DNA of 64,000 nucleotides from Prolixibacteraceae bacterium (GTDB lineage: Bacteria > Bacteroidota > Bacteroidia > Bacteroidales > Prolixibacteraceae): assembly GCA_019459525.1 (NCBI GenBank), contig JAIBEY010000068.1, positions 1 to 64,000 of the forward strand. Reading direction: 5' to 3'. Numbering within the stretch: position 1 is the first letter of the stretch; each line of letters begins with the position of its first letter. The notes under the pieces were generated by a model. That model was not told the DNA's origin, searched no databases, and worked only from the letters and a program-made list of their open reading frames with translations. The position numbers and the translations under genes were made by a program. Positions 1 to 64,000 of the stretch are shown in pieces.

Positions 1-117
1 ATCCTTGGCAATTCCCTGCTGGTCAAGGATCCCATTCAAGAACTCTTGGCGCCTATGACAAATAATGACAGTGATGATAACGATTGCCAACTGCATTTGG
101 ACTTTAAATTGAATTAA
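1..117 (+). CDS. IS4-family (DUF4372-type) transposase, C-terminal 38 residues only
   Basis: An open frame runs from the first base to a TAA at 115-117. Its residues SLLVKDPIQELL line up with SLLDKTPVREIL at the same distance from the C-terminus of the complete IS4-family transposase at 27019-28188, and both tails are then polar and end within about 25 residues. The catalytic DDE residues lie upstream of the window. The assignment depends on this short alignment with the second element, so it is likely but not certain. Confidence 0.6.
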   Translation: MLGNSLLVKDPIQELLAPMTNNDSDDNDCQLHLDFKLN

Positions 118-139
118 CATTTTTTAATAGACACCAGTG
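1..139 (+). mobile_element. Right end of an IS4-family insertion sequence (cut by window edge)
   Basis: The segment carries the 3' end of a transposase frame (1-117) and then a terminal sequence ending in accagtg at 139. Read inward on the minus strand, the end starts CACTGGTGTCTATTAAAA. It resembles the left end of the complete IS4-family element at 27006-28312 (CACTAGTGGGCACTTAAAA). Immediately beyond 139 the interrupted host gene resumes in frame. The other end and the target duplication lie outside the window. The exact boundary is inferred from where the host reading frame is lost. Confidence 0.7.
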
Positions 140-670
140 AAAAAAGTTATTATTTAGCAGAACGAGTGATTGTTCAGAGCCAAAAGGGAAAGAGAAAATA
201 TCCTGATAAAATATGGCAGTAATATTATAAAACAAGACTGTAGTTACCGCAATGTAAACGGTAGTAGTGAAATTTATCCGGAAAACAAAACAGGCCCACA
301 ACATCACCAGAATTAAACCGGCGTAATAGGAATAATAAGCAAGATCACCAGATACACTTATTCCGATCATAAACAGGATGCCCAATTGTCCTATAGTAAG
401 AAGTAAAAACAGAATAATTTTGCTGTACCGGAATACCGGTTTATAATATGATAATGCGAAGGCAATGAGAAGTAAAGGCCCAATAATAGCAAATCTGATT
501 ACCCATGAGTCACTATAATTCGAAGGCATTGCATAAAAATCCAAATATCCAAAGGTACCATACATAATCAAAGCAAGTACCAATCCGAGCCGAAACATTC
601 GCGGAGAAAAGTTTTTCCCGATCTGAAAAAACTCAAATAATCGTTCGTTCCTCCTTATCCTATAATTCAT
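104..670 (-). pseudogene. Polytopic membrane sensor, truncated by IS insertion
   Basis: The frame encodes 188 residues with about five to six hydrophobic helices between residues 25 and 160. This resembles the membrane sensory half of Bacteroidota adenylate/guanylate cyclases or sensor kinases. The genuine protein stops at ...LLNNNFF (base 140). The last eleven residues (HWCLLKNVNSI) and the stop are read from the terminal repeat of the IS at 1-139, so the cytoplasmic effector domain is lost. The start codon overlaps the stop of the preceding hybrid kinase by ATGA, which indicates translational coupling and a shared signalling operon. What the missing output domain was cannot be read from this window. 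Confidence 0.65.
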
Positions 671-2640
671 AATTCTTTATGTTCTGTTTTTTCAGGGACT
701 TCCTTTGGTATGGTAAAATAAAAAACAGAGCCTTTGCCATGAGCCGACTCCACCCAAATTTTACCTCCGAGTAGTTCTACCAGGCTTTTGGAAATGGCCA
801 ATCCCAGGCCGTTACCTCCGTATCGCCGGGTATCGGCTGACTCAACTTGCCTGAAACGATCGAATACATAGTTGTGATATTGGTCGGGAATCCCAATTCC
901 GGTGTCGCGAACATGAAATTGTACAAATTCATTGGTTACCCTGACTCCGAGTTCAATAACCCCTTCTTTGGTAAATTTTATAGCATTCCCAATCAGATTA
1001 ACCAAAACCTGCCTGACTTTATTTTCGTCGCTTTCGCATAAAATATCCTCAGTGGTGTTTAACTGATCTAACTTCAGTTGCAATCCCTTTTTGAGCGCGT
1101 TAAACGAATATTCTCTCTGTAGGCCCGAGAGCAACCGGCCAACCGAAAAAACAGCATTCTCCACACGAATCTGTCCGGCTTCAATTTTCGAAATATCCAT
1201 AATGTCGGTGATAATGGAAAGCAGATTGTTACCGCTGACATTAATCATTTTGGCAAACTCAAACTGCTGGGTTGCATTAAAATTGGGATCGGTCATCAAT
1301 TCCGAGAAGCCGATGATGCTGTTCAGAGGCGTTCTGATTTCATGGCTCATGTTGGCCAAAAATGCTGATTTTAAACGATCCGATTCCTCAGCTCGTTCTT
1401 TCGACCGAATCAAATCGAGCATCATTTGCTTCCGTTCGGTAATATCCTGAAAGATTTCGAGCATGGCCTTTTTCCCGTGAAACATCATTCCTGTATGACT
1501 AATTTCAAAAAACCTTCCGCCCAGAACTCCGGCTGACTCATAAATCCCAATCCGCCCAATTTCAATTCCGTTAAACAAAGGACAACCGGGGCATTGTGTT
1601 TTATCGTCGCGATACAAATCCCAGCATTTACATCCAATGGCGCCCCGGCCAAATGTATGCTCAAAATTTTCGCTCTGAAACAGAATATTACCCTGTTCAT
1701 CCACAATATCCATTTCGAATGGAATCGTTTTTAACAAAGAACTATTGAACTCGTTGGTATCACGTAACGATTCTTCCGCCTTTTTTCGCTCGGTGATGTC
1801 CTGTATGGTGCCAATCATCTCAACAACCTTATCTTCAGCATCAAAATTCAGTTTGCCCAAACCAAGTACCCATCTGCTCTCGCCATCAGATTTACGAATA
1901 ATCCGGTATTCTTTGTTGAATGGGTTCCTTTTCGACAGCACTTCTTCGCTAAAGTACTGCGCCATCATTTCCCGATCCTCCGGATGCACAAGACCAAGCC
2001 ATCCGGTTAAACTATGGTCATCGTCGCCATCGATACCGAAAATGGCTTCCAGAACTTCAGATGAACTCCAATAATTTTTAGCAAGATCGAATTTATAGGA
2101 ACCCACAAATGCTGCCTGTTGCGATTCCTTGAAAAAATATTCGCTTTCTTTCAGCGCCCGCTCCGTACGTTTACGTTCTTCCAATTCGGTTCGTAGCGCA
2201 ATCGTCCGTTCTGCCACCAACCTTTTTAACCGTTCCTTTTCATCCAGTTTGCGATCTTCCGATTCTTTAATCCGGAACATCGCTTTTAGTTGAGCCCGCA
2301 ATTCAGATTCGTCCAGCGGTTTGGTCAAAAAAGCATCGGCACCGCATTCCAGCGCTTTTATCCGGCTTTCCTTATCGGTACGGGCAGCCGTAACCATGAT
2401 AATGGGTATTATTCTGGTTATTTCATTCGATTTCAGGATACTGCAAACTTCATAACCATCCATTTCCGGCATCAGGATATCGAGCAATACCACATCGGGT
2501 TTTTCGGCAATGCACTTTTTAATTCCTTCGGCTCCCGATCTGGAACTTATAAAATCGGCATCAGGAAAAGAATCAGCTAATAAAGCACTTAGCACAATCA
2601 AATTGTCCCTGTTGTCGTCAATTGCAAGTATCTTTGCCAT
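667..2640 (-). CDS. Hybrid sensor: receiver-PAS-PAS-histidine kinase
   Basis: The protein has 657 residues. An N-terminal receiver domain (about 1-123) has acidic residues at 8-9, phospho-acceptor D54 and K107. A helical linker leads to PAS 1 (about 165-285) and PAS 2 (about 300-405). The HisKA dimerisation domain has H433 in [10 protein letters not shown], and the HATPase domain has an N box, DTGIGIP and GLGLAI motifs. There is no membrane segment, so it should act in the cytoplasm. PAS 2 has four clustered cysteines (CKC and CPGC, residues 337-353), which could bind a metal or sense redox state (inference). The gene follows another kinase gene by 109 bp and overlaps the truncated membrane sensor by 4 bp. 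The stimulus is unknown. Confidence 0.9.
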
Positions 2641-2749
2641 ATTGCATTTCGTTTATTATTCGGTATTGTACATCGTATGTTGGTATTTTTCGGATCAAAG
2701 CCATCATACAAATTGGCTTTCAAACTTCTTTTTTTCTCTTCCTGATTGA

Positions 2750-5700
2750 TTAGCCTAAAAATTCACTTATTGTTTTTTCGAAAAGAACACTGTCTATCGG
2801 TTTGGAGATATACGCGTTAAATCCAAGGGTGACCAGGTTTTCCATATCGCCTTTCATTGCACTGGCTGTAACGGCTATAACCGGAACGTGCCCAAGTCCA
2901 TCCGTTTTCCGTATCACGTTTAGCGCTTCTATGCCGTTTATCCCGGGCAATGCAATATCCATCAGGATTAAATGAGGTTGGTGCAAACGCGCCAGTTCTA
3001 TCCCGGCCAGGCCGTTTTCTGCTTCCAACACAGTGAACTTACTACCGAGAAGCGCTTTAATGGTGAGCATATTATCCGGATTGTCTTCAACAACCAATAC
3101 CACTGGAGTTCCGGCTACCTCAACCGGAATTTGCTGCTTTACGGGCTGCTGAATTTCCTCAACTTTTGGCACAACCATCCGAAATACAGCTTCCAGAAGT
3201 TGATCTTTATTAATATCTCCTTTTTGAATCAATTGAAGGATGCCATTGTTTTTCAGGAAAGCAAGTTCGTCTTTAGTCACATATTTTGCGGTGAGAATAA
3301 TGACCGGCAGGTGATCTGTTTTTTCTTCCTCTCTGATCCGCCTCAAAACCTCAAAACCGTCAACTTCGGGCATCATCAAATCCAGGATCATGGCATCCGG
3401 AATTTGATGTTCAATCAGTTCAAGTGCTTCGGTGCCATTGTGTGCCACCATTATTCCGTAACCTTGACTTGCCAATATATCCTTCATCTGAATAATGATG
3501 GCTTCGGTATCCTCAACCAGTAAAATGGTTTTCTTACTCAGGTCTTCTGCACCATAGTGGTTTCCGCCTTTTATATGGTAACTGTGCGAATTGGCTTCGT
3601 ACCTTACCGAATCATTTTCGGGCAAGACCGGCTGAGCTGGTAAACTGAGTGTAAAACGCGATCCTTTGCCGCGAATACTTTCAACTTCAATTTTTCCGCC
3701 CAACAGTTCGGCATATTTTCGGGCAATTGCCAGGCCCAATCCGGTCCCTCCATATTTCCGCGAGTTACTGCCATCTGCCTGACGGAATTCATCAAAAATA
3801 TGATTCAGATGTTCTTTGGCAATGCCAATACCAGTATCGCTCACTGCAATGTAAGCACGATTATTCTTGACCTCGAGGGTTACTTCCACCCCACCAGTTT
3901 CAGTAAATTTTACGGCATTGGCTACTATGTTTTGAAGAATGTGTCGACATTTTTCGTAATCGCTGGTAATGTCAGTCCCATCGCCATCAGCGGAGTAGCT
4001 CAGGTTTATATTTTTCTGTACGGCCTGTGGTTCAATCATCTCAACCACTTCGCGAATAAGCTCGGTTATACTGAATTTTTTGAGTTCCACTTCCTCTCGA
4101 CCGGCTTCAATGCGCGAAAGATCCAGAATGTCGTTAATCAAAGCGAGCAACTGCTTGCCATTTCGCTCAATTACATCGAGGTAACTGTATTCTTCATCAG
4201 CAACTTTCCCGGCAAGGCGCCGGTTAAGTACGCCCGAAAGGGCAATAACCGAATTGAGCGGAGTTCGCAATTCGTGGCTCATATTCGAAAGGAAAATGGA
4301 TTTTAGCCGGTTAGCCTCATCGAGCTGTTTCTTCTGCATTTCGAGTTCAATGTTTTGCTCCGAGAGCTCACTCGATTGAGCCGATAGTTCTCTTTTTTGC
4401 GCTTCAAGTTCGATATTGGCGGTTGTAAGTATTTCGGACCGGCGAGCCAGTTCTTTTTGCTGGCTATCCAGTTCGAGGTTCTGCGCTTCGAGCTGCCTGG
4501 AAAAATCAACAACTTTTCGGTAAGCCAGAATGCCATCCATGCGGGCACTAAGTGTACTCAGTACCACACGAAGCAGCCGCAGACTATTCTCACTGAAATT
4601 TTTGATGGTAGCCAGCGAAATAACAGCGATCGTTTCGTCTCCTGAAACAATCGGAATAGTTATCATTTCGCGGGGGATAAACTGCCCGCTAACTGTTGAA
4701 AAGGAGAATCGGGTATCTTCCGGAATCCGGGTAATATGCTGGATTTGCTGCGTTGAAAGAGCCAGACCAAACTCACCTTCAAAATGAGTAGCCGAAAAAG
4801 GTTTGCAGCCATCAGAACTCATTCCCAGGCATTCAAACCGTTCAAATTTGCTTTTTTCATCGTTGAGCAGGAAAACAGCTCCCATCTGGGCCCCGGTATG
4901 CTCAAGCAAACTACTCAAAAGGACATGGCAGAATTGGTGTGCCTCGTCTTCGGAGAGCATCACCCCAGCCAGCCTGGCGGCCTGGCTGTTCAACGTCATT
5001 TCAGTCTCTATCGTATCGGCCAGATCGTTAAACGAAACGGAAAGTTGGCCAAACTCGTTGGTTGATAAATTGGTACTGCGCGCATCCATTTTCCCTTCCC
5101 TGAAAAGCCGGGTAACCCGGGCAAGTTCAATAACCGGGCGACGAATATTGCGGTTCAGAAAATAAACGATAATAACGGTAAGTGCCAGAATACCTGCCAG
5201 TAAAAATGCGAGCTGAAGATTCAGTAAGTCTTTAAGTTCGGCAGTACTGGTATAAAACTGTTTGGCCTTATCAACAGCAAAATCGTCGATTACCTGAATA
5301 TGTTTCAGGATAATATTTACATGATTTCCGCCAACTCCATTAGCCCGGGTTCGTGCAAGAGCTTCCAGTTTTTTGCCTTCACGTATTAAAAGGATGGTTT
5401 CTTCGCGTATGATATTCCAGTGCACAAAATCGTTGTAAGCAAGATCAACATCGGCACGGGGGCCCAGGTAGAGGTCGAAAATAATCGTGAACTGTTTATC
5501 CGCATCGGTTTTATAAGTTTCAATATCCTGCAACAAGAGGGTTATTTCCTGGTTATTTTCAGCCAGTCCCAGGTCTTTCATTCCCCGGTGCATGGAAAGG
5601 ATATCTGCTTTTAGTTCACCAATAGCTCTGCGAACCTGGAAAGGATGGTCATACAAATCTGCAGTTTGCTGCGCTATTTGGTTGGTCTGGTGCCACGAAA

Positions 5701-5785
5701 TACCACCAAGTAAGACGATGAGCAGAATAATAATTCCGAAGCCAATCCTGAGTTGGATACCAATTTTAAGGTTAGTTAATTTCAT
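2750..5785 (-). CDS. Membrane hybrid histidine kinase (sensor-HAMP-GAF-HK-REC-REC)
   Basis: The protein has 1011 residues. Transmembrane helices lie near 11-28 and 189-210, flanking a helical periplasmic sensor of the four-helix-bundle type. A HAMP domain (about 211-265) and a GAF-like domain (about 270-420) follow, then a coiled coil of EAQ/ELS repeats (about 425-490). HisKA has H504 in MSHELRTPLN. The HATPase domain has DTGIGIA and GTGLGLAIA motifs. Two receiver domains follow (about 755-870, with phospho-acceptor in MILDLMMPE, and about 892-1008, in LILMDIALPG). This layout is typical of multi-step phosphorelay kinases. No HPt protein or output regulator is encoded nearby, so the relay partner must be elsewhere. 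The ATG at 5783-5785 is the natural start, just before the first helix. Confidence 0.92.
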   Translation of the reverse strand: MKLTNLKIGIQLRIGFGIIILLIVLLGGISWHQTNQIAQQTADLYDHPFQVRRAIGELKADILSMHRGMKDLGLAENNQEITLLLQDIETYKTDADKQFTIIFDLYLGPRADVDLAYNDFVHWNIIREETILLIREGKKLEALARTRANGVGGNHVNIILKHIQVIDDFAVDKAKQFYTSTAELKDLLNLQLAFLLAGILALTVIIVYFLNRNIRRPVIELARVTRLFREGKMDARSTNLSTNEFGQLSVSFNDLADTIETEMTLNSQAARLAGVMLSEDEAHQFCHVLLSSLLEHTGAQMGAVFLLNDEKSKFERFECLGMSSDGCKPFSATHFEGEFGLALSTQQIQHITRIPEDTRFSFSTVSGQFIPREMITIPIVSGDETIAVISLATIKNFSENSLRLLRVVLSTLSARMDGILAYRKVVDFSRQLEAQNLELDSQQKELARRSEILTTANIELEAQKRELSAQSSELSEQNIELEMQKKQLDEANRLKSIFLSNMSHELRTPLNSVIALSGVLNRRLAGKVADEEYSYLDVIERNGKQLLALINDILDLSRIEAGREEVELKKFSITELIREVVEMIEPQAVQKNINLSYSADGDGTDITSDYEKCRHILQNIVANAVKFTETGGVEVTLEVKNNRAYIAVSDTGIGIAKEHLNHIFDEFRQADGSNSRKYGGTGLGLAIARKYAELLGGKIEVESIRGKGSRFTLSLPAQPVLPENDSVRYEANSHSYHIKGGNHYGAEDLSKKTILLVEDTEAIIIQMKDILASQGYGIMVAHNGTEALELIEHQIPDAMILDLMMPEVDGFEVLRRIREEEKTDHLPVIILTAKYVTKDELAFLKNNGILQLIQKGDINKDQLLEAVFRMVVPKVEEIQQPVKQQIPVEVAGTPVVLVVEDNPDNMLTIKALLGSKFTVLEAENGLAGIELARLHQPHLILMDIALPGINGIEALNVIRKTDGLGHVPVIAVTASAMKGDMENLVTLGFNAYISKPIDSVLFEKTISEFLG

Positions 5786-5901
5786 CTGTTTATAATTTGT
5801 TTTTTAATTGTCAGATAGCCTGTCACGATGTATATCAGGAGAACTCGCCAATACTCAATGTCATGTGCAACACGTAATTTTCATGGCACGTTTCGTATGC
5901 T

Positions 5902-6726
5902 CTATTTTCTTTGAAATATGGCTGCATTCGCAAAAACTTCACGAAACCCGTTTTCCTTCGCGATTTCCCTTTCCGATTCGCCCGTAATCAAATAACCTCC
6001 CGACGAAAGGCAATGATCGGCTTTTTCGAGAATACGTTTTTGAGATTCAGGCTCGTAATAAAACAGAAGGTTACTGCAAATTACCAGGTCGAAATTGCCG
6101 TATATACTTGCTGCAGGACATCCAACTTTTTCGGTGAGCAGGTCGAAAACCGAAAAGTCGATGTAATTTCTAAGCCTGGGAATAATCGTATAGGTTTCGT
6201 TCTGCCAGGTAAAATAGGTTATTAATCTTTTCAACGGCACCTTACCCAAAGAAGCAACCTGGTATTCACCGCATTTTGCCCGGGTCAGTTCGTCTGTATT
6301 ACTATCTGTGGCAAAAATACGGCAATTCACCCCGGTAGCCGTATTTTCCATCATTTCGTCACAAAGTATTGCCAAACTGTAGGCTTCCTGCCCCGATGCA
6401 CAGGCTGCAGACCAAATCCTGATTTCCTTTTCTTTCCTGATTTTCTTTTTTTCAAGAATTACGGGCAGAATAACCTGTTCGAGGTAAGCAAATGTAAGCG
6501 GGTTCCGAAAAAATTCACTGTACGAGTTTCCAAGCTGGTAGAGTAATCCGGCAGGTTCGCCCGGAATAGTGCTCAAATAAGAAAGGTACTCCTCGTCGGT
6601 TTTGCAGGAGGTGGCATTCATCCTGTTTTTAATCGATTTTTCAAGAAAAGAACGGTCATATATCGAAATATCCAGATCATACCCCACCTTCATAAAGTGA
6701 ATATATTTTTCAGTCCCTTGGTCCAT
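5902..6726 (-). CDS. CheR-type SAM-dependent protein glutamate methyltransferase
   Basis: The protein has 274 residues, the usual CheR length. It has the N-terminal helical CheR domain with the signature SEFFRNPLTF (about 70-79), followed by a Rossmann methyltransferase domain whose SAM loop reads WSAACASGQEAYSLA in place of the more common SAGCSTGEEPYS. In chemotaxis CheR methylates receptor glutamates. Here there is no CheB or methyl-accepting receptor in the neighbourhood, only histidine kinases on the same strand. The target may be the helical sensor of the adjacent membrane kinase, or the gene may belong to a non-motility phosphorelay (inference). It lies 116 bp upstream of that kinase. 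Confidence 0.88.
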   Translation of the reverse strand: MDQGTEKYIHFMKVGYDLDISIYDRSFLEKSIKNRMNATSCKTDEEYLSYLSTIPGEPAGLLYQLGNSYSEFFRNPLTFAYLEQVILPVILEKKKIRKEKEIRIWSAACASGQEAYSLAILCDEMMENTATGVNCRIFATDSNTDELTRAKCGEYQVASLGKVPLKRLITYFTWQNETYTIIPRLRNYIDFSVFDLLTEKVGCPAASIYGNFDLVICSNLLFYYEPESQKRILEKADHCLSSGGYLITGESEREIAKENGFREVFANAAIFQRK

Positions 6727-6860
6727 TTTTTCCCTTTTAGTTTTCCTGATTTAACCCGCCTTTATAACAAACAGGAGGTAATGAAACTAATTCACTAGCA
6801 AGCTCTAAAGTAAGAATAAATCTGATTTCCGCAAGGGTGACTGGCTTCAAATTTTCATAA

Positions 6861-8420
6861 TTACTTTATCGGAATCGTAAAATAAAACTGACTCCCCTTT
6901 CCCGCTATGCTTTCAACCCATATTCTGCCTGAATGTTTCTCAACAAATTCCTTGCACAAGATCAGGCCCAACCCTGTTCCTTTCTCGTTTTGGGTACCCA
7001 AAGTAGAGTGATTTTCGTCAATCCGGAATAACCGTTTAACCGCTTCAGGTTTTATTCCCACCCCATTGTCACTTACTACAATCATCAACTCATCTGCTTT
7101 CTGCTCAATAAAAACCAGGACTTTTCCCCCGGGATTCGTGAATTTGACAGCATTCGAGATCAGGTTTCTTAGTATGGTGCCGGTCATTGCTTCATCAGCA
7201 AAGGCGAATACGTGTCCGGGCAATTGCATTTGAAGAGTTATTGATTTCTGCGCAGCCTGAGATTTTAAGAGTTCGGAAACCCGATTAATTACCGGCACCA
7301 GATCTAAATTCCGGGGTTGAAATTCCATTCTGCCAGTTTGCGCACGCGACCACTCCAACAGGTTCATCAGCAAGTCCATAGCCTGAACCGATGAGCTTTG
7401 GATGATCCGGGCATATTCGTCAATCCTTCGGTAATCCTTTTCTTCAATCTGCCTCTCCAGAAGGTTGCTAAAACCCATTATACTGTTGAACGGACTCTTC
7501 AGATCGTGTGCAATAATCGAAAAAAATTTGTCTTTGGTAGCGTTGAGTTCGTTGAGCTGCCTGTTTAATTCCACTAAGTTTTCTTCTGTTTTTTTGCGCT
7601 CGTTAATATTCTGAAAAGCACCTCGAATCTCAACAATCTGATCATCTTCGGCCCGAACCGCTTCGCCCGTCGCCCTTACCCAAACACGTTTACCTTTTGC
7701 GGTAATCAGTTCCAGCTCTTCGTCAAAAGGAATTCCATGCACAGTACAATCGGCTATCGCACTGGTAATCCGCTCTCTACATTCAGGCGCATAGAAATTG
7801 ATCCCTTCTTCGAGCGAAGGAGAATACCCCGAGGGCATTTCGTGAATGGCTGCCACCTCATCTGACCAAATCACCACATGGTCGCTCAGGTTAAGAACCC
7901 AACCACCAAACCTGGCCATTTTTCCGGCAATGCGCAACAGGGAATAATTAGCCTGAAGGGCATCTTCGGCTTGCCTGTGCTCAGTAATATCGCGAATAAT
8001 ATGCACAGCGCCAACCAGCTTTTTATCCGTGCCGAATAACGGATCAACCGTAACATCAAACCACTGATCTCCAAGCTTTAGTTCCGTACTCTCTCTACAG
8101 AACGAAATGTTCATTTTTTTGATCGGGCATTCGTCAATCTGGTGATCGGTTCCGTGAACCACTGCCCAGCATGGTTTCCCAATCAAATTCATGGTATTCC
8201 CCGGAAATAAATCACTCATCGCCTTGTTATAGCGCAGGATATACTGGTTGTTATCGATGATGCAAATACCATCTTTAACTGCATCAAAAGTAGTTTGCCA
8301 TTGTGCAGACTCTAACAAATTATGATCGGAGGATTCGGTATTTCTTCCTGAGTCCCGCTTTGAAAAGTTAAATATAGTGACACCAAAAAATTCTTTAATC
8401 CTGGTTAAAGCCGATTTCAT
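6861..8420 (-). CDS. PAS-PAS sensor histidine kinase
   Basis: Counted from the ATG at 8418-8420, the protein has 519 residues. Two PAS domains are followed by a HisKA domain with FFSIIAHDLKSPFNS (phospho-acceptor histidine in AHDLK) and a HATPase with DNGVGI and GTGLGL motifs ending in FYFTIPIK. The AHDLK form places it with kinases of the bacteriophytochrome/PhoR-like HisKA type. PAS 1 contains a PCW...CP cysteine pair also seen in the second PAS of the kinase at 667-2640. There is no transmembrane helix. An in-frame TTG at 8472-8474 would add 18 residues, but the ATG is preceded by AGAGGA and is preferred. The gene diverges from the glycyl radical operon at 8831. Confidence 0.88.
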   Translation of the reverse strand: MKSALTRIKEFFGVTIFNFSKRDSGRNTESSDHNLLESAQWQTTFDAVKDGICIIDNNQYILRYNKAMSDLFPGNTMNLIGKPCWAVVHGTDHQIDECPIKKMNISFCRESTELKLGDQWFDVTVDPLFGTDKKLVGAVHIIRDITEHRQAEDALQANYSLLRIAGKMARFGGWVLNLSDHVVIWSDEVAAIHEMPSGYSPSLEEGINFYAPECRERITSAIADCTVHGIPFDEELELITAKGKRVWVRATGEAVRAEDDQIVEIRGAFQNINERKKTEENLVELNRQLNELNATKDKFFSIIAHDLKSPFNSIMGFSNLLERQIEEKDYRRIDEYARIIQSSSVQAMDLLMNLLEWSRAQTGRMEFQPRNLDLVPVINRVSELLKSQAAQKSITLQMQLPGHVFAFADEAMTGTILRNLISNAVKFTNPGGKVLVFIEQKADELMIVVSDNGVGIKPEAVKRLFRIDENHSTLGTQNEKGTGLGLILCKEFVEKHSGRIWVESIAGKGSQFYFTIPIK

Positions 8421-8830
8421 TGGTTCGTATTTTCCTCTAAGATAGGAAATTAAAATATAAATGAAATGCTTCAATACAGAAACGTAACAAACGACTTAGT
8501 CGATAACCTGAAAGCAATCTTCCACGATTGAATAGTAGCTTAATGCACAACTAAATATTCCATCTGAAATATTTCTTTCGCATCCATTAATCACTATTTT
8601 TGTTTTACCAAAATCAACGATTTCATTTCGTGCGTTATGGAAGAACTTGTTTACACTACAACCCTCGTTAAAACCTACCGGCGATTATTCAATTGCCTGA
8701 TGTTCTACAATTGATTTATTTCCTGAACTTCCGTATTTGTATAGAAGTCGAGCTTCCTTTTTTTCATCAGCTTCTGAAGTTTTGGGCTTCATTCATCATT
8801 TAGATTTTATAATTCATCATTTCTTTTCTC
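8421..8830. other. Divergent intergenic region, 410 bp
   Basis: This AT-rich region separates a minus-strand kinase from the plus-strand glycyl radical operon. I see no gene. A TATTTTTG sequence at 8595-8602 on the plus strand matches the Bacteroidota -7 box TAnnTTTG and could drive the operon with a leader of about 220 bases. The -33 element is not convincing. Confidence 0.35.
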
Positions 8831-11293
8831 ATGTTCGAAAAAATCAATCAACATACCGAAACTCCTTTGCGCCCTGCAACCAGCGAAGGCAATTTCTACG
8901 AATCAAAAACCAATCCCATCGGTCCGGGAATGAACGAACGCATCCAGAAACTCCGGAAACAGAGCGTTGAAGCCGAACCATCGTTATCGATTGAACGCGC
9001 GCTGCATGAAACCGCATTTTACAAGGAAAACTTCGGAAAAATGTCGATCCCGGTGTTGCGTGCTGCCAATTATTTAGATCATTGCCAAAAGAAAGCCATT
9101 TACATTGGCGACGGCGAGCTCATCGTGGGCGAACGTGGCCCAAAACCCAAATGCGTGCCTACTTTTCCTGAACTGACCTGCCACAGTGTGGAAGACTTAA
9201 ACGTGCTCAATACCCGCGAATTGCAGCGCTACACCATCAGTCAGGAAGATATTGATACCTATGCCCGCGAGGTGATTCCATACTGGGCCGGAAAAACCCA
9301 GCGTGAGCGTATCTTCAGCCATGTTCCACAGGAATGGCGATTGGCTTACGAAGCCGGAATGTTTACTGAGTTTATGGAGCAGCGCGCACCTGGGCACACT
9401 ACTTTGGACGGAAAAATTTATCGCAAAGGGATGCTGGATTACAAACGTGAGATTGCTGCCAACCTGGCTTCGCTCGATTACCTCAACGATCCGGAAGCCA
9501 CCGATAAATCGGAAGAATGGAAAGCCATGGACATTTCGTGCGATGCAGTCATCCTTTTTGCTGAACGCCATGCGGCTTTAGCTGAAGAAATGGCCGCTAC
9601 TGAAACCGACGTAACCCGGAATGCCGAACTCCTGAAAATCGCAGAAGTTTGTCGCTGGGTTCCGGCCAATGCACCGCGCAACCTGTGGGAAGCCATCCAG
9701 ATGTACTGGTTCGTTCACCTCGGGACCATTACCGAACTGAACGGCTGGGACGCCATGAATCCGGGACATTTCGACCAGCATTTAGCTCCTTTCTACAACC
9801 AGGGAATTGCCGATGGAACACTCACCCGCGAGCAAGCCAAAGAACTGATTTCGTGTTTCTGGATCAAGGTTAACAACCATCCGGCGCCACCCAAAGTGGG
9901 AATCACCGCCCGCGAAAGCGGAACCTACAACGACTTCACCAACATCAACATTGGCGGCATTAAAAGCGATGGCAGCGACGGAACCAGCGAAGTTTCGTAC
10001 ATCATGCTCGAAGTGGTTGAGGAACTGCATATTTTGCAGCCCGGAAGTTCGGTACACATAAGCGCCAAAACTCCGGATAAATTCCTGCACGCCGCAACCC
10101 GTGTTATTCGCCAGGGACACGGTTATCCGTCAGTTTTCAATCCTGATGTGTATGTTCAGGAATTGATGCGCCAAGGCAAATCGCTCACCGATGCCCGCGA
10201 AGGCGGATGCAGCGGTTGTATTGAGGTTGGCGCATTTGGTAAGGAAGCCTACCTGCTAACCGGCTACCTCAACGTTCCTAAAATACTGGAAGTCACACTG
10301 AACAACGGCATCAATCCAGTGACAGGCATAAAGGTTGGCCCTGAAACCGGCGATCCACGAACTTTCAAAAGCTATGACGAACTTTATGCGTCTTTCCTGA
10401 AACAGCTCGATTTTGTAGTCGATCTGAAAATGCGCGTGAGCAATTACATAGACCGCATGTTTGCCAAATATGCACCTGCGCCATTCCTTTCGGTAGTTAC
10501 CGATGATTGTGTGAGCCGCGGAAAAGATTATTACGACGGTGGTCCTCGCTACAACACCAGCTACATTCAGTGTTGCGGACTGGGAACTGTTACCGACAGT
10601 TTGGCTGCACTCAAAAAACATGTGTTCGAAGACCAGACTTTCAGCATGGATCGGGTTTTAAAGGCCGTTTTAAGCGATTTTAAAGGCGAAGAAGTATTGC
10701 GCCAAACCATCATGAACCGTACGCCTTTCTTCGGAAACGACGACGATTATGCCGATTCGATTGCCGTGAAAGTTTACGACGATCTGGTTGCAGCCATCGA
10801 CGGAAAACCAAACATCAAACCCGGTGGAAAATATCACCTGAACATGCTTTCGACTACCTGTCATGTTTATTTCGGAAAAGTAATGGGTGCCACACCAAAC
10901 GGACGCATGGCAGGCAAGTCCATTTCCGACGGAACTTCGCCATCGCATGGCGCCGACACTCATGGACCTTCGGCTGTCATCAAATCGATGACCAAATTCG
11001 ATCACATCAAATCGGGCGGAACTTTGCTGAACCAGCGCTTTCTCCCCAGTTTGTTGCGGAAAGAAGATGATGTAAAAAAACTTGGACACCTCATCCGGAG
11101 TTACTTTACCTTGGGAGGCCACCACATTCAGTTCAATATTGTTGATACGGCGACTTTGCTTGCCGCACAGGCTTGCCCGTCGGATTACAAAGACCTGATG
11201 GTTCGCATGGCGGGTTACAGCGACTATTTTAACGACATGAATGCTGACCTTCAGCAGGAAGTGATTGAACGCACCGAAAACGATGGTTTCTGA
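8831..11293 (+). CDS. Glycyl radical enzyme, trans-4-hydroxy-L-proline dehydratase (HypD)-like
   Basis: The protein has 820 residues with a PFL-like domain and a C-terminal glycyl radical loop RMAGYSDYF (radical glycine G795). The active-site loop GGCSGCIEVGAFGKEAY gives thiyl cysteine C463 and the CxE glutamate E465, the signature of dehydratase-type members. Resemblance in this loop and the C-terminus is closest, from memory, to HypD, which dehydrates trans-4-hydroxy-L-proline to pyrroline-5-carboxylate under anoxia. The expected partner pyrroline-5-carboxylate reductase (proC) is not adjacent. The first 33 residues precede the usual start: an internal ATG at 8930 would give 787 residues, close to HypD length. 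Family placement is sure; substrate is inferred. The activase follows 56 bp downstream. Confidence 0.75.
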   Translation: MFEKINQHTETPLRPATSEGNFYESKTNPIGPGMNERIQKLRKQSVEAEPSLSIERALHETAFYKENFGKMSIPVLRAANYLDHCQKKAIYIGDGELIVGERGPKPKCVPTFPELTCHSVEDLNVLNTRELQRYTISQEDIDTYAREVIPYWAGKTQRERIFSHVPQEWRLAYEAGMFTEFMEQRAPGHTTLDGKIYRKGMLDYKREIAANLASLDYLNDPEATDKSEEWKAMDISCDAVILFAERHAALAEEMAATETDVTRNAELLKIAEVCRWVPANAPRNLWEAIQMYWFVHLGTITELNGWDAMNPGHFDQHLAPFYNQGIADGTLTREQAKELISCFWIKVNNHPAPPKVGITARESGTYNDFTNINIGGIKSDGSDGTSEVSYIMLEVVEELHILQPGSSVHISAKTPDKFLHAATRVIRQGHGYPSVFNPDVYVQELMRQGKSLTDAREGGCSGCIEVGAFGKEAYLLTGYLNVPKILEVTLNNGINPVTGIKVGPETGDPRTFKSYDELYASFLKQLDFVVDLKMRVSNYIDRMFAKYAPAPFLSVVTDDCVSRGKDYYDGGPRYNTSYIQCCGLGTVTDSLAALKKHVFEDQTFSMDRVLKAVLSDFKGEEVLRQTIMNRTPFFGNDDDYADSIAVKVYDDLVAAIDGKPNIKPGGKYHLNMLSTTCHVYFGKVMGATPNGRMAGKSISDGTSPSHGADTHGPSAVIKSMTKFDHIKSGGTLLNQRFLPSLLRKEDDVKKLGHLIRSYFTLGGHHIQFNIVDTATLLAAQACPSDYKDLMVRMAGYSDYFNDMNADLQQEVIERTENDGF

Positions 11294-11299
11294 TATTAT

Positions 11300-11334
11300 T
11301 AATCCTGACAGGTTTTGAAAACCTGTCAGGATTA
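11300..11334. repeat. Perfect palindrome between glycyl radical enzyme and activase
   Basis: Two 17-base arms (TAATCCTGACAGGTTTT and its exact complement) flank one base. It sits inside a 56-bp gap of an apparent two-gene operon. Sequences of the CCTGACAGG...CCTGTCAGG type recur between genes in Bacteroidota. It could act as a partial terminator or mRNA stabiliser that sets the enzyme-to-activase ratio (inference). Confidence 0.8.
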
Positions 11335-11349
11335 GGCTAACAAAAAACA

Positions 11350-12258
11350 ATGAATCAACCTTTTATCTTCGATATAAAACGTTACGCCATCAACGACGGA
11401 CCAGGCATCCGGATGGTTGTTTTTACCAAGGGCTGCAACCTGAACTGTGCCTGGTGTCACAATCCTGAAAGTATTTCGGCCTGTCAGGAAAAAATGTATG
11501 CGCCCAATAAGTGTATCGGCTGTAGTACCTGCGTAGAAGCTTGTCCTGAAAAAGCGCTCGCTTTAACTGCCGGAGGAATTATTACCGATACTGAACGCTG
11601 TAACCTTTGCGGAATATGCGCCGAAGTTTGTCCGACCAAGGCCATCGAAATGTCGGGTTACACGATGTCGGTTGACCAGATCGTGAACGAGATTGAGAAA
11701 GAGCGCATTTTCTTTGATCAGTCGGGAGGTGGAGTTACCTTTTCGGGTGGGGAGCCCATGCTGCATCACGAATTCCTGATTCAGCTTCTGGACGAATGTG
11801 GCCGTCGAAAAATTCACCGGGCTATTGACACGGCCGGACTGGTGAATACCGAAATTTTGCTTGAAGTGGCTAAACGAACTGACCTTTTTCTCTATGACGT
11901 GAAAATGATGGACTCTGAAAAACACCGCAGATGGATAGGCGTTCCGAACGAAAAAATACTGGAAAACCTGAAAATGCTGGCAGCAACCGGAGCCAATATT
12001 ACTATTCGTATTCCGTTGATTGGCGGAATAAACGATGATACTGAAAACATGGAAGCTACGGCAAAATTTGTAGCTGCGCTCTCAGGAGAGAAAAAAGCCG
12101 TCAACCTATTACCATACCACAAAATTGCCCAAACCAAATACCAGAAACTCGGACGTTCCGAAGAATTTCAGCTTTTGCAGGAACCTACCAAAGAAGCACA
12201 ATTACGAGCTATAGATATTTTTCAGGAACATGGGATTGAGGCAAGTATTGGCGGATAA
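11350..12258 (+). CDS. Glycyl-radical enzyme activase (radical SAM)
   Basis: The 302-residue protein has the radical SAM cluster motif at C29, C33, C36 (CNLNCAWC). An inserted ferredoxin-like region holds two further 4Fe-4S motifs, C55/C58/C61/C65 and C84/C87/C90/C94. SAM-binding residues SGGEP lie at 132-136. It should reductively cleave SAM to make the glycyl radical on the enzyme encoded just upstream. The extra clusters are usual for activases of the dehydratase/lyase branch and absent from pyruvate-formate-lyase activase. Placement 56 bp downstream with no other candidate partner nearby makes the pairing secure. Confidence 0.92.
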   Translation: MNQPFIFDIKRYAINDGPGIRMVVFTKGCNLNCAWCHNPESISACQEKMYAPNKCIGCSTCVEACPEKALALTAGGIITDTERCNLCGICAEVCPTKAIEMSGYTMSVDQIVNEIEKERIFFDQSGGGVTFSGGEPMLHHEFLIQLLDECGRRKIHRAIDTAGLVNTEILLEVAKRTDLFLYDVKMMDSEKHRRWIGVPNEKILENLKMLAATGANITIRIPLIGGINDDTENMEATAKFVAALSGEKKAVNLLPYHKIAQTKYQKLGRSEEFQLLQEPTKEAQLRAIDIFQEHGIEASIGG

Positions 12259-12286
12259 AATTAATCCTTTGCTTTAGTGGACAGGC

Positions 12287-12709
12287 TTATTTGATTTTGG
12301 TTTTCAACTCAATCAATTTCACCACATTCTCCAAATCTTCATCCGTACGCATTTCGATAGAAATAGCGCGGAGCTTCCCGTACCGTTTGGCATTCTTAAA
12401 CTCTTCTTTGATGTTATCCGGAAGGGCACTCGCCAAAAGAACAGATTCCGCTTTATCGCCAAGCCAAAAACTTACCCGGAAGGTATCCTTGATCACACCG
12501 ACCCAGTAAAGTGTATTTTTCTTCCGAAGTGCACGGTACAACCAGCTTTTGCCATCGTTGTAAAACCGCCATTCTTCAGTAATATCGAAATGCTTATCGT
12601 ACAAATAATCGACAAGCTGTTCCCAGTAAACATGATTCTCGCCAATGATTGAAAAAATCAATTCCTCGGTGGGCTGAACATTGGGGTCGGTTAATACAAT
12701 GGGTTCCAT
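12287..12709 (-). CDS. DUF3788 family protein
   Basis: The small soluble protein (about 140 residues from the ATG at 12707-12709) begins MEPIVLTDPNVQPTEE and contains EEWRFYNDGKSWLYR and a tryptophan-rich core, which I recognise as the DUF3788 family. Its fold and role are not established; members look like small ligand-binding or toxin-related proteins. An upstream in-frame TTG would lengthen it by 22 residues, but that stretch contains the -7 promoter box TAACTTTG (12755-12762), so the ATG is chosen. It stands alone between two transcription units. Confidence 0.75.
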   Translation of the reverse strand: MEPIVLTDPNVQPTEELIFSIIGENHVYWEQLVDYLYDKHFDITEEWRFYNDGKSWLYRALRKKNTLYWVGVIKDTFRVSFWLGDKAESVLLASALPDNIKEEFKNAKRYGKLRAISIEMRTDEDLENVVKLIELKTKIK

Positions 12710-12754
12710 AAGTTTCGGATTAAAGGGTGACTGATCTAATGTTTTACGAAGGTA

Positions 12755-12762
12755 CAAAGTTA
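12755..12762 (-). promoter_or_regulatory. -7 box (TAACTTTG) for the DUF3788 gene
   Basis: It matches the Bacteroidota consensus TAnnTTTG exactly and lies 46 bases upstream of the chosen ATG, giving a leader of about 40 bases. The -33 region is T-rich (TTTTTTGTTTTG) but its spacing is short. This box lies immediately after the queA terminator, consistent with a new transcription unit. Confidence 0.55.
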
Positions 12763-12773
12763 AGTTGTTCGAC

Positions 12774-12810
12774 AAAACAAAAAATCCCCGTCAACATCGG
12801 GTTAACGGGG
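12774..12810 (-). terminator. Rho-independent terminator of queA
   Basis: Minus-strand hairpin: CCCCGT and ACGGGG arms (12786-12791 and 12805-12810) with further GTT/AAC pairing inside, followed by ATTTTTTGTTTT. It starts 24 bases after the queA stop. Confidence 0.85.
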
Positions 12811-12834
12811 ACCTAAAATTTGGTGTATCGTTTT

Positions 12835-13884
12835 TTACAGAATCAGCATGGCATCGCCATAGGTTCCGAAACGGTATTTTTCTTTGATCGCTTCTTTGTA
12901 AGCTTTCATCAGGTGGTCGTATCCGGCAAATCCGGCAACCATCATCAGCAAAGTTGAAAGTGGTAAATGAAAATTGGTAATCATGCGGTTAGCCACACTA
13001 AATTCGTATGGAGGGAAAATAAATTTATTGGTCCAGCCTTCGTATGGTTTCAGATGACCCTGCGTGGATACCGAACTCTCGATGGTACGCATTACGGTTG
13101 TTCCAACAGCACAAATGTTGTGTTTGGCATCCCGGGCTTCATTAACAATCTGACAGGCTTCCTCTGAAATCCAGATTTGCTCCGAATCCATTTTATGTTT
13201 GGTCAAATCTTCCACATCTACACTCCGGAAGTTGCCCAAGCCAACGTGTAAGGTCACATAACTGAAGTTACATCCGGCTATTTCAAGACGTTTCATCAGC
13301 TCGCGGCTAAAGTGAAGTCCGGCAGTTGGGGCAGCAACAGCACCTTCGTGTTTGGCAAAAATGGTCTGATAACGATCTTTGTCTTCAGGGGTAACCGCAC
13401 GTTTAATGAATTTGGGTAGCGGAGTTTCGCCCAAGCCATAAAGAGTTTTTTTGAACTCGTCGTAAGGACCGTCAAATAAGAATCTCAGTGTACGGCCACG
13501 AGAGGTGGTGTTGTCGATAACTTCGGCAACCAACAAATCATCTTCACCAAAATAGAGTTTATTGCCAATACGGATTTTACGGGCGGGATCAACCAAAACA
13601 TCCCAAAGACGTTGTTCGCGGTTTAATTCGCGAAGCAGAAAAACTTCGATCTCAGCGCCGGTTTTTTCTTTATTTCCGTACAAACGAGCCGGAAATACCT
13701 TGGTATCGTTAAAAATAAATACATCCTTATCCCCAAAGTAATCAACAATATCTTTAAAAACCTTATGCTCAATTTTCCCGGTAGCACGGTGTAAAACCAA
13801 TAACTTCGACTCATCTCTGTTTGGAGCCGGATTCAGAGCAATCAACTCTTCGGGCAAATCGTATTTAAACTTTGATAATTTCAT
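12835..13884 (-). CDS. queA: S-adenosylmethionine:tRNA ribosyltransferase-isomerase
   Basis: The 349-residue protein has full QueA length and begins [17 protein letters not shown], with family signatures [36 protein letters not shown] and the C-terminal [19 protein letters not shown]. It transfers the ribosyl part of SAM to 7-aminomethyl-7-deazaguanine in tRNA to form epoxyqueuosine at the wobble position of GUN anticodons. It follows truB by 93 bp, in the same order as in many Bacteroidota, and ends in a clear terminator. It is cytoplasmic and housekeeping. Confidence 0.97.
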
Positions 13885-13977
13885 CTGTGCGTATATTTAT
13901 TTTTAGTTTTTATTGTATTGTTTGACGAATTTCTACCATTTACTTCGAATGCAGAACCCCGTTGTACGGAGCAATAT

Positions 13978-14691
13978 TCAATTGGTTTCAATCTCGTCCA
14001 AATTTTCCAGAAAATTTTGCACCTGCCAGGCATCTTCGAGTTTCAGTTCTCCTATCCGCGTACGGCACAACCCTGTAAGGTAAGCCCCGCAGGCGAGAGC
14101 TAGTCCTAAATCACGGGCTAATGCACGGATATAGGTTCCTTTGCTGCAAACAACCCTCAATACGAGCTGGTTTTGAGCAAAACGTTGAACTTCCAACTCC
14201 GAAATGGTAATTTGCTTAGGTTGCAGCACAATGTCATTGCCTTTACGGGCATGCTCGTAGGCTCTCTTGCCTTCAATCTTTACAGCGCTGTACACGGGAG
14301 GAACCTGATCTATTTCACCAATAAAGTCCTGGAGCTTTTCGTTTACCAGGTCCAAAGTGATATGATCGGTTGGAAAAATTTCATTTTCGGCAGTTTCCAG
14401 ATCATACGATGGCGTTGTTGCACCAAGTTTGATCGTGGCGATGTATTCTTTTTCTTTGGCCTGTAACTGATCGATATTTTTGGTTTCCTTGCCTGTACAA
14501 ACAATCATCAGGCCTGTGGCTTTAGGGTCGAGCGTTCCGGCATGGCCAACCTTTAATTTCTTCACTCCGGTTTTCCGAGTAAGGAAATTCCTTAGTTTCC
14601 GCACCAAATCAAAAGAGGTCCAATCCAGTTCTTTGTCAAAAAGAAGAATTTCACCTTTTTGAAAATCATACTCCCGCATGGATTTTCCCAT
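13978..14691 (-). CDS. truB: tRNA pseudouridine(55) synthase
   Basis: The 237-residue protein carries the TruB catalytic motif GHAGTLDPKATGLM (the Asp in this loop is the nucleophile), KEYIATIKLG and VVCSKGTYIRALARDLG. It isomerises U55 in the T loop of tRNAs. It is of the short bacterial type without a large PUA domain. An alternative ATG four codons in (MREYDF) is possible. A -7 box lies 60 bases upstream. In many Bacteroidota the gene between DUF3098 and truB is uppP; here that gene is missing. Confidence 0.96.
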   Translation of the reverse strand: MGKSMREYDFQKGEILLFDKELDWTSFDLVRKLRNFLTRKTGVKKLKVGHAGTLDPKATGLMIVCTGKETKNIDQLQAKEKEYIATIKLGATTPSYDLETAENEIFPTDHITLDLVNEKLQDFIGEIDQVPPVYSAVKIEGKRAYEHARKGNDIVLQPKQITISELEVQRFAQNQLVLRVVCSKGTYIRALARDLGLALACGAYLTGLCRTRIGELKLEDAWQVQNFLENLDEIETN

Positions 14692-14750
14692 CCTGAAACG
14701 CTTTAAAATAAGTGATTTGTAACATTGAAACCCGTCAAAATTTCAGGCCG

Positions 14751-14758
14751 CAAATATA
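14751..14758 (-). promoter_or_regulatory. -7 box (TATATTTG) for truB-queA
   Basis: An exact TAnnTTTG match 60 bases upstream of the truB ATG. The preceding sequence has a T-rich stretch but no well-spaced TTTG -33 element. Its presence suggests that truB-queA has its own promoter apart from the ftsX unit. Confidence 0.55.
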
Positions 14759-14979
14759 GCAATTCGATCGGCAAAAAACCAGACACGGATGGATTAGTTG
14801 AAATTGAAGGAAAGTGGAGGACGAAACCAAGGCAACAATTGCGAACCCTTTGACTTGCTAAAAGTTTACCAGAAACAGAAAGATCAATCTCACAAAGATA
14901 TCAATGCACTGAATTTCAGGCAACCATAAACCAGCTGATGAGCAGAACAAATGAAAGTAAAAACCTTGTTAACAGATTA

Positions 14980-15231
14980 TTATTTTTCAGCTTTCGGTTT
15001 CTTGATAATGGCATAAATCTCGAAAAGGAAACCAAAAAGAACGACCATTGGGGCCAGTGTAATTCTTCTGAAGCTAAAGATATCGGCATTAAAAACCGAA
15101 GGGCCACTGCTCTTTCCGCCCGTCATGAGCAGAAATCCTACCACAATAATCACAAACCCAATAACCATTAATTTCAGGTTTTCTTTACCCAAAGCAAAAC
15201 CTTCCATATTTTCAAGATATTTTTTAGCCAT
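14980..15231 (-). CDS. DUF3098 small membrane protein
   Basis: The protein has 83 residues from the ATG at 15229-15231 (a TTG three codons earlier is less likely). Two hydrophobic helices (about 23-40 and 55-75) have a short glycine/serine-rich loop between them (TGGKSSGPSVFN) and a lysine-rich C-terminus. DUF3098 proteins are restricted to Bacteroidota and almost always follow ftsX. Function is unknown; the location suggests a role with the division/envelope machinery. It begins 43 bp after the ftsX stop. Confidence 0.85.
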   Translation of the reverse strand: MAKKYLENMEGFALGKENLKLMVIGFVIIVVGFLLMTGGKSSGPSVFNADIFSFRRITLAPMVVLFGFLFEIYAIIKKPKAEK

Positions 15232-15274
15232 GACGATCAAAAATTTTGTGCGAAGTTAGAGTAAAAGTTACAAA

Positions 15275-16156
15275 CTAGTAAAACAATTCATCAAATTTTA
15301 ACCGGATGAATTTATTGACAGCCAAATAAGTAGAACCCCACGAGATTAAAACACCTATAAGCAGGTCGGCCACAAAAACGACCCCGAATATTTTAAAATC
15401 ATCCATATTCATTATTCCTGTCAGTTCCGAAGCATACGATAACATCAGGATCAGCAACAAGGCATTCGCCGCCATTGCTCCAATAATTCCGTACCAGATG
15501 CTTCTTTTTACAAAAGGCGCCCGAATAAAGCTATCAGTAGCCCCAACCATTAACATGGTATTAATAATAAACCGTTGCGAATAAATGGAAATTCGGATGG
15601 TATTATTGATTAATGCAGAGAAAATAAACAACAACAATCCGGAAAAGAAAATCAGGATTAAACCAATTTTCTTTACGTTCTCGTTAATGATGCTAACCAT
15701 ATCGCGCTGAAAAGTAACCTCTTTTACCTGCTGAAACTCCATAAATTTCTTTTCAAGCAAACTCAAATTCTCCGGATTGGTAAACGCGGCATTCAGTTTC
15801 ACGTCTATTGACGCAAAAAGCGGATTATATCCCAGAAAACCGGTAAAATCTTCACCCAGATCTTTTTTAAGCCTTTCGGCAGCCGTTTCCTTATCCACAT
15901 ATTCAACCGATTTTACAAATTCAGTGGCTTTCAAAGCGGTTTGTAAAGCAGTTACATCACTTTCCTGAATGTCATCTTTTAAAATCAAGGTCACCCCAAT
16001 ATTTTCGCGAACATACTTGGCTAGTCGCTCAGCATTTAGCAAAACCACACCAAGCAACCCAATCAGGAACAAAACCATTGATATACTGATTGTTGACGTC
16101 AGATATGATCTAAAAATACGTTTTTTAAGCTTTTGAGGCTGTGCTTTGCCTGTCAT
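15275..16156 (-). CDS. ftsX: Cell division ABC-type permease FtsX
   Basis: The protein has 293 residues. It has a cytoplasmic N-terminus, a first helix at about 22-43, an extracytoplasmic domain (about 45-160) and three C-terminal helices (about 165-275), the FtsX topology. Phrases such as VGATDSFIRAPFVKRSIWYG match the family's conserved intracellular loop. With FtsE it transmits ATP hydrolysis to cell-wall hydrolase activation at the septum; ftsE is not adjacent, as is common in Bacteroidota. The ATG overlaps the final base of the YfhO stop, so the two are translationally coupled. Confidence 0.93.
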   Translation of the reverse strand: MTGKAQPQKLKKRIFRSYLTSTISISMVLFLIGLLGVVLLNAERLAKYVRENIGVTLILKDDIQESDVTALQTALKATEFVKSVEYVDKETAAERLKKDLGEDFTGFLGYNPLFASIDVKLNAAFTNPENLSLLEKKFMEFQQVKEVTFQRDMVSIINENVKKIGLILIFFSGLLLFIFSALINNTIRISIYSQRFIINTMLMVGATDSFIRAPFVKRSIWYGIIGAMAANALLLILMLSYASELTGIMNMDDFKIFGVVFVADLLIGVLISWGSTYLAVNKFIRLKFDELFY

Positions 16157-18627
16157 TATTTTTTAATTTTAAAACTGTAAAACAAATATCCTGCAATTGC
16201 CAATAACAAAAGGACTGAACTGGCCAATGAAACTTTGTTTCCAACAAAATAAGAAGCTGGTTCAAATTTAAACTCAATCTCGTGTTTTCCTTCCGGAATC
16301 ACCATGGCGCGCAACACATAATTCGCCTGAATGTGATTGACTTCCTTTCCGTCGATAAAACTTTTCCAACCTTTCGGGTAATAAATTTCTGAGAAAACCG
16401 CCAACTGAGCACCACTGTTCACTGTGGCTTCGTACTTCAGGTAATTGGGCTGGTATTCGGTCAACTTAATTTCACCATCGCCCGAACCGGCTTTAAAACC
16501 CTCCATCTTCTGCTCAAAACTTTTGTTTACAACCGCCGTTAATTTCGGATCAAAATTCCGGAGCGACGAAACTTCATCATCGGCTTTATCAACCAGTTTT
16601 ACCTCTTTTACAAACCAGGCATTTCCCAATGCATGTGTGTTTGAAAGCGGGGCTTGTTTCAGGTCGTAAATGTAATATTTGGTATTCAGCATGTTGATCA
16701 CCGGCAATAAGCTCATCACCGAATCAATCGACTCCGGTTTCTGGAAACCACCAATTAACAGCTTCATTTCCGGATCAATGGCATAGCTGAACAATTCGTT
16801 GTAGCGCTTCATTTTCGCACCATGATAGCCGCCCAATGATTTGTGAAAATAGGAAGTGCGGGCATCGGCCATTGGGTTCTGCAGATTCAGTACACGGTAA
16901 TACAGATCTTTATCCTTTTTGATTTCTTTATCAACAGGCATTTCCTGGAAAGGAACAGCAACTTCTTTCTTTGATGTGAAATTATCGTTATTGAAGTACC
17001 TTTTGTTTACCGGCCACATGTCGCCTAAAACCAGGGCCACCCACAAAATGATGGCATACTGCGCTTTAATTTTATTATTCCAGTAAGCCCAAAGCCCCGC
17101 AGCGGCAAGGGCTACAAATACAAATGTCCGGAAAGCATCAATGCGAAGTGCACTTTTACGGTCGGCGATCAACGCGTCGATCAATTGTTGCGGCCAACCC
17201 ATTTGCAGGTATTGAGCATCGGTGTTTCCGGAAAAACTACCGGCTATTCCGGGCAAAACAGCAAAAATAAGGGCCAACCCTCCGGTAATTCCGAAGGCAT
17301 ATTTCAACCCATTCAGAAACTCGGCAGAGCTGATTTTTCGCTGATAAACTTCTTTAATGGCCAACACCCCGAGCAAAGCCATGGCAAATTGTTGAATGAC
17401 AATGATGTTTTTAACATCCCTGAATTTGTTGTATCCGGGGAAAAAATCGAGCATCAGGTTGGTAAGTATCGAGAAATTTTTGCCCAGCGACAGCAATAAC
17501 GAAACAACAAACACAGCCACCAGCCACCATTTGTCTTTCCCTTTCACCAGAAAAAGCCCGAGCACAAAAAGGAAACACAGCACCGCGCCAAAATAGAACG
17601 GCGCTCCCGAAATAGGCTGGCTTCCCCAATACATGGGCATTCCGCTTTCCACATATTTTTTGGCAGTATCGGCTCCCTGTGCTTCTTTCAGAAATTTATA
17701 CGTTTCGGAACTGGTCCCCAGAGGTTCGCTCATGCCACCACCTTTGAAACGTGGTATAAACGCGGTCATGGCTTCTCCCAGATCATAACTGTAATCCAGT
17801 ATATAATTTTTATCGAGACCACTCGATTTGTTTTCATCATTCAGGCTTAGTTCCGACTGGCCGCGAATAGAGAATTTTCCATATTCGTAGGTCGTATATA
17901 ACCGCGAAAAATTGGTTCCAACAGCAAAAAGTACCGCGACCAAAAGGAAAATGGTCGTTTTGGCAAAATCCGGAAGTGTTTTTTCGCGGATGGCATAAAC
18001 CAGGTAAGTTATTCCGAGTATCAACACCAGAATAGCCGCGTAATAGGTCATTTGCAAGTGATTGGCACTTAGCATCCAGGTCAGGCCCAATGCGGCAATC
18101 AGACTTCCGCCGATTTTATTCTTTTTGAAAGCCAGCAAAACTCCGGCAACTACCAGCGAGGTATAAGTCAGAGCATGTGCCTTGGTTAAATGGCCGGTAA
18201 CCATCACCACAAAACTGAAAGTCATCATTCCGTAGGCCAAACTGGCAGCAAATGCGGTCCACACACCAATGTCGAGCAAAATACAGAGGATAAAAAAGAA
18301 CACAAAACTAAAAGTCAAAATCATCACCGGTTGCGAAATAGCCGTGACCGACTTTTGAATTTTTGAGAAGATCTCGCCCGAATAAACCGTGGAAGTCAGG
18401 TAAGCAGGCATTCCGGCAAACATGTTATTCGCCCAAAGCGCTTCCTTTCCGGTAGCTTCGCGGTAATCCACAATCTCTTTGGCCATTCCTTTAAACTGCG
18501 TTCCATCCGAGCTTTGCAGTTTTTTCCCTTCCAAAACAGGCGAGAAATATACCAGGCTAATAATCAGAAAGAGAACAACAGCAAGGATATAGGGCCGCGA
18601 TTGGCGCAAGAGATTTTTTGTATCCAT
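16156..18627 (-). CDS. YfhO-family polytopic membrane protein
   Basis: The 823-residue protein has about 12 hydrophobic helices across residues 10-540, a large extracytoplasmic C-terminal domain and a final helix near 795-815. It begins MDTKNLLRQSRPYILAVV and has the early GKKLQSSDGTQFKGM and NNMFAGMPAY segments typical of Bacteroidota YfhO proteins. YfhO of Gram-positive bacteria helps glycosylate lipoteichoic acid, so a GT-C-like transferase role in surface glycan modification is plausible but unproved here. It is coupled to ftsX by a 1-bp overlap. Confidence 0.85.
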   Translation of the reverse strand: MDTKNLLRQSRPYILAVVLFLIISLVYFSPVLEGKKLQSSDGTQFKGMAKEIVDYREATGKEALWANNMFAGMPAYLTSTVYSGEIFSKIQKSVTAISQPVMILTFSFVFFFILCILLDIGVWTAFAASLAYGMMTFSFVVMVTGHLTKAHALTYTSLVVAGVLLAFKKNKIGGSLIAALGLTWMLSANHLQMTYYAAILVLILGITYLVYAIREKTLPDFAKTTIFLLVAVLFAVGTNFSRLYTTYEYGKFSIRGQSELSLNDENKSSGLDKNYILDYSYDLGEAMTAFIPRFKGGGMSEPLGTSSETYKFLKEAQGADTAKKYVESGMPMYWGSQPISGAPFYFGAVLCFLFVLGLFLVKGKDKWWLVAVFVVSLLLSLGKNFSILTNLMLDFFPGYNKFRDVKNIIVIQQFAMALLGVLAIKEVYQRKISSAEFLNGLKYAFGITGGLALIFAVLPGIAGSFSGNTDAQYLQMGWPQQLIDALIADRKSALRIDAFRTFVFVALAAAGLWAYWNNKIKAQYAIILWVALVLGDMWPVNKRYFNNDNFTSKKEVAVPFQEMPVDKEIKKDKDLYYRVLNLQNPMADARTSYFHKSLGGYHGAKMKRYNELFSYAIDPEMKLLIGGFQKPESIDSVMSLLPVINMLNTKYYIYDLKQAPLSNTHALGNAWFVKEVKLVDKADDEVSSLRNFDPKLTAVVNKSFEQKMEGFKAGSGDGEIKLTEYQPNYLKYEATVNSGAQLAVFSEIYYPKGWKSFIDGKEVNHIQANYVLRAMVIPEGKHEIEFKFEPASYFVGNKVSLASSVLLLLAIAGYLFYSFKIKK

Positions 18628-18671
18628 AGTATTGATTGGTGTAATTTTTTAATTCGTATTTTCGTGCGAAG

Positions 18672-18679
18672 CAAAAATA
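18672..18679 (-). promoter_or_regulatory. -7 box (TATTTTTG) for the YfhO-ftsX unit
   Basis: An exact TAnnTTTG match 45 bases upstream of the YfhO ATG on the minus strand. It lies just outside the palindromic element at 18686-18834, whose outer arm would overlap the -33 region. Confidence 0.5.
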
Positions 18680-18685
18680 AACCTT

Positions 18686-18834
18686 TTAATTCTACTTTGA
18701 CCGTTTTCAGAACGAAAAGATTTTTAAGCTTTTCACCCCGTCCCTAAAGGGAGCAAGCTTAAAAATCAACCTTTCCCTTTAGGGATTTAGGGTTAAAAAA
18801 GGTTGATTTTTTAATTGAGGCAAAGTAGAATTAA
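18686..18834. repeat. Nested palindromic element A (two hairpins inside terminal inverted repeats)
   Basis: Outer arms TTAATTCTACTTTG (18686-18699) and its exact complement (18821-18834). Inside are two hairpins: stem 18719-18731 with 18755-18767, and stem 18762-18773 with 18799-18810; the stems share bases 18762-18767. Their loops carry ACCCCGTCCCTAAAGGGAG and a near-complement TTCCCTTTAGGGATTTAGGG. The element sits between divergent promoters. The same architecture with different stem sequence occurs at 61247-61386. Confidence 0.85.
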
Positions 18835-18851
18835 GTCAATAACTAAAATAA

Positions 18852-20336
18852 ATGGGCGTAATTAAAAGGCAAACAATCAAGGGTTCGATCTACTCATATA
18901 TGGGTGTGGCTCTTGGATTCCTTTACACCATCCTGTCTATTAAATTACTCTCGTCGGAACAAATCGGACTTACGGCTATTTTGGTAGCAGTTTCCGCGAT
19001 TTATTTGCAATTCTCGACACTTGGATTCACGAAAGTGATTGAACGCCTTTTCCCCTATTTCAGGAATAAGGATCATAATCACAATGGTTTTTTGTTTCTT
19101 ACTTTAGCCGTTGGGATGGCTGGTTTCGCCCTTTCACTAATTACCTTTTTTTTACTGAAACCCTACATCATTGAAAGTAATCAGGTAAAGTCACCACTTT
19201 TAGTGCAATACATCTGGTATCTGATCCCTCTTATCTTTTTCAGGATGTTTTCGGTAATGCTCGACACCTATAATAAGATGCTTTTCGATGCCACAACCGG
19301 ATCAATTTTAAGCGACTTTGTTTACCGTGTCGGTACTCTCCTTTTACTTGGAGCTTTTTTCCTGAATTGGATCAATTTTTCGCAATTTGTTTTTGGGTTT
19401 GTATTTTTCCTGAGCTTACCTGCAATTTATCTGGCAGGCTTACTTATTTACCGGAAGCAATTCAATCTTCAGCCCAAGTTGGAGTTTCTCAAACCACCGC
19501 TGTGGAAAGAAATGATCAGTCTCTCGATTTTCGGCATTATTGGGGGATTGAGCAGTGCTGCGCTCAAACAAGTTGATACCGTCATGCTGAACGCTTACAC
19601 GGACCTTTCCACAACCGGTGTCTATTCAATTCTGTTCTTTTTTGGAACAGTAATCCTGATTCCTGGAGTTGCACTGGGCAAAATATCTTCGACCATCATT
19701 GCCGATGCCTGGAAAAATAAAGATATAGACACGATCAAAGACATTTATTACAAAAGCAGTATTAACCAGTTGTTTGCAAGTTTATTAATCTTTATCCTAA
19801 TTGTTACAAACCTGCATAATGTCTTTAAGTTATTGGGGCCGAAATATGACGGCACCGACTGGGTTATTATACTGATTTCCCTTTCAAGCCTGATTGTTTC
19901 CTCTACAGGATCGAGCGTACAGATTATAGGCACTTCGCACAAATACAAAATACAAACCTATTCCCTGGGTGTTCTGGTTGTTTTGGTCGTCATCTTTTAT
20001 TCGATTTTCATCCCGCTTTGGGGAATGGTAGGTGCTGCTTTCGGGTCATTATTGTCAGTTGCTGGCGCTTCTCTGCTGAGGGTTTTCTACCTCCAGCGGA
20101 ATATGAAATTATTTCCATATCGATTAACCCACATCAAATGTTTGGCAATCGGGGTTCTGGCGTTTGCTGTCGGAAAACTCATCCCGGTTCTGCCGATTCA
20201 TTTTCTGCTCGACCTGATCATCCGCTGTTCGGCAATCAGCGTGGTATTTGTAAGTTTATCCTACGCCTTCCACATTTCTGACGATCTGAATTTGATTGCA
20301 GATAAGTTTCTAAAACAATTAAGAATTCTTAAATAA
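18852..20336 (+). CDS. Polysaccharide/lipid-linked sugar flippase (Wzx/MATE-like)
   Basis: The 494-residue integral membrane protein has about 12-14 helices and begins MGVIKRQTIKGSIYSYMGVALG, a start typical of the polysaccharide biosynthesis (PST/Wzx) family in Bacteroidota. There is no soluble domain. It should move undecaprenyl-linked oligosaccharides across the inner membrane. The next gene starts 3 bp after its stop, so it heads an operon with a cytidylyltransferase-like protein, a NeuB-type synthase and a KdsC-like phosphatase. This suggests the exported glycan contains a nonulosonic-acid-like sugar. Confidence 0.88.
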   Translation: MGVIKRQTIKGSIYSYMGVALGFLYTILSIKLLSSEQIGLTAILVAVSAIYLQFSTLGFTKVIERLFPYFRNKDHNHNGFLFLTLAVGMAGFALSLITFFLLKPYIIESNQVKSPLLVQYIWYLIPLIFFRMFSVMLDTYNKMLFDATTGSILSDFVYRVGTLLLLGAFFLNWINFSQFVFGFVFFLSLPAIYLAGLLIYRKQFNLQPKLEFLKPPLWKEMISLSIFGIIGGLSSAALKQVDTVMLNAYTDLSTTGVYSILFFFGTVILIPGVALGKISSTIIADAWKNKDIDTIKDIYYKSSINQLFASLLIFILIVTNLHNVFKLLGPKYDGTDWVIILISLSSLIVSSTGSSVQIIGTSHKYKIQTYSLGVLVVLVVIFYSIFIPLWGMVGAAFGSLLSVAGASLLRVFYLQRNMKLFPYRLTHIKCLAIGVLAFAVGKLIPVLPIHFLLDLIIRCSAISVVFVSLSYAFHISDDLNLIADKFLKQLRILK

Positions 20337-20339
20337 ATC

Positions 20340-21092
20340 ATGTCTCAATTAGGAATTATCCTTCAAGCCCGAACCGGCTCCACCCGAATGCCCGAAAAGG
20401 TCATCCTGCCTTTTTATCAGGGGCAATCTATTTTGGATTTACTGCTCGAAAAAGTAAAAAAACTTGGAATTCCTTCGGTGCTGGCAACTACCGTTAATCC
20501 ATCTGATGACCGAATTTGTGCTTTGGCCGAAAAACATGCTGTTCCGGTTTTCAGGGGGTCGGAAAACGATGTGCTCGACCGTTTTATTCAGGCTGCCCAA
20601 CAAATGGGATTCAGCAAAATAATCCGGGTTTGTGCCGATAACCCGTTTTTGGATTTGGCCGGAATGCAACGATTAATTACCGAATTTAACCAATCGGATG
20701 CCGATTACCTGAGTTTTCAACTCGCCGAAGGCAAACCGTCTATCCTCACTCATTTTGGTTTCTGGACCGAAGCTGTCCGGCTCGAAGCACTTGAAAAAGC
20801 TCAGAAACTGACCAACGAAAAGTTGTACCACGAGCATGTTACCAATTTTGTTTATGGCAATCCGGAACTGTTTAAGGTTCAATTCATTCAGGCCGATACG
20901 CTGGTATTCTCGCGCACTGATATCCGGATGACACTGGATACCTCGGAGGATTTTGAAATACAGCAAAAAATATTTGAAGCAATCAGCAAGGAAAACCCTA
21001 ATTTTGCAGTTCCCGAAATCGTTGGCTGGCTCGACCAACATCCGGAAATTCTGGAAGCCATGAAAAAGGAGATTGAAAAAAATCAAAAATAA
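20340..21092 (+). CDS. SpsF-like cytidylyltransferase-family protein
   Basis: The 250-residue protein has a Rossmann nucleotidyltransferase fold and opens with GIILQARTGSTRMPEKVILP, the nucleotide-binding loop of the SpsF/CMP-NeuAc synthetase family. RVCADNPFLD carries the metal-binding aspartate. These proteins activate acidic nine- or eight-carbon sugars with CMP or act in spore/surface polysaccharide synthesis. Pairing with a NeuB-like synthase directly downstream supports CMP activation of its product (inference). It is cytoplasmic. Confidence 0.82.
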   Translation: MSQLGIILQARTGSTRMPEKVILPFYQGQSILDLLLEKVKKLGIPSVLATTVNPSDDRICALAEKHAVPVFRGSENDVLDRFIQAAQQMGFSKIIRVCADNPFLDLAGMQRLITEFNQSDADYLSFQLAEGKPSILTHFGFWTEAVRLEALEKAQKLTNEKLYHEHVTNFVYGNPELFKVQFIQADTLVFSRTDIRMTLDTSEDFEIQQKIFEAISKENPNFAVPEIVGWLDQHPEILEAMKKEIEKNQK

Positions 21093-21174
21093 GACGAGCC
21101 AATACCACGGGAGTCGTTGTATTTGCAAAACATCAAATCGTAAATTGGAAACAAAACAATCCTAAATACCTGAA

Positions 21175-22218
21175 ATGTCAAAATCAACCTATATTATCGG
21201 TGAAATCGGGCAGAACCACAATGGCGAAGTTGAGATTGCCAAGAAACTGATCGATGTGATTACCGAGCCAGTTATCGATCATCTTTTCGGGCAGAAACTG
21301 ATGCCGATGAACGCAGTGAAAATGACCCGCCGCGACCTGAACGAGGAACTTTCGGCTTCTGAAATGCACCGCCCGTATGAAAACCCCCACTCATTCGGAA
21401 AAACATACGGCGAACACCGAGCATTTCTGGAACTGAATGACGAAGAGCATTTGGAGGTTTACCGCTATGCCAAATCAAAAGGGCTCGAATTTGTTGAAAC
21501 CCTTTGCGCCAAAGGCTGCCTTTCGATGTTGCGCCTGTTCACACCCGACCGTCTGAAAGTAGCCTCGCGCGACCTGACGAACCTTCCGTTACTGGAAGCA
21601 ATGGCCGAAACCCGGATTCCGATCATTCTCTCAACCGGGATGACCGGCAAAAAAGAGCTGGACGATTCGCTCGAAATTATCAGCAAATACCATTCGAACA
21701 TCAGTATTTTGCATTGTTTGTCGCAGTACCCGTCAGAATATCAAAACATCAATTTGCTGAGCATCACTTATCTGAAAGAACAATATCCGCAATACACCAT
21801 TGGCTATTCCGATCATTCCATAGGGATTCTGATGCCAGCCGTTGCCGTTGGAATGGGTGCCGAAATCATTGAAAAACACATTACACTCGACCGGAACATG
21901 AAAGGCACCGACCATCGCGGATCGCTTGAGCCTGAAGGAATCTGGCGGATGATGCGCGACATCAGGAATACCGAATATGCTATCGGGCAATATGGTATCT
22001 TTGTCAACGAAAAAGTTGAAGCAACACGTGTCAAGTTGGAACGTTCCATTGCCAGCCTGCGTAGTATTGCCGTTGGCGAGGTAATTACCGAAAAAGACCT
22101 GCATATGCTCAGCCCCGGAAATGGTTTTAAATGGGCCGAAAGAGCTAAAATCGTCGGACAAAAAGCATTGGTTGCTATTCCGGCAAACGAAATTATATAT
22201 CCTGAAATGATCGGATAA
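21175..22218 (+). CDS. NeuB/SpsE-family sialic-acid-like sugar synthase
   Basis: The 347-residue protein has a TIM-barrel synthase domain (about 1-270) with EIGQNHNG at the start, ILHCLSQYPSE, IGYSDHSIG and GAEIIEKHITLDR, all NeuB signatures. A C-terminal antifreeze/SAF domain follows (about 285-345). Such enzymes condense phosphoenolpyruvate with a hexosamine-type sugar. The segment after AKKLID departs from the usual GADAVKFQ form: about residues 30-85 have extra sequence rich in charged residues, including MTRRDLNEELSASEM. The exact acceptor sugar therefore cannot be named. It lies between SpsF-like and KdsC-like genes. Confidence 0.87.
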   Translation: MSKSTYIIGEIGQNHNGEVEIAKKLIDVITEPVIDHLFGQKLMPMNAVKMTRRDLNEELSASEMHRPYENPHSFGKTYGEHRAFLELNDEEHLEVYRYAKSKGLEFVETLCAKGCLSMLRLFTPDRLKVASRDLTNLPLLEAMAETRIPIILSTGMTGKKELDDSLEIISKYHSNISILHCLSQYPSEYQNINLLSITYLKEQYPQYTIGYSDHSIGILMPAVAVGMGAEIIEKHITLDRNMKGTDHRGSLEPEGIWRMMRDIRNTEYAIGQYGIFVNEKVEATRVKLERSIASLRSIAVGEVITEKDLHMLSPGNGFKWAERAKIVGQKALVAIPANEIIYPEMIG

Positions 22219-22247
22219 TTGAATCACAAAACACAAATTAAAAGTAG

Positions 22248-22769
<522 letters not shown>

Positions 22770-22791
22770 GAATCTCCATACCAAACATTTC

Positions 22792-22833
22792 ATTCAGGGC
22801 TCCTCTCCAAAAGTGGGGCCCTGAATTTCTTTT
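22792..22833 (+). terminator. Rho-independent terminator of the surface-sugar operon
   Basis: Stem ATTCAGGGC with GCCCTGAAT (22792-22826), extended by CC/GG pairs, followed by TTTCTTTT. It is 22 bases after the KdsC-like stop. Confidence 0.88.
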
Positions 22834-23046
22834 AAACCCGTCATTCACCGGCTAAAAATGCCTTTTCACAGGTTTTATTTACGTCGTCTTCCTTAAAGAG
22901 ACTTCCTTTGTGGCGCCATTAAAAAACAATTAATTCAAGCGAACGTTAGTAATTGCCTTTCCACCGACTGCAACTTATCCAAAAGATTTTGGTCAGTATG
23001 GATCAGTGTTCGTATTAAAAAAGTTCAGAAAACAGAAAACAAAACA

Positions 23047-25392
23047 ATGAAACAACTAATTATTCTTATTCTTTTACTCGGGCTGTCCTTTCCCGGACTG
23101 GCGGGTATGGTAACCCTGAGCGGTTACCTGAAAGACAAGTCGAACGGCGAAGCCCTGATTGGCGCCACGATTTACATTCCGGACTTAAAAACCGGTGTAA
23201 TTACCAATCCCTACGGATTTTATTCCATATCGGTACCCGAAGGGACGTATTCCGTCACGTATTCGTATATCGGTTACCAAAGCCAGTCGCCTCTGGTCAA
23301 CCTAAAAGAAAACAAGCAACTCAACATGATGCTTGAAGAAGATTCGAAACAGATTGATGAAGTAGTGGTTACCGGCGAGAAGAAAAACCGGAACGTGGAA
23401 AGTCTCCAGATGAGTATGGAAAAAGTTCAGGTGAAAATGATCAGGAAACTGCCCTCGTTTATGGGCGAGGTCGATATCATCAAAAGCATCACACTGCTGC
23501 CCGGCATCCAGAATGGCGGCGAAGGCAGCTCGGGGTTGTATGTGCGGGGCGGTGGCCCCGACGAAAACCTGATGATCCTGGACGAGGCACCGGTTTATAA
23601 CGCCTCGCATTTGCTGGGTTTCTTCTCAGTATTTAATTCCGACGCGATTAAAGACGTGCAGGTATATAAAGGTGGTATTCCGGCGGAATATGGTGGAAAA
23701 GCCTCATCGGTAATTGATATCCGCATGAAAGACGGAAACTCGCAACAGTTGGGTATGAGTGGCGGTATCGGCAATATTTCGAGCCGGTTGACGGTTGAAG
23801 GCCCCATTATTAAGGATAAATGGAGTTTCATCGTTTCAGGCCGCCGCACTTATGCCGATTACCTGGGTAAACTAATGGGACTGGAAGAGTTGAAAGACAA
23901 CCAACTGTATTTTTACGACCTGAACCTGAAAACCAATGTTGAGATTAATGATAAAAACCGGATCTACCTTTCGGCTTATACCGGGGATGATTATTTCAAA
24001 GCTGGCGAATCGATTTACATGCGTTGGGGAAACCTCACTTCCACTGTGCGGTGGAATCACCTCTTCAGTAATAAATTATTCTCCAATACCTCGTTTATTT
24101 TCTCCAGATACAATTACAACCTGGGCGTTCCCGGAAATGCGGCTGATCAGTTCGACTGGACTTCACAGATTTCGGATTACAATTTCAAGGAAGATTTTTC
24201 GTGGTACCTGAACTCTAAAAACAAATTAACTCTCGGCGTTAACCTGATTTATCATCATTTTGAACCGGGAGAGGTTGATGCCAACGAAGGTTCTTATTTT
24301 ACCGACCTGAAACTGACGAATTACAACGCCATTGACAACTCGTTGTATGTCTCGAATGAGCAAAGCATCGGCCCAAAATTAACCCTGAGATATGGATTGC
24401 GCTACTCCTATTTTCAGCAAATCGGGAAAGGAAAAGTACGCGAATACCAAAATCCGGAGCAACCCAATGATGATGAAGTTACTGATGTGAAAGAATATGG
24501 CCCGGGAGAACTGATTCCACCACCTTACCACAATCTGGAGCCACGGTTGGCTGTGAAATACATGCTGACACCCGAAAGCTCCATTAAAGCATCGTACAAC
24601 CGAATGGCGCAAAACCTTCACCTGATTTCGAATACCAACTCTCCCACACCGCTCGACATCTGGCTTCCAAGCAACAGCTACATCAAACCGCTGATAGCCA
24701 ATCAGGTTGGATTGGGTTATTTCCGGAATTTCAAGGATAACATGTTTGAAACTTCGGCGGAAGTCTATTATAAAAAGATGGACAACGTGATTGATTACAT
24801 TGATGGTGCAGAATTGTTCCTGAATGAAGACCTCGAAACCGAGTTGCTACGCGGGAAAGGTTATGCCTACGGATTGGAATTGTACGCCAAAAAGCAAGCA
24901 GGCAGGCTGACGGGCTGGCTAAGTTACACCTTGTCGAAATCGATGCGCGAAATTCCGGGCATTAACGAGGGAGAAGCTTACCCATCGAGTTACGACCGCA
25001 CCCACAATGTTTCGTTTGTGGCCAATTACGAACTGAGCAAACGCTGGAGCCTATCATCCACCTGGGTGTTTTCTACCGGAAACCCGACTTCTTACCCCAT
25101 TGCCAAATACGACGTTCAGGGTAATACCTTTTATTACTATTCGGCGCGTAACAGCGACCGTATTCCTGACTATCACCGTCTCGACTTTTCGGCTACTTAC
25201 GACTTTAAGAAAAACGACCGGAAAAAGGTAAAACAGTCGCTCAACTTCTCGGTTTACAATGTTTATGCCCGAAGGAATGCCTATTCGGTCACCTTCCGTC
25301 AGAACGAGGACAACCCCAATGTTTCGGAAGCCACCCGTTTATCTATCATCGGCAGTATGATTCCGTCTATCACTTACAATTTTAACTTTTAA
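23047..25392 (+). CDS. TonB-dependent receptor with CarboxypepD_reg-like domain
   Basis: The 781-residue protein has a signal peptide (about 1-20), an N-terminal carboxypeptidase-regulatory-like beta-sandwich (about 23-105, SGYLKDKSNGEALIGATIYI), the TonB-box-like IDEVVVTGE, a plug domain (about 120-230, with LYVRGGGPDENLMILDEAPV) and a 22-strand barrel ending in YNFNF. It is an outer-membrane importer. It lacks an adjacent SusD; instead a DUF4249 lipoprotein follows 12 bp downstream, a recognised pairing of unknown substrate. No FecR/anti-sigma gene is nearby. Confidence 0.93.
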   Translation: MKQLIILILLLGLSFPGLAGMVTLSGYLKDKSNGEALIGATIYIPDLKTGVITNPYGFYSISVPEGTYSVTYSYIGYQSQSPLVNLKENKQLNMMLEEDSKQIDEVVVTGEKKNRNVESLQMSMEKVQVKMIRKLPSFMGEVDIIKSITLLPGIQNGGEGSSGLYVRGGGPDENLMILDEAPVYNASHLLGFFSVFNSDAIKDVQVYKGGIPAEYGGKASSVIDIRMKDGNSQQLGMSGGIGNISSRLTVEGPIIKDKWSFIVSGRRTYADYLGKLMGLEELKDNQLYFYDLNLKTNVEINDKNRIYLSAYTGDDYFKAGESIYMRWGNLTSTVRWNHLFSNKLFSNTSFIFSRYNYNLGVPGNAADQFDWTSQISDYNFKEDFSWYLNSKNKLTLGVNLIYHHFEPGEVDANEGSYFTDLKLTNYNAIDNSLYVSNEQSIGPKLTLRYGLRYSYFQQIGKGKVREYQNPEQPNDDEVTDVKEYGPGELIPPPYHNLEPRLAVKYMLTPESSIKASYNRMAQNLHLISNTNSPTPLDIWLPSNSYIKPLIANQVGLGYFRNFKDNMFETSAEVYYKKMDNVIDYIDGAELFLNEDLETELLRGKGYAYGLELYAKKQAGRLTGWLSYTLSKSMREIPGINEGEAYPSSYDRTHNVSFVANYELSKRWSLSSTWVFSTGNPTSYPIAKYDVQGNTFYYYSARNSDRIPDYHRLDFSATYDFKKNDRKKVKQSLNFSVYNVYARRNAYSVTFRQNEDNPNVSEATRLSIIGSMIPSITYNFNF

Positions 25393-25404
25393 AATCCGAC
25401 AATC

Positions 25405-26361
25405 ATGAAAAAATATTTGCACACTATAGAAAACTCCCTTCGCTACGCTACGCTACTCAGGGAGCGGCACTTCGGACTTCGGACTTTTGCTGTCTTCCTG
25501 ATTTCGTTTGTTCTTTTAACCTCCTGCGAAGATGTTATTGACGTGAAGCTGAACGACGAAAGCCTGAATCTGCTTGGTGTGGAGGCCAGCATAACGACTC
25601 AGGACGAGCCAACTGTATTTTTGTATAAAACGCTGAAGGTGAATCAGGATGAAACTTATCCCGGAATCAGTGGCGCAGTAGTAACTGTTTCAGACAACGC
25701 AAGTCCGGCCAATTCGGTTACCCTGGTTGAAGATCAGCAAAAAAAAGGATTTTATCGGGTTCCTGAAAACGCCGATTATTTTGGAGTTGCCGGCCGCGAA
25801 TATACGTTGACCATCCTGTCGGAAGGCAAAACCTTAACAGCCAAAGACAAGCTGACAAAGGTTGAACCGATTGACTCGATTCAGATTTTTCCGTCGCTGC
25901 GCGGAGATAAGCTCTTTCTGGGCGTATTTTCGTATGGGCAAGAACCTCAGGGGTTGGGTAATTTCTACAAATGGGATGTCTATGTGAACGATACACTCAT
26001 CCATGAGGCTGACCGTTTAGCTATTGCCAGCGACGAATTTGTAGATGGCAATTATATTTCGAAACTTGAGATCTACACTGATTTTCATGATACGAACAAA
26101 CCGGAAGAACGGATGCTCAACCTGAATGATACCATCACGGTAAAGCAGACTTCAATCTCAGAATTTGCCTATAAGTTTTATTTGCAGATGATTAATCAGA
26201 GCAGTACCGGTTCGCTGTTCAGTGTTCCAACAGCCAACATAAAAAGCAATTTTACCTCAACCGATGGGAAGCCAGTTTTAGGACTCTTTGTAGCCAAAGA
26301 CGTTTCTGTTTCGAATGATGTAGTGATTGATCAAACAATTGAAGATCAATTGAAAAAGTAA
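25405..26361 (+). CDS. DUF4249 outer-membrane lipoprotein
   Basis: The 318-residue protein has a lipobox LLTSC (Cys about residue 41) and a beta-rich DUF4249 body containing ISGAVVTVSDNAS, GREYTLTI and FYKWDVYVND. It should be a surface or periplasmic partner of the TonB receptor encoded 12 bp upstream. The region before the hydrophobic core is unusually long: residues about 9-25 (ENSLRYATLLRERHFGL) are encoded by a palindrome-bearing repeat-like stretch (25432-25487). The extension is basic and open, so export may still work. The operon ends at a terminator. Confidence 0.87.
   Translation: MKKYLHTIENSLRYATLLRERHFGLRTFAVFLISFVLLTSCEDVIDVKLNDESLNLLGVEASITTQDEPTVFLYKTLKVNQDETYPGISGAVVTVSDNASPANSVTLVEDQQKKGFYRVPENADYFGVAGREYTLTILSEGKTLTAKDKLTKVEPIDSIQIFPSLRGDKLFLGVFSYGQEPQGLGNFYKWDVYVNDTLIHEADRLAIASDEFVDGNYISKLEIYTDFHDTNKPEERMLNLNDTITVKQTSISEFAYKFYLQMINQSSTGSLFSVPTANIKSNFTSTDGKPVLGLFVAKDVSVSNDVVIDQTIEDQLKK
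25432..25487. repeat. Repeat-like insertion inside the DUF4249 signal sequence
   Basis: The stretch has CTCCCT (25434-25439) and AGGGAG (25459-25464) arms around a CGCTACGCTACGCTA tandem and then ACTTCGG repeated twice. Composition differs from flanking codons and resembles intergenic repeats common in Bacteroidota. It keeps the reading frame and lengthens the n-region of the signal peptide. The boundaries are approximate. Confidence 0.5.
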
Positions 26362-26382
26362 AACTATTCCTTTGATCCTGTT

Positions 26383-26423
26383 AAACTAAAAAGCGGAAAT
26401 TTTCATTTCCGCTTTTTAGTTTT
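26383..26423 (+). terminator. Terminator of the TonB receptor/DUF4249 operon
   Basis: A near-perfect 18-bp stem: AAACTAAAAAGCGGAAAT, loop TTTC, then its complement ending in TTTTTAGTTTT. It is symmetrical, so it could also stop transcription from the minus strand. Confidence 0.9.
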
Positions 26424-26424
26424 G

Positions 26425-26447
26425 TGGGCTGTACTGGATTCGAACCA
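26425..26447 (-). other. tRNA 3'-end fragment (possible attachment-site scar)
   Basis: On the minus strand the sequence TGGTTCGAATCCAGTACAGCCCA (shown here in two parts: TGGTTCGAATCC, AGTACAGCCCA) has a T loop TTCGAAT, most of a T stem and a full acceptor 3' strand ACAGCCC plus discriminator A. No D arm or anticodon arm lies upstream, so it is not a working tRNA. Integrases of genomic islands often leave such 3' fragments at one boundary. It marks the switch from conserved genes to low-GC accessory DNA. Confidence 0.6.
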
Positions 26448-26991
26448 AATGGCCTAAACCGCTAAATATCACCTATCTAAAATTCTCCAACTCAAGCAAC
26501 TCACGGAATTACTCATCAGCAAAAAAATGACACTTAAATCACTGATTATTAATTTAATACAAAAATTCTAAATTACTTCCATTTTTTAGCTTTTTTTATC
26601 ACCTTTTGCAGATAATCTGCCCATCCAAATACAAAAACTCAAACGACTTTTTGTATGAAAGTACAATTATACAAACGACTTTTCAGTTGATGTCACTATT
26701 TCGTTTTGAGCGAATAGAATACCATCTGTTTAAGTCTTCTTGGAATTTTAAAGCTAAAGAAATACGTTTCTAATTCATTCATTAACAATATTATCGCAGA
26801 ATAAAATAGTAATCGCACAACACAATAAAATAGTAAATGCACGACATTTATAATATATTACAATGTCTCTAATAATAGTAAAGTATAATCGAACAAACTA
26901 CCTGGGGATAGGCCTGATTGACAATTGATCAAAAAACATGTTGGCTGGTTCCTGCAATTTTCCGTTCAACATGAGTTAATAGTTGATCTTC
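26448..26991. other. AT-rich gene-free stretch
   Basis: I see no gene. It contains a near-identical 18-base direct repeat (26801-26818 and 26825-26842, one mismatch, ATAAAATAGTAATCGCAC) and an 11-base repeat CAAACGACTTT (26640-26650 and 26672-26682). It probably represents decayed mobile DNA between the tRNA fragment and the IS. Confidence 0.5.
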
Positions 26992-27005
26992 TAATGATTA
27001 CATGA
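26992..27005 (+). repeat. Direct repeat flanking the IS, left copy
   Basis: TAATGATTACATGA, identical to 28313-28326 on the other side of the IS. It is probably the target-site duplication; its length is slightly above the 10-13 bp usual in several IS4 subgroups. Confidence 0.7.
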
Positions 27006-28312
27006 CACTAGTGGGCACTTAAAACCCACTGATTGTTAGTTGTTTATAATTTAGTTCTTTGACATTCTTGTAATCGCATTTTGTAAGTATTTCTCTTACA
27101 GGCGTTTTGTCGAGTAGAGAGATGCTGAGAATCTGTAGTATTTCGTAGATTGAGCGATCAACTTTCAATTTGTTACCGACAATGGCAACCAGACAGTAAG
27201 CAATGATCGCACAATAAATTTGGACCTTGACAGCATTCATGGTTGTTCCCCAAAAGGATTTTATCCGCAAGTGCTGTTTCATCCATTTGAATAACAGCTC
27301 AACCTCCCAACGTTTCTTGTACAACATGGCAATTTCTTCAGCTTTCAGATCCATATTATTGGTTATGAAGATGAAGGTTCGATCCCGATTTTGATCGTAA
27401 TATTTGATCCTGCGCAGCTTTCCCGGATAATCTTTTCTGGAATAGCATGTTTCCAGCCGACCAATTTGATCATAAAGGACTCCTGTTGTTTTGTCAACTG
27501 CACTGGAATACATTCGTTTAAATCGCATGTTGTCTTTAGCTCTTGTGACAAAAAACGATCCTTTTAAGTGCAATCTGTACAGTCGTTTGAAATCGATGTA
27601 TCCTTTGTCAACAATGTAAAAACTCCCTGTTTCATAAGGGATAAGATCCAAAATATTGACATCGTGAACACTGGCAGTTGTGATGTGCAAAAAGCTTGGA
27701 ATGGAGGTCTTCACATCGTAAAGGGTATGAAGTTTAATTCCTCCTTTATGCTTTCTGAATTCAGCCCACCAGAAGACACTTAAACACAGGTCTATCGTTG
27801 TGGAATCCAAAGCATAAATATTGCCATCAACACCGATCTCGAAATCGTCTTTATAACAGCTTCTTCTGGCTTCTTCGATCAAGACGTAGGCAAACTCTTC
27901 AAAGATCTTATAACTACGTTTTTCGTTTGCCTTGCCCAGGTTTCTGCGGGTGACGGTCGAACCCAGACCCAGATGATAATACTTGGATCCGTGAGCTTCA
28001 AGGCTCAACATTAAATCACGCATACTGTCTCTGGAAGTGAGTTGTCCGAAAACCATGCAGAGCATTTGGTTCCAGCATGTGAAATGTCTGACATACTTGT
28101 TACCCTGATGGTTTTCAACTATTCGATCAAAAATCCTGCGAGGTAAAAAATCTGTAAGTTGTGCGAAGATGTATTTGCCTTGATTCATGAGATTGGTGCT
28201 TTTGTTAAAGCTAAAAACCAATCATCAATTCAAATCGTCACGCTACAAAAAAACGCTACAATTGCGATGAATAAAGAATTTCAAAGAACATTATTTAATT
28301 TTTAGTACCCAT
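27006..28312 (-). mobile_element. Complete IS4-family insertion sequence (DUF4372 type)
   Basis: About 1.31 kb with one transposase gene. Ends: left GTGGGCACTTAAAA (from 27011) and right, read inward, ATGGGTACTAAAAA, matching at 11 of 14 positions. A 14-bp direct repeat flanks it. The left end has five extra bases (CACTA) before the matching part, so the precise end is uncertain by that much. The transposase is intact, so the element may be active. Confidence 0.8.
27019..28188 (-). CDS. IS4-family transposase (DUF4372 + DDE domain)
   Basis: From the ATG at 28186-28188 the protein has 389 residues and begins MNQGKYIFAQLTDFLPRR, the usual start of this family; an in-frame TTG upstream would add 11. 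The DUF4372 N-terminal domain (about 1-75) is followed by a DDE RNase H-like domain with YALDSTTIDL (first Asp), FYIVDKGYIDF (second Asp) and the Y-K-K-R-W-E-V-E-L motif with the catalytic Glu. The frame is uninterrupted. Its C-terminus resembles the partial transposase at the start of the window, showing two related elements in this genome. Confidence 0.93.
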   Translation of the reverse strand: MNQGKYIFAQLTDFLPRRIFDRIVENHQGNKYVRHFTCWNQMLCMVFGQLTSRDSMRDLMLSLEAHGSKYYHLGLGSTVTRRNLGKANEKRSYKIFEEFAYVLIEEARRSCYKDDFEIGVDGNIYALDSTTIDLCLSVFWWAEFRKHKGGIKLHTLYDVKTSIPSFLHITTASVHDVNILDLIPYETGSFYIVDKGYIDFKRLYRLHLKGSFFVTRAKDNMRFKRMYSSAVDKTTGVLYDQIGRLETCYSRKDYPGKLRRIKYYDQNRDRTFIFITNNMDLKAEEIAMLYKKRWEVELLFKWMKQHLRIKSFWGTTMNAVKVQIYCAIIAYCLVAIVGNKLKVDRSIYEILQILSISLLDKTPVREILTKCDYKNVKELNYKQLTISGF

Positions 28313-28326
28313 TAATGATTACATGA
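28313..28326 (+). repeat. Direct repeat flanking the IS, right copy
   Basis: TAATGATTACATGA, identical to 26992-27005. It ends 29 bases before the stop of the AbiEii-like gene, so the IS inserted just downstream of the toxin-antitoxin pair without breaking it. Confidence 0.7.
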
Positions 28327-28355
28327 TTTGATTTTAGGTTGAGCGGCATTCGCTG

Positions 28356-29363
28356 TTATTCAATGATTTGCCAGGCCAACTGGTTTATTTTTGAGATATA
28401 GTTTTTTATGGCCTCAAGCATCTCCTCAAAACTTGGAGAATCAGCATAAATCATTTGTTCCTGCATGATTGAATAATCTCTTTTCCAGACATCCTGCAAA
28501 TTGGTCGGGGGAATTGGATTAATTGTTCCTGGATTATGCAGCCTATAGTCAACACCTCCAAGTTTTGTGAAAGATAGACGATGTTTGACAATCTCAACAT
28601 AAAGTTCCTGGTTGGACAGAACCTTGTCTGCAAATGGAGATGTCGCTAATTTGTAGATATCAAAAAGATGACGGCTCATTCGGTCAACCCTGACCTTTTT
28701 TTCCGGACGCTGAAACTCTTCGTGTAAGAGGAATATTTTTTCCAAAAGGGTTCGCTCGGGATCAACAGTCGGAACATGAATTGGTTGCCCGGCAAATGAG
28801 GTATCGGGATAACTTTCATCCAAAAATGAATTGAAAGTACGAATTGAAAACGGCTCAATCAGTGACCGGCATCCCAATTCTATCTGAACTCTTGGTCTTA
28901 AGTAGCCAGGCGATTCGATTACATTGGGGTAATTAACAAGTATGATTATCGGATCCTGATCACTCGTCGTTATTTCTTCCAATTCAAGTTTAACCTCCAC
29001 TCCTTTTTCCTTAAACCGGAAACTTAGTTCCGGATAAAGCTGTTCTGTAATGTAAGTATTTGCTTTCTTCCGAAGATTTGTCCGCTGCTTTTTTCCCAGG
29101 TCACCTTCAAAACCATAGAATCTGCGATCAACGGCCAAATCAATATCTTCTGAGAACCGTTCAATCAGGCCCCAGGCTTTGCTCAGTGATGTACCGCCTT
29201 TAAACACCATGTGTTTTCCGATTTCCATTTCAAAAAGAATAGCAAGGGTTTGTATTACCCACCAGTCCTTTTCGACAGCATAAGCAGGCAGGTTTGTTCT
29301 TTCACCGGCATCCCGGAGAATTTCGGCTTTAGCCTCATCGGGTATATTGTAGAATTTATGCAT
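28356..29363 (-). CDS. AbiEii/AbiGii-type nucleotidyltransferase toxin
   Basis: The 335-residue protein has the polymerase-beta-like nucleotidyltransferase core: KGGTSLSK (residues 55-62) followed by SEDIDLAV (71-78), giving the paired catalytic aspartates D73 and D75. This is the AbiEii family, the toxin of type IV abortive-infection systems, thought to add nucleotides to tRNA or other targets and arrest growth on phage attack. It overlaps the upstream DUF6088 gene by 8 bp, a coupled toxin-antitoxin arrangement. All core motifs are intact. Confidence 0.88.
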   Translation of the reverse strand: MHKFYNIPDEAKAEILRDAGERTNLPAYAVEKDWWVIQTLAILFEMEIGKHMVFKGGTSLSKAWGLIERFSEDIDLAVDRRFYGFEGDLGKKQRTNLRKKANTYITEQLYPELSFRFKEKGVEVKLELEEITTSDQDPIIILVNYPNVIESPGYLRPRVQIELGCRSLIEPFSIRTFNSFLDESYPDTSFAGQPIHVPTVDPERTLLEKIFLLHEEFQRPEKKVRVDRMSRHLFDIYKLATSPFADKVLSNQELYVEIVKHRLSFTKLGGVDYRLHNPGTINPIPPTNLQDVWKRDYSIMQEQMIYADSPSFEEMLEAIKNYISKINQLAWQIIE

Positions 29364-29955
29364 TGATTGCTTCTTTCATAATTTGTTTGATCCATTCCGG
29401 TGCCAGCTTAATGTCATGTTTTAAGAGCTGCTGGTCCTCCTCTTTTAATAGTTTAATGATTTGCTTTAATTCCGTTTGGCTTGCCTTATCCTTACCAATT
29501 TCTCGCAATGCCTGAATCACCAAAGAACTAATTTTACCTTTAGCCATCAGGTTTTTAGGTGTAGTCCTTTTCAGTTTTATGGTTCTTTTGCCGACTTTTA
29601 TAGTACGTGCTGCCCCGTCTGTTAAAAAGACCAGCTTTAATGGAATCTGTGTGCTTAAACCCAATGCATGTAATGCATATACACCTGTTGGAACAATTCT
29701 TATTTTATCTCTTTTAGCAATACCTTCAGCAACTTCCTCTGCGGTGGGCATAACTTCTCCTATATATGAACTTTCTTTTGGTCGTACATATATTCCATGA
29801 GCGACTCTTCTTATGCTTCCTTTGTTTTCTAATCGCTGTAAAGCTTTGCGTATAGCTTCTGATGAACCAGTATATTCAAAATCTTCAGGAAAAAATAAAG
29901 TTCCTCTTGGTTTAGCTAATACTAATCTTTCTATTTGTTCTTCAATGCTTTGCAT
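29356..29955 (-). CDS. DUF6088 (AbiEi-like) antitoxin/transcriptional regulator
   Basis: The 199-residue protein has an N-terminal winged-helix region (about 1-60, with SSEAIRKALQRLENKGSIRR and VAHGIYVRP, the usual wing of AbiEi-type proteins). Its C-terminal half resembles the AbiEi antitoxin domain, with GVYALHALGLSTQ and VFLTDGAARTI. It should repress its own promoter and counter the nucleotidyltransferase encoded by the overlapping downstream gene. An inverted repeat overlapping a -7 box lies just upstream of its start, matching this role. Confidence 0.85.
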   Translation of the reverse strand: MQSIEEQIERLVLAKPRGTLFFPEDFEYTGSSEAIRKALQRLENKGSIRRVAHGIYVRPKESSYIGEVMPTAEEVAEGIAKRDKIRIVPTGVYALHALGLSTQIPLKLVFLTDGAARTIKVGKRTIKLKRTTPKNLMAKGKISSLVIQALREIGKDKASQTELKQIIKLLKEEDQQLLKHDIKLAPEWIKQIMKEAINA

Positions 29956-29976
29956 CTTTGTACTACAAATTGTTTT

Positions 29977-30003
29977 GTCACAAATTTAGTAAATATTTGT
30001 GAC
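29977..30003 (-). promoter_or_regulatory. Promoter/operator of the AbiE-like pair
   Basis: A perfect inverted repeat, GTCACAAAT (29977-29985 and complement at 29995-30003), 9-base spacer. On the minus strand a TAAATTTG box (29981-29988), an exact TAnnTTTG match, overlaps the proximal arm. A repressor bound here would cover the -7 element. AbiEi proteins are known to bind inverted repeats in their promoters; that the DUF6088 protein binds here is inference. Confidence 0.65.
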
Positions 30004-30528
30004 AGTTGAATTGCTTCTTTTCGTCCTTTTTCTCCTTCTGCTACTGTTATAAATCAGACTCAATCAAGGTGTAATTGATTACCTCCTGAATAATTAGCAG
30101 GTTTAACTCATCGACTTTGTAAGATTTTCAGTTTTAAAAGATATTGGTCGCTTAATTTTTATTGTTTCTTGAACGAACTATTGTATATAATAATAAAGAT
30201 GAATGCTATTGAAATATAGACGATGAAAATGTTAGATAATGTTAATACAGATTTGCCTTATCTTATTGCTTTTGTTTATACACGACATTTATCAATTTTG
30301 ATTCTCTAGGTGGAACTTTTTAACTACGCATATTTTATGAAATGTGCGCTTCGTGAAGCAAAAAAGCTTTTACGAGAGGCGAGATGTCCGTCAAGTGTTA
30401 TTCTGAATTCGAAAACAGAATAACTTTATGAGTTCACAACCTGAAAGAAAATAATGGACTACCCCGCGGCTCTGTGGGGGTAGTGTTATTGAATTAGTTT
30501 AGTTGTTCCCTTAAGACAATGTTTTTAA
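30004..30528. other. Gene-free AT-rich stretch with one hairpin
   Basis: No convincing gene. ACTACCCC (30458-30465) pairs with GGGGTAGT (30477-30484) but no U run follows on either strand. A 12-base word CACGACATTTAT (30281-30292) also occurs at 26840-26851 on the other side of the IS and toxin pair, possibly by chance. Confidence 0.4.
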
Positions 30529-30730
30529 TCAAAAATCTTTATAGTGGGAACCCTTTTGATATTCCTGCAATAGTGCGTTCATGATTTCATCTGCTACCAG
30601 CACCTCCTTTTCGGTCAACCTTGAAAAGTCATGATGGAAAAGGTACCTTTGTTCACTTCCTTAAAAAAGTCCTTCCCGCTTAGTTTTTCAAACAGGTATT
30701 CCTGCTTTTTCAATCCATTAAGTTGCTATT
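30529..30730 (-). pseudogene. Frameshifted remnant of an unrecognised gene
   Basis: Two overlapping minus-strand frames read as one broken protein. The first gives LKKQEYLFEKLSGKDFFKEV. After a frame change near 30645 a second frame gives RYLFHHDFSRLTEKEV and EIMNALLQEYQKGSHYKDF before a TGA at 30529-30531. Codon use and amphipathic helices look like real coding sequence. I do not recognise the family. There is no start codon for the first frame, so the 5' part is also gone. Confidence 0.5.
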
Positions 30731-30756
30731 TCAATAAAAGCATTATTTGAAACGAT

Positions 30757-30849
30757 ATGAAACGAGCCATGAGAAATAACCACACACAGGAGTATGACTA
30801 TGATGGCGAGTTCCATCTGGCAATTAAGAAACAAATTATAAACAGATGA
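30757..30849 (+). CDS. Possible 30-residue peptide within the inverted-repeat element
   Basis: ATG at 30757 opens MKRAMRNNHTQEYDYDGEF and closes at TGA 30847-30849, with no clear ribosome-binding site. It lies almost wholly inside the inverted repeats at 30759-30884. It may be a remnant of a larger gene; no family is recognised. Confidence 0.25.
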   Translation: MKRAMRNNHTQEYDYDGEFHLAIKKQIINR

Positions 30850-30884
30850 AATAAGCACATTATAAAAAGAGTATGGCTCGTTTC
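30759..30884. repeat. Small inverted-repeat (MITE-like) element
   Basis: GAAACGAGCCAT (30759-30770) and its exact complement (30873-30884) enclose 102 bp. No direct target repeats are obvious. It may be a non-autonomous transposable element or the arms of a decayed IS. Confidence 0.5.
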
Positions 30885-31124
30885 TGAATCATCAGCATTC
30901 TGGGTTTAATCTTTTGCAACTGGCTGTTATATAGGGGTTGGCATTTTTATACCTCTACGCGCGCAGAGTTGGCCGAGATTCTACAAGTTTTTTAGAACGA
31001 CAGCGAAAACTACATTTTGAATTTTTTCTTTTGTTCCCCAGCACTCATAAAATTTAATACAACCTTGTAATCCTCCAATAAATGGTGCGATGCTTGCCCA
31101 GTTGGGCCCACGCATTGAAATAGA

Positions 31125-31166
31125 AGAGGCTGTCAAAAAATAAAATTTGACAGCCTCTGTTTTAGT
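31125..31166 (-). terminator. Hairpin terminator at the end of the glycan locus
   Basis: AGAGGCTGTCAA (31125-31136) pairs with TTGACAGCCTCT (31147-31158). On the minus strand it follows the last gene of the glycan locus by 123 bases. U-runs are short on both sides, so it may work in both directions. Confidence 0.65.
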
Positions 31167-31281
31167 TGTCTCATAAAGATTTAGTATCTAGATATCACTA
31201 TGACAACAAGATAAGATATGCGATTTAATAGTATTGACGACTGAGAATCAATACCCTGAACCCTGATGTTAAATTATTAAG

Positions 31282-33165
31282 CTATTGATCCTCGGGATTA
31301 AGGGCCAACAACATCAGGTAGCCGTCGCAGAGATAGCCTTCGTAGCCCCAGCATTCACCGTTCCATGTTTTCCAGTCTTTGGTCATGTCGCCTGTTGGTG
31401 CTGGTCCCTGAAAATCACCGGCAGTAATACCTGCAAGCAGTCCATCCGTTGCTATCCGGAGTTGCTCGGTAAGCCCCGCTTTGCGAAGAGCTTTCAGCGT
31501 AAAATATGTCCAGTTTAGTGATGCTCCACCGTTCTCGTATTGCTGAAAAGCATCGCTACCATCTTCTTTGATTCCGCCTCCCCATCGTGGATTCGGGTTT
31601 GTATAATCTGCTTTCGGTATTGGTATCAGGTTTCCCGGGATTCCCAGTTTAAAATTGGTGAAGCCCACTTCCTGCATCTTGTTCCACATCGTGGTCATAA
31701 TACTTTTTACCTGATCGTCGGGAACCAATCCAAAATAGATGGCGACACTATTGGTGGCTACAAAATAGTAATCGTGCAGGTTTCCGTCTTTACTTCGCCA
31801 TCCGGCCAGAACGCCGGTTTCCGGGTTAAAGAATGTTTTAAAATATTGGTTCTTCAGTTTTTCTGCAAGCTGTTTGTAATGTGTTGCATCCTCTTTCAAA
31901 TCGAGCGATTCAGCAGTTGCGCTGATCAGGTTTAAAGCCTCGTAGGTGAGCGCGTTGCTGAAGGCATCTTCGTGTCCGTAGCCAACCGTATCCCACCAGT
32001 TGGCCGGGCGATCTTTGGCGCTCCACGATCCCGAGTTTCCGCTCAATTCATATTCTACCAGTCCGTTTTTGTCATTGTCATGTTTCATTTCTACTTCCAT
32101 CCATTCTTTGATTTTTGGGAAGTTCTGGCGGGCCCATTCCAGGTCTTTTGATCCTCTGATGTAATTGCAGGCAGCAATAACCAGCGAAGGATAAGTGTCG
32201 AGCGAGTTGTAGGGTGAATTCCAGGCAATGGCGTCACTGCCTTCGTACCCGGTAGTGTAGCCAACCATTCCGTAGGCTTTCATACCATCGATATACCGTT
32301 CAACCGACATCCGGAGCAAATCGAGAGCCGTAAGAGAACCTGCCAGAGGGGGTGTGTGCAACGCCAGTATTGATGGCATAAACAGGGTAAGCGCACATGG
32401 ATCGCTGGCCGAATTGTTGGCAATAACAGCCAGTCTCGGATTGACTTGGAACAGGTTGAGGTAGTTAAGGCGGTATCCGTCATATTTTTCCTGCTCTACG
32501 CCCGGGAAATCCGGATAAATGGAAGCCACCGTAAAAGTATAGGTTACTTCGGATTGCTGACTGGTTGCCGCCGGAAGTTTCACCGAAACGAATTTGTTGC
32601 CCTTCTTCCGGCTGGCATCGAAATGTACACATGCCTTGGATTGGTTGGCCGTAACCTGAAATGTTCCCATATCAGGCAGATGCAGAACGGCCGGTAGTTC
32701 TGTCTTTTTCCGGTCAGGCATTAATCCAAGCAGGGTGGTGTGATTTTTACGTTGGTCGAAACGGAAATCAATTTCGCTTGTGTTGTTTTCAGGATTGAAC
32801 ACCGAGCTTACCGTGAATTGCTTCTCCCCGAATTTAAATGTCCATTCGGCAGCTCCCGAAGTTCCTTTTTTGAAAATCCGGACTTCAGTATCTGAAACTT
32901 TTCTCAGTTCATATTTATTTACTCCGGACGGTTTTTCCCATTTCACCGGATTGTACTCCAGTTGAGCTTTTCCAAGTCCGTCAACCGAAAAATAACGTAC
33001 AAAAGGAACCGTATCAGTGAGTTTTATTTTATAATAGGAAGAAGCATATCCGAATGTTTTTACTTTTTGCGTACACGACTGTACAGTAAGTAAAACAACC
33101 GCGAAAATGACTATGATGACAGCCATCCGGGCTATTATTTGTTTTGATTTTAAGTGATACCTCAT
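31282..33165 (-). CDS. Lipoprotein with (alpha/alpha)6-barrel glycosidase domain
   Basis: The 627-residue protein has a long signal with helix (about 12-28) and lipobox TVQSC. A beta-rich N-terminal domain (about 35-230) is followed by an (alpha/alpha)6 barrel (about 250-620) with GYTTGYEGSDAIAWNSPYN, GLVEYELSGNSGSW, NGGASLNWTYF and CWGYEGYLCDG motifs, resembling the GH63/GH37/GH78-like six-hairpin glycosidases. The exact GH family cannot be set by eye. Acidic residues in YEGSDAI and NGECWGYEG are candidates for catalysis. As the last gene of the locus and a lipoprotein, it probably acts at the cell surface or outer-membrane periplasmic face. Confidence 0.7.
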   Translation of the reverse strand: MRYHLKSKQIIARMAVIIVIFAVVLLTVQSCTQKVKTFGYASSYYKIKLTDTVPFVRYFSVDGLGKAQLEYNPVKWEKPSGVNKYELRKVSDTEVRIFKKGTSGAAEWTFKFGEKQFTVSSVFNPENNTSEIDFRFDQRKNHTTLLGLMPDRKKTELPAVLHLPDMGTFQVTANQSKACVHFDASRKKGNKFVSVKLPAATSQQSEVTYTFTVASIYPDFPGVEQEKYDGYRLNYLNLFQVNPRLAVIANNSASDPCALTLFMPSILALHTPPLAGSLTALDLLRMSVERYIDGMKAYGMVGYTTGYEGSDAIAWNSPYNSLDTYPSLVIAACNYIRGSKDLEWARQNFPKIKEWMEVEMKHDNDKNGLVEYELSGNSGSWSAKDRPANWWDTVGYGHEDAFSNALTYEALNLISATAESLDLKEDATHYKQLAEKLKNQYFKTFFNPETGVLAGWRSKDGNLHDYYFVATNSVAIYFGLVPDDQVKSIMTTMWNKMQEVGFTNFKLGIPGNLIPIPKADYTNPNPRWGGGIKEDGSDAFQQYENGGASLNWTYFTLKALRKAGLTEQLRIATDGLLAGITAGDFQGPAPTGDMTKDWKTWNGECWGYEGYLCDGYLMLLALNPEDQ

Positions 33166-33256
33166 AATTTTTGTTTTTTATTGTGTCATTCCGGGTCACG
33201 TATCGGCGCGAAAATCAGACTAGATGATCTAAAATGTTTCATGATTTATTCTTCGG

Positions 33257-34840
33257 CTATTTATTCATTCTTCGGATTCCTTTTGCCTCATCAACGGGCA
33301 TCCTTAGTCCTTCTAATTTTTCTCCGGATACCTTATTCAGCAGTACCACCGGCATATCTTTGGCTGTTGGAATTTCTACAGATTCCAGTTTGATTCCTTT
33401 CACATCGTCGAAAACCATGGCCGGGCGGAAGTCGTCGGTTTTATAACTGATTTTTACATTCTTCATCCGGATTCCTTCTGCATGTCGTACATAAAATCCC
33501 CAGGCGGGCAATTCACCAAACATCGAAAATTCGGGATAATCGGGCTCACATTCAGGAACGGAAGTTACTTGGTCAGGCGGAATGCAGGCAATCTCTTTGC
33601 TGGCACCTCCGGCATAAGTGATTTCAACATTTTCGAGGGTGACATCCTGAATGATATGTCCGGGAATTCCGACAATCGACGATGGCAACAGGTTAAACGG
33701 TAACCAGGGGTGTCCGAAGAACGGATAGCCGGAACGACGGGCAGGCATTTTTTCTTTGTCGGGACTATTTACATCCGGAGGACCTTCGAGTGGGTAACCC
33801 TGATCAGGTTTGTGAAGCGGAATTTCGGCTTTCACATCGGCAATGTAAATACCTTTTACCGAACCGGCCTCTGCTTTTTTGTTGCGGTGTCCGAGACGAA
33901 TAAAAATAGCATTTCCGGTGTTGGTAGCTTTAATGTGCTGAATATCGATGTTCTCAATATGTCCGCCATCAACCGATTCGATGGCAATCGCCGAGCGGAA
34001 CGTGTCAAAAATGGTGAGGTTTTCGACTTTGATATTTTTGAATCCGCCATACGATGCGGTTCCCATTTTGAATGCACTGGCACTCGAGCGGATGGTACAA
34101 TTGGCCACATAAACATTGTCGCAGAAGTTGCCTGCTTTTTCCGATTTCAGGCAAATGCCATCGTCGGCAGCATTCACGAAACAGTTGATCACTTTTACAT
34201 TTTTACAATCAGAAATATCGATCCCGTCGTTGTTCCAGTACGAAGTACTTTGAACTTTGATTCCGTCGATAGTCAGGTTGGTGCAATTGATATAATCCTG
34301 CACCCAGCTGGCCGCGTTTTTCATGGTAACTCCTGAAATGTTTACCTGATCGCAACCTTTGAATACGACCAGCATCGGGCGTACTCCTTCAGATGGACGT
34401 ACACTCCAGCCTCCATTGTCGATGAGGGTTCCGGCGCGCAGCATACGGAAAACATCAAGCATCAACTCTCCGGCCTGTCCATCGATTACCCCTTCGCCGC
34501 TGATTGAAATGTTCTTTTGGTCTTTAGCAACCAGGAAGGCCATGGCAATAGGGTTGTCGTAATCGGTACGGGTGACACTTCCCAACAAACATGCACCTAA
34601 ATCGAGGTGAAGGTTTACGCCGGATTTTAAGGTTAAAACTCCGGAAGCAAAGTTCCCGGGCGGAATAATCACTTTTCCGCCACCATTGGCCGAAGCTTCG
34701 TCAATAGCTTTTTGGATGAACGGGCCGTTGTTGGTTCTCCCGTCAGCTTTGGCTCCATAGCTGGTAATTGGGTAATCTTTGGCTTGTGTATAACTGCAAA
34801 AGGTGAAAGCAGCAAACGCGACTAATAAAAATTTTTTCAT
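33257..34840 (-). CDS. GH28-family polygalacturonase-like protein
   Basis: The 527-residue protein has a signal peptide (cleavage near SYTQA-KDY) and a right-handed beta-helix. It begins the mature region with the GH28/pectate-lyase opening YPITSYGAKADG. The catalytic aspartates are recognisable in NNDGIDISDC and AADDGICLKS. The usual third motif GHG is not present; the matching stretch reads AFKMGTASYGGFKNI, and the RIK motif reads FRSAIAIESVDGG. This variant is common among Bacteroidota GH28 proteins and may mean exo-action or an unusual substrate such as rhamnogalacturonan. It is periplasmic or secreted. Confidence 0.85.
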   Translation of the reverse strand: MKKFLLVAFAAFTFCSYTQAKDYPITSYGAKADGRTNNGPFIQKAIDEASANGGGKVIIPPGNFASGVLTLKSGVNLHLDLGACLLGSVTRTDYDNPIAMAFLVAKDQKNISISGEGVIDGQAGELMLDVFRMLRAGTLIDNGGWSVRPSEGVRPMLVVFKGCDQVNISGVTMKNAASWVQDYINCTNLTIDGIKVQSTSYWNNDGIDISDCKNVKVINCFVNAADDGICLKSEKAGNFCDNVYVANCTIRSSASAFKMGTASYGGFKNIKVENLTIFDTFRSAIAIESVDGGHIENIDIQHIKATNTGNAIFIRLGHRNKKAEAGSVKGIYIADVKAEIPLHKPDQGYPLEGPPDVNSPDKEKMPARRSGYPFFGHPWLPFNLLPSSIVGIPGHIIQDVTLENVEITYAGGASKEIACIPPDQVTSVPECEPDYPEFSMFGELPAWGFYVRHAEGIRMKNVKISYKTDDFRPAMVFDDVKGIKLESVEIPTAKDMPVVLLNKVSGEKLEGLRMPVDEAKGIRRMNK

Positions 34841-34857
34841 GTTTAACTGAATTGTTT

Positions 34858-34909
34858 AACCACATAGGTCACATAGTTTTTTATTAAATTTCTGTGTGTC
34901 TATGTGGTT
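34858..34909. repeat. Palindrome between GH78-like and GH28 genes
   Basis: AACCACATAG (34858-34867) and its complement (34900-34909), 32-base loop containing a second partial copy CACATAG. It fills most of the 78-bp gap and could be a processing or attenuation site. Confidence 0.75.
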
Positions 34910-34918
34910 CATTTATAT

Positions 34919-37369
34919 TTATTTAATTGATTTGATTTCATATTCTCCCGGAAGTGCCTGAAAAATAACTTTCCCATTTTCATTCCGGAATTTGTTGTTT
35001 GGTTTTCCGTTCACGCTTACCTTCAGAGGATCGGCTGCCGGAACTGCTATTTCAGCAGTAGTTTTTTCAGGTACCAAAACATACAGACTGAAAGTTCCAT
35101 TGTCGTCTATTTTCCAATCGATCGAAATAGCTCCATAAGCTGTTGGCACAATTCCTTTGGCCCATTTCAGATCGCAGGGATTGGGTTTTACCGAGAAGGT
35201 TTTCCAGCCGGCAGAGACAGGTTCAGCGCCCAATACTTTTTGCGGAAGCAAAGCTGTTGGTCCGGAGCACCAGGCGTGTGAGCTTGTTGCTATTTCCCTG
35301 GGCCAGTTGGCGATGTCCCAGGCTTCGTGCCACCCTCCGTTGAATAGCGGTAATTTCATTTGCTCACCCCAGTATTTTCGGATGTAGTCGAGCGACCATT
35401 GCGGTTTTGCATCGAACATGGAATACAGCACATAATAGGCAAATGATTGTTCGCTGCTACGGTTATCGGCGGCCACTTTTTCAACCAGATTGGCTTTTTC
35501 TGCCGGATCGACCAAGCCGTAGAGCATGGCATAGACCTGCGTTTGCTGACTGCATTTTTTACTTCCGTAGCTGTCGAGGTAGAGTTCTTTTTCGGGCGAC
35601 CAAAGCCATTTTTTGATGTTTACTTTCAGTTCTTCGGCTTTTTTTGTCCACACATCAGCTTGTTGCTGGTCGCCGTTTATCGTTCCGGCGACCAAAGCAG
35701 CCTGGTTTAATGCGCCATAATAAAGGCAGTTCAGTCCGGTTATTTCGCCTTTCTGATCCATCGGATACGTGTCGGGGTGGTCGAGCACGATCCATCCCGG
35801 AACTTTCGAAAGCAATCCATGTTCTTTTCCAACAAGCGATTCCAGGTAGCCCATCAACTTTTTAAGGTTCGGGTAGATCTGGCGCAACAGATTGGCATTA
35901 CCGAAATACTGGTAATATTCATCCAACATGATCACGTATTCCAGCTCATAATCGACCAGGTAAGCCGAAGTGTTTTCGCCCAGCAACCAGTCGGTAGGGT
36001 AGCGCGAGCGGATGGAGCCGTCATCTTTCCAGCGTTGCGACCAGATACCCGACAAAATGTTGTAGTGCATCAGGTATTCGGAACTAAGTCCGAACGGATA
36101 ATAGGCGTACTTCTGCAAATAACGGCTGTCGCCGGCAATGTATTGGGTTTGTTCGCGCCAGGGAGTATCCATGTAAGTGTCTTGCGCGCAAAGCTTCAGG
36201 GTAAAAATGCCGGTTTCGTAAATTTTATTTAGTAATGGATCCGAACATTCAAAGCTACCTTCATCAGTATAATTGTAATGCTGGCTAACCGACGACACAC
36301 TTTTGAAAATCAGGCTGTCGCTGGCCGAAAGGCAGAGGTATCGAAACCCGCGCCAGGTCAGCGGGCTCCACGTTTGCAGTCCTTTTTTGCTGAGGTAACA
36401 ATCGGTATAATCGACTCGTTTTTTGTACAGGATGGTGCTGTCGGGCAAAACGCGTTCCGAGGTTCCCATTTCGAAACGCGCTCCGTCGTACTTCGAAAAT
36501 AGTTCGATGACTGGTGTTCCGGTGATTTCCTTTCCAAAGTCGTAAACGATTTTATCACCGGCAAACCAGTGTTTCACCGGATAAACTCTTTCGCGGAAAA
36601 GTGGAGGCCGGTTGATTTCGACGATGCTGTTCCAGGGAGCAAACGGTGGAATTCCCAATTTTTTGGCAGCTTGCCATTTTGAGTCATCGAACTCAGGTGC
36701 TTTCCAGTTTTCGGGCATTTTTCGGGCATCATATTTTTCGATAAAGCCAATCAGGTTTGGCCTGCGTTCTGCATTTCCGGTGCGCAGTTCAGTAGCGTTG
36801 TCCCAGGCTTCGGCTTTGGCAACTTTCCACGATTGATCGCTGGTGATTAGCTGAATGTTGTTTTTGTCGAAGGTCAGTTTTCCCTGAAAAAAGAAGCCGC
36901 CGCGTGCATTAATCCGGTGCGACATTCCGAGTCCAAAGTTGTACACCAGTGCCGAAATCGTGTTTTCCCCTTTCTGAAAATAGCCTGATAAATCGTATTG
37001 TTCATACACCTGATATTCCGGGTCGCAATTCGTGGGGCAACGCTCAACCAGCTTGCCGTTGATATATACATCGGCATACGAATAGGCCGAAATGAACGCT
37101 TTGGCTTCGGAGGGAACTTGCTTCAGCTCAATGGTTTTTCGAACCATCAGGTAATAGTTTTTCGGATTATCTTCGCCCGAATCCCAGATCCAGTTGGCTA
37201 CTGGTGTTTTACCATCCAACAGTTTCGAAGGTGCTGAAATAGTAGCTCCCGAGTTCACTTGTCCGAATGAAAGAAGAACTCCATTCCACAAAATAATACC
37301 GAGGAGAATACATCGTATTCGGTTGGTTTCAGGTTTAATCTTCATTTTTGTTTGTTCTGTTTTTAGCAT
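34919..37369 (-). CDS. GH78-like alpha-L-rhamnosidase (copy 1)
   Basis: The 816-residue protein has a signal peptide (the ATG eight codons in, at 37345, may be the true start). Beta-sandwich domains (about 45-390) include VANWIWDSGEDNPKNYYLMVRK. A six-hairpin barrel (about 400-720) has DTPWREQTQYIAGDSR, the region of the GH78 acid residues, then LDHPDTYPMD and SSHAWCSGPTALLPQ. A C-terminal beta-sandwich follows. GH78 enzymes remove terminal alpha-L-rhamnose from pectin-type or flavonoid glycans. A paralogue with the same layout lies at 51361-53766. It is exported and probably periplasmic. Confidence 0.85.
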   Translation of the reverse strand: MLKTEQTKMKIKPETNRIRCILLGIILWNGVLLSFGQVNSGATISAPSKLLDGKTPVANWIWDSGEDNPKNYYLMVRKTIELKQVPSEAKAFISAYSYADVYINGKLVERCPTNCDPEYQVYEQYDLSGYFQKGENTISALVYNFGLGMSHRINARGGFFFQGKLTFDKNNIQLITSDQSWKVAKAEAWDNATELRTGNAERRPNLIGFIEKYDARKMPENWKAPEFDDSKWQAAKKLGIPPFAPWNSIVEINRPPLFRERVYPVKHWFAGDKIVYDFGKEITGTPVIELFSKYDGARFEMGTSERVLPDSTILYKKRVDYTDCYLSKKGLQTWSPLTWRGFRYLCLSASDSLIFKSVSSVSQHYNYTDEGSFECSDPLLNKIYETGIFTLKLCAQDTYMDTPWREQTQYIAGDSRYLQKYAYYPFGLSSEYLMHYNILSGIWSQRWKDDGSIRSRYPTDWLLGENTSAYLVDYELEYVIMLDEYYQYFGNANLLRQIYPNLKKLMGYLESLVGKEHGLLSKVPGWIVLDHPDTYPMDQKGEITGLNCLYYGALNQAALVAGTINGDQQQADVWTKKAEELKVNIKKWLWSPEKELYLDSYGSKKCSQQTQVYAMLYGLVDPAEKANLVEKVAADNRSSEQSFAYYVLYSMFDAKPQWSLDYIRKYWGEQMKLPLFNGGWHEAWDIANWPREIATSSHAWCSGPTALLPQKVLGAEPVSAGWKTFSVKPNPCDLKWAKGIVPTAYGAISIDWKIDDNGTFSLYVLVPEKTTAEIAVPAADPLKVSVNGKPNNKFRNENGKVIFQALPGEYEIKSIK

Positions 37370-37384
37370 CGTAAGGTTTTAGTT

Positions 37385-38782
37385 TTACTTAATCTTCCAT
37401 TCATTTTCAATGTCTTCCAGCGATAAGCCTTTGGTTTCAGGAATTAATCTCAGAATGAAAGTAACCGGGATGCAACAAAGGGCAAAAACAAAGAATGTAA
37501 TTGCAGGTGACAAGGTTTCGAGCATCCATGGCACAACCTGACCAATAATTGCAGTACCGACCCATAACATCAGAGTGGCGATAGACATGGCTCTACCTCT
37601 CACGTTTGTTGGATATATTTCGGATAGAAGTACCCAGATGACAGGCCCAAAGCCAATTTCGAAAAAGGTGATGAAGGCGATGATACATCCAATTAGCAGA
37701 AACCCTTCGGTTTGTTTCAGCAGGAATAAAAGGCCAACGGCCAGCAATGAAAAAAACATTCCGGCAACGCCAATATTGAGCAGCTTTTTACGGCCATATT
37801 GATCGATTTTCCAGATGGCGAAACCGGTGGTCACTGCATTTACAATGCCAATGACTACTTGTCCGCCCAAGGCATCGCCCAGCTTCAGTCCAGCTTCTTC
37901 CATGATGCGTGGTCCGTAGTAGATAATGGCATTGATTCCGGTGAACTGTGATAGCAGTGCCAGTGCAATTCCGGCAAACATGGCGATGCGTATTCCCGGA
38001 CGAAACAATACGGCCCATGAGCCTTTTTCTTCTTTGGCCAATGTTTCTTTAATAGAGCTTAGTTCTTGTCGTGCGACCAGCGAACCGTTGATTTTGGCAA
38101 GAATAGCTTCTGCTTTGTCGTTGTTTCCTTTGGCTGCAAACCAACGTGGACTTTCGGGAACAAAGAACATGGCCAGAAAAAAGAAAATCGCAGGAATGGC
38201 TGAAGCTCCAAACATCGATCGCCATACTTCTGTTACAAAAACTTTATGCCATACTCCGCCATCCGAGAATAACCCGGGGCTGACACTTAGTTTCATTAAC
38301 CCGGCATTAGCTAGATAAGCGGCCACAATTCCCAGGCAAATGGCCAGTTGGTACAAAGCCACCATCCGGCCTCGAATTTTTGCCGGCGAAACTTCGGAAA
38401 TGTAAAGTGGCGAAAGCATGGAGGCAATTCCAATTCCCAGTCCGCCAACCAACCGGAAGATGATTAGTTCGGTATGTGAGCCGCACAGCGCGCAACCAAA
38501 GGCCGATGCGCAGAACAATAATCCGGAAACGATGAGCGATGCTTTTCGTCCGAAACGATCCGACATTTCTCCGGCCATCATTACCCCGAGGATACAGCCT
38601 ACCAGGGCAGAACTTACAAACCAGCCTTCCATCAGGGTCGATAAGGCGAATTGTTGTTTAACCAGGCTAATGGTTCCTGAAATTACGGCTGTATCGTAGC
38701 CGAACAGAAATCCTCCGAAAGCCGCGGTCAGTGCGATAAATATTAAATAGGAATTATTTTTTTGTTGGGTTGATTGAGTCAT
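37385..38782 (-). CDS. Sugar-porter (SP) family MFS transporter
   Basis: The 465-residue protein has 12 helices and the sugar-porter signatures GGFLFGYDTAVISGT near the start, DRFGRKAS, PLYISEVSPAKIRGR, PESPRW and the C-terminal PETKGLSLEDIE. It is related to XylE/GLUT-type proton-sugar symporters in the inner membrane. With the GH78 gene 15 bp upstream it likely imports the released monosaccharide (rhamnose, a hexose or pentose; not resolvable by eye). It sits directly next to the radical enzyme genes, suggesting their substrate derives from the imported sugar. Confidence 0.92.
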   Translation of the reverse strand: MTQSTQQKNNSYLIFIALTAAFGGFLFGYDTAVISGTISLVKQQFALSTLMEGWFVSSALVGCILGVMMAGEMSDRFGRKASLIVSGLLFCASAFGCALCGSHTELIIFRLVGGLGIGIASMLSPLYISEVSPAKIRGRMVALYQLAICLGIVAAYLANAGLMKLSVSPGLFSDGGVWHKVFVTEVWRSMFGASAIPAIFFFLAMFFVPESPRWFAAKGNNDKAEAILAKINGSLVARQELSSIKETLAKEEKGSWAVLFRPGIRIAMFAGIALALLSQFTGINAIIYYGPRIMEEAGLKLGDALGGQVVIGIVNAVTTGFAIWKIDQYGRKKLLNIGVAGMFFSLLAVGLLFLLKQTEGFLLIGCIIAFITFFEIGFGPVIWVLLSEIYPTNVRGRAMSIATLMLWVGTAIIGQVVPWMLETLSPAITFFVFALCCIPVTFILRLIPETKGLSLEDIENEWKIK

Positions 38783-38805
38783 AAAGTGATCGGGTTTTTA
38801 TTAAT

Positions 38806-38866
38806 TGTTACGGGTTACGGGTTGCGAGTTACGGGTTCTCGAAACACGCAACTTGCAACTCGTAAC
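38806..38866. repeat. Palindrome downstream of the second glycyl radical enzyme
   Basis: GTTACGGGTTGCGAGTT (38814-38830) and the complement of GTTACGAGTTGCAAGTT (38850-38866), 15 of 17 paired. A shorter GTTACGG copy precedes it. It may separate the radical-enzyme mRNA from the transporter gene. Confidence 0.75.
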
Positions 38867-38873
38867 ATTTTTT

Positions 38874-41030
38874 TCAGCTCTCGAGAATGCGTTCGACAAC
38901 CAGTTGCCTGAATTCAGGGGTTAACATCGAGAAATAGGCCGTGAAACCGGTTACACGAACTACCAGTTCAGGATATTTTGCCGGGTCTTTATGGGCATCC
39001 AGAATTTGGTCTTTGTCCATGATATTCACATTGATCAGTGTTCCTCCCAGTTCGAAATGGGTTTTGATGATGGAGCCAATCAATTGTGCCTGATCCTGTG
39101 TGGCCAGTGTGGGGTCGAGTTCCCATTGCATCGGGGCCGTGTTCCCAAATCCGGGCTGAATCTGGGCAACAGCACAGGCCAATGCCAATGACGCCCCGTC
39201 TTTCGAAAACCCGGGACACGGATTGGCACCGTGCGAAATCGGGGTTTTGCTTTTCCGTCCATTGGGTGTTGCGCCCACATGTTGACCAAAGCCAATGGTG
39301 TTTGCCCATGAAAAGAATCCGGGAATAAACGTGTGACGAAGTTCCGGATTGGATTCTTGGCGAACCAGTTGGGTAAATTCTTCACCTATCTTTTTTGCCC
39401 ATTGGTCGCCCAGTGAGTTTCCCTGTCCGTAGCGCGGACTGTTTTTCAACAATAGCCTGATTTTTTCGCCTTCAATGCCTTCAAAATCACTCTCCAAATG
39501 ATAGGTCACTTCTTCCCAGCTTGTTTTCTTTTCTTCTTCAATCCGGAGTTGAAGGGCAGCAAACGAATCGGCAACAATAGCCAGGCCTGCACCGTCGATA
39601 GCCAGATTGTAATATTCTGCGCCTCCGTCACTCACATCAAGTCCCCGTTCAAGCGGGCCATGACTAAGCAGGTTTAAGATCAATTCCGGTTCGTTGTATT
39701 TCTGGTATTTCAGTTGGTGACGGATTCCGTCAGCGGCTGTCCGAACTGCTTTAGCCAGATGTGGAGTGTAAATAGTCCACAAACGTTCGGTGGATGGTTT
39801 GTCTGATTTATCCTGCATCATTTCCTGATAGGCCACTTCAAAAACTTTGGCCATGTTCACTTTTACCAGGTCGTTCATGGTGTATTCAAGCCCCGGAAGC
39901 GACATCCAGTTGCACCCTACGGCAATACGTTGACGCGCCAGTTGAGCATCAAATCCGTTTTTCATGAAGCCTTCAACCAGTGCTTTGTCGCCCGAATAAC
40001 GAGGCCAGGCATTTTTATTTTTGATGAGGTAATACAACGATTTGTCGTACAATTCCTGATTCATTCCGTCGTGTACCCGAATGGTTAAGTTGATGGAACA
40101 GTTGGCTTTGTCGGCAGCATCCAGAATCAGAAATGAAATTTCAGATGTTTGGTCAATGCCATCTTTATTTGGGCCACCCAACTGCCAATAGATGGTATCA
40201 TTCAGCATGAAACAAGCCAGCATATAAACTGCTTTTTCGCGGTCGATGCGTCCTTCGGCAAGGTCTTTTTCGTAAAATGGGCGCAACATTTCGTCGATTT
40301 GTCCACCGGCACCATCACGGTTGTAGGTACGGGATGCCAGGTGATACCAGATGATCCACTGGATCGCTTCGCGCAGGGTTTGGGGCGCTTGGGAGACAAT
40401 GTTCCGGTTGGTCTCGGCCATCTCTTCCAGATTGGCTTTTAACTTCGGATCGGTTTCTTCCTGAATTCGTTGTTCAGTCAGGTCGATATGTCGTTCAATC
40501 CATCCCTGGATGCTTTTCACAACCTGCTCATGCGCATCGTAAAACTTAATCTGTTCGGGCGAGGTGTTTATTTTGCGGTAATGCTCAATTTTGTCGAGAA
40601 TTCCTTGCCAGCCGAGTGAAAGTCCGAGTTTATAATCAGGTGCAAAGTGAGCATCGTCGCCAATTCCGGCGATGATATCGTATTTTTCAATATTCTCTTT
40701 CAGGTGATCGAATGGATAATTGGGATTCCATTTGTTGGCCCGCATACGCGACATGAAATACACCCAGCGACCGGCAAATGCGTCGTTCGGATCAACATAA
40801 ACCGGATGTGAATCCATTAAGCTGCAAAAATTCTGAGTCCAGCCTTCCAGACCGTAAAACGATCCGTCGGGATGATTGGGAATACTTTTCCAGGCGTTGG
40901 CAGGTGGGAGAACCCGTCCGTAGTCGTCTTCATCCAGAAGTCCTTCTACTTCTATTTTTTCGCGGGTTTGGGCAAATTTGCGCGACCGAAGGTGGTCGAT
41001 CCGTGATTGATAACTAAATGAATTTTCCAT
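38874..41030 (-). CDS. Glycyl radical enzyme of unassigned class (Cys-Asn-Trp active site)
   Basis: The 718-residue protein has a PFL-like domain and an intact radical loop RVTGFTAYF (G695). The active-site loop IAVGCNWMSLPG places the thiyl cysteine at C373, but the residue two after it, glutamate in glycerol, propanediol, choline, isethionate and hydroxyproline enzymes, is tryptophan (W375). It is also short: 718 against about 780-850 residues. It does not have the adjacent double cysteine of pyruvate formate-lyase. A new substrate class is therefore likely. A dedicated activase lies 79 bp upstream, and the pair is embedded among sugar transporters and glycosidases. A sugar or sugar-acid substrate is inference. 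Confidence 0.85.
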   Translation of the reverse strand: MENSFSYQSRIDHLRSRKFAQTREKIEVEGLLDEDDYGRVLPPANAWKSIPNHPDGSFYGLEGWTQNFCSLMDSHPVYVDPNDAFAGRWVYFMSRMRANKWNPNYPFDHLKENIEKYDIIAGIGDDAHFAPDYKLGLSLGWQGILDKIEHYRKINTSPEQIKFYDAHEQVVKSIQGWIERHIDLTEQRIQEETDPKLKANLEEMAETNRNIVSQAPQTLREAIQWIIWYHLASRTYNRDGAGGQIDEMLRPFYEKDLAEGRIDREKAVYMLACFMLNDTIYWQLGGPNKDGIDQTSEISFLILDAADKANCSINLTIRVHDGMNQELYDKSLYYLIKNKNAWPRYSGDKALVEGFMKNGFDAQLARQRIAVGCNWMSLPGLEYTMNDLVKVNMAKVFEVAYQEMMQDKSDKPSTERLWTIYTPHLAKAVRTAADGIRHQLKYQKYNEPELILNLLSHGPLERGLDVSDGGAEYYNLAIDGAGLAIVADSFAALQLRIEEEKKTSWEEVTYHLESDFEGIEGEKIRLLLKNSPRYGQGNSLGDQWAKKIGEEFTQLVRQESNPELRHTFIPGFFSWANTIGFGQHVGATPNGRKSKTPISHGANPCPGFSKDGASLALACAVAQIQPGFGNTAPMQWELDPTLATQDQAQLIGSIIKTHFELGGTLINVNIMDKDQILDAHKDPAKYPELVVRVTGFTAYFSMLTPEFRQLVVERILES

Positions 41031-41062
41031 ATTTCGTTAATATTAAAATGTATCACTTTTTT

Positions 41063-41151
41063 AACCACAGAGATTACAGAGGGAAAAACAGAGTGGATAG
41101 AGTCTTGTCTTACTCAGTGTCCTCAGTTTGTCCTCCTTTTTCTCTGTGGTT
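41063..41151. repeat. Inverted repeat that reaches into the activase coding end
   Basis: AACCACAGAGA (41063-41073) and its complement (41141-41151), separated by partial CAGAG and CAGTGTCCTCAGT motifs. The right arm lies inside the activase gene, so that protein's last residues (about NHREKGGQTEDTE) come from repeat sequence. Confidence 0.7.
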
Positions 41152-42030
41152 TATGGTGTATTTTACAATCTCCTGAAACCGTTCCAGTCTTTCTTTCGAA
41201 AGGTCTTGCGTTTGCCCCATCGGATTTTTCAGTTTCAGATTGGTGTACTTACAGCTTGCCAATGTGTGGAATGGAAGCAATTCATAGTTCTTCACATTTT
41301 TAAGCGAAGCCACAAACGCTGCCATTGCCGAAATTTCCGCTTCATTATCGTTTATATCAGGAACAACAGGAGTTCGTATAAAATACGGAACCCCCGATGC
41401 GTCGAGCTTGTAAATGTTTTCAAGAATAGTGGTATTGTGTCTTCCTGTCCATTTTTGGTGAAGCGCGTTATCCATCATTTTTAAGTCAGCCAGAACCAGG
41501 TCGGTGAATGGAAGTACTTTCTCGTACTGCTTCCACGAAATGCTCAGGTTGGTATCGAGAGCGGTATGGATTCCTGCCTTTTTAAACAACGCCAATGTTT
41601 GCTTGGTAAACTCTGGCTGAAGCATGGGTTCTCCGCCTGAAATGGTGACCCCACCTCCGGAATTGCTAAAGAAAGGGAAATCCTGTTCAACCTCAGTAAA
41701 AACATCTTCGGGAGTAACTTCCCGACCGATTTTGTTGATGGCTTCGGCATAGCAAACCTGTAAACAGTCGAAGCAGGATGTACACAAGTTTTTCTGAAAG
41801 TCGGGTTTCCCATCTTTTAGAGAAAACGCTCCGGTTGGACACACTTCCGTACAGGAATTACATCCGATACATTTTTGCTGAATCCATTCCAGTTCCGGAT
41901 TCATACTCAGCGTTTCCGGATTGTGACACCAGCCGCAGTGCATGTTGCAGCCTTTCAGAAACACGGTTGACCGTATTCCCGGGCCATCGTGCAGCGACAT
42001 GCGTTGTATGGTTGTAATTCGTCCGATCAT
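41110..42030 (-). CDS. Glycyl-radical enzyme activase (radical SAM), partner of the 718-residue enzyme
   Basis: The 306-residue protein has a radical SAM motif C28, C32, C35 (CNMHCGWC). Two ferredoxin-type 4Fe-4S motifs follow (C54/C57/C60/C64 and C83/C86/C89/C93), as does SGGEP (131-135). The order and length match the activase at 11350. It lies 79 bp upstream of the unassigned glycyl radical enzyme and no other partner is near, so it should install that radical. Its C-terminal tail is encoded by a palindromic repeat (41063-41151) and is probably not functionally important. Confidence 0.93.
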   Translation of the reverse strand: MIGRITTIQRMSLHDGPGIRSTVFLKGCNMHCGWCHNPETLSMNPELEWIQQKCIGCNSCTEVCPTGAFSLKDGKPDFQKNLCTSCFDCLQVCYAEAINKIGREVTPEDVFTEVEQDFPFFSNSGGGVTISGGEPMLQPEFTKQTLALFKKAGIHTALDTNLSISWKQYEKVLPFTDLVLADLKMMDNALHQKWTGRHNTTILENIYKLDASGVPYFIRTPVVPDINDNEAEISAMAAFVASLKNVKNYELLPFHTLASCKYTNLKLKNPMGQTQDLSKERLERFQEIVKYTINHREKGGQTEDTE

Positions 42031-42045
42031 TTAATTTATTTCTAA

Positions 42046-42116
42046 TAAACACAAAGACATGAAGTCACAAAGAATTGATATTTAAATAATTTCGTGTCTT
42101 TGTGTCTTCGTGTTTA
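42046..42116. repeat. Imperfect palindrome (TAAACACnAAGACA type)
   Basis: TAAACACAAAGACATGAAGTCACAAAG on one side and the complement of TAAACACGAAGACACAAAGACACG on the other. A near-identical element occurs at 47305-47374 in this locus. It lies between a GH38-like gene and the activase. Confidence 0.75.
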
Positions 42117-42122
42117 GGTTAT

Positions 42123-45056
42123 TTACATCTCCAAATAGAGTGTTACCACTTCATAAGGCAAAACGGTTAAATTGCTTCCGGCGGTTTTCCCGGGAACTTC
42201 GCGGAAGTCGCTGATGCGTATTGCTTTTGGCGCTCCGGCAGGCCATCCGAGATTAACTTTTTCGGGTGAAGCCGACAGTGAACGCAAGCGGAGAATGATC
42301 CCTTTTCCGTCGTCGCTAAGCTTAAGTGCTGAAACAAAAACATTCGGGTTATCAATCGAAAGCAGCGATTTTGTCACCGGGTTTTTGTCAGTTTCAACCA
42401 CTACCAGCGGACGGTTTTGCTCCATTCCGAAGCGGTTGGCAACAACAGGATCGTAGCCTTTGTGCGGCAAAATCTGATAATTCAACCGGATAATTCCTCC
42501 TTGTTCGAGCGGGAAATTGGTGTGCCAGTGATTATTCAACGCCCAAGAGAAAATGGTTTGCGATTTTGGAAGTGTTTTCAGCCAATTCTCCGGTTCACGG
42601 GCTCCTCCCAAAATGTTGGCAGTTATGTTGCCCAACTCAATCAGTGGTGTTTCGATAGCCGACCAGGTGACTCCGTAATCGTTGTTCGAAACGTCGATCC
42701 AGCGTTGAGCAGCCAGCCAGTTGCGGTTTCCTCCCGGTAGCTGATCGTATTCCGGAATCATTACGCCCATTGGGATGTCCATGCGGGTTGTTCCATCGGG
42801 AATATTGAAAGCAAATCCGAAATGAACCCCTTCTTTTTCCTGAGTGCTGATTTTATCGAGGGTATTGGTCATTTCAGCCCAGGCTTGCCCCTGAGTCAGG
42901 CGGATTTCGCTTTGCAACGAATTACAACCTTCGGCTTTTGAAGTCACCAATAATGAATTTACCAGCGGTCCTTTTTCTTTTACGGTGATCTGCGCATTTA
43001 CCGGAGCTGCTGCTTTGGAGGCACTATCGGCTCCGTGTAAATAGCGGTAACCGTTTACCAGATAAGGCGATTTTTGGTCGACAAATTCGTGCCCGCTCAA
43101 ATCTTTCAGGCTTTTAATTGCACCGGAAACCGGATCAATGGATATTGAAATCAAATCGTTGGATAGTGTGTTGCCGGATACTTTTCCTTTTCCGGCACCG
43201 GATGCATTTCCTTTACTGATATGGTAAAGCGATGAACCAAAGGCAGGTACGTCACTGGCCATAAATGCCAATTCTCCGGTACTAAGCCGTTGTGAAGTAA
43301 CTGTTTTGCCTTTTTCGTCAGTTACGCGATCACCGGCTTTACTTTGTTCGGCACTGAGGGTTACCAGAGATGATCGTTTCCACGATAGCGTGTTCAGCAC
43401 TGCAAACGTATTTGTTCCTTGTTTTTCCAATGGTTGAAGCGTCTTTTTCAGCAAATCGGTACTGGTTTTGGCTGCATTCTCGAAATACGACGCTTTGGTT
43501 GCTTCTACTTCCTTGGCCATCGGAACTTTGGGGTCTTTGTATCCCCAGGTATGTTCAGCTCCAAGCAGCACATAACGCCACGAATCGTAGAACTCGTTCA
43601 CCGGCGCTTTTTGATTTTGATAAAGCATCGGCCATAAGGTTTCGGTTTGTACCAGTCGTTCTTTGGCGTAACGGTTAAGCCCGACCCGTTTAGCATCGGT
43701 TCCCAGCCCGTCGGTCCAGTATTCGGTATAATCGCCTTTTGCCTCGGGAATGATGGATGCGTATTTATCTTCGTAAGCTTTTAAAACTTCGTCGGAACCG
43801 GAGATAATCAGTTTTGGATACGCATATTTTTCATTCCACAGTCGGACTGCTTCGGGAAGATCAGCATCAATCAGGCAGTTGTCGGCCATGGCCCAGGTCA
43901 TTGAAAAGATGTCGTAAGGCGAATTGGCTGCTTCCAGTTTGGCTGTTTCTTCAAAAATCATTGGATCAATAAATGTTGCGGTCGGGTCAGCGGTGCTTAG
44001 GCGGTCGAGCGCCGGATCGTACGTCTGAATTTTCTTGATTCCGTAGATTTTTTTGCCTTTTAGTTGGTAGGCATATCCGTATGGACAACCCTGAAGGAAC
44101 AGAATTTTCGATTTTCCATCCGGTCCAACCCAGTAAAACGGTTTGTGTTCCCAGGCTTGCCTGATAGTTCCAATGCGGTCGTAATGGTTCGGGTAACAAA
44201 AGAATCCTTTGATCCCGTTTTGAGCCGCCGCCGGAACGACGCCCCATCCTGCGCCGGGAATATCGAACTGAACCATCGTTTTTACCGGAACGCCAATTTC
44301 TTTGGATATTTGGTTTGAATACTTAAACAGTTGCAGCAATTCTTCGTCGGAACAAGCACTGGTGTTGGTATTGGCGTAGTTACCATCCAGGCGTATCCAT
44401 CCTTTGCGGACAGCATCGAAAAAAGCGGCTTTCTTTTCCGGAGTAGCTTGTTTTAAGTAGCTTTCGACTACCCATCCGGCTTCGGTGTTCCAAACATAGC
44501 GCGATCCTTCAGGATAATACTGTGTTTTTTTTGCCATGTCGATAGCCACATCGATGTTGCGGACATGTATTTTTTCAACGATTTCCTGCTTGTCGGTGTA
44601 TCCAATATCGACATGCGAGTGCGGATAAATGTAAACCGTCCAGTGTCGTTTTACTGGAACCATCACCGAGGTATTAAGTTCCCGTCCGTTGGATGTGACT
44701 TTTATGCGTGCCTGACATTCTTTTTTCTCACCGCATCCTGCTGGTAATAAAACCGGAATTTGTTCGATTCCGTTTGGATCTTCCAGCAAAGTGGATTCTT
44801 TTATTCCGTCACATTCCAATTCAACGGTTGCTTTCCCGTAGAGTTTAGAGCCTTTCAGTTGAACGGTTATTTCGCGTCCGGCTGAATGATCAGCGCGATA
44901 CTTGTACCATGGACGAACGGTACATTCTATTCCGGACGGAAATGGATGGTTTTCCGTTGCTTGTGCCGGTTTGTTTTTAGTATTTGCCTGAGTTCCGAAG
45001 AAAAGGCAAAATGCAAACAGAAGGCAAACTAAATTTTTAATTGATGTCGTTTTCAT
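42123..45056 (-). CDS. GH38-like glycosidase (DUF5054-type) A
   Basis: From the ATG at 45054-45056 the protein has 977 residues with a signal peptide (MKTTSIKNLVCLLFAFCLFFG). An earlier in-frame TTG would run into the upstream transporter gene and is rejected. After a beta domain the GH38-like barrel opens with PHSHVDIGYTD (metal-binding H-x-D) and contains VQFDIPGAGWG, in the position of the GH38 nucleophile loop. A long beta-sandwich C-terminal half follows, as in alpha-mannosidases. GH38 enzymes are zinc-dependent alpha-mannosidases, but this subgroup's motifs differ, so the substrate is open. It is exported, probably periplasmic. Confidence 0.8.
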   Translation of the reverse strand: MKTTSIKNLVCLLFAFCLFFGTQANTKNKPAQATENHPFPSGIECTVRPWYKYRADHSAGREITVQLKGSKLYGKATVELECDGIKESTLLEDPNGIEQIPVLLPAGCGEKKECQARIKVTSNGRELNTSVMVPVKRHWTVYIYPHSHVDIGYTDKQEIVEKIHVRNIDVAIDMAKKTQYYPEGSRYVWNTEAGWVVESYLKQATPEKKAAFFDAVRKGWIRLDGNYANTNTSACSDEELLQLFKYSNQISKEIGVPVKTMVQFDIPGAGWGVVPAAAQNGIKGFFCYPNHYDRIGTIRQAWEHKPFYWVGPDGKSKILFLQGCPYGYAYQLKGKKIYGIKKIQTYDPALDRLSTADPTATFIDPMIFEETAKLEAANSPYDIFSMTWAMADNCLIDADLPEAVRLWNEKYAYPKLIISGSDEVLKAYEDKYASIIPEAKGDYTEYWTDGLGTDAKRVGLNRYAKERLVQTETLWPMLYQNQKAPVNEFYDSWRYVLLGAEHTWGYKDPKVPMAKEVEATKASYFENAAKTSTDLLKKTLQPLEKQGTNTFAVLNTLSWKRSSLVTLSAEQSKAGDRVTDEKGKTVTSQRLSTGELAFMASDVPAFGSSLYHISKGNASGAGKGKVSGNTLSNDLISISIDPVSGAIKSLKDLSGHEFVDQKSPYLVNGYRYLHGADSASKAAAPVNAQITVKEKGPLVNSLLVTSKAEGCNSLQSEIRLTQGQAWAEMTNTLDKISTQEKEGVHFGFAFNIPDGTTRMDIPMGVMIPEYDQLPGGNRNWLAAQRWIDVSNNDYGVTWSAIETPLIELGNITANILGGAREPENWLKTLPKSQTIFSWALNNHWHTNFPLEQGGIIRLNYQILPHKGYDPVVANRFGMEQNRPLVVVETDKNPVTKSLLSIDNPNVFVSALKLSDDGKGIILRLRSLSASPEKVNLGWPAGAPKAIRISDFREVPGKTAGSNLTVLPYEVVTLYLEM

Positions 45057-45085
45057 TCTTATAAATCTTTCTTTTTGTAGGCCAA

Positions 45086-46237
45086 TTATTTTTTCAGAAC
45101 ATACACCGCAATGCCAGCTACATAAGCGATGCAAAATACCGGGATCAACATGCCTGTCTGGGCTGTAAAAGCCACATTGGTAAATCCCATTAAAGGAGGG
45201 ACAATAGCTCCGCCAACAACTGACATAATCATCAATCCGGAAAGCTCGTTGCTGCGATTCGGATTTTTATTGATGTTTAAGGCAAACAGAATGGGAAATA
45301 AATTGGCAGAACCCAATCCGGCAAAGAACAAAGCAATGCTTGCCACCGTTAGTGATTGGGAACCGACGAACATCAATAAACTTCCCAATGCAACGGTAGC
45401 GCTGATCAAGAGAAATTTCTTTGGATTAATCCAGTTCAGGATAAAAGTACCGCCAAAACGGCCAATCATCAGGGCTGTGTAGTAAATGCTGATTTTGTAT
45501 GAAGCATCTTCGAGGCTGATGGAAAACTTGTCTTTCAAGAAGTTGGCAATGTTGGAGTTCAACCCAACTTCGGCTCCTACGGAAAGAAAAATTCCCAGAA
45601 CGAGCAGAAATACAAAACGATTGTTCAGTAATTTCAGGCACGACTTAAAACTAGCCACTTCGCGGTCGGGTTTCGATTCTTCGATAAACGTGAATTTCAG
45701 CCAAAGTACAGCCAATAATGAAGTGACCCCGTAGATGGCAAAGACCAGTTTCCAGTTTCCAAACCAAAGCGCCATTCCGGAGGCAATAATTGGTCCCAAC
45801 ATGGAACAAATGGCCTTTACAAACTGGCTAAGGCTCATGAAGCTGGAGAACCGTTCGTGCGGAACTACGTCGTGCAGCAAAGGGTTTGCGGCAACCTGAA
45901 CAATGGTGTTGCCAATGCCAAGCAGCAGAAAAGTCGTTAGCATCATTGGAAACGAGTAGCTGATAAATGGAAGCCCCATGGCGATTCCGGTGATAAGCAT
46001 TCCAAGGTTCATCATGTTGCGCTTCCCAAATTTATCCTGAAGGATTCCGACCGGAAGCGATAAAAGGAAAAACCAGAGGAATGCACTCAGCGGAATAAGC
46101 TGCGCCAGGTTGTCGGGCAGCGAAAAATCTTTCTGCACAAAACCAGTTGAAACGCCCACAATATCGATGAAGCCCATAACTACAAAACCGAGTAGTAAAG
46201 GCAGTAGCTTGTTTAATTTGATCGATTGACCTGACAT
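45086..46237 (-). CDS. FHS/FucP-like MFS sugar transporter
   Basis: The protein has 383 residues from the ATG at 46235-46237, chosen because the upstream extension would overlap the URO-D gene. It has 12 helices, and the FHS-family motif appears as GNTIVQVAANPLL. Relatives import fucose, glucose/galactose or other deoxysugars with protons. It lacks the sugar-porter signatures of the transporter at 37385, so the locus has two carriers of different families. It stands between a URO-D-like gene (7 bp upstream) and a GH38-like gene (29 bp downstream), a tight operon. Confidence 0.85.
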   Translation of the reverse strand: MSGQSIKLNKLLPLLLGFVVMGFIDIVGVSTGFVQKDFSLPDNLAQLIPLSAFLWFFLLSLPVGILQDKFGKRNMMNLGMLITGIAMGLPFISYSFPMMLTTFLLLGIGNTIVQVAANPLLHDVVPHERFSSFMSLSQFVKAICSMLGPIIASGMALWFGNWKLVFAIYGVTSLLAVLWLKFTFIEESKPDREVASFKSCLKLLNNRFVFLLVLGIFLSVGAEVGLNSNIANFLKDKFSISLEDASYKISIYYTALMIGRFGGTFILNWINPKKFLLISATVALGSLLMFVGSQSLTVASIALFFAGLGSANLFPILFALNINKNPNRSNELSGLMIMSVVGGAIVPPLMGFTNVAFTAQTGMLIPVFCIAYVAGIAVYVLKK

Positions 46238-46244
46238 TTTTAAG

Positions 46245-47270
46245 TTATTTTGAATAATTACGTGCTGTTTCGACAAATGCGCGGATGTTGGCTTCTGGTG
46301 TCGTTGATGGAAGCGCGCAACCCGAATTCAGGATGAATCGGTTTGTTTTCGAAAATACATCGAGCAATTCGGTGGTTTTCAGCCTGACCAATTCGGGTGT
46401 TCCTAATGCCAGAACTCCGCTGGGGTCAATGTTTCCGGTGAAGGTTACTTTATCGTGCAGGATTTCGAAAGCCTTGTACATGTTGGTTTTGTAATCAATT
46501 TCAAAAGCGTCGGCTCCGGTTTTGAGCATGTGTTCCAGAATCAGTTCGGTGTTTCCACAGATATGCAGGGTGTAAAACATCCCCGCCTGATGGGCTGTTT
46601 CAACCACTTTTTTCTCGTAAGGCATGGCAAATTCTTCGTACATTTCAGGTGAAATCATTTCGGGGCCAGCCGGACTGTCGCCATTCGAAACCATGTGAGC
46701 GCCGGTTTGCGCCATCAGCTTGATGAACTGGCAACTGGCTTCGGTACAATAGTCGAGCATTTCGGTAATTTGTGCTGGTTCGGCAATAAACAAATCGAGC
46801 ATCCAGGGTTCGGTACCGCGAATCATGCTGGCCAGCGAAAACGGAGCCTGGTCGCAATTGCCACGTACCAGAATTTCATTGCCAAAATGTTCTTTTAACA
46901 GACGAACCGATTCGAGCCAAATCTGGATGTATTTGTAATTTTCGACATTGACTGGTTTAAGCGATTTCAGGTTTTCAAGCGAATCGAGACAACCCTTGTG
47001 CGAGCGGGCTGGCGAATCATCCGGAAAATCGACCGGAACGCCCACTGCTCCAGCCAGGGTGACGGTATCCATATCGACAAGAATTCCGTCGAGATCGTAT
47101 TTCTCTACGGCATGAATAAATGTATCGGCAATCAATCGGGGACTTTCGCGAAATTGTCCCATCGAAATTTTCATCTCTGCGGCGGCTGCCATAAAATTAT
47201 GGAGCATCACCGGTATTTTATCGGTTGGCTCACCTTTCAGTGCAGCAACCATTCGTTCGTATCCGTTCAT
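46245..47270 (-). CDS. URO-D/MtaA-like zinc protein A
   Basis: The 341-residue protein has the uroporphyrinogen-decarboxylase-fold barrel. It is not a haem enzyme: the uroporphyrinogen-binding N-terminal motif is missing, and it has zinc-ligand candidates H236 and C238 (LHICGN) and C318 (NSGCALP), the pattern of MtaA/MtbA-type corrinoid methyltransferases. Those move a methyl group between a corrinoid and a thiol or folate. No corrinoid protein is encoded nearby. A role in removing methyl or other one-carbon groups from sugars is possible but speculative. It overlaps no gene and is followed 7 bp later by an FHS transporter. Confidence 0.8.
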   Translation of the reverse strand: MNGYERMVAALKGEPTDKIPVMLHNFMAAAAEMKISMGQFRESPRLIADTFIHAVEKYDLDGILVDMDTVTLAGAVGVPVDFPDDSPARSHKGCLDSLENLKSLKPVNVENYKYIQIWLESVRLLKEHFGNEILVRGNCDQAPFSLASMIRGTEPWMLDLFIAEPAQITEMLDYCTEASCQFIKLMAQTGAHMVSNGDSPAGPEMISPEMYEEFAMPYEKKVVETAHQAGMFYTLHICGNTELILEHMLKTGADAFEIDYKTNMYKAFEILHDKVTFTGNIDPSGVLALGTPELVRLKTTELLDVFSKTNRFILNSGCALPSTTPEANIRAFVETARNYSK

Positions 47271-47304
47271 TTTGTTTGTTATTTTTTTTGTATTAGAAGT
47301 TAAA

Positions 47305-47374
47305 TAAACACGAAGCCGCTAAGACACAAAGTGTTAATATTTATATTGATCGTGTCTTTGTGTCTTCGTGTTTA
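47305..47374. repeat. Imperfect palindrome (TAAACACGAAG type)
   Basis: TAAACACGAAGCCGCTAAGACACAAAG and the complement CTTTGTGTCTTCGTGTTTA (47356-47374). Closely related to 42046-42116. It fills the gap between the epimerase-like and URO-D-like genes. Confidence 0.78.
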
Positions 47375-47390
47375 ATATTTAGTTGAATGG

Positions 47391-48644
47391 TTATTTGGTC
47401 ATTGCATCAATTCTCCGTATCAGTTCCATCATGGCCCTTCCATTGTGGTAAGGGCATTTCCATGGATCGATTTTCCAGTTGTTGCGGTAGTATGGTGAAG
47501 GATCGTTGGCCAGTTCTTCCAGATAAGGAACTCCCAACCGGTTCAACTTGGTGAACCATTCGCCACGTTCATGATCAATCAGGCAGGTGTCTATGAAGTT
47601 CCAGCTAAGTTTTACTGTTTCCCAGTATTTGACATCGCCGGTCAGTTCAAAGGCATTCATAAAACCCACCAGTGTTTCGGCCTGCAACCACCAGTGTTTA
47701 TTGGTGCGGACGTGACTTCCGTAGCGATAGGATTCGAGGAAGAGACCTCCATCTTTATCGACTGCAACCCGCTCAATTTTATCGACCATTTCGATGGCTA
47801 TTTTTCTCATCCGGGCCAGAATTTCCGGATTGTCCAGTATTTCGGCAGCTTCGTACAGCAACCATGATCCTTCGATGTCGTGGCCAAACGAGCAGATTCC
47901 GGCGGAAGATTCAGCTTCATGAAAAGCATTGTCGAAGAAGATTCCGAAGTGGCGATTTTTACGGATAATTTTGTCGAGAAACAGGTTCATCAGTTCGGTC
48001 AGGCGAAGTTTTACCTTTTCATCTTTCCATACCCGGTAAAGAGCGGCATAAGCTTCGAGAACGTGCAGGTGAGTATTCATCGATTTAGGCTCGTTGTTAT
48101 CGGCCATCCGGTTTTCTTCGTAGATTTTCCAGTCGCGGGTGAACGATTCCATGTATCCGGGATACTGCGGGTCTTTGGTTTTTTCTTCCAGCAGGGCAAA
48201 GAAGTCTTTGATTTTCTGAAGAACTTCTGCTTTAGGGTTAAACTCGTAGTATTTGCACAGCGAATACAGTACAAAAGCCTGGGCATAGGTATGTTTTATG
48301 TCGTTGGCAACGGCATTGGAAGAGCTTAGTTCCATGTAATATCCGCCATAAACCTGGTCGGCAAAATCTTCAGTGACTACACGATATGCTTTTTTAGCTA
48401 TTTCAGCATATTCCGGTTTGTTAAACTGAATGGCTGCCGATGCAAAAGTCCACAGAATACGGGCATTCAAAACACTGGTTTTGTTGGCTGAAAGAACAGG
48501 TTCGTTGTTCATGTCCACAGCACCGTAAAAGCCATGTCCGTCTTTTTCAACTCCGTATTTCATCCAGTAATTCAGGATGTTGTTGTGCAGTTCGTTTTCG
48601 AACTTTCCGCGATAGCTCAAAAGCTGGGTTTGTATTGGATTCAT
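47391..48644 (-). CDS. AGE-family sugar epimerase (cellobiose 2-epimerase-like)
   Basis: The 417-residue protein is an (alpha/alpha)6 barrel of the N-acylglucosamine 2-epimerase superfamily. Motifs include MNTHLHVLEAY (H192, H194), SFGHDIEGSWLL (H255), HWWLQAE and CPYHNGRAMME (H399). The histidines correspond to the catalytic pair of cellobiose/mannobiose 2-epimerases. No signal peptide, so it is cytoplasmic. These enzymes interconvert glucose and mannose at the reducing end of beta-1,4 disaccharides. It starts 1 bp after a GH38-like gene's stop, so the two are coupled. Together with GH38-like enzymes, mannose/glucose interconversion in the pathway is plausible. Confidence 0.9.
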   Translation of the reverse strand: MNPIQTQLLSYRGKFENELHNNILNYWMKYGVEKDGHGFYGAVDMNNEPVLSANKTSVLNARILWTFASAAIQFNKPEYAEIAKKAYRVVTEDFADQVYGGYYMELSSSNAVANDIKHTYAQAFVLYSLCKYYEFNPKAEVLQKIKDFFALLEEKTKDPQYPGYMESFTRDWKIYEENRMADNNEPKSMNTHLHVLEAYAALYRVWKDEKVKLRLTELMNLFLDKIIRKNRHFGIFFDNAFHEAESSAGICSFGHDIEGSWLLYEAAEILDNPEILARMRKIAIEMVDKIERVAVDKDGGLFLESYRYGSHVRTNKHWWLQAETLVGFMNAFELTGDVKYWETVKLSWNFIDTCLIDHERGEWFTKLNRLGVPYLEELANDPSPYYRNNWKIDPWKCPYHNGRAMMELIRRIDAMTK

Positions 48645-48645
48645 A

Positions 48646-51282
48646 TTATTCTACTTTATAGGTTTCGATTGAGAATTTGCCAATGTGCAGTTTGCCTGCA
48701 TCATTGGCGGTTTTTAGTTTCTGCGGATTTTCTTCGATGATGTTGGTTGTCGAAATTGTTGAAATGCCTTTAAACCAGTCTAGTTTAACTTCGGTGTCTT
48801 TTCCTTCAATGTCGAAAGCACGGAGGATGACCGAATTGTTGTCGTCGCATTTTTTGATCGTTGAGATGACAATGTTTCGTTGGTCAACGCTGGCAAAAGA
48901 GAACAGTTCCGGTAATTTCCCCTTGGTTTGCTGACGGGCAATCACCTGGGCGACCATCGGATTATTCTGTTGTTCGCCTTGCTGACGGCCATCTTTCCAG
49001 TTGCCGGTGTAGGAAGCGAAATTGTAGCTGAAATGATGGTCGCCTCGTTGCAGGTACCAGTTGGAATCCGGTTTGCGGTTGCAACTGCGTCGCGTTGACA
49101 TCAGCAGCGGTTGTAATATCGGGTATGAAACCGGATTGCTGGTTGGATCGATGTAGTCGAATACGGCCACATCTGTAGCAATGGTAACCGACGCATTTCC
49201 TTCGGTGGCACTAAACCAGTCCTGTACTTCGCGTGGGTGGATTTCGGCACATGGAGTACTGTAAATTTGTTCCGGTTTTGAGAATCCCGGAATTCGTTTC
49301 ATTTCGGTTTTTCCAACTTCCACAACGCCCATCGGAACCTGGTAGGCGACTTGTGCATTTTCCATCCGAAGCGGGAAGGCTACCCGGAATTCGCGGGCGC
49401 GGACTCCGTCAAAACCCAATAAATCAACTTCAAAATCGATGCGTTTGCTGAGGTTATACACGATAAGCCGTTGACGAACGGTGCAATGTGTCCAGGGGTG
49501 AACGGCTTCAAGTACCGTACGAACAGCACCTTGTTCAATCAACTGCCAGTTGGGGGAATATTGGCTCATTTTTTCGAATCCGCCCATGGTAGGCAACTGA
49601 ACGTCGGTAAATTCACCGGCACCGGTTCCAATCGATTCCATCGAAAATACTTCTCCGCAAAGGAATTTGTCACTTTGGATCAGCTCTTTTTGCAACGATT
49701 TGTCGATGATCGATTCAACACCACCTTTGCCCAGCCTGATTTTGTAAAAGCCATTGTTGAGGGTTTTCCCGTCGAAATCCAGTCGGTTTCGATCTGATTC
49801 GCCCCATTCTCCCGGAATAAAATAGAAGGTTTTGTATCCAATGGACGGAACTTTATCGGCTACGAAAACGATTTTCACTTCGGATGCTGAACTGTTATCG
49901 TTGGTTGGAATGTATTGAAAGTCTATTTTTTTGCCTGTTTCATCCACCAGTTTGAATTGATTGGAATAGATGCCTTCGGTGTTGATTAATACCTGTACCG
50001 GATCGGTACGTTCCCATGAAACCGGGTTGAATACGACGATGGGAAAACCTTTTTCGTTTTTGAAATCAATCATTTTGGCAATCTCCCGGGTTTTTACCCG
50101 AAGAATGGAATCGGAAACGGCATAGGCTGTTTCGAATTTCGATTTAAAGAGCGTATCGGTAATAAATCCCCAGTTTCCGCCCCAGCCGTGGTCGGGATAA
50201 ATTCCGTCGGCCCAGGCTTTGTCGAGCTGTTTTTGCGGGTAAAGGCTCATGTTGTTGTTGAGCAGTGCATGAATGGTCGAGAATTTTTCGGCGGCAGTTA
50301 ATGTTCTTCCGGCTTTACGACCGGCTTTTAATGCCTTTTCGTGATTTGGCCCATGAATGTAGAGCCACACGTTGGGGCGTTCGCCAATCAGGGTGTCGAT
50401 GTGTCCGCCTCCGTTGGTCAACAATTCAAGAGCTTTCGATCCGGTTGAATATTGTATCTGAGGAAGTCCGGTTTGAGCTTTGTTTTTATTCCATTCGCTG
50501 AAATAAGCGTCGTAAGCGGGTGGTTCCGAAAAATCGCAGGAATGAATGTAAATGAAATTTGGCGACAGCTTTTTGGTTTCGAAATAAGGATTATATCTAC
50601 CCAGCATTTGTTTCAGAGCTTCAGTCCGGTCGGTTTCGGTTTCAGCATCGCGAACGGGTCGTCCGGAATCGTCGTATTGCCCCGGAGTCCAGCAGGTGAT
50701 GGAACTTCCGTCGGGACTAAACCAGCGGTAAATGCCCGGGGTAAAGCGACTAAACTGAAGGTATTTAACTCCGGCTTTTGCCATCATTTGCGGACGCTGG
50801 AAGGTACGTGCCGGAACATCTTCGTCCCAGGCACAGGTAAACTGAGCTCCCGGAATCAGTTTTTGTAGCCGTTTTTTACCCACATACATTTGGCGTATCA
50901 AGGCTTCGCCATCGTACATGCCTTCGTAGGGCTGGTTGTAGTTGGCTCCCCATTCCAGCCTTCCTTCACGGGTATATTTGGCGATTTCTTCCAGTCGTTC
51001 CGGATGGCGTTCCAGGTATTCGTACAGGTTCATGGCATTTTCAACCGAGAAGCAGAAATCGGGGCTCTTTTTGAGCAGGTCGAGTGCCGGTGTAATCATT
51101 TTCTCGTCACGGAATTCGATGCACTTGGCAGGCCGGTCCATGTAGGCGATGTCCTGATGCGACGATGGAACAACCAGTAATTTTCCGTTTTTGAAATACG
51201 AAAAGTTCGGGTTGGTGTCCTGTGCCGATAAGACCAGTGCTCCGAGAATGAAAATGGCTGTTATTGATAGTTTTTTATTCAT
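48646..51282 (-). CDS. GH38-like glycosidase B
   Basis: The 878-residue protein has a signal peptide (cleavage after LVLSA). It has metal-binding SSHQDIAYMD near the mature N-terminus, CAWDEDVPARTF in the nucleophile-loop position, the subgroup motif YPDHGWGGNWG, then a beta-sandwich half with PIVVFNPVSWERTD. The order matches GH38, with diverged catalytic loops. It shares PDHGWGG and the NPxSWER segment with the tandem pair at 57694 and 61392 but is shorter and lacks their N-terminal sandwich. The stop is 1 bp before the epimerase-like ATG. Exported, probably periplasmic. Confidence 0.82.
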   Translation of the reverse strand: MNKKLSITAIFILGALVLSAQDTNPNFSYFKNGKLLVVPSSHQDIAYMDRPAKCIEFRDEKMITPALDLLKKSPDFCFSVENAMNLYEYLERHPERLEEIAKYTREGRLEWGANYNQPYEGMYDGEALIRQMYVGKKRLQKLIPGAQFTCAWDEDVPARTFQRPQMMAKAGVKYLQFSRFTPGIYRWFSPDGSSITCWTPGQYDDSGRPVRDAETETDRTEALKQMLGRYNPYFETKKLSPNFIYIHSCDFSEPPAYDAYFSEWNKNKAQTGLPQIQYSTGSKALELLTNGGGHIDTLIGERPNVWLYIHGPNHEKALKAGRKAGRTLTAAEKFSTIHALLNNNMSLYPQKQLDKAWADGIYPDHGWGGNWGFITDTLFKSKFETAYAVSDSILRVKTREIAKMIDFKNEKGFPIVVFNPVSWERTDPVQVLINTEGIYSNQFKLVDETGKKIDFQYIPTNDNSSASEVKIVFVADKVPSIGYKTFYFIPGEWGESDRNRLDFDGKTLNNGFYKIRLGKGGVESIIDKSLQKELIQSDKFLCGEVFSMESIGTGAGEFTDVQLPTMGGFEKMSQYSPNWQLIEQGAVRTVLEAVHPWTHCTVRQRLIVYNLSKRIDFEVDLLGFDGVRAREFRVAFPLRMENAQVAYQVPMGVVEVGKTEMKRIPGFSKPEQIYSTPCAEIHPREVQDWFSATEGNASVTIATDVAVFDYIDPTSNPVSYPILQPLLMSTRRSCNRKPDSNWYLQRGDHHFSYNFASYTGNWKDGRQQGEQQNNPMVAQVIARQQTKGKLPELFSFASVDQRNIVISTIKKCDDNNSVILRAFDIEGKDTEVKLDWFKGISTISTTNIIEENPQKLKTANDAGKLHIGKFSIETYKVE

Positions 51283-51360
51283 AAGTTTCTGTTAATTAGT
51301 TTAGTATGTGTTTTGGTCAGTGCTTCACTTAAAGCGAAACCCTGACTTTGACTAATTCGT

Positions 51361-53766
51361 TTAGTATTCACATTCCAATTGATATTTCCCTTGTTTTACG
51401 GTTAGCAGTATCCATTTTCCGGTTTCATCCTGAATTTGTTTTCCTGAAACCGATTTTTCATTCAAGCGGATGGTTTCTGCTTTTTCTGATGGCAACCATA
51501 CTTGTGCTGACGTATTTGCCGGTACTTCAAGTATTAGTGAAAAATGATTTCCTGCCGATTTTTCCCAGGCTACGGAAATGTTTCCGTTTACGGTTGAAAC
51601 GATTCCTTTAGCCCATAGCAAATCACCGGTTTGTGGTTTTACCCGGAAAGTTTTCCAGCCAAACTCCAACGGTTCGATGCCCAGGACTTTTTGAGAAAGC
51701 AAGGCCGTTGGTCCCGAACACCAGGCGTGCGAGGTTGATCCCCATTTGGTGTTCCAGGCTTCGTGCCAGGCTCCGGTGAAAAAGTCTAGCTTGGTTTGTT
51801 CGCCCCAGTATTTACGCATATAGTCGAGGGCCCATTGCGTGTTTCCCTCTGTCATCATGGAATAAAGAACCCAATAGGCGAATGATTGCTCGCTGCCTTT
51901 GCCGCGTTTCAGTATTTGCTGAATGACATCAGCTTTCTGGTTGCTTTCAGGGACTCCGTACAACAAGGCGTAAACCTGTGATTGTTGCCCGATGTGGGTA
52001 CTTTCGTAACTGTCGAGGTAAGCCCGGTCTTTTTCAGACCAAAGCCATTTGTTGATATTTTCTTTGAGTTGTCCGGCCTGTTCTCTCCATATCCTGGCCT
52101 GATTGGGGTCCTTGGCAAAGTCGGTGGCAATGCTTGCTGCTGCATTCAATGCTCCATAATACAGGCAGTTGAGGCCTGTAATAACTTTTTTCTGATCCAT
52201 GGGGTAGGTGTCCGGATGATCCAGAACAATCCAGCCCGGCATGTTGGCCAATAATCCAAGCTGAGTATCAACAAACGGGCGGAAATACTCCAGCAGTTTT
52301 TTCAAATTCGGATACAGGCTCTGAATCAGTTCATCGTTGCCGTAGTACATGAAATAGTCGTGCATCATCAGTATCCATTCCAACTGGTAATCGGGGATGT
52401 AGCCCGATCTTCCTGGTTCCATGTAATGGTCGGTGGGGTAGCGGGCACGGATAGCTCCGTCGTTACGCCAACGCTGCGATTCGGCGCCACACAGCAAGTT
52501 ATAGGCTGTTAAAAAACGTGAACTTTTGCCGAAACAGTAATTCCCGAAGACCATCATAAATCGTGAGTCTCCGGCAATGTACTGGGTATGTTCGCGCCAC
52601 GGATCAACGTAGGTGTCCATCGAGTTGAGCAGCATGGTGTGCTTCCCAATCTGCCAAAATTCATTCAGTTGTTTATCGGAACATTCGAAGGTACTTTCTT
52701 CTTCATAAGTGAAATGGGCAAATTCAGCACAAACATCCTGAATCTGAACTTCTGCATGGACTTCAATGGAGAAATACCGGAAGCCCGACCAGGTGTATGG
52801 CCGCCAGGTTTGAATGCCTTTCCGGGTGGTATATTTCTCTGAATGATCGGTATCGGCGCGAATTAAAGCTACTTTGTTGGTATCCAGTCGTTCCGAAGTG
52901 CCAATTTCGAATTGAATTCCTTCTGCTTTTGAATTGATAGTAAACTGAGGATAACCAGCTATTTCAGTACCAAAATCGTAAACGATCCGGTTGTTGACTT
53001 TCCATTTCCGGTAAGGCTTCTCCATTTTTCGCGTAAGCAGCGGGCGTTCGGTTACTACCAAACGATTGAACGGAGCAACTGGCGGAATTCCGATTGCTTT
53101 GGCATTTTCCCAGGCCGAATCATTAAAGTTGGCACTTTGCCAGCCTTCGGGCATCAGCCGTGCATCAAATTCTTCGATAAAGCCAATCAGGTGGGCTTTG
53201 GGGTTGCGTAATTTCGATTGGGTATTCCATGCTTTTGCCTGAGTCACTTTCCAGGTATTGTCGCTCAGAATATGGATTGAGGTTTTATCGGTAAAATCCA
53301 ATTTGCCCTGAAAGAAGAACCCTCCGCGGGCATTGATCTGGTGGTGCATTCCAAGTCCGAAGTTACACACGACAGCCGAAATGCAGTTTTCGCCTTTTTG
53401 AAGGTACGCGGAAATGTCGAAATAATCGTAGCATTGAAATTCCGGGTCGCAGTTCATGGGGCAGCGTTCGAGCAATTTCCCGTTGATATACACGTCGGCA
53501 GAAGCAAATGCTGAAATATAGGCTTTGGCCTCAAGTGGTTTGCTTTTCAGCGTAAACGATTTTCGAACCAACAGGTAATAGTTTTGTGGGTTTTCTGCTC
53601 CTGAATCCCATATCCAGTTTGCCAATGGCTTTGTTCCGTTGAGCGTAGAAGAAGCTTCGGAAATGAAGGCGTTCTTTCCCCATCGGTTGGTGGGTTCAAT
53701 TTTTTGTGATAGCACATTTAATGCTGTTGCCAACAGAAAAAGCAGATATGTTAGTTTATGTCTCAT
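51361..53766 (-). CDS. GH78-like alpha-L-rhamnosidase (copy 2)
   Basis: The 801-residue protein has a signal peptide. Layout is identical to the protein at 34919-37369: LANWIWDSGAENPQNYYLLVRK, VDPWREHTQYIAGDSR, LDHPDTYPMD and TSHAWCSGPTALLSQ. The arginine-glutamate pair of the GH78 acid region is kept. The two copies are clearly paralogues but well diverged and are separated by 14 kb, so the duplication is old. It starts 2 bp after the NPCBM-domain gene's stop, in one transcript with it. Confidence 0.85.
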   Translation of the reverse strand: MRHKLTYLLFLLATALNVLSQKIEPTNRWGKNAFISEASSTLNGTKPLANWIWDSGAENPQNYYLLVRKSFTLKSKPLEAKAYISAFASADVYINGKLLERCPMNCDPEFQCYDYFDISAYLQKGENCISAVVCNFGLGMHHQINARGGFFFQGKLDFTDKTSIHILSDNTWKVTQAKAWNTQSKLRNPKAHLIGFIEEFDARLMPEGWQSANFNDSAWENAKAIGIPPVAPFNRLVVTERPLLTRKMEKPYRKWKVNNRIVYDFGTEIAGYPQFTINSKAEGIQFEIGTSERLDTNKVALIRADTDHSEKYTTRKGIQTWRPYTWSGFRYFSIEVHAEVQIQDVCAEFAHFTYEEESTFECSDKQLNEFWQIGKHTMLLNSMDTYVDPWREHTQYIAGDSRFMMVFGNYCFGKSSRFLTAYNLLCGAESQRWRNDGAIRARYPTDHYMEPGRSGYIPDYQLEWILMMHDYFMYYGNDELIQSLYPNLKKLLEYFRPFVDTQLGLLANMPGWIVLDHPDTYPMDQKKVITGLNCLYYGALNAAASIATDFAKDPNQARIWREQAGQLKENINKWLWSEKDRAYLDSYESTHIGQQSQVYALLYGVPESNQKADVIQQILKRGKGSEQSFAYWVLYSMMTEGNTQWALDYMRKYWGEQTKLDFFTGAWHEAWNTKWGSTSHAWCSGPTALLSQKVLGIEPLEFGWKTFRVKPQTGDLLWAKGIVSTVNGNISVAWEKSAGNHFSLILEVPANTSAQVWLPSEKAETIRLNEKSVSGKQIQDETGKWILLTVKQGKYQLECEY

Positions 53767-53768
53767 AT

Positions 53769-56402
53769 TTATTTACTCACTTTTAATTTGACCATTACGC
53801 CCCTTTTTCCTGCCGGAACATTCAGTTCGTAATATCCTTTTCCGGAAGTAATTTTTATTGGCGTTTCCTTTTCCGAATCGGGACTTAACACTGATGCACT
53901 TACCAGATTTCCAATTTCAGCAGAACGAAGGATTTTCACTTTTACCGGATTTGCGGTAGCCGCAAAAACAACCGGCATTACTAAACCTTCGGGAACCTTA
54001 AACAGGTTGGCTTTGGCTGCATTGTTTTCAACCTGAAGAACATGAGGTTCGAGTACCCATTTTTTCCCACGCAGTAAATTCAACAGAGGTCCGTATTGCA
54101 GGTAATAGGAATCGGTTGTAGGGTCGGGAACAATGGTGTGGTCGTTTCCGGTAACCGGTGCTGTTGGGAAAACGCCCATGTACAGCAAGGTTTGGAAATA
54201 GTTATCCGGATTGGTTCCCAGTGTTTTGGACGAAGCGGTCCAGGCCACGATTGGTTTTCGGATGGCCAGGAAGGCGGTGTTATTCAGCGAAGTTCCCAAA
54301 TGTCCGGCTTCGTCGTAAAAACCGTCGGCGTCTTTCATCATATCGATGCGGTGATTGTGGTCGTTGACATACACCACTCTTCCGGCCTGGTGAAATTTTT
54401 CTGACACTTTTTCGAGCGTTTCTTTCCAACTGTTGATGAGCGAACGCGCCGGTTGGTCATGCCAAAAGGTATAACCGTCGTCGCTTCGTGTGTTGAATGC
54501 GCGTGTATGATCAGTTCGGTCGATACAAATTCCGGAAGAAAACTTCATGTGCCGGATCAACTGGTCGGCCTGACCGATGAGGAATTTCTGATAACCGGGT
54601 GTTCCCGGATCAACAATCACGGCATCGCCCCAGGTGAAGAGCGGATTTCCCCCTAGAAAAGGATAGCCTTTCCAGTTGGTCATCAGCAGGGCATCGCTTA
54701 AATTTTCCTGAATGAAAGCTTTGGGGTTTCTCCAGAGTTCGTCTTTGGGTAAGTTTTTTGCATCGGGTGCATCAATTCCGCGTAATTCGTATCCTATTTC
54801 GGTCATGTTAAAATAGTCGAGTACATAGAAGCCCATCGAACGCATTTGTTCACCGTATTTATTGAGCTGATCAACCGATGTCTGTTCGCTTTTGCCGTTC
54901 CAGCTACCATCGGAACCCGCATTAAATTTGGTCCATTTTTCGGCATCGCTTTTCACCGGAGGAATGAACAAACCCATGTAGGGGAAGTCGAAACTGGCTT
55001 TCCAGTTGAGGCGATAGCCCATTTTATGAAAGCGGGCAGCTTCCAGCGGACCTTCGTAAGCCGAGTAGGAACCACAACCGGCAATCTTGTCGGCCAAAGG
55101 CAGTGCAGGGTTAAAATATTCGGGATAGGCATTGGTTATCCATTGAAGGCCACCGCGCCAATCGGCCGGGTGTGCGACCAGGTCGGCTGAAAATTTGACA
55201 ATCCGATCGCTGTTGATGCGGTTATACTGGCGCGAAAATTTGAAGTCACCAAAGTTGGTCATATCCAGATTTTCGAACAGGATTCGGTCTTTGGGCGAGC
55301 AAATAACCGACAGGGCAATGTCTTTTCCCGGATCGGAAACCGTAATCATGGGAATTGACATGGTATTGCCATCGTAGGGCACATAACCGCGGTTTCCTTC
55401 CGGATAGTCGGGCATTCCGAAGTTAAATGTCTGGTTGAAAAATGGGACAGAAACCAATGGATCCTGCCATTCAAATTCACGATCCCATTCGGCTTTAATT
55501 GCCTTGCCATCCGGGTTTCCCCAGGGAAGCCATATTTTGGTTGTTTCGGTTTTTGGCCAATAAAACGAACTGTTGATCGGACTAGTCCACGGCTCACCGG
55601 TTCCTTCAATTTCAATTTCCCAGCGGATACTGCTGGCGCTAGGGTAGTAGCGTTCGGTAACGTTGCACTTTTCGTTCGCCAGTTCCTTTTCGAGCGAATA
55701 GCTGAATTCAATTCCTCCGTTGTCCAATTTTTTAGCAGATACTTCAGTTGTTTTTTTGCAAAGAGCCAGTTCTGTGTGGCCTTTCAGGGCATAGAACAAT
55801 TTGTTTTTCCCGAGTTTTACTCCGGTAATTTGGCCATCGTCTGACAAGCTAAGTTCAATGGATTTGGACTTCACCTCGTATTTTGCCGATAGTGCAGGAG
55901 GCACTTGCTTTTCGGTTGCCCGGGTTAGCATTGGATTAACCCAGTCGGCATGTCCGTGGCGCATTTTTTCTCCTGAATGTTGAACCACCAGTTTCAGAAT
56001 GTCAATGCCTTGAATATTGAGGTCGATGTTTACAGCCTGACTTTCGTTGGTAAGTTTTTCACTTTCGAAGAGTTTTTTACCATCGCCAAAAACCTGAAAA
56101 CAGAGCCCGGTTTTTTCGTTGTAGATTTTTAATTCGTTATCGAGTCCAATTGTAGCCGTGAACTTTTGGAAGTTTTGATCCAACTCGTAAGTTACTTCGC
56201 TGTTTGCCTGAACACCCAGACCGTTTGAATAGCCAGTCCCGTTAATGTTAAGCTGATTTCCGCCAAAACTTTTGTTGGTTTTCAGTTCGCCTGAATTGGG
56301 TTTCACTGCCGCCGGATTTATGGTTTCCAGCCGAACCTGTTCGGGATTTTGAGCTTGGACAAGTTGTGAAATAAGAAGGAATATAAGTAGTAGTCGGTTC
56401 AT
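53769..56402 (-). CDS. NPCBM-domain putative glycosidase
   Basis: The 877-residue protein has a signal peptide (MNRLLLIFLLISQLVQA). An NPCBM/NEW2 galactose-binding-like domain (about 22-160, NKSFGGNQLNINGTGYSNGLGVQA) is followed by a beta-sandwich and a long TIM-barrel-like region (about 440-760) with FYVLDYFNMTE, GICIDRTDHTRAF and VNDHNHRIDM, acidic clusters usual in GH36/GH97-like barrels. I cannot place it in a named GH family. Aspartates in CIDRTD are the first candidates for the nucleophile. It is exported and coupled to the GH78 gene. Confidence 0.7.
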   Translation of the reverse strand: MNRLLLIFLLISQLVQAQNPEQVRLETINPAAVKPNSGELKTNKSFGGNQLNINGTGYSNGLGVQANSEVTYELDQNFQKFTATIGLDNELKIYNEKTGLCFQVFGDGKKLFESEKLTNESQAVNIDLNIQGIDILKLVVQHSGEKMRHGHADWVNPMLTRATEKQVPPALSAKYEVKSKSIELSLSDDGQITGVKLGKNKLFYALKGHTELALCKKTTEVSAKKLDNGGIEFSYSLEKELANEKCNVTERYYPSASSIRWEIEIEGTGEPWTSPINSSFYWPKTETTKIWLPWGNPDGKAIKAEWDREFEWQDPLVSVPFFNQTFNFGMPDYPEGNRGYVPYDGNTMSIPMITVSDPGKDIALSVICSPKDRILFENLDMTNFGDFKFSRQYNRINSDRIVKFSADLVAHPADWRGGLQWITNAYPEYFNPALPLADKIAGCGSYSAYEGPLEAARFHKMGYRLNWKASFDFPYMGLFIPPVKSDAEKWTKFNAGSDGSWNGKSEQTSVDQLNKYGEQMRSMGFYVLDYFNMTEIGYELRGIDAPDAKNLPKDELWRNPKAFIQENLSDALLMTNWKGYPFLGGNPLFTWGDAVIVDPGTPGYQKFLIGQADQLIRHMKFSSGICIDRTDHTRAFNTRSDDGYTFWHDQPARSLINSWKETLEKVSEKFHQAGRVVYVNDHNHRIDMMKDADGFYDEAGHLGTSLNNTAFLAIRKPIVAWTASSKTLGTNPDNYFQTLLYMGVFPTAPVTGNDHTIVPDPTTDSYYLQYGPLLNLLRGKKWVLEPHVLQVENNAAKANLFKVPEGLVMPVVFAATANPVKVKILRSAEIGNLVSASVLSPDSEKETPIKITSGKGYYELNVPAGKRGVMVKLKVSK

Positions 56403-56443
56403 CGTTTTGATTAGTTATATTTAAATCCGTGATCTTTTGTTTT

Positions 56444-57682
56444 TTATCTGAACTCATGCAAGGTTTCGATCATGGCAACCAGGTTTTCGGCTGGAACATC
56501 AGGCATGATGTTGTGAATGGTGTTGAACACATAACCACCGTCTTTGCCAAAAATTTCGAGGTTCTGTTTCACATGATCTTTCACTTGTTGTGGAGTTGCC
56601 CGGTTTAGGACACTTTGGGTGTTAACGCCGCCGCCCCAGAAAGTCAGGTCTTTGCCAAATTCCCGTTTCAGGTCAGCAGGCTTCATATTGATAGCGTTAA
56701 TTTGCACCGGATTTAGGATTTCAAAACCTGCTTCAATCAGGTGCGGAATTAGTTCGTAAATGCCACCGCACGAATGAAGCATGGTATGTGCCGAAGAATG
56801 TTTTTTTACAAAGTCGCACATCATCTGGTGGCGCGGTTTGAAAAACTCACAATAGGTTTCGGTGTCGAAAAGCGGACCGGTATTGGTTCCCAGATCGTCG
56901 CCAAATTTGATGATGTCAACAATGTCACCTACGGCCTCGCAGACCTTGGCTAAAAATTCCAGGTGTTTTTCCAGAAGTGCATCAAGCAACCGATGTACAT
57001 TTTCTGGTTCCATGTAGAGATCCATCAGAAAATTGTCGATCCGGCGAAGGAAAGTTCCCCATTCAAAGAGGTTACATCCTACACCGATTAAAAGTGCACG
57101 ATCGGTATTGGCGAGGGCTTCCAGTGCTTTTTCACGAAGCGAAGTCCAGAAGTTGGGTTCGTCAATCCGGTCAAACGGAGTGAAGCCAAAACCACCCCAA
57201 ACGGTGCGAGACATGTCGAATCCCAGATTTTGATAGTTTTCAGGATAAGCATCAGCATAAGGGAAAATTAGCTGATCGAAGAAGGTCGCACCGACAGGCA
57301 TTTTGCCAATAAATTCCCCACATTTCCCGGGAGCCAGCCAAACGCCATTGGCCTGTTTCTCCGGAGAAAACCATTTGGGATAAAGAGCAGGGTAGCCTTC
57401 GATTAATTCAAGAGAATGCCAGTAATTTTCGTCGGCATTAAAAAAACGACCAATATCGAATACATCTACACCCCAAAGGTCGAGCAATTCCATTTCAGGT
57501 TGAGTAACCTGCTGAATCACATCGTAAGCGTGATTTTTTTTGTTTGATAGGCCCAGGTGGTTGACCAGATTTTGGTAGGCGACCACCGATATTCCGGAAC
57601 TGGGTGTTGCCCCCAAGTCCAGCGGAATACGGTCGGGCTGCCGGTGATTAATTGCTGATAAGATTCTTTCTCTATGGTTCAT
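56444..57682 (-). CDS. URO-D/MtaA-like zinc protein B
   Basis: The 412-residue protein has the URO-D-fold barrel with zinc-ligand candidates H303 and C305 (LHSCGG). The third ligand position is histidine H390 (NTIHNIMPDVP), not the cysteine seen in copy A and in MtaA. It is 71 residues longer than copy A. The protein is cytoplasmic. The difference in ligand set suggests that the two copies have different reactions or partners. It lies 11 bp after the GH38-like gene at 57694 in transcription order, so it is co-expressed with exported glycosidases although it acts inside the cell. Confidence 0.8.
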   Translation of the reverse strand: MNHRERILSAINHRQPDRIPLDLGATPSSGISVVAYQNLVNHLGLSNKKNHAYDVIQQVTQPEMELLDLWGVDVFDIGRFFNADENYWHSLELIEGYPALYPKWFSPEKQANGVWLAPGKCGEFIGKMPVGATFFDQLIFPYADAYPENYQNLGFDMSRTVWGGFGFTPFDRIDEPNFWTSLREKALEALANTDRALLIGVGCNLFEWGTFLRRIDNFLMDLYMEPENVHRLLDALLEKHLEFLAKVCEAVGDIVDIIKFGDDLGTNTGPLFDTETYCEFFKPRHQMMCDFVKKHSSAHTMLHSCGGIYELIPHLIEAGFEILNPVQINAINMKPADLKREFGKDLTFWGGGVNTQSVLNRATPQQVKDHVKQNLEIFGKDGGYVFNTIHNIMPDVPAENLVAMIETLHEFR

Positions 57683-57693
57683 AGTTTAGTTTG

Positions 57694-60600
57694 TTATTGT
57701 ACACGTATAGTGATGATTTCCCAAGGTTTTACTGAGATTTCTATGCTTCCGTCGGCATTCACAGGTAGGCTTTGCGTATTGTATTCGATCATATCGGTTA
57801 GAGAAACTTTGCTGAAAGGTTTAGATCCGCTGATTTTTGTTTTGGTGAGTTTCCCTTCGGCTTCATAAAAGCGGACAATTGTCCCTTTCCCTTCTTCAGC
57901 CTGTTTTATTGCCGAAACGATGATGTTGGACGGTTCAATCTTCAGGAAACTTTGTGATGCCGGAAATGATGTCGTTCCGCTTCCTTTTCCTGAAAAAGTA
58001 ATTAACGGTTTGTTGAAAGCCTGCCCGTTTTTATAGGCAACCCGCCAGCCACCCGGGTGTGGATACAAAGCCATGCGGTAGCTGTGCGACCCAGCCTGAG
58101 TGAATGAATATTCCGGATTCCAAGCCAAACTTTCCCGGGTTGAAAGCAATACATGTTGAACTACCGGATAATCAACCGGGTTTGTTGTTTCGTCGCGGAA
58201 CAGATGGACGGTCATGTCGGAAGCAAACAGACAACCCTTTCCCTGGTAATCGCCCGAAGAAACATCGACCCAATTGACAGCTTCGCGGTAGGGAAGATCT
58301 TTTCGCCCGTATTTTTCGGGTGCAAATAGACTTTCGAAATTTTCGGGAAGAAGAGAGTAGTCAATTTCATCGCGCCCCATTTCAACCGTTCCAAAAGGAA
58401 TTTCGTAGCTGGCCTTGAACGACCGGTCGAGTTTTACCGGAAAAACGATCCGTAGTTCGCGTGCTTTTTCGCCGGTCCAGTTCAGAACATTGGCTTCAAC
58501 GACCAATTCTCCTGAAAATTTATGCAGGATAAACCGTTCGCGCAGGGTGAAATAGCTGAATTTTGCTTCTTTTTCGACGATGTAACGAAGCGGACTTTCC
58601 TGAGTTCGAATGGTTTTAAAGTTGTGCAGGCTGGTTTTGTCAAAATCGTTCATGTTCACCGGTTGTACTTTTTCCCAGGCCGTGCCGGAAGCTGTGAGCT
58701 GAATAACTTCGCCACCGAAAAACTTGTCGGTCTGTAGTATTTCCTGATTTTTTGTTTTGTCGAAATACGAAGCAATACCTCCGGCTCCGAACCTGATTTT
58801 AACGAATTCAGTTTCGATAGAATCGGCTGGAATGTTGGTTTTATTTTCCGGGAAATTATTCGACTGAGAAGCGTAAAAAGTTTGATATCCAAGTGATGGA
58901 ACTTTGCCTGCCAGCAACACGATTTCAGCTTGAGATTGATTTTCCGTTTTGGAAACCAGCTCAAACGGCACCTGATTTCCGTTGATATCTTTCAGTTGAA
59001 ATGCTTTCCAGTTTTCAGGATAAGCAACTGTACACGAAGCTAATTCGGTACGTTCCCAACTGCAAGGGTTATAAACGACAACCGGAATTTGGTCGTTGCT
59101 AGGTTGCGGAACCGATTTTAAAAATTGTTCCTGAGCCGTTTTTACCAGCGCACTGGCAATTTCTTCCGATTTTCGGTACGATGCCACATAAAAGCTGTCG
59201 GTTACTGGTCCGCGGTTGCCGCCCCAGCCATGATCGGGCCAGCAGTTGGCCAGCCAGCCTTCGTCGAACTTGTTTTGCGGATAGTTTGCCGAAGGATTTA
59301 TCTGTTTTATTGAAGCAAACAATCCTTCAGCACTGGTAAGCATGTTGCAGGCTTTACGTCCGGAGAGCAATCCTTCGCGGTTTGCAGGTTCGTCGTAATA
59401 AGCCCACGACAGCGGCCAGTCGCCTTTAATGGTTTCGATGTTTAGTTCACCATTTCCGAAGAATTCTTTCAACGCACTTTCTGGCTCTACAAATTTCAGT
59501 TTGGGTGGATTAATCTGTTTCTTCGGTTCGTTTTTATAATGTGTATTCCATTTTTCGGCAAACAGCTTCATGGTTGCATTCTGGGTTTCGACGAACGGAA
59601 GCATTTCTTTGCAGGGTGGCAGATAATCGGCATTAAAATCATACAGCATGGTTTTGGGGAGCTGCCGTGGTTTGTAAAAATATTCGCGCTGGTTGATGAA
59701 TTTCATCCATCCGGTGTTGTTTTTCGGATTCAGCAGACCGTGCGGGTCGTTGTAACTAAATGCGAACATGGGGATTGTGGTGCCATCGAGCCCTTGCCAG
59801 TAATAAAATCCCCAGGGTAAACGTCCTTGGATGGTATAGTCAATCCCTGATTTTTTCAGGATTTGTGGCATTTGATACGATAAGCCAGGAACGTCGGTAT
59901 TGATGTAATAATGCGTGTCGTAACCTGGTATATTTTCTTTGAGCCATCGGCGTCCGTAGTAAAACTGACGGATCAGTTTTTCCTGACCAACATGCACCTG
60001 CAAATTCTGCACATAGCTGGCACCAAAAGTGAAACGCCCTTCGTGCATTCGCTGAACCAATTCTTCTTTTCGCTCCGGATGTCTTACCAGAAACTCTTTC
60101 AGGTATTCCACCGATTCCATCATGTATTTAAAATCCGGATTGGTTTTCATCATGTCAAGCGCCGGGGCAATTAACACGTCGGAGCGGTAATCGGCAGTTA
60201 TGGCCTGCGTATTGAGCCATCCCAAATCGTTGTGGTTGGCCATCATGATATTCATCGTTCCGCCGTCGAAGTAATTTTTGTTGTATGCTTTTACATCGAT
60301 AAGCTGACTTTTCGGGAAACGGTTACTTTTTGTCTTTATACTGAATGTCAGTTTTTTGTCGGAGTAAACGATGGGCAACCAGATTTGCTGCATGGTGACC
60401 GAATTCTCCGGAATCTCGTTTAGCTTGATCGAACAAAATTCTTTACCGTTGTTGGAAACCTGCAATCGGGCATCGCCGACTGAACTTCCCAGGTTAGTGA
60501 TTTCCAGTTTGACCGATTGCACCGGCTGATCGTTTTTGACATCGTACAATTCAAAAAAGTGAGGCTGGAACCCAACTTCATGCGGCTGAGCAAATGCTTT

Positions 60601-61116
60601 TACCTTACAAAGTCCGGTGTTTTTTTTGCCTGAACCTTCCCAAACGCTTTCTACCTGAATGCGGATGGTTTGTGTTGTTTTTGCTTCAGGAAGGGTAATA
60701 ATCTGGTAATCGTCGCTTAAGCGAAGTTCTGCTGCCAGTTTGCTTCCGTCCGAAAATGTCAGGCTTATTTTGCGCGGAACCAGATAGCTTGAAGTTCGCA
60801 TGTAGGGATCAAGTACTATATCGTAAGGTTTTGCTTTGCCGATGATCCACAATTCTTTAATTGTTTGCGGTTTGGGCCAGTTGATGCTTACCCATGCACC
60901 TTCAATTTCGTTGTTGGCTTCCCAACGCAGTTGAAGAATATCTTTCGCCAAATTGGACGGTCTGCCCAAAAATTGCGGGTTCAAATCGGCTGAAGATGCG
61001 TCGAAGGTTACTCCATACTTTGTTGAAACCAAGTTGGGTTGTTCATTCTGTGCATTAGTGGCGAAACAAAATCCACAGACAAAGATTAGGATTCCGATTA
61101 TTCTGTGTTGGATCAT
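57694..61116 (-). CDS. GH38-like glycosidase C (tandem copy 1)
   Basis: The 1140-residue protein has a signal peptide (cleavage near ATNAQ). An N-terminal discoidin-like beta-sandwich (about 30-180, IEGAWVSINWPKPQTIKELW) may bind carbohydrate. The GH38-like barrel opens with MANHNDLGWLN and has YINTDVPGLSYQMP in the nucleophile-loop position. CWPDHGWGGNRG and VVYNPCSWERTE follow, then a beta-sandwich tail. It differs from classical GH38 (HNDPGW, DPFGHS) while keeping H-x-D. It is highly similar throughout to the partial protein at 61392, upstream in transcription order. Exported. Confidence 0.83.
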   Translation of the reverse strand: MIQHRIIGILIFVCGFCFATNAQNEQPNLVSTKYGVTFDASSADLNPQFLGRPSNLAKDILQLRWEANNEIEGAWVSINWPKPQTIKELWIIGKAKPYDIVLDPYMRTSSYLVPRKISLTFSDGSKLAAELRLSDDYQIITLPEAKTTQTIRIQVESVWEGSGKKNTGLCKVKAFAQPHEVGFQPHFFELYDVKNDQPVQSVKLEITNLGSSVGDARLQVSNNGKEFCSIKLNEIPENSVTMQQIWLPIVYSDKKLTFSIKTKSNRFPKSQLIDVKAYNKNYFDGGTMNIMMANHNDLGWLNTQAITADYRSDVLIAPALDMMKTNPDFKYMMESVEYLKEFLVRHPERKEELVQRMHEGRFTFGASYVQNLQVHVGQEKLIRQFYYGRRWLKENIPGYDTHYYINTDVPGLSYQMPQILKKSGIDYTIQGRLPWGFYYWQGLDGTTIPMFAFSYNDPHGLLNPKNNTGWMKFINQREYFYKPRQLPKTMLYDFNADYLPPCKEMLPFVETQNATMKLFAEKWNTHYKNEPKKQINPPKLKFVEPESALKEFFGNGELNIETIKGDWPLSWAYYDEPANREGLLSGRKACNMLTSAEGLFASIKQINPSANYPQNKFDEGWLANCWPDHGWGGNRGPVTDSFYVASYRKSEEIASALVKTAQEQFLKSVPQPSNDQIPVVVYNPCSWERTELASCTVAYPENWKAFQLKDINGNQVPFELVSKTENQSQAEIVLLAGKVPSLGYQTFYASQSNNFPENKTNIPADSIETEFVKIRFGAGGIASYFDKTKNQEILQTDKFFGGEVIQLTASGTAWEKVQPVNMNDFDKTSLHNFKTIRTQESPLRYIVEKEAKFSYFTLRERFILHKFSGELVVEANVLNWTGEKARELRIVFPVKLDRSFKASYEIPFGTVEMGRDEIDYSLLPENFESLFAPEKYGRKDLPYREAVNWVDVSSGDYQGKGCLFASDMTVHLFRDETTNPVDYPVVQHVLLSTRESLAWNPEYSFTQAGSHSYRMALYPHPGGWRVAYKNGQAFNKPLITFSGKGSGTTSFPASQSFLKIEPSNIIVSAIKQAEEGKGTIVRFYEAEGKLTKTKISGSKPFSKVSLTDMIEYNTQSLPVNADGSIEISVKPWEIITIRVQ

Positions 61117-61151
61117 GAATAGTTAGCTTAGTTTACTTTAGATTTTAAGAG

Positions 61152-61190
61152 AAAGTGGAGGCCCTCCGGAAAACCGGCTGTCTCCACTTT
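61152..61190 (-). promoter_or_regulatory. Leader hairpin before GH38-like C
   Basis: AAAGTGGAG (61152-61160) pairs with CTCCACTTT (61182-61190), with an inner CCGG/CCGG stem. It lies 35 bases upstream of the ATG on the minus strand, after structured element B. It may terminate read-through or shape the leader. Confidence 0.5.
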
Positions 61191-61246
61191 TCTTTTTTGC
61201 TGCTTGTTTAATTTAAAACGGGGTAAAGTTTTTATTCGTAGTTATA

Positions 61247-61386
61247 GAAACTGTTTAAATTTTGTTCATTTTGATTTTTCGGATTACCCCAAACCCTGAA
61301 GGGAGTCCGAAAAATCAAAAAATCACCCTTCAGGGCAGGGGTAAATTTTTTGATTTTGGGCATAATTTCTAATTTTAAACAGTTTC
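61247..61386. repeat. Nested palindromic element B (same fold as element A)
   Basis: Outer arms GAAACTGTTTAAA (61247-61259) and complement (61374-61386). Inside: stem 61270-61283 with 61306-61319, and stem 61311-61323 with 61345-61357, again sharing bases. Loops carry ACCCCAAACCCTGAAGGGAG and the near-complement ACCCTTCAGGGCAGGGGT. It begins 5 bases after the stop of the partial GH38-like gene. Confidence 0.85.
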
Positions 61387-61391
61387 ATTGC

Positions 61392-64000
61392 TTATTGAAC
61401 TCGTATGGTTACGATTTCGTAAGGTTTAACCGAAATATCCACGCTTCCATCAGCATTTACCGGCAAGGTTTTTTCGTCGTATTCGAGCATGTCGGTTAAG
61501 CTTACTTTGCTGAATGGCTTGAATCCGGTAATTTTTGCTTTGGCAAATTTCCCTTCAGTTTCGTAGAAGCGAACAATAGAGCCTTTTCCGTCTTCGGCTT
61601 TTTTCAAGGTTGAAACCACGATATTTTCAGGTGAAACTTTCAGGAAACTTTGTGAAGCGGGTAGGGAAACCGTTGCTGTGTTTGCCGTTTTTCCGGAGAA
61701 TGCAGTAAGTGGATTGTTGAATGCCAACCCTTCTTTTTGAGCATACCGCCAGTTGCCGTCGTGCAGGTAAAGTGCCATACGATACGAGTGCGATCCGGCC
61801 TGGGTAAACGAATATTTAGGGTTCCAGCCAAAACTTTCGCGAGTGGAAAGTAATACGTGCTGTACTACCGGATAATCAACCGGATTAGTGGTTTCGTCGC
61901 GGAAAAGATGTACCGTCATGTCGGACGCAAACAGGCAACCATTGCCTTTGTAAGTTCCGGTTGAAACGTCAACCCAGTTTACTGCTTCGCGGAATGGCAG
62001 ATATTTCCTTCCGTAATTGGTTGGGTAGAACTGACATTCGTAATTATCGGGCAACCAGGAATAGTCAATGTTATCCCGGTCCATTTCCACTCTTCCGAAC
62101 GGAACATCGTAGGTTGCGCTAAATGTTTTGTCCATGTTCAACGGAAAAACAATACGCAGTTCTTTGGCTTTTTCGCCGGTCCAGTTCAGTACATCGGCTT
62201 CAATGTTTAATTCACCGGTTTCCCTGGTGATTATGAATCGTTCGCGAAGTGTGAAGTACTTCATTTTAGCTTCTTTTTCAACGATGTAGCGGATTGGACT
62301 TTCAATGGCACGGATGGTTTTAAATTCGTGCATGCTGGTTTTATCAAAATCGTCCATAGTTGTAAGTTCCTGATTTTCCCAGGCTACGCCTGGTGCACCC
62401 ATTTGAATGACTTCGCCACCGAAAAATTTATCGGTTTTCAGCACTTCCTGTTTTTTCACTTTATCGTAGAACGACGAAATACCGCCTGCGCCAAACGTTA
62501 CACTGATTTTTTCATTTTCCAGTTTTTCATTTTTAAGTTCAGTGTATCCTTGAGGAAAAGCTTTTGCTTCGCTGGCATAGTAGGTTTTGTAGCCGATTGA
62601 AGGAATATCGGTAGCCATTAAACCCAGTTCCAGTTCATGTTTTTCGGGTGATTGGCTGATGAGCTCGCAGGTTATTTTATTGCCTGAAGCATCTTTCAGT
62701 TCAAGACCTTTCCAGCTTGCCGGGTAGCTGATTTTGCAGGATACAAATCCGTTTCGGCTCCAGCTACTTGGGTTGTAAACCACTACCGGAATTTGCGTTG
62801 CCGTTCCTTGTGGAATCCGGCTGAGCAATTGTGCCTGTGCATCATTAGCCAGTGATTCGCCAACTTTCAATGATTTGGCATACGAATCGACACACACCTG
62901 ATCGCCCAGGATTCCGCGGTTACCGCCCCAGCCATGATCTGGCCAGCAGTTGGCCAACCATCCTTCGTCGAACTTATCCTGCGGATAGTTGATTGCCGGA
63001 TCGATTGCGTTCAATGTCGAAAATAAACCTTCTGCTTTAATCAGGGTATTGTGTCCTTTGCGACCCATCAGCAAACCTTCGCGGTGTCCGGGTTCATCGT
63101 AATAAGCCCACGACAAGGGGTAGTCACCTTTTACCGTTTCGATGTTCAGTTCGCCTTTGCCGAAAAAGTCTTTCAGGGCTTCGTTCGGTTCAGTAAACTT
63201 TATTTTGGGCGGATTGATCTGTTTGGCAGGTTCGCTTTTGAAGTTGGTATTCCACTTTTCTGCAAATTTTGTCATCACTTCGTTTTGCTTTTTCACAAAA
63301 GGAATCAATTCGGGGCAGGGTGGAAGGTAGTCGGAGTTAAAATCGTACAATACCGATTTCGGCAACTGACGAGGTTCGTAGAGGTATTTTCGTTCATTCA
63401 GAAATTTCAGGTAACCCACTTTGTTGTTGGGGTTGATCATGCGCGATTCAGCTCCGTAGCGGAAAGCAAACATGTTGATGTATGTTCCGTCGAGACCTTG
63501 CCAGTAATAGAATCCCCAGGGGAAACGACCCTGAATAATGTAGTCGATACCGCACTTTTTCAGAACCTGAGGCAACTGGTAAGTAAAACCGGGCACATCG
63601 GTATTGATGTAAAAATGAGTGTCGCAACCCGGGAAGGTTTCTTTCAGCCAGCGGCGGCCGTAATAGAATTGGCGTACCAGTTTTTCCTGTCCCACATGCG
63701 CCTGAAGGTTTTGAACATAGCTGCCCCCAAACGAGAAACGTTTTTCACGGATGCGTTGAATGAGTTCATCTTTGCGTTCGGGATGAATTTTCAGGAATTC
63801 TTTCATGTATTCGATTGATTCCATCATGTATTTGAATTCCGGATTGGTTTTCATCAGGTCCAAAGCCGGAGCAATTAGCGTATCGGCGCGGTAAAGAGCA
63901 GTCAAAGCCTGGGTGTTGAGCCAGCCTAAGTCGTTGTGGTTGGTCGCGATGATGCTTAGTTCTCCACCATCGAAATAGTTTTTGTCGTAGGGTTTCAGCA
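61392..64000 (-). CDS. GH38-like glycosidase D (tandem copy 2, 5' end beyond window)
   Basis: The open frame runs to the window edge; the first visible residues read LKPYDKNYFDGGELSI and the barrel opens IATNHNDLGWLN. Further motifs are INTDVPGFTYQLP, CWPDHGWGGNRG and VVYNPSSWSRNG. The similarity to the protein at 57694 is high over the full visible length, roughly two-thirds identity by eye, so they arose by tandem duplication. The missing 5' part would hold the signal peptide and the sandwich domain. Its 3' end is followed directly by palindromic element B. Confidence 0.85.
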   Translation of the reverse strand, partial: LKPYDKNYFDGGELSIIATNHNDLGWLNTQALTALYRADTLIAPALDLMKTNPEFKYMMESIEYMKEFLKIHPERKDELIQRIREKRFSFGGSYVQNLQAHVGQEKLVRQFYYGRRWLKETFPGCDTHFYINTDVPGFTYQLPQVLKKCGIDYIIQGRFPWGFYYWQGLDGTYINMFAFRYGAESRMINPNNKVGYLKFLNERKYLYEPRQLPKSVLYDFNSDYLPPCPELIPFVKKQNEVMTKFAEKWNTNFKSEPAKQINPPKIKFTEPNEALKDFFGKGELNIETVKGDYPLSWAYYDEPGHREGLLMGRKGHNTLIKAEGLFSTLNAIDPAINYPQDKFDEGWLANCWPDHGWGGNRGILGDQVCVDSYAKSLKVGESLANDAQAQLLSRIPQGTATQIPVVVYNPSSWSRNGFVSCKISYPASWKGLELKDASGNKITCELISQSPEKHELELGLMATDIPSIGYKTYYASEAKAFPQGYTELKNEKLENEKISVTFGAGGISSFYDKVKKQEVLKTDKFFGGEVIQMGAPGVAWENQELTTMDDFDKTSMHEFKTIRAIESPIRYIVEKEAKMKYFTLRERFIITRETGELNIEADVLNWTGEKAKELRIVFPLNMDKTFSATYDVPFGRVEMDRDNIDYSWLPDNYECQFYPTNYGRKYLPFREAVNWVDVSTGTYKGNGCLFASDMTVHLFRDETTNPVDYPVVQHVLLSTRESFGWNPKYSFTQAGSHSYRMALYLHDGNWRYAQKEGLAFNNPLTAFSGKTANTATVSLPASQSFLKVSPENIVVSTLKKAEDGKGSIVRFYETEGKFAKAKITGFKPFSKVSLTDMLEYDEKTLPVNADGSVDISVKPYEIVTIRVQ

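Follow-up and report, generated by a model that had tools for sequence, protein, structure and literature searches.

A glycyl radical enzyme class with tryptophan at the CxE glutamate position and a putative free-sugar substrate

Gut genomes encode many abundant glycyl radical enzymes (GREs) that have no known function (PMC11574389). Among the described GREs, the CxE eliminase group comprises GDH, PD, CutC, HypD, IslA, PflD and YbiW, and its Glu is thought to act as a base driving ketyl formation (PMC7077986 and PMC8473560). PflD and YbiW are 1,5-anhydromannitol-6-phosphate and 1,5-anhydroglucitol-6-phosphate lyases. Their substrates are phosphorylated anhydro-polyols obtained after PTS uptake, and PflD opens 1,5-anhydromannitol-6-phosphate to give 1-deoxyfructose-6-phosphate (PMC12441222; 8id0). 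The pocket is lined by Ser334, Asp339 and Phe340 in HypD and by Phe333 in GDH (PMC7077986).

The window analysed here, a stretch of 64,000 nucleotides from a Prolixibacteraceae bacterium (contig JAIBEY010000068.1), encodes a 718-aa GRE at 38874..41030 and a 306-aa activase at 41110..42030, both on the reverse strand and both found as open reading frames where the first-pass annotation had placed them. Pfam gives the GRE a PFL-like domain (351.2 bits) and a Gly_radical domain (48.5 bits), and its AlphaFold2 model (pLDDT 92.6, pTM 0.92) matches solved GREs with TMq values of 0.75-0.86 among the 50 matches listed, a ten-stranded GRE barrel being predicted. The glycyl radical loop RVTGFTAYF (residues 692-700; 38931..38957, reverse strand) is intact, as first described, and contains the predicted radical residue Gly695, present in every one of the 64 members aligned. 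Judged by sequence, the protein is a confirmed member of the oxygen-sensitive GRE superfamily. The activase, rightly assigned to this GRE, is a radical SAM protein (Radical_SAM 63.5 bits) with 4Fe-4S ferredoxin domains, and scores 341.4 bits against TIGR02494 (cut-off 174.35). An initial remark that the GRE is shorter than most dehydratases holds against YbiW, CutC, a Pdu-type GRE and three HypD proteins (787-850 aa), but PflD, at 765 aa, falls below that range. PFL has 760 aa.

The thiyl Cys loop reads GCNWMSLPG (residues 372-380; 39891..39917, reverse strand), and its predicted thiyl residue, Cys373, aligns with a Cys in all ten comparison GREs outside the two Trp-bearing clades described here. 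The numbering C373, W375 and G695 in the first-pass annotation is correct, and so is its reading of the loop: Trp375 occupies the position of the CxE Glu, aligning with CVE or CIE in each of the seven CxE rows compared, and the PFL-type Cys-Cys pair is absent (GC at 372-373 versus CC in PFL). PFL has Ser at the Trp375 position, so it has no Glu there either. His128 (codon 40647-40649) and Asp387 (codon 39870..39872), both read on the reverse strand, align with GDH His164 and Asp447 in a profile alignment to 1r8w, the GDH numbers being our own count along the 1r8w row; both residues are invariant (64/64). Glu637 is also invariant in the class, where the seven CxE rows carry Lys or Arg. In the alignment, the stretch linking barrel strands 2 and 3 is shorter by about 20 residues in both Trp clades, and by residue spacing (our count) the missing part covers HypD Ser334, Asp339 and Phe340 and GDH Phe333.

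PflD and YbiW have in common with the window enzyme the GRE fold, an activase, a sugar-derived substrate (probable in our case) and the His128 counterpart, and PflD also has counterparts of Asp132 and Asp387. However, they possess the CxE motif and the strand 2-3 segment in chains of 765-810 aa, whereas the window enzyme, at 718 aa, has Trp and no such segment. The B12-independent GDH/propanediol dehydratase (1r8w; Pdu-type) shares the fold, the Cys and Gly loops and the His164/Asp447 counterparts, but its loop bearing His281/Ser282 (our count, 1r8w row) is shorter in the window enzyme and its CxE Glu is absent there. In contrast to the Pdu-type GRE, no microcompartment genes occur among the annotated neighbour clusters of these loci, and neither PTS nor kinase genes were found among those clusters. 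The fold and the glycyl radical domain are common to PFL, but the window enzyme lacks the Cys-Cys pair and scores 77 bits against 1h16.

The enzyme stays far below the cut-off of each NCBIfam equivalog model tried, among them the PFL equivalog TIGR01255 (87.6 of 994.2 bits) and the trans-4-hydroxyproline dehydratase model NF043068 (184 of 1100 bits). Its best score against solved GREs is 181 bits, with eliminases at 130-181, compared with 371-551 bits for YbiW against the other solved eliminases (near-copy 6xs4 set aside). When a profile of the family was compared with solved structures, PflD came first at 283.5 bits, and the best matches with a known reaction were eliminases. In the tree the enzyme falls outside PFL, YbiW, PflD, CutC, a Pdu-type GRE and HypD. 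Membership of a known GRE family was rejected on the equivalog cut-offs and solved-structure scores; for the CxE eliminase group, the Glu is missing and the sequence is too distant. NCBIfam, the solved structures and the tree gave no clustering within a characterised family that has Trp at this position, and the original suggestion of an unassigned class is upheld. Among the open-licence papers listed for GREs together with sugars, glycosidases and related topics, no title or abstract shown describes such enzymes. Sequence comparison supports the GCNW enzymes, named here from the loop motif, as a separate class outside the characterised GRE families.

A genome scan found 151 related stretches in many phyla, of which 80 were kept. 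What was first taken for an isolated oddity belongs to a widespread family, although its uncharacterised status stands. Record titles place the hosts in Bacteroidota, Planctomycetes, Verrucomicrobia, Clostridia and other groups, with many rumen and gut assemblies, and the family is widely conserved with invariant residues of its own. The scan used two peptides, and because AVGCNWM is present in all 80 kept loci (the second peptide also in 18), the occurrence of GCNW in 80/80 and the invariance of the loop, with C-N-W kept in 64/64 aligned members, are partly built in. Freer evidence for conservation comes from the 18 loci with the second peptide (18/18) and from four relatives at 67-76% identity (L002, L008, L009 and L010; 4/4) retrieved by a whole-protein search made without the motif, two of them being contigs that the scan also found. 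Since the motif recurs in relatives found without it, it is not a sequencing error. The scan bias does not touch Trp375 of the window enzyme, the remoteness of that enzyme from known families or the evidence from neighbouring genes. The alignment (A2) has 64 rows, one for the window enzyme and 63 drawn from the 80 loci; of the remaining 17, some were partial, some were near-copies and others were omitted to limit size.

The closest kin of the window enzyme by motif, and the only such kin, is an uncharacterised GCQW clade of which five members were found (L003, L004, L011, L012 and L128), all with Trp at Cys+2. They are 26-28% identical to the window enzyme, and the four aligned share with the GCNW class the short chain, the missing strand 2-3 segment and R234, H600, Q635, E637 and N667. 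The two clades lie on one side of a tree branch with support of 99/98 under a long-branch warning, rising to 100/100 once the long rows are removed. We propose a GC[NQ]W group of sugar-linked GREs, which may act on a free monosaccharide. GH29 alpha-L-fucosidases occur near the GRE at four of the five GCQW loci, with none within the 20 kb read around the fifth member (G930), and at 0/83 GCNW loci. A FucP-like or sugar-porter transporter is nearby in all five, and the best reading is that the sister clade is fucose-linked.

Activase homologues were detected at 63/83 GCNW loci and lie directly upstream of the GRE at 54 of the 80 with a located GRE. Neighbour offsets cover 80/83 loci because the simple ORF picker called no GRE in L064, L098 and L102, though tblastn found one; the Pfam scan covered part of the neighbour genes. 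The recurring core in Bacteroidota consists of a regulator, activase, GRE, cupin and sugar transporter. In the window the transporter is an MFS sugar porter (37385..38782, reverse strand; PF00083, Sugar_tr 396.7 bits), a likely importer, which clusters with the GRE-side porters of a GH92 locus (L065) and a GH47 locus (L066). The cupin, of about 139 aa, is present at 23/83 loci by BLAST. Two members scanned matched no Pfam family, a WbuC-like model gave 20.4 of 42 (below cut-off), and the nearest solved relative is CA_C3497 (101.7 bits, TMq 0.92).

The glycan neighbours initially listed for the window were verified by Pfam (Sugar_tr, Bac_rhamnosid of GH78 type, GH28, GH38N and GlcNAc_2-epim of AGE type), and URO-D was added to them. 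Three GH38-like putative alpha-mannosidases are encoded on the reverse strand at 42123..45134, 48646..51282 and 57694..61116 (Glyco_hydro_38N 53.1, 68.6 and 95 bits); the second matches solved GH38 enzymes weakly, at best 44.2 bits. An AGE/cellobiose 2-epimerase-like protein (47391..48644, reverse strand; GlcNAc_2-epim) has cellobiose 2-epimerases as its nearest solved relatives (272 bits) and falls short of the NCBIfam threshold (312.2 of 800). No GH92, GH47 or RhaT gene was found in the window.

Strong GH47 alpha-mannosidase matches occur in 9 of 30 genomes, one copy each, and in eight of the nine this sole copy lies three or fewer genes from the GCNW GRE (6e-21 under random placement, a figure to be read with the relatedness of the genomes, four of the eight being Flammeovirga). 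A tenth genome with a weak match (E 4.5e-4) was left uncounted. GH47 is also near the GRE in Flammeovirga kamogawensis and Persicobacter psychrovividus. GH92 is near the GRE in 10/30 genomes versus 1.5 expected, a test made on the 11 loci found by clustering (12 by BLAST); the genome searches for GH92, GH47 and RhaT left out L055. GH130 genes accompany the GRE in F. kamogawensis, L110 and L116. Overall, BLAST labels mannosidase-type genes (GH92, 47, 38 or 130) at 26/83 loci, many of which are short; these labels are weak in Pfam for L071 and L074, and the GH130 label of L079 is from BLAST only. Other loci carry other glycan genes, such as a PL8 lyase in L043. The alpha-mannosidases near the GCNW clade and the alpha-L-fucosidases near its sister strengthen the earlier suggestion of a sugar-derived substrate.

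GCNW genes often lie beside mannose-freeing enzymes, and their products therefore probably carry out radical breakdown of a simple sugar. From sequence, family and neighbours we infer that these uncharacterised GREs are eliminases acting on a free monosaccharide supplied by neighbouring exo-glycosidases, with D-mannose the likeliest substrate for this clade, a tentative reading to which we give just short of an even chance. Its weaker points are that the link to D-mannose in the window depends on three divergent GH38-like genes, where three GH78-type genes and a GH28 gene suggest rhamnose or pectin, and that mannosidase-type genes occur at a minority of loci. In the proposed reaction the activase would place the radical on Gly695, from where it would move to Cys373, and the Cys373 thiyl would abstract a hydrogen from the sugar, to be returned later. 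A hydroxyl would depart as water, aided by His128 and Asp387, and the aldose would become a dehydrated deoxy-keto sugar, an anhydro-ketose or a deoxy-lactone (C6H12O6 to C6H10O5 for a hexose), the reaction itself being a guess. Our first guess is a C1 radical, whose loss of the C2 hydroxyl would yield a 2-deoxy-aldonolactone; a radical in such a place, beside the ring oxygen, would need no CxE-type base. Trp375, at the position of the ketyl-forming Glu of other eliminases, may stack on the sugar ring. As first suspected, we infer new radical chemistry for the GCNW GRE. A broader scheme, possible but somewhat doubtful, is kinase-free fermentative dehydration of free hexoses by GREs, D-mannose in this clade and L-fucose in the sister, with a ring-stacking Trp replacing the CxE Glu in both, as the ring oxygen spares the base or the invariant Glu637 took over its role.

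The same kind of enzyme might instead use L-rhamnose or another pectic monosaccharide, in the clade or at least in the window, a possible but unlikely reading. The window encodes a GH78-type alpha-L-rhamnosidase-like protein (34919..37369, reverse strand) and two further GH78-type proteins (31282-33165 and 51361-53766), all with Bac_rhamnosid domains, and a GH28 polygalacturonase-family protein (33257..34840, reverse strand; Glyco_hydro_28 74.2 bits), and the RhaT (L-rhamnose-proton symport) family is the recurring transporter at GCNW loci. At one locus RhaT, GH92, PA14 and GH28 are joined in one frame; this protein ends in a GH28 domain, but the partner of its RhaT part is a domain from an alpha-mannosidase family. 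The GH78 and GH28 neighbours pointed out at first are present in the window, but this pectic pattern is not the one seen repeatedly at other loci, and because GH78-like genes are found at only 4/83 loci, versus 12/83 for GH92 and 8/83 for GH47, the pectin- or rhamnose-only reading was lowered.

Unlikely too is a non-eliminase whose radical serves to cleave a C-C bond or to isomerise or epimerise a sugar. It would fit the absence of the Glu base to which ketyl formation is attributed in other GRE eliminases (PMC7077986 and PMC8473560), and PFL likewise has Ser in place of Glu, but the invariant His128 and Asp387, the lack of a second Cys and the eliminases among the best profile matches argue for elimination. 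We regard as quite unlikely a ring-opening lyase resembling PflD and YbiW with an unphosphorylated anhydro-sugar or glycoside, such as 1,5-anhydromannitol, as substrate. PflD is the top solved match of the family profile, and the clostridial GCNW loci have oxidoreductases of the Gfo/Idh superfamily, to which anhydrofructose reductase belongs. However, Trp replaces the PflD CxE Glu, and one clostridial Gfo/Idh is closer to DgpA, its nearest solved relative, than to anhydrofructose reductase (178.7 versus 76.6 bits), the comparison of a second with solved structures having given nothing informative; alpha-mannosidases are not known to produce anhydro-sugars. Use of a methylated or sulfated sugar, prepared by URO-D family or sulfatase neighbours, is improbable: URO-D homologues occur in two copies in the window, including an MtaA/CmuA-like protein (46245..47270, reverse strand; PF01208 239.9 bits), and a sulfatase is present at the F. 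kamogawensis locus, but URO-D is limited to 6/83 loci, the other 77 having no homologue within the DNA examined. The automatic annotation as a pyruvate formate lyase family protein would suit a drifted ordinary PFL or known dehydratase, a reading already disfavoured and very improbable in view of the equivalog scores and the conservation of the family.

Through the GCNW class, degradation of a common sugar would acquire a further, radical-based point of entry, and the class offers a natural test of the requirement for the CxE Glu in GRE elimination. Its occurrence in named strains (Flammeovirga, Persicobacter, Labilibaculum and Paenibacillus sp. S150) makes the class directly testable.

The 718-aa glycyl radical enzyme (GRE) of the window is encoded on the minus strand (38874-41030; Pfam PFL-like and Gly_radical) and follows the gene for a 306-aa activase (41110-42030, minus strand; Pfam Radical_SAM and ferredoxin domains). 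The loops named in the first-pass annotation, glycyl RVTGFTAYF and cysteine GCNWMSLPG, are borne out by the sequence. The structure predicted by AlphaFold2 from 64 aligned sequences (mean pLDDT 92.6, pTM 0.92) matches solved GREs at TMq 0.75-0.86 among the best 50 matches listed. A second GRE and its activase are encoded on the plus strand (8831-11293 and 11350-12258), and the two GREs are the only PFL-like matches in this genome.

The enzyme scores far under the cut-off of every NCBIfam equivalog listed, the top model being the subfamily TIGR01774 (273.7 of 678.2 bits). Against solved structures its best score is 180.6 bits (2f3o), with about 130-166 bits for other eliminases and 77 bits for pyruvate formate-lyase (PFL). 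The control, E. coli YbiW, reached 551 bits against glycerol dehydratase (GDH) and 371-507 bits against the remaining solved eliminases (not counting 6xs4, nearly a copy of it); the eliminases are thus closer to each other than to the window GRE. In the tree, PFL, YbiW, PflD, CutC, a Pdu-type GRE and HypD fall outside the group formed by the GCNW clade, to which the window GRE belongs, and its GCQW sister. Membership in a named GRE family was rejected on these cut-offs, structure scores and tree position.

A scan of an 84,980-genome collection found 151 related stretches, of which 80 were kept, with GREs 46-76% identical to that of the window. Their hosts include Bacteroidota, Planctomycetes, Verrucomicrobia, Lentisphaerae, Kiritimatiellae, Clostridia, Paenibacillus and Treponema. 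Among near kin the enzyme is sparse: matches of at least 67% identity occur in 2 of 198 genomes of the order and 4 of 140 of the family, its own included each time. H128, D132, R234, R238, Q283, N386, D387, K390, E637 and G695 are invariant in all 64 aligned members, as are C373, N374, W375 and M376, the latter partly by construction because all 80 scanned loci contain the search peptide AVGCNWM (a second search peptide is present too in 18). Four relatives from a whole-protein search also carry GCNW. The sister clade (about 757 aa) has GCQW in all five members found (L003, L004, L011, L012 and L128). The Trp, R234, H600, Q635, E637 and N667 are common to both clades and absent from the seven compared eliminases with a CxE glutamate (L128 is not in the alignment). 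A single branch separates the two clades from the other GREs, with support of 99/98, subject to a long-branch warning, and 100/100 without the long rows. Two loci have a second, very divergent GRE near the GCNW enzyme (L108:7067-9214 (+) and L115:15024-17183 (+)); the Cys loops of these proteins are unusual (GCG..., GCNQ), their branches are very long, and they are possibly further classes beyond the named ones. The activase next to one GCQW enzyme (L040:10891-11855 (+)) is broken across two overlapping frames, a frameshift or sequencing error.

According to excerpts of PMC7077986 and PMC8473560, the CxE glutamate hydrogen-bonds a substrate hydroxyl in GRE eliminase structures and is the proposed base for ketyl radical formation in most of these enzymes, whereas the window GRE has Trp at this place. 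In a profile alignment with GDH, H128 falls onto His164 and D387 onto Asp447 (GDH numbers by our count); as far as the alignment goes, these elements of the GDH site are retained. In the alignment, both Trp clades are about 20 residues shorter between barrel strands 2 and 3. By residue spacing (our count), the missing stretch corresponds to the region of HypD Ser334, Asp339 and Phe340 and GDH Phe333, residues described in excerpts of PMC7077986 as sitting at the substrate. Its loss should make room for something bulkier in the active site, a sugar ring for example.

Throughout the GRE superfamily an activase forms the glycyl radical, which in turn generates the thiyl. Conservation suggests that the same path holds here, the activase producing a Gly695 radical and then a Cys373 thiyl, which would abstract a hydrogen from the bound sugar. 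His128 and Asp387 would assist the departure of water. If the radical adjoined the ring oxygen, for example at C1, the oxygen could support loss of the neighbouring hydroxyl, so that a glutamate base would not be needed, and Trp375 could in that case stack on the sugar ring. Another candidate base is Glu637, which is invariant in the GCNW clade and aligns with Lys or Arg in the seven CxE rows.

GREs acting on sugar derivatives are already known, as PflD and YbiW open 1,5-anhydromannitol-6-phosphate and 1,5-anhydroglucitol-6-phosphate (excerpts of PMC12441222; structure titles), but these enzymes retain CxE and their substrates are phosphorylated anhydro-polyols. Neither a Trp-type GRE nor mannose or fucose as a GRE substrate was found in the titles and abstracts listed by searches of the open literature (subscription papers fall outside this scope).

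Around GCNW enzymes, the recurring order in Bacteroidota is an AraC regulator, activase, GRE, cupin of about 139 aa, sugar transporter (RhaT family, or an MFS porter as in the window) and alpha-mannosidases. GH47 (PF01532) gave a strong match in 9 of 30 genomes, always single copy, and is no further than three genes from the GRE in eight of these nine (6e-21 under random placement, although Flammeovirga supplies four of the eight, which are hence not independent). Outside this set, GH47 is at most two genes from the GRE on Flammeovirga kamogawensis p1, with GH130, SusC/SusD and a sulfatase close by, and on Persicobacter psychrovividus plasmid pPP6. In both (L134 and L135, respectively) the module, with GH47 and SusC/SusD, is on a secondary replicon and may therefore move between strains. 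Ten of 30 genomes have GH92 close to the GRE, against 1.5 expected from copy number (p 7e-7; related genomes are not independent). The gene following the cupin at L056:12549-17483 (+) is one 1645-aa open frame with RhaT, GH92, PA14 and GH28 domains, a fusion that links the transporter with an alpha-mannosidase family; the L064 genome and, in a shorter form, the L059 genome likewise have RhaT and GH92 matches within one frame. BLAST over 83 loci found GH92 in 12, GH47 in 8, GH130 in 5, GH38 in 4 (the label being weak in Pfam for L071 and L074), GH78-like genes in 4 and GH29 in none. At least one of GH92, GH47, GH130 and GH38 is present in 26 loci; against the mannosidase pattern, 57 have none, in some cases because the locus is short, while elsewhere there are glycan genes of other kinds, for instance one for a PL8 lyase in L043.

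Many clostridial loci have Gfo/Idh/MocA oxidoreductase pairs, with one protein of the pair closest to DgpA (178.7 bits), and five of these loci encode an AP_endonuc_2 TIM-barrel protein. An SSF symporter occurs in five loci of Verrucomicrobia, Kiritimatiellae and Lentisphaerae. No kinase or aldolase was found in the recurring neighbour clusters annotated, which cover part of the neighbours; single genes of these types do occur (one aldolase among 81). The cupin (L047:12237-12662 (+)) has homologues in 23 of 83 loci, and its gene directly follows that of the GRE in 20 of the 21 cases that were clustered. The two members scanned had no Pfam match; among solved structures the closest is that of C. 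acetobutylicum CA_C3497, a protein of unknown function. The cupin would be the best candidate for the step after the GRE.

Within the window, the direct mannosidase evidence is three GH38-like genes, of which one was checked and is distant from solved GH38 enzymes, together with an AGE-family epimerase. The genome has at least 19 GH92 genes, none on the window contig among the matches listed, and a profile search found no GH47 in it. A D-mannose substrate for the window GRE is therefore read from orthologues 67-76% identical, by analogy with which it is the most likely candidate. The main rival is L-rhamnose; the window also holds three GH78-type genes and one GH28. Two genes of the glycan locus match the URO-D (MtaA/CmuA-like) family (46245-47270 and 56444-57682, both minus strand); 6 of the 83 loci with a GRE contain URO-D homologues, and L040, a GCQW locus, has one. 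An IS4 family transposase (27019-28221, minus strand; 277.3 bits, cut-off 115) lies at the locus edge.

The GCQW sister has different neighbours. One or more GH29 alpha-L-fucosidase genes are present in four of its five loci, against 0.38 loci expected from copy numbers (p 1e-4), and all five have a FucP-like or sugar-porter transporter. This contrast with the mannose-related neighbours of the GCNW clade supports the view that the enzyme of each clade handles the monosaccharide freed by the products of adjoining genes.
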